A stretch of DNA of 64,000 nucleotides from Cladocopium goreaui. Its lineage: Eukaryota > Sar > Dinophyceae > Suessiales > Symbiodiniaceae. The notes under the pieces were generated by a model, which saw nothing but the letters and a program-made list of their open reading frames with translations, searched no databases and was not told where the DNA came from. Position numbers and translations under genes: made by a program. Of this stretch, positions 1-64,000 are shown in pieces. Location: assembly GCA_947184155.2 (NCBI GenBank), contig CAMXCT020000510.1, forward strand, positions 1 through 64,000, in the 5' to 3' direction. The number at the start of each line of letters is the position of its first letter. The first letter of the stretch is position 1.

Positions 1-44
1 GAGAGCGTCTGAGCGCAGGGTTCTTCCAATAGGGGGGGTCTGTA

Positions 45-330
45 TCTCATCTTCTCATCTTCTCACCTTCTCATCTTCACACCTTCTCTCACACCTTCTC
101 ATCTTCACATCTGCTCATCTTCACATCTGCTCATCTGCACATCTTCTCATTCTCATCTTCACACCTTCTCATCTTCACATCTGTTCATCTTCACATCTGC
201 TCATCTTCACATCTGCACATCTTCACATCTTCTCATCTTCACATCTGCTCATCTTCACATCTCCACACCTTCTCATCTTCATACCTTCTCTCACACCTTC
301 TCATCTTCACATCTTCTCTCAGTTCTCTCT
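45..330. repeat. Pyrimidine-rich short tandem repeat
   Basis: Irregular repeats of words such as CATCTTCACATCTGCT and CACCTTCTCATCTTCA fill this stretch. The unit length wanders between about 12 and 18 bases. No coding frame is supported. Confidence 0.8.
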
Positions 331-441
331 CCTTTTTCTCGCTCTTTTTTTTGCGCCTCCCTCCCGCCAGCATGTCTTTTATTTGCTTGCTCGCTTTAGG
401 CCGAGGGTGGTACCGGCGGCGCAGTCACGAAACGGCAAACT

Positions 442-1145
442 CCTTTCGCACGAAATGAGGGTCGATCGGCAAAAACTGAGGTAAAATTGCGATTTGACTT
501 GTCCTGGAGCAACCCTTTCGCACGAAATGAAGGTCGATCGGCAAAAACTGAGGTAAAATTGCGATTTGACTTGCTCCGGAGCAACCCTTTCGCACGAAAT
601 GAGGGTCGATCGGCAAAAACTGAGGTAAAACTGCGATTTGACTTGACCCGGAGCAACCCTTTCGCACGAAATGAGGGTCGATCGGCAAAAACTGAGGTAA
701 AACTGCGATTTGACTTGACCCGGAGCAACCCTTTCGCACGAAATGAGGGGCGATCGGCAAAAACTGAGGTAAAAGTGCGATTTTACTTGTCCCGGAGCAA
801 CCCTTTCGCACGAAATGAGGGTCGATCGGCAAAAACTGAGGTAAAACTGCGATTTGACTTGACCCGGAGCAACCCTTTCGCACGAAATGAGGGTCGATCG
901 GCAAAAACTGAGGTAAAAGTGCGATTTTACTTGTGCCGGAGCAACCCTTTCGCACGAAATGAGGGTCGATCGGCAAAAACTGAGGTAAAAGTGCGATTTT
1001 ACTTGTCCTGGAGCAACCCTTTTTGCACGAAATGAGGGTCGATCGGCAAAAACTGAGGTAAAACTGCGATTTTACTTGTGCCGGAGCAACCCTTTCGCAC
1101 GAAATGAGGGTCGATCGGCAAAACTGAGGTAAACTGCAATTTTAA
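442..1145. repeat. 72-bp tandem array, about ten copies
   Basis: The block CCTTTCGCACGAAATGAGG recurs every 72 bases (442, 514, 586, 658, 730, 802, 874, 946, with degenerate copies near 1018 and 1090). Each unit also carries GTCGATCGGCAAAAACTGAG. Because 72 is a multiple of three, frames on both strands stay open and give 24-residue protein repeats, which I treat as an artefact. The CGCACGAAATG core recurs in other arrays of the window. Confidence 0.9.
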
Positions 1146-1147
1146 CT

Positions 1148-1760
1148 TGTGCCGTTCTTGTCTTGTGTAAAAGCGCCTGTGTGTAAAAACTTCTGTGTGT
1201 AAAAGTCTCTGTGTGTAAAAGCGTCTGTGTGTCAAAGCGTGTCTGTGTGTAAAGCGTCCTGTGTGTAAAGTTTGTGTGTCTCTGTGTGTAAAAAAGCGCT
1301 GTGTGTCAAATCGTTGTGTTCAAAGTGTTGTGTGTAAAAGCGTCTGTGTGTAAAAGTGTTTGTGTGTAAGCGTTTTCTGTGTAAAAAGCGTCTGTGTGTA
1401 AAAGCGTCTGTGTGTAAAAGTGTCTGTGTGTAAAAGCGTCTGTGTGTAAAAGTTGTCTGTGTGTAAAAGCGTCTGTGTGTCAAAGCGTTTGTGTGTAAAA
1501 GCGTCTGTGTGTAAAAGTGTTTGTATGTAAAAGCTTCTGTGTGTAAAAGTGTTTGTGTAAAGTGTTTGTGTAAAAGTGTTTGTGTAAAAGCCTCTGTGTG
1601 TACATGTGTTTGTGTGTGACAGCGTCTGTGTGTAAAAAGCGTCTGTGTGTAAAAAGCGTCTGTGTGTAAAAGCGTCTGTGTGTCAAAGGGTTTGTGTGTA
1701 AAAGCGTCTGTGCGTAAAAGTGTTTGTATGTAAAAGCTTCTGTGTGTAAAAGTGTTTGTG
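1148..1760. repeat. 16-bp minisatellite (GTGTGTAAAAGCGTCT)
   Basis: Tandem copies of a unit close to GTGTGTAAAAGCGTCT, with point changes and one- or two-base length changes. The retrotransposon at 1761-9741 interrupts this array, which continues at 9744-9830. The same minisatellite forms an independent array at 12668-13530. Confidence 0.9.
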
Positions 1761-1890
1761 TTGAAACAAAAAGCAGCACAGCGTATTTTTGTGCTGAACA
1801 ATTTGACAAGTCAGGGGTTGGTGGGTGGAATTGAACCTATCAACCTGGCCATTTTGGCTCAAGGGCCAGGCCAATTGTAACATTTTCTTT
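1761..1890 (+). repeat. Split direct repeat A1 (5' terminus of the DIRS-like element)
   Basis: A 130-bp sequence starting TTGAAACAAAAAGC and ending CATTTTCTTT, repeated at 9403-9532. It contains a small hairpin (CAGCACA at 1774-1780 pairing with TGTGCTG at 1790-1796) and a second hairpin (CCTGGCC 1844-1850, GGCCAGG 1864-1870) whose loop lies in the spliced-leader-like sequence. Confidence 0.9.
1848..1863 (+). other. Spliced-leader-like sequence in the A1 repeat
   Basis: GCCATTTTGGCTCAAG is an exact match to the last 16 nt of the 22-nt dinoflagellate spliced leader (DinoSL) as I remember it. The preceding bases differ (CCTG instead of CCGTA). It lies 52 bases upstream of the gag ATG and recurs in A2 at 9490-9505. 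Inference: the element carries a leader relic, gained by reverse transcription of a trans-spliced RNA, or uses an encoded leader in its own transcript. Confidence 0.6.
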
Positions 1891-1914
1891 TTCCAATGCG
1901 GTGCTTCGCGCGCC

Positions 1915-3327
1915 ATGGCCTGGCCTACCAATTTGGCCTCTTTTGGGTCGCTGCGGGAGTGTCGGACGTTCTTTGGGATCTCCGTCGACCTGTGGGCGGC
2001 ATTCACTCAGGTGATCGGGGACCCGAAGGACGATTCGAGGATTTTGGCCGCGCTTCCACCTTCGATCATCCAGGCCGCCATCGAGACGACGGTTTTGGAC
2101 AGCGGCGACCCCATTTCCTTGGTGCAGGCCGCGCGGTTGGGGTTGGTCTACAGATTGGCGAAGCGAAAGCAACATGCAGACGCTGGACTGGACCTGACAT
2201 TCTGGATCGACCCAGATCCTTGGGCTACACCTGCGGGAGCACCGGCACAACAAATGGGGGACACCGGGAATCAGACGAAGGCACCCGAGAGGAAGCTGAA
2301 GTTTGCCAGCATTCTGGATCAGGCAGACGATTCGGAATTCATGGTGGCGAGCGAGATGCAGAAGCAGGTGTGGTTGCAGACATATGTCAACTTGACAGGC
2401 GACCTACCCATGGAGCAGGAGGAGCCCACGACGGAGCAACTTTCGGCTCTGCACAGAAGGTTGACTTCGAAGCAGTGCCCCTATGCAGACTTCGCAGTTT
2501 TCCTCCCCTTTGGAAGGAAGGCACATCGTGCCCAAAAATACAGGACCTACGTCATGACACCGAATGGCTTCTACACGAAGGAACTGCCGGGGCCCAGTGG
2601 CATAGACCAGTGGCGAGCCTCGTTCAGGGTCTATCGCACTGCGCTGTTGATGCTGCAGGCCATCACGATGTCGACGGCGGTGGCGTACGAGGCCTTCATA
2701 GAGAAGATGGACCGCCTGTACAAGGGCTGCTGGCACCTCATTGTGCAGGCCGACGAGCTGGCGAGGTCGGAGCACATGCTCAGGTTGAAGGTGTCGACAG
2801 AGATGGACATCACCATGGGCGGGAAGGAGCCAGCGATGTGGAACGTGGACAACCCTTGGGAGGCCCTATTCAGAAGGCTTCTCAAGGATTCCGACTTCTG
2901 GGCCGAACAAGTCCACCTGCCGGCCAATGCATGGTTGGCCCATGGCTCCAGAGGCAAGCTCCTCACGCCGTCGGAGGCCATTGCAGAGTCCAGCATCCAA
3001 GGGGGCTCTGCGGTGCTGAAGCCAGACGTGGAGGGGACGAAGAACACCCAAGAGCCATGGAAGAAGTCGGCAAACGCCAGACGGAAAGAAGCAAAGAAAA
3101 GAAAGTGGCAAGAGGCGGAGGAGAAGAACACCGGCACGAAGGGAAAAGGAAAGGGGAAAGGAAAAGGGAAGGCCCCGGCATGTTATGCATGGAACAACAA
3201 CAATGGGGCCTGTGCTGGACTCCCTCCAGGATCTGCCTGCCGAGGAAACGTCGCAAGAGAACACAGATGCACAGCCTGCGGTTCACCGGGACACCCCTCA
3301 CATCAATGCTCACAGAAAGAAGGCTGA
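1915..3327 (+). CDS. Gag-like protein of the DIRS-like element
   Basis: Nucleic-acid-binding structural protein of the retrotransposon, about 470 residues. I chose ATG 1915 (context GCCATGG) because the frame upstream runs back into A1 with only a GTG at 1825. The N-terminal and central parts have no motif I recognise. A basic, G/K-rich stretch (about 3135-3175) precedes two cysteine clusters: a C..C..C..H arrangement starting CYAW near 3181 and containing LPPG, then a CCHC zinc knuckle CTACGSPGHPSHQC ending near 3312. The stop at 3325-3327 overlaps the next gene, which lies in the -1 frame. A heptamer of frameshift type, A AAG GGG, is at 3150-3156, but it lies upstream of the zinc motifs and so is an unlikely fusion point. 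Confidence 0.8.
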   Translation: MAWPTNLASFGSLRECRTFFGISVDLWAAFTQVIGDPKDDSRILAALPPSIIQAAIETTVLDSGDPISLVQAARLGLVYRLAKRKQHADAGLDLTFWIDPDPWATPAGAPAQQMGDTGNQTKAPERKLKFASILDQADDSEFMVASEMQKQVWLQTYVNLTGDLPMEQEEPTTEQLSALHRRLTSKQCPYADFAVFLPFGRKAHRAQKYRTYVMTPNGFYTKELPGPSGIDQWRASFRVYRTALLMLQAITMSTAVAYEAFIEKMDRLYKGCWHLIVQADELARSEHMLRLKVSTEMDITMGGKEPAMWNVDNPWEALFRRLLKDSDFWAEQVHLPANAWLAHGSRGKLLTPSEAIAESSIQGGSAVLKPDVEGTKNTQEPWKKSANARRKEAKKRKWQEAEEKNTGTKGKGKGKGKGKAPACYAWNNNNGACAGLPPGSACRGNVAREHRCTACGSPGHPSHQCSQKEG

Positions 3328-6300
3328 TCGTGGAGCTCAAGAGGGATTGGAAGAAGTCTGCACGACGCCACAACTGGACACAAGGCAACTTCCAGGTGCC
3401 CTACTTCGCATGGGGGACGTCCAGATCCAGGGGAAGGGAAGACAAGGCCTACGAGAAGGAAGACGACGAGAAGAAGGAAAACAAGCAGAGCCCGCATAAG
3501 AGACGTCGGACAACCAAGGACCCTGACAATGACGATGAACCCAAAGCGGAGTTCAACGGCAAACTCATGACGGTGGACGTCTACACGATGAAGAGAAGGT
3601 TCAACTTCCTCCATATGTACGCGGGCAAGAAGGATCCTTTGGGAGAAGCCATCAAGAGACAGGCAAAGGCCCACAGGATGAAAGTGACGGTCATCTCTTG
3701 CGAGAAGGAAAACGGCGTCGACCTCCTGGCGGAGGAACCTTACCTGGAGTTTTTGGAGAAGGCGAAGGAAGGCTTTTGGGATGGGATGCATTCGGGATTT
3801 CCATGTACATCCTTCTCGAGACTTCGGTGGCGGGAAGCGAAGGGTTATCCAGGACCAGTTCGGTCGAAGAGGCATCCTTATGGAATACCAGGTATTCCAA
3901 GACATCGACAACAAGAAGCAGACGAAGGGACGTTGCATGCGTCGAGAACGGCGCACATGGCCGATCGAATCATTTCCTCCAGGCCGGAAGACAGACTGAG
4001 GCCCTTCGCAACTCTTGAAAATCCTCCCCCAACTGACCACGGCGAACACCTGTCAGCGTGGGAGTTGCCGGAGATTGCAAACCTGTTCGAAAAGTATGAA
4101 CAAGACTTCATCCTGGCGGAGTTCCCGACCTGCATCTACCAGCCCCACCTGGACTTTGGACTGAGGACATTTAAGCCCCAGATGTTCGGAGGGACACTAC
4201 CGGGCCTATCTTCGTTGAGAGGCAAGTGCAGGTGCGGCGATGAACCTCACGTACCTGTGGTGGGAAAGGAACGGTCGGCGGCCTCGGGTGAATATCCCGA
4301 GGACCTGTGCAACACGTATGCCAGGTTGGTCATCAGGCAATTTCAGAGGATGGCCAAAGCGGAGTTCTTCACCAAGAGACAGGAGGACCTCAGAAAGGAG
4401 GTGGATGAGCTCAGGAAAAGAACGGAGGAGCACGCGAGAGGGAGGTCAAGGTCGGCACGAAGGGTGAAGCAGAAAGAAGAAGAGTCTGACAGGGTGATCA
4501 AAGAGGAGGACACCATCAAGGCGACTGCTTCATCAAAGTCGAAGAGCAAAGCCAAGGCCAAGCAGGACGCAGAAGAGTACGAGTACACGTACGAGTACGA
4601 ATCCTCCGAAGAAGAGAGGGCGACCGAGAAGGAGAAAACCAAAGGTGAGAACTCCCCCATGGACGCCAAGAAGGTCAAAAACGATGGTGACAGAGACTGG
4701 AAAGGGGGTTCTGGAAAGTTTGGGATGCTGGGAGAATCCAAAGCCAAAAGGGAAGACCCCCGTAACCTGAACTTCTTGGGAGGCATGCGCAACCCAGCAG
4801 AAGTGGTCGAAGGGATGCCCAACGCCCTGAGCCTGGGTTTGAGGATATTCGCTGCATGGGAGCGCTTCATCAAGTCGAACCCATCGACGCTTGAGACGGC
4901 AGCCGCCTACGGCACGGAGGCCTGCGACCTCGACGAGAAGGCCCTGGCCCTGGATAGATGGCGGGCCGAACTACGAAAGGCGGTGGGGGCGAAGGGGAAG
5001 ATGAAGGCACAATTGAAGTCGAAGTGGACCTTCACTTCGCCCATTCATGGCGACATCCTCGAAGCCTGGACCATGAAGGCGGCGGATCCCGACACCGAAG
5101 TGGCCAAGTGGGTGACGGAAGGCACACCGCTGGGCATCAATTGCGACATCAAGAGCAAGGGCATCTTCCCGCCGTCTGACAGACACGCGGAACAGGAATC
5201 CATGGTCGACGCAGCGATGCAGATGGCCAGGGGAGCGCTGGTAAACTATTCGTCGGTGCTGGAAAACAAGGAGGACACGAAGGTAGAAGTGGAAAGACTG
5301 GAGAGGTTGGGCTTTTTGAAGAAGATCGACGGAAGAACGGTAAGAGAAGAGTTCTCCCGGGGCACCATCTCGAAGTTGGCGATCATCATCAAGGAGAGGC
5401 CGGACAAAACCAAAAAGCGAAGGCTGATAATCGACTTGAGAAGGTCAGGGGGAAACTCCAAAGCCCGACTCGAAGAAAGGTTGGTGCTCCCGAGGGCGGT
5501 GGACGCGGTAGCCATGATGCGCACCATGTCAAAGCTACAAGAAGCGCCCTCAGCGGCTGAGCAGAGACAAATGTGGAAGAGGGAAATGGTGCTGATTGAT
5601 GTCGCCGACGCCTTCCCCCACTTGGCAGTGCACCATCAGGAACTCGAGCACTGCATCACCCCTGGACTGCACGAAGGAGAATTCTTCTTGTTCAGGGCAC
5701 TACTCTTCGGCTACAAGACGGCACCCTTACTGTGGTCCCGAGTGGCCGCTTTGCTGGGGCGGATGATACAAGCGTGTGTGCCCCTGCATGAAGGAAGACA
5801 TCAGATCTACCTGGACGACTCCTTATGGCTACTGCAGGGAACACTACAAAGGAGGACCGAAGTCCTGGCGTTTGTGCTCTACACGATGGCAGCCCTGGGC
5901 TTCAACCTCTCCATTAGGAAGGGAGAGAGAGGGTCAAGAGTGACCTGGTCAGGCATAGAGTTCCACTTAGGGGACAATCACGTTTTGCTGACCTTGCCGG
6001 AGAAGTTCATCAACGACCTCCAAGAGAAGGTGAAGGCGTGGGATTCCAAAGGAATGGCTTCTCTGAAGGAGTTGAGAGCCATCTGTGGAAAGCTCTCGTG
6101 GTTGGCAGGGGTACTGCCGAGGACCCGCTGGATGCTCCGCGTCTTCTACGCGGTTTTGGCAGGAAGAGAAGCCGAAGTGAAACAGGGCCTGGAAGAGAGT
6201 AGGAGGAAAGCCCGCGAGGACACCAGGCCCAAAGAGCATTTGTTTGTGGTCAAACGCTTGGAAGGAGCAAGGCAAGCGTTGATCGAATACCTCAACGTGA

Positions 6301-6932
6301 CGAAGGAGAGACCAACAAGGAAGATTTCTTTGACCACCAGGGACAGGGCAAAGGTGACCATCACGACTGACGCGTCACCCGAAGGGTTAGGAGCCGTTCT
6401 GATCGTGAATTCCCAGGTCATCGATGCCATTGCGACCCCGGTGACAGAACAGGATGCGAAGGACCTGGAATTTGAATTAGGGTCCTCCGCGTCTCAAGGA
6501 ACAGTGGAAGCCCTCGCAATGGTGGTGGCCCTGCACACCTGGGGAAACAAGTTGGCAGGCATGGCGGTGGAGCTGACCATACAGGCCGACTCGGTGACGG
6601 CGCTTGCCATGGCGCAGAAGCAGTCTGCAGCCTCCCCAGCTATCAATTTCTTGGGAGCAACCTTAGGCATCCTGCTGGAAAAGGCCAAGGTAGAAGAGAT
6701 GAAGCTCGTGCACATCCCAGGAGCGGCCAACAAGACCGCCGACTACCTGAGCAGGCCTTCCAAATGGAAGGGGACCCCTAGGCCGCCGGAACTTGGCGAT
6801 GTTAAGGTGACCGAGGTGGGGCCAAGGGGTCAGGATTTCTATCAGTTGGCACCACCCGGACGTAAGCCGGATTTGTGGGGAGCCTCTGAAGGCGAGGAAG
6901 GTCTCGGACCCTGGTACTCACTTTTCAAATGA
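3306..6932 (+). CDS. Pol polyprotein: methyltransferase-like, reverse transcriptase, RNase H
   Basis: Copies element RNA into DNA. The frame is open far upstream, but protein-like sequence begins near 3306, where an ATG overlaps the gag stop by 22 bases; expression may use restart or -1 frameshifting. First comes a Rossmann-like segment (3600-4080) with HMYAG (motif-I-like), GFPCTSFSR (Cys codon at 3804) and LENPPP (4014-4031), resembling motifs I, IV and VI of C5 cytosine methyltransferases. A charged, acidic linker follows (about 4330-4700). Reverse transcriptase has LIDVADAF (first catalytic Asp codon 5598), LLFGYKTAP and the YLDD box (5808-5819). RNase H has TTDASPEG (Asp 6369), Glu 6507, Asp 6588 and HIPGAANKTADYLSR. 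Methyltransferase activity is inference; RT and RNase H are secure. Confidence 0.88.
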   Translation: MLTERRLIVELKRDWKKSARRHNWTQGNFQVPYFAWGTSRSRGREDKAYEKEDDEKKENKQSPHKRRRTTKDPDNDDEPKAEFNGKLMTVDVYTMKRRFNFLHMYAGKKDPLGEAIKRQAKAHRMKVTVISCEKENGVDLLAEEPYLEFLEKAKEGFWDGMHSGFPCTSFSRLRWREAKGYPGPVRSKRHPYGIPGIPRHRQQEADEGTLHASRTAHMADRIISSRPEDRLRPFATLENPPPTDHGEHLSAWELPEIANLFEKYEQDFILAEFPTCIYQPHLDFGLRTFKPQMFGGTLPGLSSLRGKCRCGDEPHVPVVGKERSAASGEYPEDLCNTYARLVIRQFQRMAKAEFFTKRQEDLRKEVDELRKRTEEHARGRSRSARRVKQKEEESDRVIKEEDTIKATASSKSKSKAKAKQDAEEYEYTYEYESSEEERATEKEKTKGENSPMDAKKVKNDGDRDWKGGSGKFGMLGESKAKREDPRNLNFLGGMRNPAEVVEGMPNALSLGLRIFAAWERFIKSNPSTLETAAAYGTEACDLDEKALALDRWRAELRKAVGAKGKMKAQLKSKWTFTSPIHGDILEAWTMKAADPDTEVAKWVTEGTPLGINCDIKSKGIFPPSDRHAEQESMVDAAMQMARGALVNYSSVLENKEDTKVEVERLERLGFLKKIDGRTVREEFSRGTISKLAIIIKERPDKTKKRRLIIDLRRSGGNSKARLEERLVLPRAVDAVAMMRTMSKLQEAPSAAEQRQMWKREMVLIDVADAFPHLAVHHQELEHCITPGLHEGEFFLFRALLFGYKTAPLLWSRVAALLGRMIQACVPLHEGRHQIYLDDSLWLLQGTLQRRTEVLAFVLYTMAALGFNLSIRKGERGSRVTWSGIEFHLGDNHVLLTLPEKFINDLQEKVKAWDSKGMASLKELRAICGKLSWLAGVLPRTRWMLRVFYAVLAGREAEVKQGLEESRRKAREDTRPKEHLFVVKRLEGARQALIEYLNVTKERPTRKISLTTRDRAKVTITTDASPEGLGAVLIVNSQVIDAIATPVTEQDAKDLEFELGSSASQGTVEALAMVVALHTWGNKLAGMAVELTIQADSVTALAMAQKQSAASPAINFLGATLGILLEKAKVEEMKLVHIPGAANKTADYLSRPSKWKGTPRPPELGDVKVTEVGPRGQDFYQLAPPGRKPDLWGASEGEEGLGPWYSLFK

Positions 6933-7105
6933 CATGCGAAAAGGAGCAAAACACCAGGGTGAGGCTTAATTTCAGGAAAAATTTGGGAAGGAAAGGGAAC
7001 CCGCTGGGGCTGATGTTTGTTGTCAGGGTTTTCTCTCCTCCTCCATTGTTGGTTTGTCTTTTCAACTTCGGGAAAGGGTCCGTTGATTGCAGCCGCCGGT
7101 TCAAA

Positions 7106-7447
7106 ATGGACACCACCAGCTCGAACTTAGGCCTCGCGATCCAATGGCTAGCCCTGACGGGCCTGGCGGTGCACCTGTGGGCCTTGGGATGGGGCTTATG
7201 GGCTTGCTGCAGGCGAAGAGAGGTGTGCCCTTTCGCTCCATCAACGAGAGTGGAGGCGGGACGAATGTGGGCATGGAGACAACAACACCCGCGAGCTCCC
7301 TCACCTCCCTGCTACGAAGGCCCGCGGCGGCGCCAGAGCGGTGGTCAGGGTCTGGCGGGCCTGATTCGACGGCAAGACCCGGCACCAGACAACGTGGTCA
7401 CGAAAGGCAAGAAGGGCTCGAAGGGACAGAAGGGAGCAGGCCGCTGA
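7106..7447 (+). CDS. Possible small overlapping ORF with one membrane helix
   Basis: A 113-residue ATG-started frame between pol and the recombinase, overlapping the recombinase N terminus in another frame. Residues about 8-33 are strongly hydrophobic (LGLAIQWLALTGLAVHLWAL), then CCRRRE, and the C terminus is basic (KGKKGSKGQKGAGR). The composition looks more like a membrane protein than a random shadow, but the alternative frame is also open here, so only one of the two may be translated. I do not recognise a family. Confidence 0.25.
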   Translation: MDTTSSNLGLAIQWLALTGLAVHLWALGWGLWACCRRREVCPFAPSTRVEAGRMWAWRQQHPRAPSPPCYEGPRRRQSGGQGLAGLIRRQDPAPDNVVTKGKKGSKGQKGAGR

Positions 7448-9285
7448 AACGACCAAAATCCTTTGCCGAACTGCGCAACAAAGGCTCCACCAGCAACAAC
7501 AACGCTGCTTTCGGCAGACTCAAGCGGGAAACGCTCACCGTAACCTACCCCGAAGAGGAAGAAACAGGGCACCTTCTTGCTGGCGGTGACGAAGGTGTGG
7601 GACCCAGCCCTTTCAAGGACCTAGAATTCGAAGCAGGAGGACTCCCCGTGGCCTTTGAGGACGGGAAAGCAACGGAATCGGCATTTAGCTCCATGGTCAA
7701 GATGGCAAACAACACCGCGGCGAAGGCAAAGGAAAAGCTGGCGGCAGTTGTAGAGTTCTGGAGTCCGAAGAGGGCTAAACATGCAGATCCTCACATACCC
7801 GAAGGGCTGTGGAACGACGACGAGGAGAACCACCTTGAGAGATGCCCCGTGGGCGTGTCCGACAAAGGACGAGGGAAAGATCGCAAGACCAAGAAACAAA
7901 AGGCCGCCAACATACTGGCCATTGCCCGGAGGGCGTCGATGTCGAAATCCACGACCATGGCCCTTGAAAAGGACTTTGCATCGGTCACGTCCGTGAAGAG
8001 CAAGAAGGCCATCAGGAACACCGTCAACAGTGTCTTCAAGGAGGCGAGAGGGTCATCCGGACTGCCACCAACACCAGACAAAATCAAGCTGCTGGGGGGA
8101 ATTTTGAAAGCGGCAGGTTACCGGGCCGCGGGAAACTACCTGGGGGAATACAAGCTGATGGCCATCGAAGGGGGCTACAACTGGTCAGATCAGTTGGAGA
8201 GAACCCTGAAACTTGCAAAGAGATCGTCAGCAAGAGCCGTCGGACCCAAGAAGAAAGCAGCTGAGGTGGAGACATGTGAGACGGGCGAGAACTTCGCGGT
8301 GAAGGCCTCCGCAAAAGTCCCAAAGCGGGTTCCTTTGGCGGCGGAACTCTTTGAGTTCGGAGTCATCTGGATGCTCAGGGAAGTTGAACTAGCCGCCATC
8401 AGGAAGGACCACATCTTCCTCGACTTCCAAAACAAGAAGGTCACGTTCACCCTCCCGGTTTCTAAGGGAGACCAAGAAGCGTTGCAGGTCAAGAGAGTGC
8501 TCCAATGCCTTTGTGAAAGGAACATCTGTTACATGAGCTGCCCCTTCTACACGTCGGTGAGGCTGCTGGATCGCATGAGAGCGCTGGGATTGAGCCGGGC
8601 TTGCATGAACAAGAAGGCAAAGCTCGCGTCCAAAGCGCAACTGGTCGATGACTGGAGGCTCTTGTACGGCACGATGGTTTCTGGTCATTCGGCGAGAAGA
8701 ACCGGAGCCCTGAGATACATCAGGCAGGGTTGGGCGATCGCGCAAGTGGCATACTTGGGCAGGTGGAAGTCCTCCGTCATCTACGAGTATGCGGCGGAAG
8801 CCCTGGAATCGCTCCCAGTGAACGTTGGAGATACGTTCGGAGCCAAAAGAGAACTCCCCGACACGGGACCCCAGGCCAATAGCTTCGTGGGGGTGTCAAG
8901 GGAGGAAGTCGAAGGGATCAAGAACTATCTGCTTGCAGAGCTGGAGGCGGCGAAGGTGGACCAGGGTCAAGCGTTACAAAACCTGGACAGGGAAGTAGAG
9001 GAACTTCGTGCCAGGGACATCAGACTGGGGAACAAACTGCCCCCAGCAGTGCAATCCTTGCCGAGCAAGGTCGTCCACTACAACATGGACATCGCAAGCT
9101 GCAGCCCACCAAGAGCATGGAGGACGGTGTGCGGGTGGCACTATCATCGTTCCGATTTTGTCTTCGTCACGAAGGTGGATGGGCTGCACTTATGCAAGAA
9201 GTGTTGGGACCTCGCGCGGGGCAATGGAGTGAGAGATGGCGAGGGTCCCAGCAAAGCCAGCCATGAAAGAAAGGTGTCAAACTGA
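7144..9285 (+). CDS. Tyrosine recombinase of the DIRS-like element
   Basis: Integrates the circular cDNA in place of a DDE integrase. The open frame begins upstream, but the first ATG is at 7144, giving about 713 residues. The N-terminal half is low-complexity and basic. The catalytic domain (about 8340-8830) shows the family signature: first Arg in WMLREVELAAI (codon 8377), HxxR in GHSARRTGALRYI (His 8686, Arg 8695), Trp in GRWKSS (8764), and the likely nucleophile Tyr in IYEYAAEAL at codon 8788, eight residues after the Trp; the Tyr at 8782 is the alternative. A helical charged segment follows, then a C-terminal cysteine/histidine cluster (CGWHYH ... CKKC). The stop lies inside repeat B1, so the last 20 codons are part of the terminal repeat. 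Confidence 0.87.
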   Translation: MASPDGPGGAPVGLGMGLMGLLQAKRGVPFRSINESGGGTNVGMETTTPASSLTSLLRRPAAAPERWSGSGGPDSTARPGTRQRGHERQEGLEGTEGSRPLKRPKSFAELRNKGSTSNNNAAFGRLKRETLTVTYPEEEETGHLLAGGDEGVGPSPFKDLEFEAGGLPVAFEDGKATESAFSSMVKMANNTAAKAKEKLAAVVEFWSPKRAKHADPHIPEGLWNDDEENHLERCPVGVSDKGRGKDRKTKKQKAANILAIARRASMSKSTTMALEKDFASVTSVKSKKAIRNTVNSVFKEARGSSGLPPTPDKIKLLGGILKAAGYRAAGNYLGEYKLMAIEGGYNWSDQLERTLKLAKRSSARAVGPKKKAAEVETCETGENFAVKASAKVPKRVPLAAELFEFGVIWMLREVELAAIRKDHIFLDFQNKKVTFTLPVSKGDQEALQVKRVLQCLCERNICYMSCPFYTSVRLLDRMRALGLSRACMNKKAKLASKAQLVDDWRLLYGTMVSGHSARRTGALRYIRQGWAIAQVAYLGRWKSSVIYEYAAEALESLPVNVGDTFGAKRELPDTGPQANSFVGVSREEVEGIKNYLLAELEAAKVDQGQALQNLDREVEELRARDIRLGNKLPPAVQSLPSKVVHYNMDIASCSPPRAWRTVCGWHYHRSDFVFVTKVDGLHLCKKCWDLARGNGVRDGEGPSKASHERKVSN

Positions 9286-9404
9286 CACTTAAGTTTGGCA
9301 AGGCTGGCTGAAGCTGGAATCCTAAGCATTGGACACAAACCTCACCAACGCTGAAAAGGTATCGCTTCCCTTGCTGGTGATTGGTTGCGATGTCGAATTG
9401 TTTT
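9225..9404 (+). repeat. Split direct repeat B1
   Basis: 180 bp starting TGGAGTGAGAGATGGC and ending GTCGAATTGTTTT, repeated at 9562-9741 with no difference seen. It overlaps the 3' end of the recombinase gene and abuts A2. The B1/A2 joint shares TT, as expected of a circle junction sequence. Confidence 0.9.
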
Positions 9405-9532
9405 GAAACAAAAAGCAGCACAGCGTATTTTTGTGCTGAACAATTTGACAAGTCAGGGGTTGGTGGGTGGAATTGAACCTATCAACCTGGCCATTTTGGC
9501 TCAAGGGCCAGGCCAATTGTAACATTTTCTTT
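9403..9532 (+). repeat. Split direct repeat A2
   Basis: The 130-bp internal copy of A1, with no difference seen. It carries a second copy of the spliced-leader-like 16-mer at 9490-9505. 29 bp of unique sequence separates it from B2. Confidence 0.9.
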
Positions 9533-9561
9533 CCCTCTGCCACCCACCCAGAAAATGAAGG

Positions 9562-9741
9562 TGGAGTGAGAGATGGCGAGGGTCCCAGCAAAGCCAGCCA
9601 TGAAAGAAAGGTGTCAAACTGACACTTAAGTTTGGCAAGGCTGGCTGAAGCTGGAATCCTAAGCATTGGACACAAACCTCACCAACGCTGAAAAGGTATC
9701 GCTTCCCTTGCTGGTGATTGGTTGCGATGTCGAATTGTTTT
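9562..9741 (+). repeat. Split direct repeat B2 (3' terminus)
   Basis: The terminal copy of B1. Immediately after GTCGAATTGTTTT the host minisatellite resumes (ACAGTGTTTGTGTAAAAG). Confidence 0.9.
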
Positions 9742-9743
9742 AC

Positions 9744-9830
9744 AGTGTTTGTGTAAAAGCCTCTGTGTGTAAAAGCTTTTTGTTTAAAAGCGTCTGTGTG
9801 TAAAAAGCGTCTGTTTGTAAAAGTGTTTGC
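9744..9830. repeat. Right remnant of the 16-bp minisatellite
   Basis: The continuation of the array at 1148-1760, split from it by the DIRS-like insertion. Confidence 0.85.
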
Positions 9831-9866
9831 GATGCAAACTACTGTCTTGCACTTCTCACTGTCCTG

Positions 9867-9960
9867 TCTTGATACTCCTCTTCTCGACTGCCTATAACAG
9901 AGCTTTCATATATCGTTTCTAATATTGCGTCTCCATACTAACAAGAGAAGACCCTGCTCC
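9867..9960. repeat. 94-bp dispersed repeat following the minisatellite, copy 1
   Basis: Starts TCTTGATACTCCTCTTCTCG and ends GACCCTGCTCC. A near-identical 94-bp copy at 13545-13638 also directly follows a 16-bp minisatellite array. The minisatellite and this sequence therefore appear to belong to one larger dispersed repeat. Confidence 0.85.
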
Positions 9961-10252
9961 CCCCTGAACTGGCCGAGCAAACATGACTGTAAGCATTTCC
10001 AGAGCTTCTTTTGGTGGCCGTGGTGCTCGTCTTTGGAGATTTTGGAGGCCTGCTGCATGTTGCCGTGTGGCAGTCATTCGATGTTTTGCAGCTAGCTTTT
10101 GGTAAAACCGCATGATTTTGCGAGTTTCAACTGCAAGCTTGTGTTCCGTTTGTTTGGTGAAAGCATGAAGCTGGTCGGCGCAGCTATTGGTTCGAGATTT
10201 GTATCGCGCTTGGCGTCTATAAGTTGTCACTCTGGGTTCGCTGCAACCGGAT

Positions 10253-10414
10253 ATGTCCGAGAAGGTCGGAGAGTTGCAACAAGGCTTGACAGAGGGAGGA
10301 GTTGATCCCTTCCGGCGCCAGGTGCGCAAACTTGGGATCAATGCATTGACGGCTTTAGCTTCTGAGCTGGGGATGTCACTGTGTGGCATTCATTTGATGT
10401 TTTGCACCGCATGA
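10253..10414 (+). pseudogene. Short coding-like ORF at the left end of the satellite
   Basis: ATG-started, 53 codons. It contains FRRQVRKLGINALTALASEL, a sequence with good coding character, and is nearly repeated at 11369-11527. Each 121-bp monomer keeps part of this frame. I do not recognise the family; it is probably an exon fragment caught in satellite amplification. Confidence 0.35.
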
Positions 10415-11368
10415 TTTTGCGCCAGGTGCGCAAACTTGGGATCAATGCATTGAAGGCTTTAGTTTCTGAGCTGGGGATGTCAGTGTGTGGCAGTCATTCG
10501 ATGTTTTGCAGCTAGCTTTTGGTAACACCGCATGATTTTGCGCCAGGTGCGCAAACTTGGGATCAATGCATTGAAGGCTTTAGTTTCTGAGCTGGGGATG
10601 TCAGTGTGTGGCAGTCATTCGATGTTTTGCAGCTAGCTTTTGGTAACACCGCATGATTTTGCGCCAGCTGCGCAAACTTGGGATCAATGCATTGAAGCCT
10701 TTAGCTTCTGAGCTGGGGATGTCAGTGTGTGGCAGTCATTCGATGGTTTGCAGCTAGCTTTTTGGTGAAACCGCATGATTTTGCGCCAGGTGCGCAAACT
10801 TGGGATCAATGCATTGAAGGCTTTAGCTTCTGAGCTGGGGATGTCAGTGTGTGGTAGTCATTCGATGTTTTGCAGCTAGCTTGTGGTAAAACCGCATGAC
10901 TTTTATTGCGCCAGGTGGCAAACTTGGGATCAATGCATTGAAGGCAGTCATTCGATGTTTTGCAGCTAGCTTGTGGTAAAACTGCATGATTTTGCGCCAG
11001 CTGCGCAAACTTGGGATCAATGCATTGAAGGCTTTAGCTTCTGAGCTGGGGATGTCAGTGTGTGGCAGTCATTCGATGTTTTGCACCTAGCTTTTCGTAA
11101 AACTGCATGATTTTGCGCCAGGTGCGCGAACTTGGGATCAACGCATTGAAGGCTTTAGCCTCTGAGCTGGGGATGTCAGTGTGTGGCAGTCATTCGATGT
11201 TTTGCACCTAGCTTTTCGTAAAACTGCATGATTTTTGCGAGTTTCAACTGCAAGCTTGTGTTCAGTTTGTTCGTCAAAGCATGAAGTAGGTCGGCGCAGC
11301 TTTTGGTCCGAGATTCGTATCGTGCTTGGCCTCTATGAGTTGTTACTCTGGGTTCGCTTCAACCGGAA

Positions 11369-11527
11369 ATGTCCGAGAAGCTCCGAGAGTTGCAACAAGC
11401 TACGACAGAGGGAGGAGTTGATCTCTTCCGGCGCCAGGTGCGCAAACTTGGGATCAATGCATTGACGGCTTTAGCTTCTGAGCTCGGGATGTCAGTGTGT
11501 GGCAGTCATTCAATGTTTTGCAGCTAG
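11369..11527 (+). pseudogene. Short coding-like ORF at the right end of the satellite
   Basis: 52 codons from ATG 11369 to TAG 11525, homologous to the ORF at 10253. It reads MSEKLRELQQATTEGG and then the same RQVRKLGINALTAL block. Several substitutions between the two copies alter amino acids, and function is unknown. Confidence 0.35.
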
Positions 11528-11549
11528 CTTTTGGTAAAACCGCTTGATC

Positions 11550-12050
11550 TTTGCTTGAGACATTCAGTTTCACCGTAGTGCATCCTGTCTCACTGTAGTG
11601 CATCGGCGTGCGTCAACACCTTTGTGAGCAGCTTAGTTATTTGATGTTTAACTTTGATTCTTGTATTGCAACCAGAACTGTCTGAGCATTGAATTTGAAA
11701 ATGAAGTGCATCAGCATGAGTCAACCAGAACTGTCTGAGACTTGTTGATGCACGCATCTTTGCTTGAGACATTCAGTTTCTCCGTAGTGCATCCTGTCTC
11801 ACCGTAGTGCATCGGCGTGCGTCAACACCTTTGTGAGCAGCTTAGTTATTTGATGTTTAACTTTGATTCTTGTATTGCAACCAGAACTGTCTGAGCATTG
11901 AACTTGAAAATGAAGTGCATCAGCATGAGTCAACCAGAACTGTCTGAGACTTGCTGATGCACGCATCTTTGCTTGAGACATTCAGTTTCACCGTAGTGCA
12001 TCCTGTCTCACCATAGTGTATCGGCGTGGGTCAAGCAGAACGGTCTGAGA
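11550..12050. repeat. 209-bp tandem repeat, two full copies and a partial one
   Basis: TTTGCTTGAGACATTCAG starts units at 11550, 11759 and 11968; the third is cut after about 85 bases. The copies are nearly identical. Each unit has internal sub-repeats (GTAGTGCATC and CCAGAACTGTCTGAG). Confidence 0.9.
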
Positions 12051-12053
12051 CTC

Positions 12054-12660
12054 CATAGAAGAGCAATAAAGCTGCCGATTCCTTTTGCGCGTATAGTTGT
12101 GCCGGGACATCGCTGAATGTGATCTGTCACAGTCATTAGTCATAGTCCTTGAATGCTTTGCGGGTCCGCATTGTTGGTCTGCGCAGCTAGGTTTGCATCG
12201 AGTCAGGGCCCCGGGATGGGATGGATTACCTGGATAAGCTGCTACCACAAAGAAACAAATCGATATATTTTATATTGAGATAGAGATAGAGATATGATAT
12301 AAAGATGGATGTATGACTTTTAATATATAGAGATGGATGTATGAGTGTTAAGATAAGAGTTTCCATTCCAGTCACAGTCAGGAGTCAGGACCCTAAACCC
12401 ATAAAGAACCAACTTCTATCATATTGTAATACTGTGCGTGTCCCAGCCCAGAAACGGTCGCTGCCTGCCAGGTCCGCCCGTTTATACCTTTTTTTCAGGA
12501 GATGGCAAACCACCTTGGTTGGGGGGCCCCAAAGCACATAGCCCGCATGACATGTTTATACATGCTGGTTTCGAGGCACATGGAAATAGGACTTCACCAC
12601 ACCACCCCGTCGGATTGCTGAGGTCGCCACGACAACGATGACTTCGCTGTGACTACCTGG
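12054..12660. other. No recognisable gene
   Basis: Unique sequence with an A/T-rich GATAGAGATA-like patch near 12265-12345. Short open frames here have no recognisable content. Confidence 0.6.
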
Positions 12661-12667
12661 GCCGGCC

Positions 12668-13530
12668 TCTGTGTAAAAGCGTCTGTGTGTACAAGTGATT
12701 GTGTGTAAAAGCGCTTGTGTGTAAAGCCGTTTGTGTGTAAAAGCGTCTGTGTGTCAAAGTGTTTCTGCGTAAAAGTGTTTGTGTGTAGAAGCTTCTGTGT
12801 GTACAAGCGTCTGCGTGTAAAAGCGTCTGTGTGTAAAAGTGTTTGTGTGTAAAAGTGTTTGTGTGTAAAAGTGTTTGTGTGTAAAAGTGTTTGTGTGTAA
12901 AAGTGCCTGTGTGTAAAAGCGTTTGTGTGTAAAAGCAGCTCCTGTCTGTAAAAAGGTCTGTGTGTAAAAGTGTCTGTGTGTAAACATGTCTGTGTGTAAA
13001 AGTGTCCGTGTAAAAGCGTCTGTGTGTCAAAGCGTCTGTGTGTAAAAGCGTCTGTGTGTAAAAGCGTCTGTGTGTAAAAGTGTTTGTGTGTAAAAGTGCC
13101 TGTGTGTAAAAGCGTCTATGTGTAAAAGCTTCTGTGTGTACAAGCATTTGTGTGTAAAAGCAACTCCTGTGTGTAAAAGGGTCTGTGTGTAAAAGTGTCT
13201 GTGTGTAAAAGCCTCTGTGTGTAAAAGCGTCTGTGTGTAAAAGCGTCTGCGTGTAAAAGCGTCTGTGTGTAAAAGAGTTTCTGTGTAAAAGTGTTTGTGT
13301 GTAAAAGTGCCTGTGTGTAAAAGCGTCTATGTGTAAAAGCTTCTGTGCGTACAAGCATTTGTGTGTAAAAGCAACTCCTGTGTGTAAAAGGGTCTGTGTG
13401 TAAAAGTGTCTGTGTGTAAACGTATCTGTGTGTAAACGTGTCTGTGTAAAAACTTCTGTATGTAAAAGCTTCTGTGGGTAAAAACTTTCTGTGTAAAAGT
13501 GTCTGTGTAAAAGCTACTGTGTGTAAAAGC
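12668..13530. repeat. 16-bp minisatellite, second array
   Basis: The same GTGTGTAAAAGCGTCT unit as at 1148-1760. Longer blocks are repeated inside it: the segment around AAGCAACTCCTGTGTG appears near 13158 and 13370, suggesting segmental duplication within the array. Confidence 0.9.
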
Positions 13531-13544
13531 TTCTCACTATTTGG

Positions 13545-13638
13545 TCTTGATACTCCTCTTCTCGACTGCCTATAACACATCTTTCATACATCGTTTCTAA
13601 AATTGCGTCTCCATACTAACAAGAGAAGACCCTGCTCC
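13545..13638. repeat. 94-bp dispersed repeat following the minisatellite, copy 2
   Basis: Homologous to 9867-9960 with a few substitutions. It again lies just after the end of a 16-bp minisatellite array. Confidence 0.85.
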
Positions 13639-14395
13639 TCTACGCTCTCGGGCCATCCGTCGTCTAGTTTTTCAGCGCACTTCCAAGCACAACTAGTGTC
13701 CAACGGGCCACCTTTCTTTCACGGCACTTTCTCTTGAGAGTTCTTGGGATTGCAGTGAAGGGAATATAGAAGAAATAGGGGGAAGCAATTATTCGAGGTT
13801 AGGAAAATGTCTAGGAGAGGGCCAGGTTGAGTGCCATTTTGTGGGCTTTCCTGAGGGGAGAAATTATTCTAGGGGTATTGGAGATGCCTGGCGCCCCTCA
13901 CCAAAGTGGGCAGCTGCTACAGTCACAAGACTTGCCCAGAAGCTGGCAAAAAAATCAAAAACGAGTGAAATCCAAATATTTGCGTTCCCACTCATTCCTA
14001 CTAGGGCGACAACCACACACCAAACTAGCCCAGAAATTCGAAAAACATCCAAAACCAATGAAAACAATGCTTAACCAATGGATTGCTGAGAAGGCAAACA
14101 TTTGAAGCTATTATTCTGATTCTTCTTGATCCTATCTGATTATGTGTAAATTTGTACCCCAGCTCTGCAAGGAGGGAATCCTTTTTCGGCCGTTTGCGCA
14201 CAGCTGCTTACGCTTTGCTAGAAAAACTGTGGGTGCATCTTTTGTCAGATATTATTCCAAAATCCCATATACCTTGTCGTTGAGTTCTTCGAATATTCCC
14301 CAAACAGTGTGTGCACACTCAGCGGTTCTTACGATAAGTGTAGAGGCCGGTGCTTGATCAGGGTGCTCACTCTGACCTGCAGCATTGTATAAAGC
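13639..14395. other. No recognisable gene
   Basis: Unique sequence. Open frames up to about 90 codons exist on both strands, but none has a recognisable motif. Confidence 0.55.
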
Positions 14396-14396
14396 G

Positions 14397-14706
14397 GCTC
14401 TTGCGAAATCTTGACGTGCGTTTCGACTGCGCAAGCTCGCGCAAAATGTGCGTCCGCGTTCTGGGCTCATTTTGGTCTGCGGCGTTTTACCTGTAAATTT
14501 CCGTATAAATCTTGTGAAATCTTGACGTGCGTTTCGACTGCACAGGCTCGCACAAAGTGTGTGTCCGCGTTCTGGGCCTAATCTGGGCCGCGGCATTTTT
14601 CCTGTAAATTTCCGTATAAAGTTGCTCTTCTGATGTGTCTTGTGACATGTGGACATGGATTTCGACTGCGCAGGCTCGCACAAAGTGTGGTCCTAGGTTC
14701 TGGGCT
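14397..14706. repeat. About 113-bp repeat, three diverged copies
   Basis: The block TTTCGACTGCGCAAGCTCGC and its variants recurs in three consecutive units, each followed by GTTCTGGGC and, in the first two, CCTGTAAATTTCCGTATAAA. The array runs into the CAT microsatellite. Confidence 0.75.
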
Positions 14707-14711
14707 GATCA

Positions 14712-15187
14712 AGACCATCATCATCATCACCATCGTTGTCATCATCATCATCATCATAATCATCATCATCATCATCGCCCTCATCATCATCATCATCATC
14801 ATCACCGCCACAATCATCATCAACATCATCGCCCTCATCATCATCATCATCATCGTCATCACCATCTTCATCATCAGCATCATCACCATCATCATCATCA
14901 TCATCATGGATCCTCATCGTCATTGTCACTATCATCCTCATCCTCCTCAACATCATCATCCTCACCATCATCCTCAACATCATCCTCAACGTCATCCCCA
15001 TGCACGTCACCATCTGCAACATCATCTTCCTCAACATCATCACACTCACCATCAACATCCCCAGCATCATCACCCTCAACCTCATCAGCCTCAAGATCAT
15101 TTTCCTGCACCTCATCATCCTGCACATCATCATCATCATCATCAACAACAACAACAACATCCTCATCAGCATCATCATCAGCATAAA

Positions 15188-15218
<31 letters not shown>

Positions 15219-15305
15219 ATCATCATCATTATCCTCAACATCCTCAACATCAACATCATCATCATCATCATCACCATCATTATTATAATCATCCTCATCA
15301 GCAAT
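14712..15305. repeat. CAT/ATC trinucleotide microsatellite
   Basis: About 600 bases of CAT-type repeats with interspersed CCT, CAA and CAG. It yields poly-His, poly-Ile, poly-Met or poly-Asp frames on both strands, none credible as a gene. Confidence 0.92.
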
Positions 15306-15835
15306 AACAACAACATTGTAAATTATAATGCGTTATTCCCCTATTCTTCCCACACTGTTTGGGGTCTCTTGCCGGTTTTTTTTTGAAGTCAAGTCATGCC
15401 AGTTTGTTATTATTCTGAATTATGTTGACGGGGGTATACCCTTGAGGCATCCCTCACATCAGAATTTTATCAGAATTTGTAACAAAAACATGATGTTATG
15501 GATTTATGCGTGCTCTATGGGTTTGCCCGTAGGATTGCAAGTTCCCTGCGATTGGTTCACAATTGGTGCGCGATTGGGCGGCTCTTTATTTGGACCGTTT
15601 CCCACGTGTTGCCGTTTCTCCTAATTGGATATATGAGGGTGCCAGCCACAAGTTCCAACGCCAAAGATCGATTTGAAAGTTGATAAAAAAACGTTTTGTT
15701 CGATTCAAGTCAACATGGCAACCTGCGACTGTTACGTGTGGCGTCCCGGTTGGCACGCGATTGGCGAGCGATCGATACCTTTCGGGAGAAGTAATATTGG
15801 ACAGTCCCCAAACATCCAAGCAGTGTGTCTCCAGG
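15306..15835 (+). other. Upstream flank of the FG-GAP gene, possible earlier exon
   Basis: No gene is recognised up to about 15750. A consensus donor GTAAGT starts at 15836 after CTCCAGG. Splicing it to the acceptor at 15909-15910 would keep phase and remove a 75-base intron. The candidate upstream exon would encode LDSPQTSKQCVSR before the FG-GAP region. Its 5' limit is not visible. Confidence 0.35.
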
Positions 15836-15910
15836 GTAAGTTCATGGTGATTCCTGACCTTCCTGGTTTGGTTTCCTGATTATGTAATACTATGTCTATG
15901 ATTCTGTGAG

Positions 15911-18900
15911 GTGAAAGCTGAAAGCTTTGAAGTGGTCGATTGGGACGGAGACCAGAAGATGGACCTCTTGCTTTGCATTCGGGACGAGAGTAGATCTGGA
16001 TCAACCAGGGTATTCTGGTATAACCACTCCGTTTTAGAAACCGAGGGCACGTCACCAACTGGGTCAGTGATCGTTTCAGTGGATCGAAGCACATCATGCG
16101 ACCTGCGAGCCGTAGATTTTGATGAAGATGGTGATGTTGACCTTTTCGTTGGTCAAGAAAAATACTTTGAGCGAGTGACTCCAACTAAGTTGGTTGAACG
16201 CACTGAGAATCCGCTGGCCATGTTTGATGGCCAGCTGGTGCAGCTCGTTGACATCGATGGTGATGGGCATTTAGATGTGATTCAGCGAGGCCAGAGAGAG
16301 TTGCTTTTCTTCCGCCGAAGTCTTGATGGCCGTTTCATTGAGCCTTTGGACAACCCGCTGACTGGCATCATTCGGAATCTTGTGAGATCTGTTAATATAA
16401 AGGCATCAGATACCAGAATGGATCATATACTTCGATTAGAAGGTTTCTATCACCGAATTGTACATGTTGCAGACTGGGATTCCGATGGCTTGCCTGATCT
16501 TTTTCAGATTGAATTTGGTCACGACGATCCCAACCGATGGGGATTGCGCTGGGAGTGCCAGAAATACTATCGACACGTCGTGAACCGAGACCTGAAATAC
16601 AACTCTCATTTTACCAGCTATGAAGACATTGAGACTTCTGGCGGGGATGCCAGGAGCCTCCAACTCATAGACTGGAACAAGGATGGGTGGGACGATGTCA
16701 TGGTGCAGCCAAATCAGTACTCTGATAGCATCTACTTGTATGAGGTGAATGAAAAGAAAACTCAGAAAGTGTCAGGAGTTCTCGACAAGGTGAAGTCGTT
16801 TACGCCCTACGACGATAGCCTTGTACTTCTTGACTGGGACGCGGATGGTAACATGGACCTAATTGCCACCTCTAAAGACAGGTTGGTCTTTTATCAGATG
16901 GTGTCTGGAAAATTCCAAGCCAATCCGGACCATCCCTTGAGTCAATTTCGATTGACCGTCGAAGAGTCTGACCGGCGAATCGTGCCTGTAGATTGGGACC
17001 AAGATGGAGACATGGATTTATTTGTCATCCAGATCTGGAATGAGAAGAGGCAATATTTTGAGCAGCAACATGATGGCAGCGTCAAAGAGCGGTCAATTGA
17101 GTTTGGAGCTCCATTTGAATCGTTAATGCTTTCAGACGCTTGGGTTCAGTCCTTGGGATGGCATTTTCTAGATTGTGATGGAGATGGTGACATGGACCTG
17201 GTGCGGTCCCGCAAGCACGGGTCCGCAGATTATTATTTGCGACTTCAAGCCTGTGAGCACAAGGAGGATGGGTCCTTGCACTGCGACGATGACTTTCGAT
17301 GCTTGGGAACCGATTTTAGCCTTTGGAACCCCAGTGCATTTGCTGGTTTTGGCATGGCTGTGGCAATAGGTGTTGGGTCAGAAGATGGACGGCTCAAAAT
17401 CTTGGCAGCTCATCAATCTCAGAGACACCCTGTGCTTTGGACGGCCGGATTTTGCAAGCCTAGCGACTCATGCAACCAGAAAGGCACTTGCATAGCCAGG
17501 CAGGTCAACTGTGAATGCAACCCAGGCTATGAATCCAAGGATTGCTCTCGTTGCGAGCCACAGTACTACACAGCTTCGCTGGATGGAAGGCACATGCGTA
17601 GCTGCGAGGAATGTCCTGGGGAGGTCGGAGGCCAAGTTTGCTACGGTCGAGGACGTTGCTTTGATGATGATGTGGCAGCGAAAGCTGTGACAGAGGCAGG
17701 GGATTACACAGCTACACTCACAGCCACAGGGAACGGCTCATGCCTCTGCTCTGAGGCTCATTGGGAATTCTGCTGGAAGATTGGGGGAATGGGAGGGGTA
17801 CATACACAAATTTAGATTAAAAAGACATTTTAATATGGTTATTGGGTGCTCTGTATTTAACTTTGTTCGTGTGTGTGATTTCATTTGGCGGCGCCAGGAA
17901 GCACAAGGGCGGGCGCAAGATCCATGTTCACTCATGTTCATGTGCAGCAGTTGTGCCGTTGAGCCATGTGCGAAACCTACTTGTTATATCATGTTATATG
18001 ATGTTGTTCAGGCTTCAGAACTTTGCGTAAGCCTGGTATGCATGAGCCCGCGCTATTCCTGCGCGTAGATAAAATTGTGCGCATCCGCATAAGCTGCGGC
18101 ATAAACGAATAAGCCATCCCATACTGTAACCCCTTCAGAAAGACAAGCTATAATGCCCCCCTTTGTTGGGTGGAGTCCGATTTGATTCCTGGCCACACCT
18201 TTTCGACTTGGAACATTGAACATGTTTTTGCAGGAATCAAAAGTTGGGACATTCCTTCGCAGTGAAACGCGTACTGCCATCAAGATCTAGAACAAATAAA
18301 AGATAATAAAAGATTAGATCTTCTACCGCGCCGACATTTTTCACCATTTATTTGTGTGCATTGATAACGTTGTGTGTTCGCAAGACGCGGCAAAGGGGTG
18401 CGCAAGGTTGTTCTTACGAACACGCCAGCAGCGAGGTTTGATCGAATTGGCTAGGAGATCGTAAGTTGATTTATTTTGTACCATGCCATATTATATATTG
18501 TATCATTTGGGAGTATAGGTAATGACACTCGGTCCCACGCTACTGTAGTAATTGTACCATATATTGTATTGCAATCATCTCGCAAGACGGCGCAGACGGC
18601 AAGACGGCGCAAGACGGAACAGACACAACAGACGGCGCAGACGGAGCACCGACAAAATTCCGCCCGCAATGGAATGAAGGTTTTATTCCAACTTGTAATC
18701 GCTGGGCGGATAGGACAACAAACTTCTTGAGAGCTGTCCACGACATTGATGCACATCGCGCCAGCCATAGATTTGGTTGCGGAAAACAAGGGGCCCTTAT
18801 ATCATCCTAGGTCATAGCTCTGCCAATAGGATTTGCTACAGCTAACCCATTTGCATTGCAAGAAATTTGAGGCTGTACCAATACGGGTTTGATTTGGTCA

Positions 18901-21182
18901 CGCGACGCAGGACATCAATATAATATATTCAAATCCAATAGAATTAGCTGCCGAGAATTTGTTTGTATAACCTTGTGCCCTTCAGAATCATCGCTGTGCG
19001 CAATGCTTCGGCTACTTTTAACCAAATCTCCAAGTATAGATGAAACAGGCTGTGCCATGGTGATTCCCTGATGTGACTCTCCACTACCTGATGTGACTTT
19101 TCTGTATCGCCGCCGTGCCATGGGGATGGTGTGACTTTTCCCGCCTGATGTGACTTAAGTACGGGGCTCGTATTGTAATCTATTGTATTTGACCCTTGGG
19201 GATTAGTTTCCAAGGACCCGCATCAGATACTTTTGTCCTGTGAGGCTGACTTCTATGGTGTAGATGAGGATGGCAGGACGGATAAAGCTGAATAACAAAT
19301 GTTATATGATAAAGACATTTTCCAGGATTGCACAACTTGATAAGCCTGGGATTGGAGAGCTGGAGTTGCATATTGTTTGTTTCTCAACTTCGTGGGATAA
19401 CACGGCACCGAGATACACTATACATACAGTATACATACACGGATAAGATAACTTACTAAGATTAAGGACATGTTTCTTTGCTGAAGGTTTCTCGTTGTAC
19501 TTTCGCAGAACAACGCTGACCTTGGATATGACCTTGGCAGGACTACCTGCGTGGATGGATTCTGCCCCGCTGGAACTGAAGAGAGGGACGGAGGATGCTA
19601 TCCTTGTGATGAAGGTTCTTCTTCTCTTGCAGGGCTCCCCTGCACGAAATGTCCACTTGGAACATATTCAGAGGCGGGCAACAGCAGCTGCCTGGAATGC
19701 CCTCCAGGAACTATTTCCGATTCTGAAGGGGCTTCAGCGTGTGATGCATGTCTTGCAGGAAAATACGAAGTCAAACGTCAATCGTGCGCTGACTGCACCG
19801 TTGGAACATTTTCATTTGCTGGAGACGGTTCATGTACCAAATGCTCAGCTGGCACAGTGGCGCCAAAGCAAGGTGGCAGCACATGTGCTCTTTGCCCACG
19901 AGGCAAATATTCTCAGGAGGGAAGTGCGAGATGCGACCCATGTCCTCGAGGCACGGTTTCTGAATCAGGCAGTGGAAATTGCAGCGCATGTGATGCAGGT
20001 CGTTTTTCCCAAGATTTGTTAACTTGTGAGCCTTGCCCTGGGGGAACATTTGCTCCTCGGGGTAGTCCCAAATGCCAGCAGTGCAGTCAAGGGAAGTATT
20101 CTGGCATCGGAAGCGAGAGTTGCCGGGATTGCCCTCCAGGAACCATATCCAATTCTCAAGGGGCTTCAGAGTGTGTTAGATGTCCCCCAGGAAGGGGAGA
20201 ATTCAATCGGCAGGCTTGCATTGACTGCCCCGTTGGAACAATTTCATTCGGTGGAAACGGTTCATGTACTAAATGCTCAGCTGGCACAGTGGCGCCAAAG
20301 CAAGGTGGCAGCACATGCGATCGTTGTCCAGAAGGCACATATTCTGAGGAGGCTGCTGCAAAGTGTACCCCTTGTGATCCAGGCACTGTTGCAAGTGCAG
20401 CCAGCGGAAACTGCAGTGAGTGTACTGCAGGCCGTTTCTCCAAGGACCTGACAACTTGCGAGCAATGCCCTGCGGGCAAATATGCTTCGCTCCGCAGTTT
20501 CCAATGTACCGGGTGTCCCTCGAATCACGTGGCCAAGCCTGGCAGCGGTAAATGTGAAAGCTGTGAAAGCAGAATCATCCGATCAACGCCTGATGCAACC
20601 AAGCAGAGCTGCCAGCCCGAAAGCATGGATTTGATTCTTGCAGTGATCTCCGCAATTGCATCTTCATGTTTCTGCTTCTTGTGCTTGCTTGGATTCCATG
20701 GTCGAATTGCCCTTGCTGACATATCTGCTCAGGGCGAAAAGAATGTGATCACCACCGTCAATTCGCATTTCCTGATGAAATCTTGGTGCCCACAGGTCAC
20801 GTTTGCTGGCACTGGAGTTCCCCACTTAGACGGCACCTCTTCGAAAGTGAAGGCCTTAAGTTCATTCCAATTGACTTTGCATGGCAAAAGTGAGAAGCCA
20901 TTGGACACCTCCATGGGGCATGTCACTGTGAAGTTCCCACGTGCTTATCTTCAGATCGGTCTATGGCGGTGTCCTCTCCTTGGTTGGTGCTTGCTCTTTG
21001 GCGCAGCGGCTGCCGCCGCTATGATCCAACTCGAGTGGTCCCTGATATTGCTGGTTGCTGGTCTGGGCATTTTGGTTGGGGGTTTGGCCTTCGTTTGGAG
21101 ACAGAGGCAGCGTAGGGGGTCGGGCATCAAAAAGGGAACGTTTCTAGAACAAATTCTATCCATGCAATTCTACCAAGCATAA
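15911..21182 (+). CDS. FG-GAP/VCBS, EGF-like and cysteine-rich repeat membrane protein
   Basis: Join of 15911-17797 and 19509-21182, about 1,186 residues; the 5' end is incomplete because the frame opens at an acceptor (TGTGAG before 15911) with no ATG. Exon 1 has about eight Asp-rich calcium-binding FG-GAP/VCBS loops (for example DWDGDQKMDLL, DFDEDGDVDLF, DWDQDGDMDLF, DCDGDGDMDLV). An EGF-like cluster follows (CNQKGTC ... CECNPGYESKDC). Exon 2 carries repeated cysteine motifs of ephrin-receptor/GCC2-GCC3 type (CPPGTISDSEGAS, CSAGTVAPKQGGSTC), a hydrophobic segment near 20630-20700 and two more near 20955-21100. The probable role is a surface adhesion or receptor-like protein. The join at GGG/GTACAT (17798) and the pyrimidine-rich TTTCGCAG acceptor (19508) keeps phase 0. 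More small exons in the intron cannot be excluded. Confidence 0.8.
17798..19508 (+). other. Intron of the FG-GAP gene
   Basis: 1,711 bases from a GT donor to TTTCGCAG. It contains repeated words (CTGATGTGACTT near 19070-19155; CAAGACGGCG near 18580-18650) but no recognisable ORF. Confidence 0.6.
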
Positions 21183-21489
21183 ACCCTAAATTCCTAATTG
21201 AGCAGTATTGAGCAGTGCAAACATTCAGTGCCCCGACAAGTCGCAAAATGATTCACCACGGTTTTGCACCAGGCAGGGCCGTTTTGGAAGCCCTTTGTCG
21301 AAGCGTCATCGGCAATTCCTCCGAGAGTGCCATTTGCCGCCCAAGCGTTGTGAGCGAGGACCTGATCGTTCCATGACTGCTGGACAATTACATGATTTCG
21401 TGCAGTGGCCCGGCAGCGTGTTAAGGATACTTCCGAGCATTTTCGAGCGGTGGGTGTGGCTTTGGGTAGCATCGTAGAACAGTATATAA

Positions 21490-21720
21490 GACGGGATGCA
21501 TGTTTTTTGGACCTGGGCCCCGGGCACCCTTTTTTGGACTTGTACATGTTTTTTTGACATGGCTGGATTTTTTTTGGACCTGGGGGCACAAAAAATGTGG
21601 GGGACGTGCCTGTGTGTTTTCTGGACCCTGTGGGGATATTTTTTTGGACCTGCATGTATTTGTGCTGGACCCAGGGAATCTTTTTTAGACAGCCAAATTA
21701 ATTGTTGTTCTTGCCTGGCG
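21490..21720. repeat. T-tract/GGACCTG degenerate repeat
   Basis: Recurring TTTTTTTGGACCTG-like words with T-runs of 5-8. The same TTTTTGGACC word builds the inverted repeat at 23334-23486, so the two are related. Confidence 0.7.
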
Positions 21721-22049
21721 GGGCTGGCCAAGGGCCCCCAGGTTCAAGACAACACCGCCGCCTTCTTTCCCAGCCTTCTTCGCGGCCACCTTTTTGGCAA
21801 AAAACTGCGATCTTTCTTCCGGGCCACCTCAGAAGTGCGTTCTACCTCAACCCCTTAATAAACGATGCCCCCAACATGCAAGGACCGTGTTCATCATGCT
21901 GGTGCAAGCATGGCTCAAGACCTCGCGCATGCCGGAAAAGCTTTGGCAGCAAACAGCTGTCACACAAAAATGCAGCACGCGGTGTTATGTCAGCAGTTTC
22001 AGGGGAATAGCCCCGCTGAGAGAAAGAAAACAGGCGAAAAAGAAATTTC

Positions 22050-22370
22050 TGGCGTTTGAATGGGATTTAAGGGACATAGATGGCGCAACTCATTTTCAAG
22101 GTATTGCAATGCAATTGTAAAAGTCTATTTCAATATATTTTTGTCAAAATATGTTGAAAAATGAGATTTCTAGCCATAAAATTCTGTCCGCAATCAGTTT
22201 TAAAACATTCAGTGGTTCATTTTCAAGGTATTGCAATGAATTTGTTCGAAGATTTGAATGCGATTTAAGGGACATAGATGGCGCAACTCATTTTTGAACC
22301 CATCGAAAAAGAAGTTTCTGGCGTTTGAACGGGATTTAAGGGACATAGATGGCGCAACTAATTTTTAGGA
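22050..22370. repeat. Interspersed GGGACATAGATGGCGCAAC repeats
   Basis: The block GGGATTTAAGGGACATAGAT plus GGCGCAACT occurs near 22060, 22260 and 22330. CATTTTCAAGGTATTGCAATG occurs twice between them. The related GTTGCGCCATCTACC, in inverse orientation, is near 22511. No gene is seen. Confidence 0.7.
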
Positions 22371-23333
22371 TAAACGATCTAGGGGAATTATATATATATA
22401 TGTATAATATATTTACAATACAAACGTGTGTAATCTGCAGTATAAACAAGCAAAACTTATCGGAAATGTAGTAAACTTAGTTAACAATACCCTCATGTAC
22501 TGTAATGGCAGTTGCGCCATCTACCTTTTCATTTTAAAGTAGGGCGGTTGTTCCTTCAATTGGCGGAACTCGTTTTATGTTCCAGCTAAAATAGCGCCAT
22601 ATTCTTTCTCACCCCGCGGTGCCATCTTATGGGTATTTTGGTTTTTGAGTTGAGCCATCTACTTTTAGGTTGGTATAATTTTAGCATCTCTGGGAGGACG
22701 TTCATAGATTTTCTAGTGGTCCCTGATTTTCTAGAGAGGCACTGGTAGGTAATTTTGGTTTGTTTCAAAACATGCTAAAAATCCAGTCCCATCTCTCTCC
22801 TGTCCAAGTTTGCAACACTTGCCGCATCTCACTGCATCTCATTGCAGCCGTCGAATAATTCGAAAAATTCGATGGGTTGGATGTTGGGCTTTAGAAAAAG
22901 AGAACCATTCCCCGGAAGTTGTTTTCAAACAAAATGATTTCGTAATTTCAACATTATGCAATTCAAGCAGGGTAATGTTTTTCTAAGAAAAAATGCTATC
23001 CATAGCTTCGAAAATGCACTTCTTGGGCGTTGCCAGTTTTCTAGGATACCTCAAATTGGTTTGATGTCTGTAGCTAGATTTTCTTGGGTCCCTAATTTAT
23101 ACAACAAACATTTTCTAGTAGAAAATCACAGGCCCCAACCTGACCCGGTGAACTCGTACAGGGATCTTCCTGCCATGTTGCATGGTAGCGCAGCTCTAGC
23201 CCCCTAGTGTCTGAAGAATTGCGATCAAGACGCAGCTTGGAGAATCTATCCAAAGAGGGTGTGGTTTGGGGAAGGGCCAGGTCCAGAAGGAGGGCACGCA
23301 GGTCCAGCAGGAGGGTGCGCAGGTTATGGAAAA
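22371..23333. other. No recognisable gene
   Basis: A/T-rich unique sequence with a short TATATA patch near 22390. The last 70 bases contain AGGTCCAGAAGGAGGGCACG-type repeats leading into the inverted repeat. Confidence 0.55.
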
Positions 23334-23486
23334 CACTTTTTTTGGACCTCGTTCCATTTCTTTTGGACCTGGACACTTTTCATGGACCTTACTACAATTC
23401 TTTTGGAGATGGCTACCCGGAATTGTAGTAAGGTCCATGAAAAGTGTCCAGGTCCAAAAGAAATGGAACGAGGTCCAAAAAAAGTG
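23334..23486. repeat. Perfect 67-bp inverted repeat with a 19-base loop
   Basis: The left arm 23334-23400 (starting CACTTTTTTTGGACCTCG) is the exact reverse complement of 23420-23486. The loop is 23401-23419. With one mismatch the arms extend a further 8 or so bases. Each arm contains three GGACC words, tying it to the degenerate repeat at 21490-21720. A transcript would fold into a long hairpin. Confidence 0.93.
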
Positions 23487-24654
23487 ATTTCCATATAAGT
23501 CCATTCATTTTCCACCCGGACCATTCGTCATAGTGGGTTTGAAGGTGCTTCGGCAGCTGCTTGATTGAGTTTGATGTCAATTTCTGTTGTTTCTACTGGG
23601 TATGTATTAATTATGCCCTCTTTTCTTTTCCACCCGGAGTCACTAGAGATTCTGTTTGGACACAACCAGCTGGTCGGTGGGAAGTTTGGGCGCAGGAAGG
23701 GCGATTGACAGATTGCTAGCCATCCATCACCGAGGTACTTTGAGACCTTCATCAAGGACCGGTCCATGTACTACGTTTTTTGGCGTTTTGTTGATCTTTT
23801 CTGTGTGTTTGGGTCAGGCCACTGCCGGTCCAAGCCAGGACCAGGCAAGCTTTAGCCCGTAGTCTTTGCCAATTTTTGAGGACTTGGAACTTGGAATCAT
23901 CCAAGATAAGCAATATCAATTATATAAGCATAATCATAAGCAATATTTGCATATATTTGCGTTGATCATTTTGACCTCCATGTGGGTGTGTGTCTGAAAA
24001 TTTGCTACCCCGACCATATCTGAGTAATTATGGAACAATGAAAACCGTGGAAAAGTGTTGATAAACAATTTATGATAAACCATTGGATGTTGGGAAACAC
24101 AATTCTCAGACAAAATCACCAAGTCGCTTTTCCCCTAGTCTTCCCATGCATTTTTTGTAGCAATGGTTGCAAATCCGTTTCTTTTTGTAAAACGTTATCA
24201 AGAACCCCCAAAAACAACTTGATATCCTTTTCCCACTGCTGGGCGTGCCCAAGGTGTGTGCAAATATCGTGCAGCCTTTGACGAAACCTTTCCAAGTTTC
24301 CTTTGTCGAGCTGGTTGGCCCAAGCCCAATGGAATGGTTTGTGAGCCACTACTGGGGAATGGGTGTGCGACACTTCAAAAGTGCCATCCGCACTTTGGGC
24401 TGCAAAAAAGGGACCTGAGCTCCAAGTAGGGTGATGGAAGTAAACTCTCACACAAGGTAGCCTGATAGACTGCTGACAACCCTCTTGATTTTGCTTGAAT
24501 GCTTGAGGACCAGGAATATCCCAAGTTGATTGAGGTCAAACTTCGAACTACCTCGAACCCAGAGCGAGCTGTCCATTCAAAAGATCTAAATTCGACCTAT
24601 CCCATTGTTTTAACATGTTCCGTCCAACCCGGACGTTGCTCCACACTTACAACC
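23487..24654. other. No recognisable gene
   Basis: Mixed unique sequence. The minus-strand frame 24116-24451 (111 codons) has ordinary composition but no motif I recognise. Confidence 0.5.
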
Positions 24655-24738
24655 ACCACCATCATCATCATCATCATAATCATCATCACCATCATCATCA
24701 TCATCATCATCATCATAATCATCATCACCATCATCATC

Positions 24739-24769
<31 letters not shown>

Positions 24770-24775
24770 CCAGTG
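24655..24775. repeat. CAT microsatellite
   Basis: CATCAT runs with occasional CAC and AAT, about 120 bases. Confidence 0.9.
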
Positions 24776-24828
24776 TCAACTCAGGTGGAATGTGGTAATA
24801 GTAACACCATCAACTTGTATGTATTATA

Positions 24829-25115
24829 TTCATAAGAGATCATAAATCCGGCGCCCCCTATGAGACATTTGTTGAATGGTGTAATCACATCCGCTTATGT
24901 TCATAAGGGATCAAAAATCCACCACCGCCCCTTTGACAAATTTGTTGAATAAGGAAGAACATCAACTTATCTTCATAAGGGATCAAAAAACCAACCACCC
25001 CCTTTGACAAATATGCTGAATCTGAAAATAGCATCAGCATCTCTCCATAAGGGATGAACAATCCCCCACCTCTGTGGCAAATATGTTGATTCTGATGAAA
25101 GCATCACCTTGTCTT
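24829..25115. repeat. About 72-bp repeat, four diverged copies
   Basis: Units start with CATAAGGGATCAAAAATCC-like words near 24829, 24902, 24975 and 25046, each followed by a C-rich stretch and TTTGACAAATNTGTTGAAT. The array lies between two trinucleotide microsatellites that run in opposite orientation. Confidence 0.8.
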
Positions 25116-25124
25116 TTTAAGGGC

Positions 25125-25290
25125 TGATGATGATAATGATGATGACGACGACGACGAGACCTTGGTGATGATGAGGACGATGACGATGACAATGACGATG
25201 ATGATGATGATGGTGATGATGATGATGGTGATGATGGTGGTGGTGCTGATGATGACGATGATGATGATGATGATTATGATGATGATGGTC
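25125..25290. repeat. GAT microsatellite
   Basis: GATGAT/GACGAT runs, the complement of the CAT microsatellite at 24655-24775. Confidence 0.9.
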
Positions 25291-25859
25291 ATTCACCACA
25301 TATACATCTACATATTGAAAGTCCACCGACATGGCATTTCAAAAATACGCAGCGCTTCCGCAATTCCGGCGCAGAGCCACGTCAGGGTTGCACCGAACAT
25401 GTTTTAACCCATGCCGCAGGGTAATTGATGGCAGACGAACCTTGGGAGCTGACCACTTCTCCAGGTGTGAATCTAAGTTGGGGACCACATGTTTTGCCAT
25501 CCATATCATCTATATATGGGAGTTTGTAAGAACTCCGCGCCTATTCGTTTAGTCTTCCATGATCCCCGATGAGCCATTTTTAGCTTTCACTCGAAAAAAA
25601 GATCAGAGGGAAAAAAATAACGTTGAACGTTGGTTCTGAAAATGATTTGTGTCCAGATTCTTGAAATCTAATTGTTTATTTTTCTGTCTTTCTGCAGCTA
25701 TTTTGTGCTTTTGGTTTCTTCATTTCATTGTTTGTTGTCGGAATCGTGCGCCAACGAATGCGTTTCAGATTCTGCACACGGAAGGTGCCTGGTAGGTGGT
25801 CGCTACACTCCTTTTTTGATGATTGCAGCCATTGGCATCGAAAATGGTCCGTGTGAGAC

Positions 25860-26140
25860 ACGGCCCTTTTTTTCCTTTTCCTCTCCCTTTCCTCTACCGT
25901 TCCTCTCCTTTTTCCTTTCCCTTCCTTTACTCTTCCTTTTCCTTCTCCTTTCCTTTTTCCTTTCCTTTTTCTTTCCTTTTTCCTTTTCCTTTCCTGTTCC
26001 TTTCCTTTTCCTTTTCTTTTCCTTTTTTCCCCTTTCGTTTTCCTTTCCTTTCTCTTTCCTTTTCCTTTCCCTTTCCTTTTCCTCTCCCTTTCCTATTCTT
26101 TCCTTTCCCTTCCTTTACTCTTCCTTTCCCTTTTCCCTTT
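25860..26140. repeat. Polypyrimidine tract (CCTTTTCCTTTCC)
   Basis: About 280 bases of almost pure C/T on the plus strand in irregular CCTTTT units. It could form triplex DNA. It precedes an exon-like segment, as does the second tract at 28640-29030. Confidence 0.88.
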
Positions 26141-26485
26141 GTTCGCTCACGTGAATCCTTTGGTCAAGGTGTGAAGCCAGCCCTTGGAAAAGGGATAGGA
26201 CCAAAAAAAAACGTATGAAAAAACATTTGAAAGGGCTCGGGGTTTTTACAACCCCCATATATTGCTCCAGGATGGAAAATCATTGCCTGGAGTTCCTGAG
26301 TTCGCTCCCTGTTTTGCTTTTCATCCAACATGAATATCTCCAGAAAGTGGCTATCAATCATTGCTGTTTGAGTCATATAAATATATATATATAATTAGAT
26401 TGTCAATCCTCGAGCCCCTCATGTTTTTTTTTGCCAAGCCTACAAGTAGGTTTTAATACTTTCTTCTCAGGTAAGCATGCTGGGT

Positions 26486-26596
26486 CGTTTGGGAGCAGCC
26501 GTGGCCCGCGTGGATTGGCCTATTGGGTTTGCACGTTTAGCAACAGCCAATGGCATGTGAAAGCGGAGCTTGGGGATGGAAACTGGAAGGAGCCCC
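26486..26596 (+). CDS. Exon fragment with YWVCTFSNSQW motif (partial gene)
   Basis: The frame reads LAYWVCTFSNSQWHVKAELG and ends WKEP before a possible GT donor at 26597. The motif matches, from memory, a protein family expanded in dinoflagellates in which a W(V/I)CTF-N-QW block is followed by a DE-LPL-R-WCLFE block. The second block is seen at 29371-29490. Function is unknown. At least one linking exon would be missing, since the phases of these two pieces do not match. The first exon boundary is uncertain (AG at 26469-26470 is one option). Confidence 0.4.
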
Positions 26597-26639
26597 GTTG
26601 TGAGTTTGAACGAAATGGGCCCAACCGCTACCTATGAAT

Positions 26640-27839
26640 CATATCGGTAGCTGGGATACACTATGACACACTACCTTTCAGGGTGCCACCAGTGTTGCAA
26701 GATGTCTCGTTGGAATGCTTTCTTTAACCCCTGCAGTGCATCCAGGTTGCCTCCGTGACATATTGATACTTTTTGGTCCTTGTTCGTCCATGTTCTTCAC
26801 CTTCCGTGACCCAATCCAATCGCAGTGTTGTTGCAGGAGTCGTCTTTCTACCTGGCTCTTAAAAGTCCCTTGTGCAGAGGAACAGCCACTTGGACCTGGA
26901 ACCTTCATGTTGTCACCGGATGGTTGGATATACAAATCTAATCAGGCCTAACCAGGCAATAAACCGCATTGGTGTTGAAGTTTAAACGTGTTTCAAGGTT
27001 TCAAGGTGTTTAAAGCATGCTTTGCCCCCATCCCAAAAAGTACCGGTAAGCTGAAAGCAGACTACTGGCTTTAGATACAAGATGATACAAGTTGCCTTCC
27101 AGCTTTGGGTACTTTTTGGATGCTTTTGGAGGCTTTGGTACTTTGCTGTCCAATGTCGGATCAAGGCTGCGCTTACTTCATTCACGGATCCTATAGACAA
27201 CCAAGTAATGTAGAAAAATATATGATATACTTCGAGTGATCCTTAGCGTGGAATTTTAGACAACGGTCCAGATACAAGTATCTGTCCGGAGAACATAAAG
27301 GCAATCCCATAGAATGACACGTCAATTGCAGTTGTCATTTGCAGCGTGTGGGATGCCTGTACGCGTCTAGACAATCAGAAGAGTGTCAGTATACCAAACA
27401 GCTACAAAACAGTTAGATGCATTTCGGATTTCTAGCCTTAGCTGAACCTACGGGATGGCGATGGAGAGAGAGATTTTGGATTTCTACTTGCCAGGTTGCA
27501 GGATCAGATGCGCAAACATGTCAGCAGGCCTCCTGTCATTCCTGCCAAGCGCTAAGTAAAGATCCGTGTCTTAAAACATAAACAGGTGGCTAAAAGCAGT
27601 GCCAAGCCAAACATGTCTAAACTTGGCTGTAGGCCATGTTCTGCAAACAGGCAAGCTCAAGACAAACAAGCACAAAACATGCAGGACTTCCGCCTGGCAG
27701 GCCCCCAGACCATATGCACAAACATGGCAGCCATATCTGAATGCGTTGCCTTGACATCCGATATCATCCCGTTCAAAACCATATTGTTAGCTGAAAGATG
27801 CTGAAAGCAACATATATTCTGGCAATTTCTGGCGTATTG
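26640..27839. other. No recognisable gene
   Basis: Unique sequence of ordinary composition. If the exon fragments on either side belong together, this is intronic. Confidence 0.5.
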
Positions 27840-28340
27840 TCTATTTTCAATAAATGCCGACATTCTTCTGACATTCTTTCTGCCACTCCATCTTGCATTC
27901 ATTTTATCTGACTTTTCATTTGGCATTCTATCTGGCATCATCTTTAGCACTCTATCTGGTAGATATTCAAATATTCTGACATTATATTTGCCGTTTTTTT
28001 CCTGATATACGGCTAATATCTTGACATTCTATCTGACATATATTTTGACATTCTATCCGACATTCTATCTGACATCTTCTATCTGGCATCCTTTCCGGCA
28101 CTTTACTTTCTGGTCTCTGTTTGGGCCTACCAATAAAATATCAGATAGAATGCCAGATAAACTGTCTGAATATTTGCCAGATAGAAAGTCAGATATGTCA
28201 GACTATATGTCAGATGGAATGCCGTCAGAATGTCACATAAAACGTCAGAATGTATGTCAGATAGAATGCCAGAAAAAGTGCCGGAATACATGTCAAATCA
28301 TGCCAACTAGAGCGCTAGGAAAATGCCAGATAGAAATGGT
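27840..28340. repeat. Inverted pair of GACATTCTATCT minisatellites
   Basis: 27840-28110 is built of plus-strand words such as TGACATTCTATCTGGCATTC. 28140-28340 is built of the reverse complement (GATAGAATGCCAGATAGAA). The unit is about 11-13 bases and the symmetry centre is near 28125. The whole is an imperfect long palindrome. Confidence 0.8.
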
Positions 28341-28639
28341 ATGCCAGATGCAAGTAGGATGTAGGAATATGCGTCAGGATATATGCCATGGCGGGGATCA
28401 GACTAAGCAAGTTAATAGATTGTTTTGGTAATGACATTTAAAGGGTTTTGTTGTAAAGGATGGGCCTTACTTGGTATAGAAAAGGCTCAGATTTTGGCAA
28501 ACAGATTTCGTGAAAGATCTGAAAGATCCCCATTAGGTCCATTAAAGGGCCAATGGGTCACGTATGTTAAGTCCACCAGTCCCCCTGCAAAGCCCCGCAT
28601 GCTGGTGGCCCAACTTTATGGTAAGGCTCTTTCTCTTCT

Positions 28640-29030
28640 TGTCTTTTTGTATTCTTTCTTCTGTGCCATTTTCCTCTGGTTCCTATTCTTTTCCTTTGTT
28701 CTTTCCTTTTCTTTTCCTCTTCCCCTTCATTTCGTCCCTTTTTGATCCTTTTTGTTCTTGTCCTTTCCTCTTCCTCTTCTTCCCTCTTCCTCTTCTTTTC
28801 CTTCCTCTTCTTTTCCTTCGTCTCATTTCCTCTCTCCTTTCCTCTCTCCTTTCCTCTTTCCTTTCCGCTCTTCTTTCCTCTCCCCTTTCCTCTCTTCTTT
28901 TCCGTTTCCTTCCTCTCCTTCTCCTCTCCTTCTCCTCTCCTTCTCCTCTCCCTCTCCTCTCCTTCTCCTCTCCTTCTCCTCTCCTTCCCCTCTCCTTCTC
29001 CTCTCCTCCTCTCTGCCTGTCCTCGACCTC
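28640..29030. repeat. Polypyrimidine tract (CTCTCCTTCTCCT)
   Basis: C/T-rich throughout. The last part (28915-29015) is a regular 12-base CTCTCCTTCTCC array. It ends in a plausible acceptor (CTCGACCTCAG) at about 29031. Confidence 0.85.
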
Positions 29031-29370
29031 AGATGGGCGGATGAGGTGTGTGAAGAGAGGGTGGGCAAAGACATTGTCAAGGTGAAAAGTACAACAGTGA
29101 AATGCCCCAGCACTACAAAATTGTATGTTGCGATTGCAGGTGGCCAGAACTGTTGGAAGCAGCGGCAGGAAAACAACTGCGAAGCCAAAGTCTTTACGCC
29201 AGCCAAACGCAAGATAATGCTGACAGCTGCTCATTATTTTCATCTGTTGGGAAAGGGGCCGCTGCAACATGAGTTCCGTGAAAGCCACCGTTGTGGCCGC
29301 AAAAGAAAAACGAAAGTGTGCGAGAAAGACTTCTGAGAACAAACAGAATGAGGATAGTTGCTTTTCACAG

Positions 29371-29490
29371 CCCAACTGAGGCTATGATAATCGATGAGAA
29401 TGTCTACCCGCTTCAGCGAATTTGGTGTCTATTCGAGGTCTACCACACCATCCAATTTTCGCAAAGCGGCGATCACTTTCAAGGCTTCAT
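29371..29490 (+). CDS. Exon fragment with DENVYPLQRIWCLFEVYHT motif (partial gene)
   Basis: The frame after the acceptor TTTTCACAG reads AMIIDENVYPLQRIWCLFEV and then HFQGFIF. It resembles the second conserved block of the family described for 26486-26596. The same frame is open upstream to about 29291. Both pieces lie on the plus strand about 2.8 kb apart. They may be exons of one gene or decayed remains; I see no initiator and no clear end. Confidence 0.4.
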
Positions 29491-29585
29491 CTTCAAACGA
29501 CGGGCCGAGGGGCAGGGCAGGGACGGCAAAAACCGATATTATCAAAGGAAGTTTAGGGGGAGAAACTTCCGTGTTACGGACTTTT

Positions 29586-29946
29586 AGAATGTCAGGGAAA
29601 GAGTTAGTCAAAGAAAGAGTTAGTCAAAGAAAGAGTTAGTCAAAGAAAGAGTTAGTCAAAGAAACAGTTAGTCAAAGAAAGAGTTAGTCAGGGAAAGAGT
29701 TAGTCAAAGAAACAGTTAGTCAAAGAAAGAGTTAGTCAAAGAAAGAGTTAGTCAAAGAAACAGTTATTCAAAGAAACAGTTAGTCAGGGAAAGAGTTAGT
29801 CAAAGAAACAGTTAGTCAAAGAAACAGTTAGTCAAAGAAAGAGTTAGTCAAAGAAAGAGTTAGTCAAGAGAAGAGTTAGTCAAGAAAGAGTTAAAGTCAA
29901 AAGAACAGTTTAGTCAAAGAAACAGTTAGTCAAAGAAACCGTTAAG
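29586..29946. repeat. 16-bp minisatellite (AGTTAGTCAAAGAAAG)
   Basis: About 22 copies of AGTTAGTCAAAGAAAG with A/C and GGGA variants. The array runs into the assembly gap, so its true length is unknown. Confidence 0.92.
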
Positions 29947-30046
29947 NNNNNNNNNNNNNNNNNNNNNNNNNNNNNNNNNNNNNNNNNNNNNNNNNNNNNN
30001 NNNNNNNNNNNNNNNNNNNNNNNNNNNNNNNNNNNNNNNNNNNNNN
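29947..30046. other. Assembly gap of 100 N
   Basis: Exactly 100 undetermined bases, a conventional placeholder for unknown size. It lies between two tandem arrays. Confidence 0.98.
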
Positions 30047-31600
30047 CATTGTGATTTGCAACTGTAGGATCGTTCCCTCACTGTAAATGGGATTGCCAGT
30101 GGTGCTGGTGGAGGAGTTGCCGATGGAGTTTTGGAGGAAGTCTCGCACGAAATGCGTTTTTGAGAGATAGCAGATGCACGAAACCCTATGTTTTTCCATA
30201 CAAAGTGCGTCCCCGAACCTCGATGATCTACCTCGGCGGTGCGACGGGTGCGAGACGGTCTCGTGTGTGGTCGGATCATGCTCGGATATGTTCGGATCAT
30301 TCTCGGATCGGTTCCGCATTGTAAATGATGTGTCAACTGTTTTTCGTGCATGTGTGGTCGACAGAATTCCATTGTGATTTGCAACTGTAGGATCGTTTCC
30401 GCATTGTAAATGGGATGCAAGTGGTGCTGGTGGATGAGTTGCTGATGGAATTGCATTGTGATTTGCAACTCTAGGATCGTTCCCTCACTGTAAATGGGAT
30501 TGCAAGTGGTGCTGGTGGATGAGTTGCCGATGGAGCTTTGAAGGAAGTCTCGCACGAAATGCGTTTTTGAGAGATATAGCAGATGCTCGAACCCGATGTT
30601 TTTTTCCATACAAGTGCGTCCCCCCGAACCTCGATGATCTACCTCTGCTGTGCGAGCCTGGTGCGAGAACTGTCTCGGGTGTGGTCGGATCATGCCGATC
30701 ATGTTCGGATCTGGGCGATCATTGTCGATCTGGTTCCGCATTGTAAATGGGGTTTCAAACTGTTTTTTCGTGCTGTGTGGTCGACAAAATTCCATTGTGA
30801 TTTGCCCCAGTTGTCCCCAGACTGTCGGATCTTCCCCATTTGTAATGGGGTTGCAGTGTGCTGGTGGGTGAGTTTGCCGATAGATTCCATTGGATTTGCC
30901 AAACTCTAGGATCGTTCCCGCAATGTTATGGGATTGCAATGTGCTGGTGGAGGAGTTTGCCGATGGAGTTTTGAAGGAAGTCTCGCACGAAATGCGTTTT
31001 TGAGAGATAGCAGATGCACGAAGCCCTGTGTTTTTCCAGACAAAGTGCGTCCCCGAACGTCGATGATCTACCTCTGCGGTGCGACGGGTGCGAGACGGTC
31101 TCGTGTGTGGTCGGATCATTCTCGGATATGTTCGGATCATCCTCGGATCATTCTCGGATCGGTTCCGCATTGTAAATGGGGTGTCAACTGTTTTTCGTGC
31201 ATGTGTGGTCGACAGAATTCCATTGTGATTTGCAACTGTAGGATCGTTCCCGCAATGTAAATGGGATTGCAAGTGGTGCTGGTGGATGAGTTGCCGATGG
31301 AATTCCATTGTGATTTGCAACTTTAGGATCGTTCCCTCACTGTAAATGGGATTGCAAGTGGTGCTGGTGGATGAGTTGCCGATGGAATTCCATTGTGCTT
31401 TGCAACTGTAGGATCGTTCCCGCAATGTAAATGGGATTGCAAGTGGTGCTGGTGGATGAGTTGCCGATGGAATTTCATTGTGATTTGCAACTCTAGGATC
31501 GTTCCCGCAATGTAAATGGGATTGCAAGGGGTGCTGGTGGATGAGTTGCCGATGGAATTCCATTGTGCTTTGCAACTGTAGGATCGTTCCCGCAGTGTAA
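30047..31600. repeat. 85-bp repeat with about 400-bp higher-order units
   Basis: The unit CATTGTGATTTGCAACTGTA plus GGATCGTTCC and TGCTGGTGGATGAGTTGCCG recurs every 85 bases in the last part (31221, 31306, 31391). Longer units insert a block with GTCTCGCACGAAATGCG and a GTGGTCGGATCAT segment near 30130, 30545 and 30975, giving a higher-order pattern. Minus-strand frames through it are repeat translations. Confidence 0.88.
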
Positions 31601-32460
31601 ATGGCTGCGTCAAGGTTGCTTCTTGCCACGGCTGCATGCGTAATACTATTGTCTTTTGCAGCTGGACTTCGTAAATCGTATTGGCGTGGCTGCATGAAGG
31701 CTGCGACAGTGATTTGTCAGCAGATTTTCTCCATTTTGGCGCTAGTAATTTTCCTTTTAAAAATCCTTTTAAAAAGTGCTTCAAAATCGTCTTTTTTTCG
31801 CTTTGGCGTCGAGATCCGGTTTTGGAGCTGCAATTTCCGACCCAGTTGCGCGTGGTTCTATTGTGTTTTGCAACTCAGTCTTTGCAGATCGCATTGTAAT
31901 GGCTGCATCAAGGTTGCTTGGTGCCGCGGCTGCATGCGTAATACTATTGTTTTTTGCAGCTGGACTTCGTAAATCGTATTGGAGTGGCTGCATGAAGGCT
32001 GCGACAGTAATTTGTCAGCAGATTTTCTCCATTTTGGCGCTAATGATTTTCCTTCTAAAAATCCTTTTAAAAAGTGCTTCAAAATCGTCTTTTTTTCGCT
32101 CTGGCGTCGAGATCCTCCGGTTTTGGACCTGCAATTTCCGACCCAGTTGCGCGTAGTTCTATTGTGTTTTGCAACTCAGTCTCCGCAGATCGCATTGTAA
32201 TAGCTGCGTCAAGGTTGCTTCATGCTGAGGCTGCATGCGTAATACCATTGTCTTTTGCAGCTGGACTTCGTAAATCGTATTGGAGTGGCTGCATGAAGGC
32301 TGCGACAGTGATTTGTCAGCAGATTTCCTCCATTTTGGCGCTAGTAATTTTCCTTTTAAAAATCCTTTTAAAAAGTGCTTCAAAATCGTCTTTTTTTCGC
32401 TCTGGCGTCGAGATCCGGTTTTGGAGCTACAATTTTCCGACGCCGTTGCACGTAGGTTTA
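31601..32460 (+). repeat. About 299-bp tandem repeat, three copies with a conserved ORF
   Basis: Copies start near 31601, 31899 and 32200. Each carries a frame beginning MAASRLLLATAACVILLSFA (copy 1), with a second hydrophobic stretch FSILALVIFLLKILLKS downstream. Copies 1 and 2 keep the ATG; copy 3 has ATA. The reading frame shifts from copy to copy, so no single long protein is implied. The start resembles a signal peptide. No family is recognised. Confidence 0.8.
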
Positions 32461-32464
32461 GAGC

Positions 32465-33890
32465 AGTGAAGTGTGGGGCGTGAAGAGTGCAGTGTGAAGT
32501 TTGCAGTGTGAAGGAAGCAGTGGGAAGTGAGAAGTGTGAAGTGTGGAGTGTGAAGTTTAAGTTTGGAGTGTGAAGGAAGCAGTGAGAAGTGACAAGTGTG
32601 AAGTGTGGAGTGTGAAGTAATTCCATCGTTCGTGCGGTTGTATGTTGATAACCTCCATAAAATGACCACCGTGACTTTGATTAGTGTGACCATACCTGAT
32701 GTGACTGTGACCGTGACTATTCTGATCATGACTACTGTGACCATAGATACTATGACAAAGACTACTTTGACAATGACCGTTGTGGCTGTAACTGTAGTGA
32801 CAATGAGTATTGTAACTGTTTGGACTGGCCCCTTTTTAGGTAATGACAGTGGGAAGTAGAAGTGACGGCATTAGTGTCCCAAGAATAAATGACTAGAAAG
32901 TGAAGTGTGGACTGTGAAGTGTGGAGTGCGAAGTTTGGAGTGCAAAGAGTGCAGTGTGAAGTGTGGAGTGTGGAGTGTGAAGTGTGAAGTTTGGAGTGTG
33001 AAGGAAGCAGTGAGCAGTAAGAAGTGTGAAGTGTGGACTGTGAAGTGTGAAGTGTGAAATGTGGAATGTGAAGTGCGAAGTGAGTGGGAAGTGGGAAGTT
33101 TGGAGTGTGAAGGAAGCAGTGAGCAGTGGGAAGTGTGAGTTTGGACTGGTGAAGTGTGAAGTGAAATGTGGGAGTGTGAAGTGGCGAAATGAAGACAGTG
33201 TGAATGGGAAGTGTGGAGTGTGAAGTGCGAAGTGAGAAGTGTGAAGTTTGGAGTGTGAAGGAAGCAGTGAGACGTGTGAAGTGTGGACTGTGAAGTGTGA
33301 AGTGTGAAGTGAGAAGTGTGAAGTGTGAAGTGTGAAGTTTGGAGTGTGAAGGAAGCAGTGAGAAGTGAGAAGTGTGAAGTGTGGACTGTTGAAGTGTGAA
33401 GTGTGAAATGTGGAGTGTGAAGTGCGAAGTGAGAAGTGTGAAGTGTGAAGTTTGGAGTGTGAAGGAAGCAGTGAGCAGTGAGAAGTGTGAAGTGTGGACT
33501 GTGAAGTGTGAAGTGTGAAATGTGGAGTGTGAAGTGCGAAGTGAGAAGTGTGAAGTGTGAAGTGTGGAGTGTGAAGTGCAAAGTGAGAAGTGTGAAGTGT
33601 GAAGTGTGAAGTTTGGAGTGTGAAGGAAGCAGTGAGAAGTGAGAAGTGTGAAGTGTGAAGTGCGAAGTGAGAAGTGTGGACTGTGAAGTGTGAAGTGTGG
33701 ACTGTGAAGTGTGAAGTGTGGACTGTGAAGTGTGAAGTGTGCAGTGTGAAGTGTGAAGTGTGAGGTTTGGAGTGTGAAGGAAGCAGTGAGAGAAATGAGA
33801 AGTGTGAAGTGTGAAGTGTGGAGTGTGAAGTTTGAAGTTTGGAGTGCGAAGAGTGCAGTGTGCAGTGTGAGATGTGGAGTGTCGAGGGAA
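32465..33890. repeat. GAAGTGTGGAGTGTGAAGT minisatellite
   Basis: A degenerate array of GTGTGAAGTGTGGA-type words interrupted at about 32615-32870 by a GTGACTGTGACCGTGAC-type segment. Its reverse complement is close to the array at 35553-37350. The long minus-strand frames rich in HTSHFTLHTSH are repeat translations. Confidence 0.9.
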
Positions 33891-33894
33891 GGAC

Positions 33895-34560
33895 ACGGTC
33901 GGGACAGGGTGTCTCTGAACTATAGGTCATTTATGTTTGGGAAACTTCCGCCGCCGGCTTGCCCGGGTCTATGTTATTCTATTATTATATAATGTTGCAT
34001 GGATCACCCCTTGATTGCGCAGAAGGATCTTGGTTTCGCATTGTTTTGCTTGCCGTCCTGTCACCCCGCACAGTGTGTAATTATTTTCATACTTGCCAAA
34101 TTCCCAAAAAAATGTGGACTTTAAGAGTGAGAGAGGTGATCAACCTTGGGCCAGAGCAAGAATCATGGAGAGAGTTGTGTATGGGCCTAAACCTTTGTAC
34201 CTTAAGCTTTTGGGATGTTTGTGGCATGCTTACCTTTTGGATCTTCTTAGGTCTTTGGTGCTCATTGGCCCCTATCAACTTGGTCAAACCTAGTGGCAGG
34301 CATTGACGCAGGATGGTTCAACCATGTTCACCGTTCCAGGAAACCACAAAACCCCACCCTCCAGGCCTCCTTCTTTGCACCTCCACCGGGGTCCTCCAAG
34401 AGGGCCGCGGCAGAAGCCTCAAACGAGAAAGATAAAGCGATGATTCATGTGACCTGGATGATTTTTATGATAGGATACTGTAAATCGGGATTGTTCTATA
34501 GAAGTTCCATTTGTTCCCGAATGCGTAGCAAGGGTTCCCGTTTCACTCTGGGGGTCTAGG
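33895..34560. other. No recognisable gene
   Basis: Unique sequence. The longest plus frame (33959-34306, 115 codons) has no motif I recognise. Confidence 0.5.
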
Positions 34561-35550
34561 GGTTGAGGGTATTTCGCTCGACGTTGCCCAACCGTCCGCA
34601 ACCGTTCGCTACCGTCCGCGCGAGCCCCGTATGGCAGTGCCCATATACGGTAAGTTCTGCAAAAGGGGTTACTTTTGGAGGTTGCGCATGTCGCGTTGCT
34701 TCGTTTCGCGTGGCAGCCGTGGCGCTTCGTGACATTCAGACGTGTTTTGTAACGTGTCGAAAATCGTTTTGTGTGGCAGGCGCAATACTTTTGCGACGTT
34801 TTCAGAAGATGCGTTGCAGTTCTCGTGGTAGGCACAGCACTTTGGACGTGTCCATCTTCATTTTGCGTGGCAGGCGCAGCGTAGACGTGTCGTGTTGCGT
34901 GCTTTTGCGAATCGCATTGTCTGGGCTGCGTCAAGTGGCGACAAGGTGCAAAGTCCGTGGCAGGCGTGGCATTTTGTAAGATGTGATGCAAATTGACGGA
35001 AGCCTCGCGCGAAACATCGATTTTGAGGTAGCAAATTGGGAGGTTCACAAGAAAATTGGAGGAAGTCTCGCACGAAATGCTCGTTTTGATGCTCCCACGT
35101 GTCTCGTCTCGAGTCTCTGGTTTTCCTGTGGCCTCGCCGTGTTCTTTGGGGGAGGCTGCAAAAACTTTCCTTTTCGAAGGTTTCCAAGCAGGTTGTCATG
35201 TCGTTTTGCTTGGCAGGCGTGGCACTTTGTGACATTCCAACCTGTTTGATAACGTGCCGAAAGTGTCAAAATTGGGGGAAGTCTCACACGAAATGCTCGC
35301 TTTGCTGCGCCCACGTGTCTCGTCTCGAGTCTCTGGTTTTCCTGTGGCGTCGCCGTGTTCTTTGGGGGAAGCTGCAAAACTCCTTTTCGAAGGTTCCAAG
35401 CAGGTTGTCATGTCGGTTTGCGTGGCAGGCGCAATACTTTTGCGTCGTTTTCACAGGAGGAGTTGTAGTTTTCGTGGACGCCGCAGCATTTATATGATTT
35501 CTGTCGTCATTTTGCGTGGCAGGCGCAGCACTTCAGATGTGTCGCATTGC
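34561..35550. repeat. Duplicated blocks with GTGGCAGGCGCAG and CTCGCACGAAATGC
   Basis: Several short blocks recur. TTGCGTGGCAGGCG appears about six times. A block from CACGAAATGCTCG through GTCTCTGGTTTTCCTGTGGC to TTTCGAAGGTT appears twice (about 35058-35195 and 35285-35405). The CACGAAATG core links this region to the arrays at 442-1145 and 30047-31600. Confidence 0.75.
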
Positions 35551-35552
35551 GT

Positions 35553-37350
35553 GCTCTACACTCTGCACTCCACACTTCACCCTTTACACTTCACATTCCC
35601 TTTACATTCCGCACTTTACACTCTACACTCCACACTCCACACTTTACACTCCACACTTTACACTCCACACTTTACACACTCCACACTTTACACTCCACAC
35701 TCTGCACTCTACACTCTAGACTGTACACTCCACGCTCCACAGTATACACTTTACACTCTACACTCTACACTTTACACTTTACACTGTACACTCCACACTC
35801 CACACTCCACACTCTACACCTTACACTCTACACCTTGCACTTTACACTTTGCACTCTATACAATTTACACTCCACACTCCACGCTCGACACTTTACACTC
35901 CACACTCTACACTTTACACTCCACACACTACACTCTACACTCCACACTTTACACTCCACACTGTATACTTTACAATTTACACTTCACACTCCATGCTTTA
36001 CACTCCACACTTTACACTCTACACTTTACACTCTACAATTTACACTCCACATTCCACACTCTACACTCCACACTCTACACTGCACACTTTACACTTTACA
36101 TTCCGCACTTTGCAGTTGACACTTTAAACTCCGCATTCTACACTTTACACTCTACTCTCCACCCTCTACACAGCTCACACTTTCAATTTTACACTTAACA
36201 CACCACACGCCACACTTTACACTTTACACTCTACACTCCGCACTTTACACTTTACACTCAACAATTTACGCTTTACACTTTTCACTGCGTTCTCTACACT
36301 TTACACTCCACACTCTACACTTCACACTTTACACTCCACACTCTACACTCCACACTCTACACTCCACTCTTTACACTCCGCGCTCTACACTCCACACTCT
36401 ACACTCTACACTTTACACTCCGCACTTGACATTTGACACTCCGCACTTTACACTCTACACTTTACACTCTACACTTTACACTCTACACTTCTCACTCTAC
36501 ACTCCACACTTTACACTTTACACTCTACACTGTACGCTCCACACTTGCACTCTACACTTTGCACTCTATACTTTACACCCCACACTCTACACTCCACACT
36601 CTACACTCCACACTTCACACTTCACACTTTGCACTCCACACTCCACACTTTGCACCCCACACTCTACACTCTATAGTCTTTACTCTACACTCCACACTCT
36701 ACACTTTACACTCTACACTTTACACTCCAGACTTTTTACACTCCACACTTTACACTCTACACTTTACACTCCAGACTCTACACTCTACACTCCACACTCC
36801 ACACTCCACACTTTGCGCTCCACACTGTGCACTTGACACTCCGCACTCCACACTTTACACTCTACACTGTACGCTCCACACTTGCACTCTACACTTTGCA
36901 CTCTATACTTTACACCCCACACTCGACACTCCACACTCTAGACTCCACACTTCACACTTTGCACTCCACACTCCACACTTGCACTTTACATTCGACACTC
37001 TACACTTTACACTTCAGACTCCACACTTACACTCTATACTCTACACTTTACACTCCACACTCTACACTCCACACTCTACACTCCACACTCTACACTCCAC
37101 ACTCCACACTTCACGCTGTACGCTCTACACTTTACACTCCACACTTTGCACTTTACACTGTGCACTCTACACTTTACACTTCGCACTCCACACTTCACAC
37201 TTTACAGTCTACATTTTGCACTCCACACTCTACATTCCACACTCTACACTCCACAGTTTACACTTCCCACCCCACATTCCATATCTACACTTTACACTCC
37301 ACACTTCGCACCCCACCCCCTTCCGCATTCCACAGTCTACAGTGCACTGG
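35553..37350. repeat. CACTCTACACTTTACACTCC minisatellite
   Basis: About 1.8 kb of 7- to 8-base words (CACTCCA, CACTTTA, CACTCTA). Larger duplications exist: the segment around CTGTACGCTCCACACTTGCA occurs near 36528 and 36866. Long plus-strand frames such as TLHSTLYTPHF are artefacts. Confidence 0.93.
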
Positions 37351-39661
37351 TACAGTAGCAGGGGAAAATGTACAAGACTGTTCAGATAACTTGTTCACAA
37401 AAGTGTTCTACGTGACTGCATTCGGGTTCGTGGGCTGCATCTTGTTTTTTTTTATTTGGGCTGATTTGGATTGATTCGGATTGTTGCCAGGGAATGTTTG
37501 CATATTTTTGCCATAAAAATTCAAAACATGGTTGGGTTTTTTTGTGTATTGTGAGAACCAATTCTGGGAAGGATGCGGGCGAAAGTCTAAAGAAACATGA
37601 AATAACAAAAATTACCATTTTTTGTGGGGGGTGAAACGATTAGTAATATTAACTGAAAAACGATGTTGCAGCTACAAGATAACAAGCGAATATAAATGAT
37701 AATTAAAAAACAATCTAGAATTGAGGATGCAACATGTGCACACATTTCAAGTCACACCCAATAAACAGAGAAATGGTGATTTGTGAAAACAGGGATGCAC
37801 CAAACCAGTAATCTCTGACATATTTTAGTTTTGTTTGTGATAGCAAACACAGGTGTACCGATCGCAGCGGAACGTTTTCGGTTTATGAGTATATGAAATT
37901 GGTTCAAAGTGAAATGTCCTTGAAAGTGGGTGGCCCCCCGAATGGATGGTTTCACCTCTTATACCACATAGTTTGGCAGGAGAGAATTCGCTCGATCGGT
38001 ACGTATCATGAACATTCAAGGTTTCATTGATTCATGGTCTACAAACTTACAATTTTACAGTATCGGCATATATGGCCAGAATCTGGCAAACAATTCCAGG
38101 AAATGGACATGTGACTTGAGATGTAAGCAAAATATTTACGGCATATTCAGGGATAGTGGTGCATATTTCCAGTTGGTCACAGATCCAATGCCTAACAGCC
38201 AAGGAACTCATCAAAAAAATGGAAGGAGGCTTTGACGGGCTGAATAAGTTCGTGCGAGAGACTATTTGGCATGCCCTGAAGGCTTCTCACCAAAACTTCG
38301 AGACCACCTTTAGAGGTTTCTTGCATGGATTGTATTTTTGTTTCTTGGGTTAAAATGGGTTAAACGTTTTGACACCGAAAACTACCTATAGAGGGAAGGT
38401 GCGATGTAACAGGCTGGGGAAATCATCTCAGCCAAGGCTTGGAACACGACTTGACCTCGGCAGGAAGTCAGGTACCAGGTCCAGGTCCAACTTTGCTCAC
38501 TCGACAGTCTCGACAGTCTCCACAGCCGGAGGGTGAGAAGGATAGCGATTGAAAACTTGTGAAAATTTGACCCGTTTTAGTTTTGATTAGTTGTTTTAAT
38601 TAATTGATATGTTGTGATGTAACTAATTGTTTTCCCATGGTTTGTGGGGCTTTGTCTAAAGAGTCTAATGGTTTGCTTTTTGGTTCAAAACCAGTCTGGT
38701 CTGAGCAGTTGTTTCTTGCTTTCGAAAATTGTTTAGTATTGCGGAGTCCCAATTTTGAACATGACAAAGTTCCCACAGATGAATTGATTTATAGCATAGC
38801 ACCCTAAGCGGAGCAAGATCCTGGATGCATTTTGAGATTTGTGAGGATTCCCTAGGAATCCAAAGTCAGGTTCTGGCCCCATGTGAGGTGAATCCATTTT
38901 TGAAGCCATGTCACATCAACAAAGCATGTGCCCGGCAAACTTGGAACCTGCAGTGCACATAGTCGCTGCTCCCATCCCAATTCATGCTGGCCAGTTTGAT
39001 CTGTCCAGCGCGCCTAGATGGCAAACCCAGATCAAATTTGACCTCAATGAGGAGAAACATGAGTTCTAAAGGATTCTAAAGGGCTAGAGTTGAAATTGAA
39101 ACTTTTGTGAAACTTGCTGTTGAAACATGTTGTTGGATCAAATCAAATGAAATACCAGGTTTGAGCAGGGTCCTGGAATACCCTGGATATTTTTGTGAGG
39201 ATATTCCGTGCACAAGGTGTTTTGTCAGCACCTCGCACTCTTGCCAGTCGCTGACTCAGGATGGACCAAAAGGTTGCTATGACATCGGTTTGCCTTCCAA
39301 AAAGCCACTGTTCCAGATATTTGCGTGGCTCTTAGTCTGGCTCTTTCATCTCGGAGAATACCAGCGAAAGGAAGTGCATTTCGCAGAGCATAAGCGGGTG
39401 TGGCCCTTGGAAAGCATGCAATATCTTGCAATCAGTTGGGCAGGTGGAGAAGATTCGGCGTTTGGTCACCATGTCCAGCGAGGTGGGATTCTAAACGTGA
39501 CAAATCGTGACAAACACATAGCGGCATAGCGCATCATAGCGCAGTCTACAGATGCAGGCGGGTGGCCCAAAACCTTGGATGCCCTTCCTGGTGATGACCA
39601 GCCATGCCCCTAGTGCCCCTAGGGATGTCCAAAATGGGCCAAGTCGTTCACCAGTTGGCTA
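37351..39661. other. No recognisable gene
   Basis: Mostly unique A/T-rich sequence. The frame 39107-39529 (140 codons, plus) has a hydrophobic run FAWLLVWLFHLGE but no known motif. Nothing can be assigned. Confidence 0.5.
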
Positions 39662-40179
39662 TTGATATTGATATATATATATATATTGATATATATTGAT
39701 ATATATTGATATATATATATAAATTGATATATATTGATATATATTGATATAATATATATATATTGATATATATTGATATATATTGATATATATATATTGT
39801 TATATATTGATATATATATATATATTGATATATTCTATTTTGATATATATTGATACTTATTGATTTCTATATATATATTGATATATATATATATATATTG
39901 ATATATATATATATTGATATATTATATTTTGATATATTTTGATGAATATTGATAAATATATATTTATATATATATTGATATAATATATATATTGATATAT
40001 ATTGATATATATATATATATATTGATATATATTGATATATATATATATATATTGATATATATATATATATATTGATATATATATATATATTGATATATAT
40101 TGCTATATATATATATATATTTATTGATATATATATATATTGATATATATATATATATTGATATATTATATGTTGATAT
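39662..40179. repeat. ATTGATAT array, left of the copia element
   Basis: TTGATATATATTGATATAT repeats, almost pure A/T with periodic G. The copia element splits this array, which resumes at 47865. Confidence 0.92.
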
Positions 40180-40347
40180 TGATCAGATATGTGTACAGTA
40201 TAGGCCATGTTACATGTAGTACATATGTTTGTATATGTGCTGCAGCCATTTTAGTGCTTTCAGCTACCTTCGAGCTGACTGAGTGAAAAGGTGCTGATCA
40301 GTGCTCAGGAGTGTTCATCAGATTTAAGAGCCCAAATTCTTTGTTCA
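40180..40347 (+). repeat. 5' LTR of the copia element
   Basis: 168 bp, TG...CA termini. It contains a TATATG-rich segment and the palindromic-looking CTTCGAGCTGACTGAG. It is preceded by GATAT. Confidence 0.93.
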
Positions 40348-40365
40348 TGGTAGCGGAGCTGAGGT
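40348..40365 (+). promoter_or_regulatory. Primer-binding site next to the 5' LTR
   Basis: TGGTAGCGGAGCTGAGG directly follows the LTR. TGGTAGC-GAG resembles the complement of initiator-methionine tRNA 3' ends, the usual copia primer. The assignment rests on family knowledge plus position. Confidence 0.65.
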
Positions 40366-40574
40366 TCTGATACCCAGCTGTGAATGTGTAGGTGTCCACG
40401 CCGAGCTGCATCAGCTCTGGCGCGCCTACCTAGTGCCACCTGGAAAAGGTTGACACTCAAGCTCCTGAAAATCAGGAAACTCCAAAGGTACTTCCATAAC
40501 CTGGGAGTGCATCTCCAACAGTATCCAAGGGTTCTCTTGAACCAGGTCTCTAAGCACCTGAAGAACGACTAAGG

Positions 40575-43500
40575 ATGGCTCAGCAACAGCAGCCACCTCA
40601 GCAACCAGGCACTCCACCAGCACCACAACAAGCACAAGGCAACGGTCCCAACATGTCCCAGATGGTTATGCAGATGATGGCCCAATTGACTCAGGGTCAG
40701 GCGCAGTTGAGCCAGGCAATGACCGAGGCTATGAACCAGCAGCTTCAGATCAACAGAAATGTTGAGAGATCTGTTGAGTACAAAGACAGATCAGAGTTGA
40801 AAGGCATACCAAAGCCTGACAAGTTCACTGGAGCATCAGGCACTTGGGATAGTTGGTGGTACAAGTTTAAGACATGGGTTGAAAGTTGCCACAAGAATGC
40901 TGTGAAGATTGTGGCACAAGTCGAGTCTCAGTGTGACAAAGAGATCACTGAGTCAAGTCTAGAAGTAGACTTTGATGAAGGCGCCGAGCTAGTTTCAGCT
41001 CAGGCCAGACAAGCCCTCATATCATTGACTGAGGGAGAAGCGTTGGAAATTGTCAAGAACACATCTCGTGGTAGCCACTTTGGCCTAGAAGCCATGAGAC
41101 GACTGTTGTGCAAATATGACCCTCAAAATCCTCAAGCCAATTCAGCCTTGTTGAAAAAGGTTCTGCATCCAAGTCAATGCAGTCTTGATAAGCTTCGAGA
41201 AGGTCTTGAGAGTTGGGAGAACTTGAAAAGAAAGTATGAAGACAGGAGAAAGAAACCACTTGAAGATGACATCTGCAGGAGTTGCTTGCAGCAGATGTGT
41301 CCCAACAAGTTGCAAGATCATTTGGACTTGCAGGCATCGAGATTGACGTCGTACGACCAGGTGAAAGCTGAAGTTTTGGCCTACCTTGAGAATGTCGAGA
41401 CCAGGAAAGAAGCAAAGTCAGGAGCCGTTCCCATGGATGTGGATTCCCTTGCTAAGGGTAAGGGAAAAGGAAATCAAGATAAAGGGAAAGGCAAAGGTAA
41501 GTCAAAAGGTAAAGACAAAGGTAAGAGTCAGTCTTCGTCTTGGTCAAACAATTCATACCACAAGGGTTCTTGGAACAATCAATCTTGGAATCAGCAGTCT
41601 TGGTATAAACAAAACACCAATGACTCCAAGAGCAAAGGAAAAGGCAAGAAAGGTCAAGACAAAGGTAAAGGTAAAGGTGATCAAGGCAAAGGTCGTAAAG
41701 TTGCTAATGTTGAGTCTGACACTTGGGCTCAAGAGCAACAACCTGCAGCATCATCTGGTGATCAACCTGAACCAGAGATCACTGCGCTGTTTGCCTTGGA
41801 AGACACTATGCCACCCAAGTCTGAAGCTCGAGATGAATCCTCTCGTCGTGGTCGAAGCCCAAGACGAGCAAACCTTCAGGCACCTTCAAGGAGCACTGTG
41901 ACCAGGAGCGCTATGGTGATGGCTCAGAGCGCTTTGGCATCAGCTTCTGGGTCTAACAAGGAGCTGTTTGGCAAGATGATTGCTCAGGCTGAGAGCGCCG
42001 TCAAAGAAGCTCAGGACAAAGGGCGTCAAGCAAATCAAGCTCTTAAGGAACGCCAAGAAGCCCTGGACAAGTTGAAGAAAGAGGCAGCCCAGCATCAGAA
42101 AGAGGCCAAAGAGGCAATGGCCAAAGTGAGGGCAGAAGGCCGTGCTGCTTCAGCACCGGCTGCACCCTCTCGTCGGATGCAAGCCGACCTTGATGCTGGG
42201 GTACATCCAAGAGCTGCCAAGAAGAAGGAGAAGGACAGGCAGAGAGCTGCCAGTCATCGAGCAGCCACTGCTGGACAAAGAGCATCCAGCTTCAAGCGCT
42301 ATGAGTTGGCCACCTTTGGACAGGCCAACCCCGACAAGTGGGACCAGGATGACATGGGAGATCGTCCTGAACCTCCCAAAGCAAGAAAGCTGGAACCTAA
42401 GCGCCATAGAGGAGGACATCACAGGTCTGAAAGACGAAGAGCAGATGAAGCAAGGAAGAAGGCCAATAAGGAAAAGATGAAAGAGATGAGTAAGGATGAG
42501 ATCCCACAATGGATCCATGATAAGTGTGAGATTTCCTCTGGGGAGAGCATTTCCTCTGAAGGATATGAGTTTGTCAGCAGACTTGAAAAGCTGAAAACCG
42601 ATCCTGAAGTCCTCAGCAAGTTGGACAACGTCTTGAAGGAAGCCTACGAGAAAGCCTATGGTGAAGTCCTTGACCTAGGATCTTCTGATGAGACAGATCC
42701 AGACGATTTGCCCTACAACCAGGAGCCAGCACCAGGCATGGAGGATGTGGTCGAGCATTGGCAGAATTCCTTTCGAAGACCCATTCCATTCAAGGAGTTG
42801 CATGAGAAGTGCAAAACTGTCTCCAACAAAGGGTATCCCTATGTGAAGTGCCAGTCATGTGGAAAGGCACTCAACTCCATGAGCGTTGCAAGCTTTTGGC
42901 AACATGTGGAGAACAAGCAATGCTATCCTCAGTATGCCCTGGAGTTTTGGAAGAAAGAACATCGTCAGGCAAAGGCAGAGAGAGAGGCACGAGAAGAAGG
43001 AGAATCATCCAAGAAGCGCCCCATGGATGATGCAGAGGCCAAAGATGAGAAAAAGCGCCAAGAGATCGCCAAGGATGAAGAGAAGAAGAAGCGCAAGCAG
43101 CATCTTGAGGAGCACTATGAGCGCTTCAGGCACCAGGGTAAAGATGATTTGAAGCCTGAAGTGAAGAAGATCCCCAAGAGGCCAGAGGAGAAAGAGGAAG
43201 AAGAAAAGAAAGAAGAAGAAGAGGCACCCAGAGCACCCATCGAGCTGAAGTCCAAATCCCCATCGAGAGCGCCTGAGGACAGCCGGGCTGATTCAGCCCA
43301 GGCGTCCAAGGGCAGGGGAAAGTTCAGCATGGGCACCAAGAGATTCCTGGAGAAGACGGCGCGTGATGCAGCCAACTACATGGAAAGAAAAGCCAGGAAG
43401 AAGAGGGAGAAAACGCCATCTCCCAAGCCCAGGGAGCACTCACCAGGAGGAGGAGTTCGATCAGACTCCAACCTCGACTTCCTGGGAAGTTTGGCATCTC

Positions 43501-43910
43501 CGGTGGATACCATTGTTTGGGCCACCGTTGACTCAGGGGCAGCAACCAGTTGCCTACCCAAGGAATTGGCACAGTCATTGGAGTTGGCTATGACACCTGT
43601 GGATGAGAAGCCGTTCACCAACGCATCAGGGCAGCCAGTCCAGGTGCATGGGGTGTGCAACCCTATGGTGACCATGGGTGAGAAAGGAGGCCCACAAGTC
43701 AAAGGTGTGGGACAATTCCGGGCAATGGATGTTGCAAAGCCATTGTTGTCTGTGTCCAAGCTGGTTGAGAAAGGCTGGACAGTAACCTTCGGCCCCAATG
43801 GATCGTTTCTGCAAAGGGGAGCCAAGAAGGTTCCAGTCACCATGACTGGAGGTGTTTTCAAGATAGCCATGGATTTTCATGGGCAGCCCACAGAAGGGTT
43901 GAAGGCGTAA
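40575..43910 (+). CDS. Copia Gag with C-terminal protease
   Basis: 1,111 residues from ATG 40575; unusually long for a copia Gag. The capsid-like part (about 40790-41400) begins PDKFTGASGTWDSWWYKF. A K/G-rich basic stretch follows (41450-41700, KGKGKGK type). A coiled-coil-prone charged region lies at about 41980-42130, and a C2HC zinc-finger-like motif (CQSCGK ... WQHVENKQC) near 42850-42930 stands in for the usual CCHC knuckle. A Lys/Glu-rich segment precedes the protease (about 43490-43880), whose active site reads TVDSGAATSCLP with the Asp codon at 43530; LLSVSKL lies downstream, as in copia proteases. The stop is at 43908. The next ORF is in the -1 frame, so Pol is probably made by frameshifting or a similar event. 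Confidence 0.9.
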   Translation: MAQQQQPPQQPGTPPAPQQAQGNGPNMSQMVMQMMAQLTQGQAQLSQAMTEAMNQQLQINRNVERSVEYKDRSELKGIPKPDKFTGASGTWDSWWYKFKTWVESCHKNAVKIVAQVESQCDKEITESSLEVDFDEGAELVSAQARQALISLTEGEALEIVKNTSRGSHFGLEAMRRLLCKYDPQNPQANSALLKKVLHPSQCSLDKLREGLESWENLKRKYEDRRKKPLEDDICRSCLQQMCPNKLQDHLDLQASRLTSYDQVKAEVLAYLENVETRKEAKSGAVPMDVDSLAKGKGKGNQDKGKGKGKSKGKDKGKSQSSSWSNNSYHKGSWNNQSWNQQSWYKQNTNDSKSKGKGKKGQDKGKGKGDQGKGRKVANVESDTWAQEQQPAASSGDQPEPEITALFALEDTMPPKSEARDESSRRGRSPRRANLQAPSRSTVTRSAMVMAQSALASASGSNKELFGKMIAQAESAVKEAQDKGRQANQALKERQEALDKLKKEAAQHQKEAKEAMAKVRAEGRAASAPAAPSRRMQADLDAGVHPRAAKKKEKDRQRAASHRAATAGQRASSFKRYELATFGQANPDKWDQDDMGDRPEPPKARKLEPKRHRGGHHRSERRRADEARKKANKEKMKEMSKDEIPQWIHDKCEISSGESISSEGYEFVSRLEKLKTDPEVLSKLDNVLKEAYEKAYGEVLDLGSSDETDPDDLPYNQEPAPGMEDVVEHWQNSFRRPIPFKELHEKCKTVSNKGYPYVKCQSCGKALNSMSVASFWQHVENKQCYPQYALEFWKKEHRQAKAEREAREEGESSKKRPMDDAEAKDEKKRQEIAKDEEKKKRKQHLEEHYERFRHQGKDDLKPEVKKIPKRPEEKEEEEKKEEEEAPRAPIELKSKSPSRAPEDSRADSAQASKGRGKFSMGTKRFLEKTARDAANYMERKARKKREKTPSPKPREHSPGGGVRSDSNLDFLGSLASPVDTIVWATVDSGAATSCLPKELAQSLELAMTPVDEKPFTNASGQPVQVHGVCNPMVTMGEKGGPQVKGVGQFRAMDVAKPLLSVSKLVEKGWTVTFGPNGSFLQRGAKKVPVTMTGGVFKIAMDFHGQPTEGLKA

Positions 43911-43915
43911 GTCCT

Positions 43916-46900
43916 GTGGAGACCACAGAGAGCGCAGGTAGTGGAGATGATGAACCGGGCAGTAGTAAGCTAGGTTCTCAAGCGCTACCAACTGCAGCAG
44001 CGCCGACGCAGAGAGAAAAAGAAGAGCATTTTGTCAGCCATTATCCTTTTAGGAGTTGGTGTGAACATTGCATTCGAGGTAAGGCAAAGGCAATGAGACA
44101 TGTCAAAGTAGATCATTCAGATGAGACAGTTCCTGTGATCTCAGCTGACTATTGTTTCATGAATTCAGTGGATGACACTGTCATCACAGAAGAAGTGCAG
44201 AAAAAGCATGCACCAGTTTTGATAGTACATGATCGATGGTCCAAGTTGACCTACGCACACGTTTTGCCGTACAAGGGTGTTACCCAAGGTCCTATTGGAT
44301 CTAAGTGTCTTTTGAATGACCTTAAGAAGTTTGGGTACCCCAAGATGGTCATGAGATATGACCCAGAGCCTGCACTCAACTCCGTAGTTGAGGCAGCCAA
44401 GAATGGTTTTGACAAACAGTTGGTTTTGGAAAAGGTTCCCAAAGGAGTCTCAGAATCCAAAGGGGAAATTGAAAGAGCAGTTCAAGCTATTGAATCTCAA
44501 TCCAGGACACTCAGAAGTGCCTTGGAGACAAGCTATGGAAGAAAGGTGCCAGACGACCACCCAGTTTTGACATGGTTGGTTGAACATGCTAGCACCACTT
44601 ACAATTTGTTTCACAGATCTTTGGAAGTCAAAGATGGAAAGACACCGTACTCTAGACACCGTGGTCGTGAGTGGAGAGTGTCACTACCACCGTTTGGGGA
44701 AACAATCGAATTCCTCAAAAGAGGTCACAAGTTTGAACAAAGATGGCACCAAGGAGTTTTCTTGGGAGTCAAAGACAATACCACTGAGAAGATAGTGGGA
44801 AATGCATCAGGTGTTTTCACTGTGCAAAGCATTCGACGCAAGAGTGCTGACGACAGATATGACGTCGAAACATTGATGTCAGTCACTGGGGTTCCTTGGG
44901 ATCCTCAAGCATCAAAAAGAGATGATGTTTTGCTTCCTCAGATTGTTGAGGGAGATCAGCAGCCACTGGCGCCATCAGTGCCAGTTGAGCCACCAAAGAA
45001 GTCGACAAGACGACTTTACATCACCAAACGTGATTTGGACAAATATGGCTACACCGCTGGTTGTGTCGCCTGTGATGCCACTAGAATTGGCAAGAGAGGC
45101 ACTGGAGTTCATCACACTCCAGCCTGCAGAGAAAGAATGGAACGCTTACTTCAAGCAGAAGAGGGCAACCTGAGAGTAGCCCAACATACGGCCAAGGTTG
45201 ATTCTGAAATCACTGGTCAGAAACAAGAAGTGTCCGAAGAAGGCACAAAGATCCTTTATGGATATTCCAGCGAGAGACCACAAGGAGTCCCTCAAGGTTT
45301 CAAGGTGTTTGCGCGCCTTGACAAGAATGCAAGGTATCTCAAGGGTACTATGCCAGAAGGTCCCAACTGGGACAACGTCTGGTGGAGAGTCACCAGAGAT
45401 TTCAAAACAGGAGACATTATCAAGTCTGAACCAATAGATCCTAGTTTAGGAGATGAAGTCATCAACGCGCCTTTGATTGATGACACAGATATTGTCACTG
45501 AACTGTGGTATTCAGCCACAGGGGAATCTGCGCCAAGTTTGCCAACAGCTGGACCTGCTATGGCCAGGCAGAGTCCTGCTACCGGACAAGCTGCAGATCC
45601 ACCTGCAGAAAGCGCAAGCGCAAGCACAGCCTCAGCCAAGAGGGCAGGAGGCGAGCAAGAAGAAAGAGCACACAAAAGGTTGGAAATGTCTCCAACCAAA
45701 GGTCAGAAAAGACCGGCAGACTCAGGAGGCGAAACGTCAAAGTCCAAGGACAGCCGAGCTGCTTCAGCTCAGGCGTCCAAGGGCACCAAAAGGCCACCTG
45801 AGAATGAGAGACCAGAAGACATGGATGACATAGACCAATGTCTTATGAACCTGATCATGGAAGATCGGGAGAAGTACCTTCAGTCCATTGCAGGTGAAGA
45901 AGAGCCAGTTTGTGAAGAGACAATTCCTCTTCCACCAGAACTGGAAGATGAAGCAGCCACATGGTATTATTATGATGATATCAGTGGAAAGATTTTAGAC
46001 AGCAAAGGTGTAGAACAAGCCAGAAAAGATGAGGTCGAAATCATTGAAAGTTTTCCAGTTTGGGAAAAGATTCCCAGACACAAGATGCCCAAAGGGGTAC
46101 GCACCATTGGAACACGATTGGTAGATGTCAACAAGCAGGATGAAGAGAATCCACTGTATAGAAGTAGGCTAGTCGCTCAAGAAGTCAAGAAGGGCTCAGG
46201 TTTTGACGAGTTCTTCGCAGCAATGCCAAGTTTGTCGGCTTTGAAGATGCTAGTTACAATAGCCGTCACGTTTCAGTTGCCAGACGCTGGAAAAGCTGTC
46301 AAGGAAGCCTATCGCAAGCGTAGACTTCTAGGATTTTTGGATGTGAAACGCGCCCACTTTTACTCAGATGCGACGCGTGAGATCTATGTGGAACTTCCTG
46401 CAGAAGCAAAGAAGCCTGGAGAAGATGCGGTAGGAAGATTGCTCAAGTCTTTGTATGGAACCAGAGACGCACCTCTCAACTGGGAGTTGCAAATACAGAA
46501 GGTTATGTTAGCCTTAGGATTCAAGCAAGGAAAAAGCAATCCGTGCATTTACTACCATGCAGGCCGAGACCTCAGAACTGTTGTACATGGAGATGATTTT
46601 ACAACAGCCGGAACATTTGATGACATCAAATGGCTTCACGAAGAGCTGTCGAAGAAGTGGAAATGTGTGGAACGTGGTATTTTAGGACCACCAGGAACAC
46701 CAAACACCATCCAGGACATCAGAGTCCTGAACAGAATTATCACATGGAAGGAGAATGGAATTTGGTGGGAACCAGATGCACGTCATGCAGAGTTGGTGAT
46801 TGATTTACTCGGCGATGGTCCCCGAGGAGCCAAAGTCAAGACACCACTTGCCAAGGGTTCAGTGGAAGACCTCAAGAACGCCACTGTTTTTCTCAATGAT

Positions 46901-47599
46901 GAAGAAGCAACCCAGTACAGATCAGTTGCAATGCGAGCAGCTTATTTGGCACAAGATCGACCAGATCTGCAAGTAGCGACAAGATCTTTAGCACAAGGGC
47001 TACAACGACCAACTACCAGCCACATGCTTATGCTCAAACGAGTTGCACGATACCTAAGGTATCGACCACGCATGGCACAATTCTTTCCTCATCAGAGCAA
47101 ACTCAGTCCATTTGTGATGTGGTCTGATGCTGACCACGCTGGTTGCGTGAAGACGAGGAAGAGCGTGTCAGGAGGCGTCCTGATGGCCGGAGGTTGTTGT
47201 ATCAAGACTTATTCTAAAGGACAAGGAGTTGTTAGTCTTTCGTCTGGAGAGAGTGAGTATTACGCTCTTGTGAGCGGTGCCAGCAATTTGCTGGGAGAAG
47301 TTTCAACCGCCAAAGACTGGGGTTTGCAACCCGAGAGTGAAGTTTTCATGGATGCAAGTGCAGGAATAGCAATGGGTTCTCGCAGAGGACTAGGCAAGGC
47401 CAAGCACGTGGATACTCAATACCATTGGGTACAAGACCGCGTTGCCAAGCGCTACTTTCGGCTGAAGAAGGTCGACGCTGGCGATATGCTTGCCGACGTC
47501 TTGACGAAACCCGTCATAGAGGAGAAGATGAACAAAGCCCTGCGGAATATGAACTTTCACTTTCTGGAAGGTGAGCATCACCTGACACTGAGAGCGTAG
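43916..47599 (+). CDS. Copia Pol: integrase, reverse transcriptase, RNase H
   Basis: About 1,227 residues. The first start-like codon is GTG 43916, but the frame is open further upstream past the Gag stop and has no early ATG, which favours production as a Gag-Pol fusion. Integrase: an H-C-C cluster (HYPFRSWCEHC) then the DDE triad at ISADYCFM (Asp 44147), RYDPEP (Asp 44360) and SKGEIER (Glu 44471). A Ser/Ala-rich acidic linker lies at 45480-45850. Reverse transcriptase: FLDVKRAHFYS (Asp 46340) and VVHGDDF (46583-46603), where the usual copia YVDD is HGDD. RNase H: WSDADHAG, SLSSGESEYYAL and KHVDTQYHWVQDRV. It is preceded by an insertion-free RT core and ends 97 bases before the 3' LTR. Confidence 0.92.
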   Translation: METTESAGSGDDEPGSSKLGSQALPTAAAPTQREKEEHFVSHYPFRSWCEHCIRGKAKAMRHVKVDHSDETVPVISADYCFMNSVDDTVITEEVQKKHAPVLIVHDRWSKLTYAHVLPYKGVTQGPIGSKCLLNDLKKFGYPKMVMRYDPEPALNSVVEAAKNGFDKQLVLEKVPKGVSESKGEIERAVQAIESQSRTLRSALETSYGRKVPDDHPVLTWLVEHASTTYNLFHRSLEVKDGKTPYSRHRGREWRVSLPPFGETIEFLKRGHKFEQRWHQGVFLGVKDNTTEKIVGNASGVFTVQSIRRKSADDRYDVETLMSVTGVPWDPQASKRDDVLLPQIVEGDQQPLAPSVPVEPPKKSTRRLYITKRDLDKYGYTAGCVACDATRIGKRGTGVHHTPACRERMERLLQAEEGNLRVAQHTAKVDSEITGQKQEVSEEGTKILYGYSSERPQGVPQGFKVFARLDKNARYLKGTMPEGPNWDNVWWRVTRDFKTGDIIKSEPIDPSLGDEVINAPLIDDTDIVTELWYSATGESAPSLPTAGPAMARQSPATGQAADPPAESASASTASAKRAGGEQEERAHKRLEMSPTKGQKRPADSGGETSKSKDSRAASAQASKGTKRPPENERPEDMDDIDQCLMNLIMEDREKYLQSIAGEEEPVCEETIPLPPELEDEAATWYYYDDISGKILDSKGVEQARKDEVEIIESFPVWEKIPRHKMPKGVRTIGTRLVDVNKQDEENPLYRSRLVAQEVKKGSGFDEFFAAMPSLSALKMLVTIAVTFQLPDAGKAVKEAYRKRRLLGFLDVKRAHFYSDATREIYVELPAEAKKPGEDAVGRLLKSLYGTRDAPLNWELQIQKVMLALGFKQGKSNPCIYYHAGRDLRTVVHGDDFTTAGTFDDIKWLHEELSKKWKCVERGILGPPGTPNTIQDIRVLNRIITWKENGIWWEPDARHAELVIDLLGDGPRGAKVKTPLAKGSVEDLKNATVFLNDEEATQYRSVAMRAAYLAQDRPDLQVATRSLAQGLQRPTTSHMLMLKRVARYLRYRPRMAQFFPHQSKLSPFVMWSDADHAGCVKTRKSVSGGVLMAGGCCIKTYSKGQGVVSLSSGESEYYALVSGASNLLGEVSTAKDWGLQPESEVFMDASAGIAMGSRRGLGKAKHVDTQYHWVQDRVAKRYFRLKKVDAGDMLADVLTKPVIEEKMNKALRNMNFHFLEGEHHLTLRA

Positions 47600-47696
47600 A
47601 TGGCTTGAGTCGTGGCTATGCTCCGCTGTACATATCAAAACTCGCCTAGTTCAAAACACTTGGACTCACCGTGCCTCCGAACAGGCTCGGGAGGCG

Positions 47697-47864
47697 TGAT
47701 CAGATATGTGTACAGTATAGGCCATGTTACATGTAGTACATATGTTTGTATATGTGCTGCAGCCATTTTAGTGCTTTCAGCTACCTTCGAGCTGACTGAG
47801 TGAAAAGGTGCTGATCAGTGCTCAGGAGTGTTCATCAGATTTAAGAGCCCAAATTCTCTGTTCA
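47697..47864 (+). repeat. 3' LTR of the copia element
   Basis: 168 bp, matching the 5' LTR with one visible substitution. A purine-rich tract (GGCTCGGGAGGCG) just before it is the likely plus-strand primer. It is followed by the target duplication GATAT. Confidence 0.93.
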
Positions 47865-48237
47865 GATATTTATTGATATATATTGATATATATATATATA
47901 TATATTGATATATATATTGATATATATATCTATTGATATATTATATTTTGATATATATATATTGATATATATATATTGATATATATTGATATATATTGAT
48001 ATATATTGATATATATGTTGATATATATTGATATATATTGATATATATTGATATATATTGATATATATTGATATATATATTGATATATATTGATATAATA
48101 TATTTTTATATACATATATATTGATTTATATTGATATATATTGATATATATTGATATAATATATTTTTGTATACATATATATTGATATATATTGATATAT
48201 ATTGTGATATATATATATATATTGATATATATTGATA
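47865..48237. repeat. ATTGATAT array, right of the copia element
   Basis: The continuation of the array at 39662-40179. Confidence 0.92.
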
Positions 48238-51200
48238 GTGCAGTTGCCATTGGGTGCCGTTGGTTCAAGACTTCACGGCGTGAAATTTCAGATGCCTCGG
48301 AGTCCATTTTTATGATGTCCGCATGATAAAATGATGCACAGTGATGGAGATAATGGCGCTGACCAAAGGCCCCATGACGCACAAGCAAACCGTGGACTTC
48401 TTTGAGCAGCCAGGGACTGATATTGCTGGTAGAATCTGAAGCGCTGATGACTGAGATGAGCATGAACTGCCACTGTAAGTGATTGGTAGTTTGATTTTTA
48501 TGTTTTTTTTACTATTTGTACCTGGGATGATTGATGATCCCCAATATTCCGATACTGTTTTTCCACTCTGGGGATGGAACCATATAAAAACCACCAGCCA
48601 CTTCAAAGAAACGTGTTAAGGCGAAGGTGCCAATGCTTGTTACGCTTGTTTGCAGTCTTTGACATCCAGTGCACAGCGGACCTGGCATGTTTGACTTCAA
48701 GTGTCAGTTCTCCCAGGCACAGCTACTTTGGCATGACAAAGGAAGATGTTGGCACCTGAGTGGTGGAAGAGACAGATCTGCAGTCGGAAGTTGCCAGTAG
48801 CCTATAGCATCTTGACTTTCCATGATTATTGAAAATTCCTGGTGCCATTGTGCAACTACTAGACGCACCAGGTATCACCAAACTAAGAATCAAATCAGTG
48901 CAACTGTTTCTATATTTGTCTTTTTGTTGGAAACTATTTTCTATGGAGGAAGCTCTCACATCCGGTAAGAGAATTTTCATCCAACCATAAATTCAGGACT
49001 TTGCGCGCTTAATACCCAGTTTGTGTGAGTGGGGTGGTGTGTCCGCAACTGTGGTGTTTGCTTTATGGTGTCTGTTGAAATTCAGTGGCCATACATAGTT
49101 TTGGTCATTTTGTTTGCCTGAGTACAGACGCTAAGAACAATTGCCTCTCAGATGAATCTCAGGTTTGGTTCTTTGAGCAGGGCACCATGCCCTGCCTGAC
49201 CCCTGAGGGGAAAATCATCTTGGAGCTCGGCTCTTATTCTCGTTGTGAAGTGGAGACTGAGTGAAGAGCACGGCACCTCGATGCTCCAAATTCTTCCAAG
49301 CCGCTCCTGAACATGTCCAGGTCTCCAGGGAGTATAGCTTGCAACCCTTATGGCAACGGGGGGGTGTATCCGGCCAGGAGCACAGGCTGAGTCATCCAGA
49401 AATATCTGAAATCATCCCCTCATCATATCCTATTATCTCGTGATTATTGGTTGAAGTTGACGACAGTGTCTCACCATGTCTCACCCATTTTTTGTACAAC
49501 CCAGTATCCCCAGCTGGCAACCATTGGCAACCCTTGCCGGCATGACGATGCGGGCAGTGTGGTGGGGCAAGGCCTTAAAGAAGTCTGGCTGTTTGGACAA
49601 ACTCCTCTCCACTGGGGTCGGATCCTTGAGCGGGATGAACTGTGGATGTAGGTCGGCTTCAAGAGCTTCCTCTGCGAGTGAGGTGAAGAGCCTCCATGTT
49701 TTCTCAGTTGACAATCCTCTTTGCAGACCAGCAGATCCTCGTTTTGTCGGGTTGGGTTTCCCAGAATGCAAAGATATTGCAACCAGTCACGGTAGGCAAC
49801 AGGCCTGATGATGATCTTCAGAAGGGTTGAAATCAGCAAGCAAATCATGACGTGGTCAACTTCATATCTGTGCTGTTAGAGATAAAACTGCGAAAAATGG
49901 CGCGCTATGTGAACTTCTCTTGGGCTTGATTTGGGGATGCAGATATGCGAGAGGTACTGTCTGTCGAAGAATGCAGACTGCGGAAACAAGTGCGTTTGGA
50001 CCCCAGGCTTGAATCTTCAAAGCTCCTGTGCCAGCCCTTTGCACGCTTTCGTTGACATCAACGGTATTCAAACCGTTGGTGTTGGTTCATTCACCCCTCC
50101 TAAGGTTTGGAAAGCTTCACCTGAGGAGAAAGTGGGAGTAATGGCAAAGAAGGGTGGTCGGCCAAGCGTGGTGGAGTACAGTGCATCTGGCCAGATTCAT
50201 GACATTTTCATGACATGTCGTCACTTGAAGTGATGCTTTTCTAGGCTTCGAGTCTACTTTCGTTTTAGGACGAACATGAAGGTTGGATCTCTGCACATGC
50301 GCATGGCTTTCGAACTGCTTGCTGACTCTTGCCTCCCGTGCTTGTGGTCCTTCTGGAGTGACCGTTCTTTGCAGCAAGTGTTGAGGTCTTTTGTGCACAA
50401 GAGGAGAGCCCATCAATCGGTCCAGTGTATATAAAAGACATCACAGCACAGTCTTTGACTTCAAAGTTCGCAGAATGAAAAGACCTCCGCATACCGTACA
50501 TACCAACTTTGTTTCCCTCATGACGATCACTCTGTCCAAATCTGTCCAAATCTGTCCAAGGGAAACATGTCGTGAACCCGCAGCCAAAGTCCTCGACATC
50601 GAGCTTCCCATGACAGGTGAACTAGACGATGCTCGGAAGACCCTGCGCGATTCCAATGGAAGACTTGTTTTTGGCGCCATGGCCCTCAGCAGTCCAGAGA
50701 TGTTCCGAGGGTTTATTTATGTTTATTTGTGTCCAGGCATGTGTCAACAATTCCAAACAGTCAACATGCGGGCGATAGAGAGAGAGAGAGAGAGAGTCAA
50801 CGTGTTGACATGTACCTCAGCTCCATATCAACCAAAAAGAGCCAAAAAACGCAGTCAGTTAGGCTTCACATGGCTGATCAAATTCGGAGCTTGGCTTATC
50901 CCGAGTCGCTTGGAACCGTCATCCAAGGCTGGCAACATTTGCAATCACTTTTTCTCCGTGGACTTCTTGACAGAAGTCGGGGCCTGAGCAGCTTCCAAGC
51001 GCAAATAACCCGCTTGGGCAATGTGGCTTGGGTGGTTGGGAAGTGCGATTTGGAGTCTGAAGAGTCGAAAGGCTGTCCCTCATCTAAAGGCGCCATAGCC
51101 TTTGCTCATGGCTAGTGATCTCTCAATCATTGAATATATATAAAGATACAATTAAAAGCAATTGGTATAATTTGCAGGTTCAAGCCCCTTGGAATTTCAA

Positions 51201-53960
51201 TCTCAACGGAATTTCTGATTGCTTCGGCATCTTTCAGTCAGGTGATGTCGGGTTCAATAGTCAGCCCAGGTGGTGGTGCCAAAGATGTCCACCATGTTCC
51301 ACTTGGCTCACAAAAAGTTCCCCAGCTGCAGCAGTGTACACAGACAACTGCAAGTTATTTTATGAACAGCACATGAAACAGTGGCAAGTTACTGCAGATG
51401 TTGGATTCTAAAGCATTAACATGTACACAGTATACTGTATCGTATACTTATTATGTTCTTGTTTGCTAATTTTTGTGAGCCAATTATGGGGCCCCGAATA
51501 GGTTTTCCCATTGCGATTGGGGAGGCTTTAGGCCCCACCAAGAGAAATTAGAAACACTGGATGGGACTAGGGCTTCGACTTTGCTTGAACTTGATCTGAG
51601 GATTCCATACGCAGGAGAAGACGGCAAACCCGTGAAGCCTGAGAGCAACAATGGTCCGATGCACAGAAAGAGCATTGACCACATATTGGATCATATTGGG
51701 GTTGAGTTCGAGGTTTGTCACACTTTAATCGTCAAACATGTTGCAATGAGGCGTTGGTTGTTGCTTCACTGTTCACTGTTCACTGTTCCCATTTATTCCC
51801 AAATCTTCTATAATCTTCCGAAACCAGCACTGCATGTACAAAAAGAGTCAGACTTGCACAGGTGGGCCACATGGTGAAGGTCGATCATCATGCCATGTCA
51901 CAGGATTTCATCCTTCCCTACTGGAATGCCTGAGGTGTGAAATTGGAAGCATTCATTTTCGATGTGTTCCCAATGAGCAGCCGGATTGACGGGCAGCCCA
52001 GTGGTGCTGAGGATGAGAATAAGTTTACAGAATAAGGTAGCCTGAAATCTCACAAGGAAGCCGTAGAATGGGTTCTATCATCAAGAATATCAAGATATGT
52101 TCAATAATTAAGTTACTCATACCGTGATCTTGGGCAAGACAGGCACGTTCTTGGTGGATAAGATATGATAAGATGCTGAGTTTGCTGTTTGTCAGATGTT
52201 GTCAGTGACCAGCTCACCATAGAGGGCGCCCAGGCCATCTTGGAGACCTTCCGAGAGGAAGAGTTTGCCCCGGTGAAAAATGCACCAGGGACAGCATCAG
52301 ACAGTCAGGGACCTGATTCACAGCAGCGTTTGGAATAGTTCAATAGGTTTTGTTGTGCGAAAGACCCAGCCTATACCCAATGCATTGGAACCGAACATAA
52401 ATGAACAAACTTTGGAAATTAGGTGCCAAATGGTTTTGCTCCAAGGTCCCGACAGTGCAAGAAGCATGGTGAACCTGTTGTGCCGCAAGTGGGTGGAAAA
52501 GGCGCTGAGCTTACCTGACCTTCAAACAATTTTTATAGCTCGACAGTGTTCCAATATTGGGGGCCCATTCAACCCTAGCTGGAATACTTCAATATACTTC
52601 AATATAGTTGATTTAATTTGAGTTCAATGAGCAGCGTGAAGGCAGGTGGCAAGATTGATGGAGATGCAAATGCCGTTGTGGAGGCGCCTTTGCGCCGTTT
52701 TTTTCTCGCATTGTGAGTCATTTGAGTAGCTTCTGGCAGCATGCAGAAGATGGTATTACAGTATAATCTCAATATACAATGGTATTTCTGATGTTTTCTG
52801 ATAATGATTGTGATGGCGCCAATTTCTGAGATGGCAATGACAGTGATAGTGACGATGATGTCCGGTCTTGTTTTGACAAGGCAGGTTCCTTCAAACAGTG
52901 AAAGAACAACACCGTTGTCCATGAAAGTTTTCAGACTTTCACGTGTGCCAGTGCATTGTGGTTGAAGGTTTCTCCGCTTGTCTCCTACGCCGGTGAAGGC
53001 AAATATGATTTTGAACTTGAGTTGACTGTCTCATACTCTCAGAGTCTAAGATAATGCAGGCAATGCTACGCAACAGCTATCAATGGCTGTTTGCTGCAGT
53101 TTGTAGTTTGGCACCTGATGAATGGCTTGTTGTCCCCCAGGCCTGACAGAACGAGTGGCTGGGAAGACCATCAGTGCACCGTGTCACTTGGAATGACGGG
53201 CAGATTTCCCAGGCGCACAGACAGCCAAATTGTAGAAATGTGTAGGGAGATCACCTTGCGGTCCAAGGCATGACACGGCCAGTGAAAGTACTGGCTGTGT
53301 GAAACGTTGAATGAAAGAAGGTAGTGGCTGTGGCAGATGAGCATGAAACATTCATGAAACTGTAGTCAGCACTTTACATGTTGCCACTCGCCCATTGATT
53401 CCAAGCGAGACCAAAGCAGCCTCTGATGAGAAAAAGAAGGTGTGATCAAGAGTGCTCCCAAGGTGTTCGTGTTTGTTAGTGAATATCAACGACCGGATTT
53501 TGCAAAGCTTTCCGCATTTGATGAACGGCTTCCAAGCATGCATCGGATACATCGTGAAGATGTGTCTCAGTCTCACTGAATCATGCCGTTTTGGATTCCA
53601 TTAAACATATATATATATATATTCCATTCAAATTAAAAATTAACTTATTCAGTGCATTTTATTTTATTTATTCTGATTGCAGGGAAGCTTGTAGACCCGA
53701 CTAGTTTTGCTCAAGAATCGAGATGCTGCATTACGACACAAGAAGGTCTCTCATGTTGTCCTAGGTCCTATTTCCCATCAGTTTCCGCATGCAGTTGCGG
53801 CAAAGGAAACTCGCATTCATGCCATCGCACAACATTTACCCAACGTAAGCCAAGAAGGCCACACAAGTAATGTGATTATGTGGCTTGTGCTAGACGGATG
53901 TAAGTACCATTTCGTAAAGCACTGTAAAATCAAAAGCCCAGTGTACAGACTCTTGGAACC
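48238..53960 (+). other. Gene-poor region with unassigned exon-like segments
   Basis: No complete gene is recognised. Several plus-strand pieces have coding character and nearby splice-like signals. Examples: 48353-48440 ([20 protein letters not shown]); 49124-49264 (VWFFEQGTMPCLTPEGKIIL, ending in a stop); 49931-50233 (FTPPKVWKASPEEKVGVMAK); 50567-50705 (VLDIELPMTGELDDARKTLR); 51550-51712 (LELDLRIPYAGEDGKPVKPE, followed by a GT); and 52195-52336 (LTIEGAQAILETFREEEFAP). They may be exons of one or more intron-rich genes upstream of the reductase, or remnants. I cannot link them with confidence. A short GAGAGAGA run is near 50776. Confidence 0.35.
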
Positions 53961-54011
53961 GCTTTCAGATAAGACTGGCCCGTGAACTGGACACCTCCAG
54001 CCGCCAGCAAG

Positions 54012-55244
54012 ATGGTTCCAGTCCCTATTTTGGGAACCATGAACTTTGGCTCCGAGGGACAGGTGAAGCTTCCACAAGCACAGAGTTTCTTGAGCAGTTT
54101 CGTTGGCTCCGGCGTCACAAAAACTACAGAAGGAACTGCTATGGTGGACACGGCCAGGATGTACCAGAATGCCTGTCCCGAGGGTGACACCGAAACCATT
54201 TTGGGGCAGATTTTCGATAGCTTGCCATCCCTCAGCCAACGTTGTCACCTTGCGACTAAGGCTTCTCCACAGTGGTCCCTTACAAAGGCATCAGTCATTG
54301 AGCAGTGCAACACCTGCTTGGAGAAATTGGGAGTGGACTGCATTGATTTGTTTTATTTACATGCCCCAGACATCAAAACCGACCTTGACGACACGCTGGA
54401 TGGCATCAATATCCTCCACAAGGATGGTAAGATCAAGGAATTTGGATTGTCAAATTATCCTGCCTGGGCTGTGGTAGACATTTGGCACCGCTGCAAGAAC
54501 CGTGGCATGGTGCTGCCCACTGTATATCAAGGTTTGTACAATGTGATCACCCGTGACATGGAGCGAGAGATTGTTCCAGTGGCTCGCCACTTTGGTCTGC
54601 GGTTGTATATGTACAATCCATTGGCTGGAGGTTTGCTGTCAGGCCGCTACAGCAAAATGGAAGACGTGACTGGGGCGACCACTGGCCGTTTTTCTTCGGA
54701 GTTTGATCAAGCCTTTGGCAAAACCTTCAAGGCTGGCACTGACATCTACCGAAAGCGTTATGCCAAAGAGCCAATGTTCAAAGCCTTGGAGATCCTTCTG
54801 AAGGCATGCGGAGAAGCACCTTCCGTCGCCCCGGAAACCAAGCTGGTTTCCGACAACACCACCAACGTTGATGGGCACAAAATTCGGGTGGTGGTGTCGG
54901 AAACTTCCAAAGCACCAAGCCAACCAAGCACCAGCATTGCCGAGGTGGCTTTGCGGTGGCTGATTCATCACAGTTACCTGCGAAAAGGAGATGGCATCAT
55001 CATTGGGGTGTCGAAAGAAAGCCATTTGGTGTCCAACTTGGCTGCATGGAAAGCTGGCCCTTTGCCAGAGCCCATTCTCGAAGCTTGTGAGGAGGCTTGG
55101 GAGCTCTGTCGGACCAGCTGTGAGCCATATTTCCGTGGCTATGGTGCAAAAGCGGGAGGGATCGAACACTTCCTGGCTTTGCAGGATGAAAACGATCAAG
55201 TGCCAGAGGAGAAGAAGAGGAAAGTAAGTGAAAATGGGAGTTAA
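54012..55244 (+). CDS. Aldo-keto reductase
   Basis: NADPH-dependent aldehyde/ketone reductase of the AKR superfamily, 410 residues, cytosolic by lack of a signal. I chose ATG 54012 because MVPVPILGTMNFGSEG is a standard AKR N terminus and an in-frame TAA lies upstream at 53970. The catalytic tetrad is visible: Asp46 and Tyr51 in VDTARMYQN, Lys83 in LATKASPQW, His117 in LFYLHAPD. Later motifs include KIKEFGLSNYPAW, YQGLYNVITRDME, YNPLAGGLLSGRY and GIIIGVSKESHL (cofactor phosphate-binding region). The overall pattern is nearest the AKR7 (aflatoxin aldehyde reductase) type. It is longer than usual because of an insertion around residues 275-305. It is intronless over the visible 1.2 kb. The C-terminal tail is lysine-rich (EEKKRKVSENGS). 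Confidence 0.92.
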   Translation: MVPVPILGTMNFGSEGQVKLPQAQSFLSSFVGSGVTKTTEGTAMVDTARMYQNACPEGDTETILGQIFDSLPSLSQRCHLATKASPQWSLTKASVIEQCNTCLEKLGVDCIDLFYLHAPDIKTDLDDTLDGINILHKDGKIKEFGLSNYPAWAVVDIWHRCKNRGMVLPTVYQGLYNVITRDMEREIVPVARHFGLRLYMYNPLAGGLLSGRYSKMEDVTGATTGRFSSEFDQAFGKTFKAGTDIYRKRYAKEPMFKALEILLKACGEAPSVAPETKLVSDNTTNVDGHKIRVVVSETSKAPSQPSTSIAEVALRWLIHHSYLRKGDGIIIGVSKESHLVSNLAAWKAGPLPEPILEACEEAWELCRTSCEPYFRGYGAKAGGIEHFLALQDENDQVPEEKKRKVSENGS

Positions 55245-55753
55245 CAAGGTATGTTAGTCTACAATGGTGCTATGGCATCTATGGATGCCTTTACAAAGCT
55301 CAGAGTCAATCTGACAGCTGAGATGGCAAACTGCGCAAAAGATTCATTTGCTGTGGCGGACCCTGAGCGTTGAAGAAAAATTGAACAAATTGAGACAACA
55401 TGATTTTATATTGATTTTATGACATTTGTTTACATATAGACTTAGAATTATAAGGATAGGCTCAGCGGAGATGACGCTTTATTCAGGAGGTCTTGAAGTA
55501 AAATGAATCATCGTGTAGCCTGCTTGATAAACTGAGCACAAGGAAGCTTCGCCGTGCCATCGTTCTTTCGGGATTGTGTGAAAACCTTGCAAATTCTTGG
55601 CTCTTATGGTACTTACTATCGTAGCGACGTTTCCAGCCAATGGGGACACGATGTATGGCGGAGCAGGCAGGATAAGGAGGAGGATCACAAGAGCAGTTAT
55701 CGTCACCATGATGATGATGATGATGATTGATGATTGATGATTGATGATTGATG

Positions 55754-55785
<32 letters not shown>

Positions 55786-56373
55786 GATGGTGGTGGTGGT
55801 GACGGTGACGGTGACGGTGACGGTGACGGTGACGGTGACCGTGACGGTGACCGTGACCGTGATGGTGATGGTGATGGTGATGGTGATGACGACGGTGACG
55901 GTGACATTGACCGTGACCGTGATGAGGATTCATGATTCATGATCCATGATTCATGACAATCATACTGATTTATGTTTGCTATTGTCATTAAGGAAGTTTT
56001 GTCACTTCACCCTCTACCTCAGACATTGCAATTGATGCCTCAGGTCGCATGTTGATTCTGCCAGTTTGCAGGGAGCTTAGAGCCAGCTGAGAGCGGTTGA
56101 GTGTATGTTGAGTGTATACAACGTTTTGTACAGATTCAGCTGCATCAGGTCCACGTCACATGTCACAAGTAGACACAAGAGAACAAAGAGAACAGCAAAG
56201 ACAGAATTGAAGAGATGCAGGCGATGCAGGTCAGCATTTTGAGATGCCAAGGAAAGTTCTTCAGTAATCCTTTGCAATTCTCGTGCTTTTCTGCACCTTT
56301 TGGCTCTTTTGCAGTTCGATATCATCCAGTTGTTCCATCCAAGTGTTGTACTCATTGTACTCCCTCAGTGCCC
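55245..56373. other. Intergenic region with GAT/GACGGT microsatellite
   Basis: A GAT, then GGTGAC/CGTGAC, microsatellite occupies about 55708-55935, followed by the short near-palindrome ATTCATGATTCATGATCCATG. No gene is recognised elsewhere in the stretch. Confidence 0.7.
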
Positions 56374-58163
56374 ATGTCGCGCCCATGCCTTGTGTCGATG
56401 CTGTCACTTTTCATTGTGGATGGGCTGATGATGCCTGAGGAAGCTGCCCAGCAGACACGGGTTTTTATGTCTACCGCTACCAGCACAGTCTGGGCCAATG
56501 ATGCTCCAGACGTTCAAGGCTCCCTGGCACTCTTAGCCAATACGCTGGTAAAATACCAGCCGGTCGTCATCTATGTCAGCCCCAATGATGTGGCGTACAT
56601 GCAGAGCCTGCTAAATAGTACTGTGACGATTGTGGAGTTTCAGGCGCGCAACTTTCAATCTGTCACACCATGTCATATCCCAACTGCTTTCAAGAGCACA
56701 GTCTTGGCTCTTGATCCTTTGGTTTTGGTTGCCAGTTGTACAGCATGCTTGTGAAGTGGGGTGCACTGAACACGGCAAAATCAGCATGACAAGCAACAAA
56801 GGCTCATGCAGTATTTTCAAAGCCTCGTATACTTGCCTATCTTGCTTGCGCTAGTTGAACATGTTTGAACTGAACCTTCGAAACCTTCCCGTATAATCTG
56901 CATATCAAGACAGGATTTCAATGAACAAGAATCATATTCAAACGACCAGAAGAGCTTATATAATCTTATATATATATATCATATATCACAATAAGATTTT
57001 CCTCACGCACAGATAATATGACTGTAGAATAGTACAGGATAGTACAGGTATGCGGTATGCGTACAGGGCTATACCCACACTGGACTGGTTTTTGAAATTG
57101 GAGCTTATTCCAAATTGGCTCTGTCGAGTCGTGAGTAGTTCGTTCTGCACGGTTTTGACCGACGCCTTTCCTTCCCATTCATTTTGTGAACCAAACTCAG
57201 GTGGACGACTTGTGGATGCGGGACACCAGCTGCATTTTTTCTTACAGTGGTTGCGACAACTACAGCCACTGCGTTGAGATCTATGGGCAGCCCGTGAACC
57301 ATGCATGGCCTTCAGCTCCTTTGTCTTGCGTGGACTTCAATTTCAATGGCTGGGGAAGGAAGCAGGGCCACACCAATGATGCCAAGGTGGCAGCCGACGT
57401 GGCAGCTTGGAGCGGCGCCACCTATGTGAAGTCCACACTGGTGATGGAAGGTGGTTCAGTGGAGGTGGATGGAGAAGGTACCGCCATCATCACTCGCAGC
57501 TCGGTGATCAACCCCAACCGCAACCCTGGATGGACTGAGGCCCATGTGGAAGACGAACTTTACACCACCTTGGGCATTGAGAAAGTGATTTGGACTGATG
57601 GGATCATTGGGAAGGACATCACTGACGCCCACATTGATTTCTACGCCCGTTTCACCTCCCCAGGCGTGGTGGTGGTGGCACGGGAGAACGATTCCACCAT
57701 CTACGATTACAACGTGACACGTCAGGTGATCGCGGACCTGGAGGGTGCCACAGATGCGCGTGGCCGCACCCTGACGGTGCACATTTTGGACAACCCCTCA
57801 ACCCTTCGGCCAACGTGGAGCTCGGGCAGCGCCGCGGCGGGGTTTGCAGCCAGCTACATCAACTACTATGTGGGAAACGGCGTGGTGGTATCACAGAATT
57901 TTGGAGATACCGAAACTGATGCAGCCGCAGTGGCGAAGTTGCAGGAACTCTACCCTGGTCGCACCGTGGAGAGTTTGAATGTGGATCCCATTGCATATGG
58001 AGGTGGTGGCATTCATTGTTCCACACAGCAGCAGCCAGTGGGCACCACCTCACCAACCACCACAACGACACCTCTCGGTGGTGGATTCAATGGCAGCAGA
58101 GGTGCCGTACTTGGAAGCTGCTTCGCTGCCATCTTTTTGCTGTTTCATTTGTTTTGGGGTTGA
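56374..58163 (+). CDS. Secreted or surface deiminase, agmatine/peptidyl-arginine deiminase family
   Basis: Join of 56374-56643 and 57201-58163, about 410 residues. Hydrolyses guanidino groups (agmatine or peptidyl-arginine) in this family; the substrate here is not decidable. Motifs in order: TRVFMSTATSTVW in exon 1; VDDLWMRDTS at the start of exon 2; FNFNGWG; MEGGSVEVDG; TDAHIDFYARF; and GGGGIHCSTQQQP with the catalytic Cys codon at 58017. The N terminus from ATG 56374 (SRPCLVSMLSLFIVDG) could be a signal peptide; an in-frame ATG at 56215 is an alternative. The C terminus is a Thr/Pro-rich linker followed by a hydrophobic tail, suggesting a GPI-type or membrane anchor. The intron 56644-57200 starts GC (CAG/GCGCGC) and ends CTCAG, and the join is in phase. 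Confidence 0.87.
56644..57200 (+). other. GC-AG intron of the deiminase gene
   Basis: 557 bases. Exon 1 homology ends at TIVEFQ and exon 2 resumes with VDDLWMRD. No GT is available at the joint, whereas GC directly follows CAG. GC donors are known to be frequent in dinoflagellates. An A/T-rich TATATATATC patch is near 56965. Confidence 0.75.
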
Positions 58164-59309
58164 GCGCCTTGCTTTTGAACCAGGGTAGAACCCCCTCTGG
58201 AAGGTTTGGAATTTTTGAAGTAGCTCCTTGATAGATTGAGATGGTGCGCCAACATGCACTGCTGGTTGCATTCCAGGATAATGCAGAGGTCCAGGAACAG
58301 CGAAGCACGCTGTTTCTGGAAAATCATTGAAATTGATCTGCAGAGACCCGCAATGTCCCAAAGGTCCCAGAAGCTAGGGGAAGGAGCCGCAAAAAGATGG
58401 AGAAAGATCCGTTTTCAAACATCCTGTGGGGTTGGGAAACTGTCCATAATGGCCACCGGGCCAGACTTGAATTCCGGCAAAACGATTCCAGCAGAACCAT
58501 GTAAATGGCAAAAGCAGACTTGGTGACTTGTTCTTTCTGATTTTGCTCACCATTGCTTTTGTTTCTCGAGGACTCGTGCAAAGGGCTTGACAAGTGGATG
58601 AATTTGGTCATTTGAAGCTTAGTGATCTACATGAAAATGTTCGGACATAGACACTGCCTTGAATCAATGTATGAAATACTTATCGAGAGCATCATCCATG
58701 GCGACTGCAAGGCTGCAAGGCTGCATGAGTTGATGTGGAGTTGGTCTGGGTCCAAGCAGCTGAAGCATGCCGTTGGTTGCAGTCTTTGAAGAGGTTCCTT
58801 CGCTGAGCATTTGCACATTTGCACATTTGCACATTTGCACATTTGCACATTTGCACATTTGCATGCACTTTGTCCTCAGTCCATTTTTGTTGTGAGCCAG
58901 CGTGTTGGTTTGCATGCATTTGTCTTGCAAGTATGATATCCATGAAGTCATGAAGTCATGTTGCCCGCTTATGCCCACCACGGAACACGGTGCATGGACG
59001 TGCATGGAGCTCCCAAACACATGGCTTGGTTGTGCGAGCACGTTTTTCGAACCGTTGATTTGGGCTCAAGGATTCAGGTAAGGCCAAGAGCAGGAGAAAG
59101 TAGCTGCAACCGCTTCCATCATGCAGAACGACGAGGTGCCATGGTTGGGCATGGCCGGTGGGCAAAGAATAGGGGGTTTCCAACATGGAAAAGTGAACAG
59201 GAGATCCAGCGATTGGATCAGACTTAGGTGGTGCATCCATGTGCGTTTTTTTAAAATGTTTGTCAATGGTTCGATTCAATGCTTCGACGATCTTACTTTT
59301 TCATGACAG
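58164..59309. other. No recognisable gene; short 8-base repeat
   Basis: 58803-58865 holds about seven copies of TTGCACAT. Frame-rich but motif-free sequence surrounds it. A GTAAGG donor-like site is at 59077. Confidence 0.55.
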
Positions 59310-60148
59310 ACGATGCTCTCATCAGATTTTTACATGACTCCCCACCTGGGCAGGGCCGTATTGTTGATCTCTACTTGCCCCGCAGCTTGGCATTTAGGCA
59401 TTCAGCGAACATGTGTTCCTGTTCCCTGCAAAAGCTGAATTATGTTTAATTCCTGGCCCTGGCTTGCCCTTGCTATGATCAAGAAAAGAGGACTACTCCC
59501 TGCGCCCAGTTCCATCCACATCATCATCCACATCATCATCATCATCATCATCATCATCATTCATCAACTTGGTTCTCTCCAACCACATCCATCAATTATC
59601 ATCAATCCATGAATTCTATTCAATCCTTCATGTTTTCATATCTTTTCTGTGAGACTTTGTGGGTTACTGTACCTGGGGACCCTGGGGGCACGGGCAGCGG
59701 CTACGCGCGCCCGCTGAGGCAAGTGCTCCGCCACCAATCGATTGATCCCTGCGAAGGAGCACGGTGCTGTGCAGCTGAACGTGGCACAGGTTCAGACGAG
59801 GGCTGTCAGATGGGGTCGGGACGCTGATGGAAAGATGTGAGCCATGTTGAAAGAGTCTTGAGTAATCAAATTTGTGCTGAAAAAAGACAACAAGTGAGTC
59901 ATACAAGATCATACAAGCATGTGGGAAAACAAAAACAAACAATCAGTAGAGACGATAAAGTAAGACGGCTTCTGGATTTCACATAGGAACAAGATGAACT
60001 GAGCTTCTGCACGATGATTGACTGCCTATCCCTTGCCCGTCCGTTTCAGGTCGATGAGCAGGGCACCTACTCCGGTGAGTTCTACACCTTCGCCTTGGCG
60101 GGATTCATCCGCCAGCGTGGCGAGAGCGATGCTTGCCGCCTGGTGTGA
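59310..60148 (+). other. Possible small exons, one RRM-like
   Basis: Three plus-strand segments look coding. 59310-59410, after CATGACAG, encodes GRIVDLYLPRSLAFRHSANM, like the middle of an RNA-recognition motif. 59775-59822, after GTGCAG, encodes LNVAQVQTRAVRWGRD and is followed by a GC. 60050-60148, after GTTTCAG, encodes VDEQGTYSGEFYTFALAGFI and ends in TGA. The last two would join in phase through a GC-AG intron. Whether all three belong together is unproven, and no gene model can be closed. A CATCAT microsatellite lies at 59520-59565. Confidence 0.3.
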
Positions 60149-60492
60149 TACAGCAATGATATGCAATGATGCCCCAACATCCACCACAATATACCACAAT
60201 GATCCACGATGATGTTTGATGAAAGAACAAGCCCTGGAGTTGAAACATGTTGAAACCAATTTGGTCAGAGCGTGGGGCTTTGAATGATTGGTGTGCCTTG
60301 GAAATCCTTGGAAATGTCTGAAGCGCTGCAGGCTTGAATCGTCTCCTGTACGCAACTTGCCTAAAGGAGGGATGTAGCTGTCCACTGCCCAGTCAGAAAG
60401 CTGGTAGCCAGGCGAAGTGATGCCATGTTTGAGCCTACGGGTGGAAAACCGAACCAGCGTTTTGCATGTTTCTATGTCTTTCATGGGGTAAA

Positions 60493-60511
60493 GGGGGTGG
60501 GGTGGGGTGGG
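60493..60511 (+). other. G-quadruplex-type motif
   Basis: Four G-runs of 5, 4, 4 and 3 separated by single T residues, immediately upstream of the 44-bp array. Confidence 0.75.
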
Positions 60512-60527
60512 CTGATAACGTTCACTT

Positions 60528-61066
60528 GCACTTCCTCACATACATGATGCTACGCTACTGTACGTCTTCTTGCACCTCCTCACATACATGATGCTACGCT
60601 ACTGTATTTTTTTTTGCATTTCCTCACATACATGATGCTACGCTACTGTATTTTTTTTTGCATTTCCTCACATACATGATGCTACGCTACTGTACGTCTT
60701 CTTGCACTTCCTCACATACATGATGCTACGCTACTGTATTTTTTTGCACTTCCTCACATACATGATGCTACGCTACTGTACGTCTTCTTGCACTTCCTCA
60801 CATACATGATGCTACGCTACTGTACGTCTTCTTGCACTTCCTCACATACATGATGCTACGCTACTGTATTTTTTCTTTGCATTTCCTCACATACATGATG
60901 CTACGCTACTGTACGTCTTCTTGCACTTCCTCACATACATGATGCTACGCTACTGTACGTCTTCTTGCACTTCCTCACTTACATGATGCTACGCTACTGT
61001 ACGTCTTCTTGCACTTCCTCACATACATGATGCTACGCTACTGTACGTCTTCTTGCACTTCCTCAC
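60528..61066. repeat. 44-bp tandem array, about twelve copies
   Basis: The unit contains CTTCCTCACATACATGATGC and TACGCTACTGTA, ending in either CGTCTTCTTGCA or a T-run variant (TTTTTTTTTGCA). The two unit types alternate in blocks. The array ends abruptly at a transposase-like sequence. Confidence 0.93.
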
Positions 61067-61068
61067 TT

Positions 61069-61299
61069 CGAAAAAGAAGGCGCAGTGGTGCACTAAGTGT
61101 GCACACGGGCACCATCGATAACGCATGGCGTTTGCTGAAGCAAGCTGTTCCCAAGTCTTTAGCTTCGAAGAAAGGACACACTTATAACCCGGCTTTGATC
61201 AAGCATTGCAGGTCCTGGCAATGGAGATGGAAAAACACTGGAACCAGCTTGTTTCAAAAGACTGCCAAAGTCTTGAATGAGACTGTCCAGTCTAGATGA
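61069..61299 (+). pseudogene. ISXO2/Merlin-like DDE transposase fragment
   Basis: The frame (open from 61009 inside the preceding array) encodes VHTGTIDNAWRLLKQAVPKS and continues to a stop at 61297. The H-T-TI-(N/E)-W--LK pattern matches the third acidic-residue region of ISXO2/IS1595-type transposases as I know them. Here Asp stands where Glu is usual. Only this C-terminal part is present, so it is a truncated remnant, or an exon whose upstream part is displaced by the tandem array. Confidence 0.4.
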
Positions 61300-64000
61300 C
61301 TGTCCTTGGCGATAGAAAAAAACGCGCGCAGAAATGTGCTAAAACCTGCATATTTCAAGAAAACTGCAAAAAAAAGACGCTGATTTTGGAAGCTCATGAA
61401 TGCAGAAAACATTGCAAAACGCACGAAAAAAGCCAAAACACAGTGGCACGGCGAATATCATGAACTGAATTGTTTGCCAAAACCATGCGTTTCGCATCCA
61501 ATGTCTAGAATATGAACGCCAAAAACAGACAAAACGTGGGTTCAGTTTCCCACCCGCCGGGATGTTTGAGAAAGGCTACAGTGGCTTGAAGAGTGACTTG
61601 TTCATGGAATGCGTAGAGGTATTGCAGACAGAAAACTTCTCTATACTGTCTATAACTTTCTAAATTATTCTTGTTACTTGTCTTATTTGTTCTAATTCTT
61701 CGCGCCAAACATCAGCTAAGGAGAAGGGTTTGTTGACGTCTCTTGCCTGCTTTGAGCAAAGCTTGTGAGCCATTTTTTGTGGATGCGAGTGAGAATAGCA
61801 ACCATGCAAATGGCTTGAACAGATCAGAGAAGAAGCAAAACTCAATTAACAAACCGCAGCAGGATAGCGAAAACAATGAGCTTATTATTGCTTGCTAGTG
61901 ATTAATTTTCTGCAGATTCCGCGCTTTGCTAGCGCTTTTTTGTTGGATAAAACATGCTCTTCTGGATCCGAACGCTAAGGTTCTCCAAGTGAGCAGCAGT
62001 TGAGCATTCCACCTTGCCTGTCAGCAAAAATGATGGAAGCTGTTACGATTCAGAGTCTGGGTATGCCAAGGGCATTGAGGGCGCAGGAATTTTGTGTCAA
62101 CCACCAAGGAACTCTTAGAGAAATCGCTGCAAGAAAATGTTGACGTGTAATTAATTGTAATTATATATGTATACACTGTTGTTTCGTTTGCGGTGTCGCG
62201 GATGAGGGGGAGCACTGTATTTCAATGATTTGGATAGTGAGAACTAGCATGAACTAGCCATTGGCCAAATCGCACATGACAAACTAAATCAAACAATCTT
62301 TAAATTCTGTTGATTTCAGATGGGTTCCAACCAAGTTGCAAGGGTTTGACCCCACCAAACCTGGAGCCGAAGTGTCACTTTGGCAAAGGCTGAAATAGGA
62401 GACAAGTGGAAGAGGCTGCAAGAGCAACAACTCCAATTTCCAGATTCATATAGAGACTCAGGGGACATCAGGAGACCATTGAGTTTCGCCTGCCTGACAA
62501 CCCCAATCATACAATTAATAACTTACATGCAAATGAATCAGACACACCCACACTGCAAATCAAACTTATCAGGATCAGAATCTGGACTTCCTAGTTTATT
62601 GGTGTACTGTATCTCCTGCAAAATGCAAACAACCTTATCAATAAAAAAAGGCATAGAAAGGCTCTCCTCAGCAAGCATGAAGTTTTAGATGCTTGTGACA
62701 AGCAATGGGCTGCATTTTTGGGAAGCCACCGCCAAGTCGCCTGGCAAGATTCAGCCTGGCCCATTCTGCTGCCTTTGGTTTTCAAACAGTAGGCACAGCA
62801 GTCGCTGTTTGAGGAGTAAACTCAGAGGCTTTGGAGGTTTTGGGACGCTTCTACGGCTTGTTGCAATTTTCTTTCCATAGCCGATTGTTTGATCTTTTTG
62901 GATCTGCCAAGACATCAGGTGATCCCGAAGCCACACTGCAGTCACTCGGAAAGCGATTATATAGCCAAGAGATGCCAAAAGATTCCTGAAATTTAGTTCA
63001 TGGCCCGGGATCGATCAGAGGATCCGGGAAACTTGTGCGACAAGAGAGATTGCCTTCTATGGAACTGTGGAAGAATCCCGGCAGTCTGTCCAACAAGGAA
63101 AAGAGCTTGTCATATAGTTCTGCAGCAAAAATATCAAACGATATCGTTTTCTAGGCCTGCTGAGGGAATGTTGTTGTCTAAAATTCTAAAAGTTCAAAAT
63201 CTCACCCTGAGGCTCTTGCCAAGCGAGAAGAATGCACGAAAGGTGGCGGTTCGAGGCGTTTTAAGAAAGGAGGACGAGCTCCAGGAGCGACCAAATTGGC
63301 GGTGATTGGTGACATTTGGTGACCATGGTGAGGCGTGAAACAAGTAGGGGTTGGATTCAATTTTAGATTCATCGAAGTGAAGGGAAGATCATCCCCATCA
63401 TCCGCATATCGTTACACTTCTTGTGATGGATGATGATGGATGATGGGCCGACGTTCTTGCCCATCCCAATTTGAAGGACGGCTTTGAGCCCAAGAGAACA
63501 ATCACAGAGGGCAATGCAGCCACACTGAAAAGAGCAGCTTTGGGTTCCATGGCAGCCAGATCAAATTGCCACAGAAGGGGGTGGTTCTGAAAGTGTAGAG
63601 TGTAGATATCCTCCCCGCTGCTTGTCTTTATAGTTTGCAGTCTATACTCTTAGGTTAGGTGGTGCAGTAACAATGATAAATATAATATATCATATATATA
63701 TTACATAGACTAGATAGATAGATAGATAGATAGATAGATATATATACATATATAATTTATAATTCACTTTCCATCCCCAAAATTCAATCAGAAGGTAACC
63801 AAACGACCAATATCAATAATAGGTTTCCATTGGCAACCAGAACCCTGCTGGCCGTAGATCTTGGATTGGGGGCCACGGTGCGTCAGTTGCTTTGGTTGCC
63901 TGGCCAAACAAAGTTTCCACTGAGGCTGCGTTTGCAGAAAGGGCTTGAAACCAGAAAGCCCGAGTCAAGATGACTTTTGCGTTTTTCACACAGGTCTTGC
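61300..64000. other. No recognisable gene
   Basis: Unique sequence with small exon-like hints only (for example 62325-62391, FDPTKPGAEVSLWQRLK before a stop). A GATA microsatellite is at 63712-63740. Nothing can be assigned. Confidence 0.5.

What the first reader, a model, noticed from the sequence alone, without database searches (positions are those of the whole stretch)
1848..1863. Spliced-leader sequence inside the terminal repeats of a DIRS-like retrotransposon
GCCATTTTGGCTCAAG, the last 16 nt of the dinoflagellate spliced leader as I know it, lies in repeat A1 just upstream of the gag ATG and again in A2 (9490-9505). The chance of an exact 16-mer match in 64 kb is tiny. The upstream bases differ from the leader and complete a 7-bp hairpin stem. 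The element may have captured the leader from its own trans-spliced RNA and fixed it in a replicating repeat, giving it an encoded leader.
Basis: partly seen in the sequence, partly recalled or inferred. Interest (0 to 1): 0.82.

Follow-up and report, generated by a model that had tools for sequence, protein, structure and literature searches.

The report
Host leader copied into jumping genes
A group of retrotransposons in a dinoflagellate genome carries an exact 15-letter copy of the leader that the host splices onto its mRNAs, kept in the end repeats of elements that have otherwise diverged widely, which suggests that the elements need it to copy themselves.

Summary
The 16-mer lies at 1848-1863 and 9490-9505, in repeats A1 and A2 of a DIRS retrotransposon (A-genes-B-A-B). 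I examined 54 tyrosine-recombinase loci (53 elements) of the same genome: 33 carry an exact CCATTTTGGCTCAAG behind the recombinase gene, 2 a one-letter variant; 6 elements with the same repeat layout lack it, and 13 show neither layout nor 15-mer. Recombinases of carriers are as little as 26% identical. The match is nucleotides 8-22 of the dinoflagellate spliced leader with a sharp 5' edge: the leader's AG precedes it in 0 of 24 families. The flanks differ between families but fold around it in 22 of 24. Genome-wide there are 1191 exact 15-mers (reversed control 2). Of the first 100 listed, 46 form same-strand pairs 6-10 kb apart, as A1/A2 would; none of those 46 has the TAG of ordinary relict leaders, 17 of the other 54 do. 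This is neither chance nor a decaying relict. My mechanism, not shown: replication runs through trans-spliced RNA, and the A2 copy lets cDNA that ends in the leader re-anneal and regain the lost repeat. A substitute "encoded leader" is not supported.

The parts
1761..1890 (+). Repeat A1, 5' end of the element
   Evidence: 135-nt direct repeat with 9398-9532, 99% identical; edges trimmed by comparison with the C67 and C11 copies
1848..1863 (+). 16-mer identical to nt 7-22 of the dinoflagellate spliced leader; the part conserved across families is the last 15 (1849-1863)
1844..1870 (+). Hairpin around the leader copy: 1844-1850 can pair with 1864-1870
   Evidence: sequence; computed folds pair it partly otherwise; this family alone is not significantly structured in the wider fold (z -1.64)
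1915..3327 (+). gag-like ORF starting MAWP; 78 relatives in the protein search (capped candidate list)
   Evidence: no Pfam match
1896..6932 (+). pol-like ORF; reverse transcriptase at about 5412-5957, RNase H-like part behind it; no DNA methyltransferase domain found
   Evidence: RVT_1 E 1.2e-05, below the curated cut-off; RNase H-like part aligned
7087..9285 (+). Tyrosine-recombinase ORF (H534, R537, Y568 nearly invariant); real start codon not determined
   Evidence: 35 homologues; alignment of 25; no Pfam match; the catalytic pattern is named from recall
9225..9402 (+). Repeat B1
   Evidence: 180-nt direct repeat with 9562-9741, 100% identical
9403..9532 (+). Repeat A2
9490..9505 (+). Second copy of the leader 16-mer, in A2
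9533..9561 (+). Unique spacer between A2 and B2 with the C-rich motif CCACCCACCCA, recurrent in other families
9562..9741 (+). Repeat B2, 3' end of the element

Best explanation
Many DIRS elements of this dinoflagellate keep a cis-acting copy of the host leader's last 15 nucleotides. Shown: its presence in A1 and A2, exact conservation across deeply diverged families, a sharp 5' edge at leader nucleotide 8, and embedding in predicted RNA structure. Inferred: the element's RNA is trans-spliced at or near the AG that ends the copy, which replaces everything in A1 upstream of it by the leader. The first cDNA strand therefore ends in anti-leader. For the lost part of A to be restored, that end must re-anneal to A2; the leader copy plus the 16-45 nt that A1 and A2 share behind it serve as the shared stretch, as the R region does in LTR elements. 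Copying then continues through the upstream part of A2 and into B1, restoring a full A1 and the B-A junction on which the recombinase acts. Selection to match the host leader would keep the 15-mer constant while the flanks drift.
For: 33 of 54 recombinase loci carry the exact 15-mer behind the recombinase ORF, 2 a one-edit form; about 0.03 expected from its genome-wide density (own arithmetic). Among 14 representative carriers the recombinase core falls to 26% identity. Upstream positions show no leader match beyond a frequent G, and AG precedes in 0 of 24 families. All 10 same-strand pairs that I opened (of 24 pair rows) are repeats around the 15-mer with a C-rich stretch behind A2; A1 and A2 share 16-45 nt behind it in 14 of 14 pairs measured. 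46 of the 100 listed sites are so paired, 0.4% expected per site, no opposite-strand pair. TAG-type leader copies: 17 of the 54 unpaired sites, 0 of the 46 paired. Arms of 24 families pair better with their own partner than with others' (-26.1 against -16.3 kcal/mol; 0 of 20000 permutations), and 22 of 24 A2 regions fold better than shuffles at z below -2. In four elements (three families) the 5' arm lies in B1 and the duplex is stronger at A2 (-17.8 to -32.6) than at A1 (-9.9 to -13.6), which points to a role at A2 or at the circular B-A junction.
Against: No RNA data: trans-splicing of these elements was not observed. Six elements (5 families) with the layout lack the 15-mer yet have intact repeats, so it is not indispensable to every DIRS. 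Of 9 listed hits of a second pol family on the contigs covered by the 100-site list, only 4 lie beside a leader pair. A cDNA copied to the very 5' end of the RNA would carry 7 unmatched letters at its 3' end, which must be lost or never copied; that is not explained. Arms: 13 of 24 families beat all non-cognate pairings, but 7, the window's own among them, show no advantage in that test; the window's family and C73 also miss z -2.
Confidence: 0.42

Rival explanations
1. Leader as primer: a leader-derived RNA with a free 3' end (CTCAAG-OH) anneals to the 15-nt complement in the first cDNA strand and primes the second strand, as a tRNA does at a primer binding site.
For: The conserved block is flush with the leader's 3' end and ignores its 5' seven nt, the geometry of a primer. 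No antisense 15-mer (up to 2 mismatches) was found in the 30 loci scanned for one, so priming of the first strand is unlikely as a general scheme; 3 of 24 families (C2, C25, C127) do hold 9-13 nt of antisense leader as pairing partner.
Against: No known source of free leader exon; the tail shared by A1 and A2 behind the leader is not explained.
Confidence: 0.15
2. The 15-mer with its structure is a splicing signal: it attracts or positions the leader RNP, or controls the ratio of spliced mRNA to unspliced genomic RNA.
For: It ends in AG just upstream of the first gene in A1; the preceding AG of the true leader is absent in 24 of 24 families, as if a competing acceptor were avoided; a transcriptome survey suggests TG as a non-canonical acceptor before the same 15-mer (PMC12014239, section 3.1), and TG precedes it in 13 of 24 families.
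Against: An acceptor needs no 15 fixed letters; the copy and its structure are kept at A2, where no gene of the element follows.
Confidence: 0.18
3. Encoded leader: the copy substitutes for trans-splicing and gives element RNA a leader of its own.
For: It lies 32-51 nt upstream of candidate start codons (1896, 1915).
Against: Lacks leader nt 1-7, is internal to the repeat, sits in structure, is kept in A2.
Confidence: 0.05
4. Promoter: the TTTT inside the 15-mer acts as the promoter motif that has been proposed for leader relicts.
For: Song et al. 2018 propose a TTT(G) promoter role for relict leaders (PMC6050394, passages).
Against: A short T box does not explain 15 fixed letters, a sharp edge or matched flanks.
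Confidence: 0.06
5. Neutral relict or chance.
For: Relict leaders are common in dinoflagellates (PMC12014239, PMC6050394; passages), and 227 copies with TAG upstream exist in this genome.
Against: Exactness across recombinases down to 26% identity, paired placement and absence of the upstream TAG speak against it for the group as a whole.
Confidence: 0.02

Closest known systems
SymbioDIRS / DIRS elements of Symbiodinium (de Mendoza et al. 2018, PMC5890265)
   Same: A-coding-B-A-B repeats, pol and tyrosine recombinase in separate ORFs, more than one gene order, in dinoflagellate genomes (passages)
   Different: No methyltransferase domain found in the window element; 'spliced leader' occurs 0 times in that paper's main text
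DinoRL relict leaders in dinoflagellate retrogenes (PMC12014239; PMC6050394; passages)
   Same: The same 15 letters, CCATTTTGGCTCAAG
   Different: Those are described as tags at the 5' end of reinserted host mRNAs; in this genome 227 copies still have TAG upstream. Here the 15-mer lacks TAG, lies in both A repeats of a mobile element and is conserved
PAT and Ngaro/Viper elements with split direct repeats (PMC4157794, passages)
   Same: A1 ... B1-A2-B2 layout, tyrosine recombinase
   Different: No host RNA sequence in the repeats is mentioned in the passages that I saw
tRNA primer binding site and R region of LTR retroelements (recalled)
   Same: A short element sequence matched to a host RNA or to the element's own RNA end, kept by the replication mechanism
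   Different: Here the element holds the sense copy of a host spliced leader; its function is inferred

Membership tests
DIRS retrotransposon with split direct repeats | A1-genes-B1-A2-B2 direct repeats | tested here: met
DIRS retrotransposon with split direct repeats | Tyrosine recombinase | tested here: met
   H534, R537, Y568 nearly invariant among 25 aligned homologues; no Pfam match; the fold was not predicted
DIRS retrotransposon with split direct repeats | Reverse transcriptase with RNase H | tested here: met
   RVT_1 E 1.2e-05, below the curated cut-off; RNase H-like by motif and by alignment with a fragment from C121, no Pfam RNase H match
DIRS in the narrow sense (against Ngaro/Viper) | Putative methyltransferase domain | tested here: not met
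   none found by Pfam; DIRS without DNMT are reported in Symbiodinium (PMC5890265), and DIRS is used here in that wide sense
DIRS retrotransposon | No target-site duplication | not tested
   no empty site was compared
DinoSL relict (DinoRL) | 15-mer CCATTTTGGCTCAAG upstream of a coding region | tested here: met
DinoSL relict (DinoRL) of a retroposed host mRNA | Leader's own upstream letters in the DNA, single copy at the 5' end of a gene | tested here: not met
   the window copies have CTG, not TAG, before the shared 16-mer's CC and are duplicated in A1 and A2; 0 of 46 paired sites carry TAG

The most novel reading that the evidence does not exclude
A whole radiation of dinoflagellate retrotransposons has wired the host's trans-splicing into its replication: its genomic RNA acquires the host leader as its 5' end, and a selected 15-nt leader mimic in the internal repeat serves as strand-transfer or primer site. 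That would be a kind of retroelement cis-signal that imitates, rather than complements, a host small RNA. These repeats would also be a major source of the 'relict leaders' that are counted as host retrogenes.
Probability: 0.45. Interest if true: 0.92.

Novelty: new variant of a known kind. Interest (0 to 1): 0.83.

Why it matters
How DIRS elements complete their ends is poorly understood (recalled), and how dinoflagellate retroelements cope with a host that replaces the 5' end of its mRNAs has not, to my knowledge, been asked. A fixed 15-letter imitation of the host leader gives a direct test: map RNA 5' ends and cDNA ends to it. It may also affect retrogene counts, because surveys look for the leader within 500 bp upstream of genes (PMC8045281, methods passage) or for the 15-mer next to the leader in transcripts (PMC12014239, passages); gag genes of these elements could be counted. 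In this genome 46 of the first 100 listed 15-mers are paired as element repeats would be.

Tried and rejected
Considered and dropped: a tRNA-derived origin of the A repeat (ARAGORN found none in the window); a known RNA family (Rfam none at gathering threshold); a copied SL RNA gene (no GT donor after the 15-mer in the element). Exact 16-mer matches in viral contigs fell in 6 stretches, of which one (L001) holds a full leader and five look like chance by their contexts. Searches for related elements in viral contigs gave none.

Limits. All DNA comparison is within one genome; no second species could be read. Of the 61 recombinase matches, 54 rows were examined and 7 were not fetched. Several rows are near-identical copies on two contigs, so families are the safer count. 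B-A-B was scored by script: 42 of 54 rows, 30 with the exact 15-mer between the repeats, 1 with a one-edit form between them, 8 without, and 3 (L024, L034, L064) where the longest repeat lay elsewhere. I corrected this: L032 and L082 were flagged through tandem repeats and are not counted; L024, L034 and L069 were confirmed as B-A-B and L064. That gives 41 rows: 33 exact, 2 one-edit, 6 without. The 43 A2 sites include two duplicates (L022 = L023, L041 = C55), so 41 distinct sites; 16 of the 24 families come from the recombinase search and 8 from pairs chosen because they hold the exact 15-mer, which therefore say nothing about how often it is lost. Of the 10 pairs only C55 coincides with a recombinase hit; C121 and C149 lie beside RNase H-like hits; fragments near C37 and C127 look RNase H-like by eye (Pfam RVT_3 E 0.015, below the cut-off, for C37, nothing for C121, C127 and C25). 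The piece from C2 was non-coding, and no recombinase profile match was found in the five pieces. B repeats were not read in those pairs except C55.

Literature: no paper held contains 'spliced leader', 'dinoflagellate', 'retrotransposon' and 'DIRS' together. Other searches. The library covers open-licence PMC papers only; Song et al. 2017 is not held. Zhang 2007 and Slamovits and Keeling 2008 were seen only as cited. Passages of PMC7245778 and PMC4558846 added nothing on the point.

Full report
OBSERVATION. The 16-mer GCCATTTTGGCTCAAG occurs exactly at 1848-1863 and 9490-9505; the three other places listed have 3 mismatches each. Both copies lie in 135-nt direct repeats that are 99% identical; a 180-nt repeat B flanks the second. 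The order A1 (1761-1890), gag, pol, recombinase, B1 (9225-9402), A2 (9403-9532), 29-nt spacer, B2 (9562-9741) is the split-direct-repeat plan (PMC4157794, passages), reported for DIRS elements of Symbiodinium as A-coding-B-A-B (PMC5890265, passages). The genome is 1,165,616,438 bases in 6202 contigs. It holds CCGTAGCCATTTTGGCTCAAG followed by GT 16 times, reversed control 0, so a canonical leader with a donor site is present; transcripts were not seen.

CLOSE RELATIVES. The A repeat finds 8 places: the window's two, two each on C67 and C11, and fragments on C817 and C3024. C67 and C11 are elements of the same build and keep the 16-mer and the stem in both A copies; C817 has a damaged site, and C3024 matches only A positions 2-65.

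DISTANT RELATIVES. A search with the recombinase ORF scored 61 of 367 candidates. I examined 54 of these 61 rows: 30 returned loci, 3 long fetches and 21 short downstream fetches; L022 and L023 are one element, so 53 elements. Exact CCATTTTGGCTCAAG, sense strand, lies behind the recombinase in 33 rows (32 elements). Two have a one-letter insertion (L031, L064). Six elements with clear B-A-B lack it (L062, L075, L076, L077, L081, L083). The remaining 13 rows show neither B-A-B nor the 15-mer (L032 and L082 by my correction of the script). By family, for elements with B-A-B: 16 of 23 exact, 2 one-edit, 5 without. Among 14 representative exact carriers the lowest recombinase-core identity is 26%, median 38% over 91 pairs. 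From the genome-wide density of the 15-mer about 0.03 hits would be expected in that much sequence (own arithmetic).

SHARP EDGES. Forty-three A2 sites (41 distinct) with the exact 15-mer fall into 24 families by flank similarity, 16 from the recombinase search and 8 from the paired sites below. The base before is G in 20 of 24; the dinucleotide before is TG in 13, GG in 6, AG in 0; further upstream and downstream no letter dominates as the leader would require. Thus the conserved unit is leader nt 8-22, the same 15 letters that a retrogene survey calls DinoRL (PMC12014239, passages and section 3.1).

STRUCTURE. Arms taken from 35 nt on either side pair at a mean of -26.1 kcal/mol with their own partner and -16.3 with other families' partners; 0 of 20000 permutations reach the cognate mean; 13 of 24 families beat all 46 non-cognate pairings. 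Seven families (C2, C25, C37, C121, C127, C140 and the window's own) show no such advantage in this test, nor clearly does L034 (17 of 46 at or below). With 80 nt upstream and 60 nt downstream, 22 of 24 fold better than dinucleotide shuffles at z below -2, median -3.7; the window's family (-1.64) and C73 (-0.78) do not. In C2, C37, C121 and C149 the 5' arm is the end of B1: duplex energies at A2 are -31.3, -17.8, -28.0 and -32.6, and at A1, where genomic flank replaces B1, -12.4, -9.9, -13.6 and -12.8. Three of 24 families (C2, C25, C127) hold 9, 13 and 9 letters of antisense leader near the site.

GENOME-WIDE. The 15-mer occurs 1191 times (587 + 604) against 2 for its reversed control. Of the first 100 places listed, 46 are in same-strand pairs 6-10 kb apart, 0.4% expected per site, with no opposite-strand pair; at least two C191 sites in this count belong to a local tandem array. 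The 10 pairs that I opened, of 24 pair rows, are all repeats around the 15-mer with a C-rich stretch behind A2. In these and in four other A1/A2 pairs (window, C67, C11, L063) the two copies share 16-45 nt behind the 15-mer and 15-89 nt before it by strict matching, C73 the least before it. Of 20 unpaired sites opened, by eye 5 have the leader's TAG upstream and one CCGTAA, 7 look like element repeats and 7 like neither. Copies with TAG number 227 in all; among the first 100 15-mers they are 17 of the 54 unpaired and 0 of the 46 paired, Fisher p 7e-6. So there are two populations: relicts with TAG, and element repeats without it.

SECOND GENE ORDER. A fragment of the ORF upstream of A2 in C121 is RNase H-like and aligns with the window's pol at E 2e-4 in a single comparison. 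Its search gave 151 matches from 150 scored of 845 candidates, many with open frames above 1000 aa. Of the 9 listed hits on contigs covered by the 100-site list, 4 (C121, C149, C191, C278) lie about 0.5-0.7 kb from the A2-side 15-mer of a pair and 5 (C12, C75, C88, C127, C264) do not. That these have a recombinase was not checked. A search with a distant recombinase (L063) gave 71 matches whose repeats were mostly not read.

OTHER ASSEMBLIES. Among 78 gag relatives, 9 show the peptide that the 15-mer encodes (PFWLK, [ASPT]ILAQ or HFGS[RS], all three frames) within the first 120 residues; one recombinase relative, P0024, has PFWLK at 782 of 848. Species unnamed, no chance control run.

MECHANISM. 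A2 cannot be refreshed by the host leader in a simple cycle, because it is copied from A2 of the RNA; its exactness therefore points to selection for matching the leader (inference). A match is useful if the element's RNA ends in the leader. With trans-splicing at the AG of the 15-mer, everything upstream in A1 is lost and must come from A2. The leader copy plus the shared tail behind it then serves as the region of identity for the strand transfer. The missing seven 5' letters are the weak point: they may be trimmed, or not copied because of cap-proximal modification. The cap of dinoflagellate mRNA is described as undetermined (PMC6027434, passage). The primer rival explains the 3'-flush geometry better but needs an unknown free leader. 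A splicing-signal rival is favoured by the absence of AG and by the TG remark in PMC12014239.

NOVELTY. The element class and the relict leader are both known; their union as a conserved cis-element of mobile DNA was not found in the searches made, which cover only open-licence papers and of which I read only passages.

Noticed in passing
L001:1936-2908: A 22% GC contig filed as viral (IMG/VR), with a glycosyltransferase ORF, carries two full CCGTAGCCATTTTGGCTCAAG copies, one shortly before a 254-aa ORF: it looks like a gene derived from a trans-spliced dinoflagellate mRNA.
   Followed up: partly
G000 C191:445133-449917: Seven exact 15-mers within 4.8 kb on one strand, four of the six spacings about 630 bp: a tandem array carrying leader copies.
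   Followed up: no
L062, L075, L076, L083: Elements with B-A-B but no leader copy have a comparable hairpin whose loop region holds GGCCCAAA (GGGCCCAAA in L062); L077 and L081 have TTGGCTC or TGGCTC there, perhaps worn leader copies.
   Followed up: partly
window 9533-9561 and A2 downstream flanks: A C-rich motif (CCCACCCACCC or CCCTCCCTCC and the like) follows A2 in many families and is not seen behind A1 in the 10 pairs opened; a possible cis-signal of unknown role.
   Followed up: no
L069: The repeat unit is extended: 378 nt repeated at 310-nt spacing, as B-A-B-A-B would give.
   Followed up: no
window 40575-47599: Copia-type retrotransposon: RVT_2 in the second ORF and a weak aspartyl-protease match in the first; the only leader-like site there has 3 mismatches.
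   Followed up: no
window 430-1160: Tandem array of about 90-bp units with CCCTTTCGCACGAAATGAGGGTCGATCGGCAAAAACTGAGG, followed by a GTGTGTAAAAGCGTCT-type array into which the element appears to have inserted (by eye).
   Followed up: no
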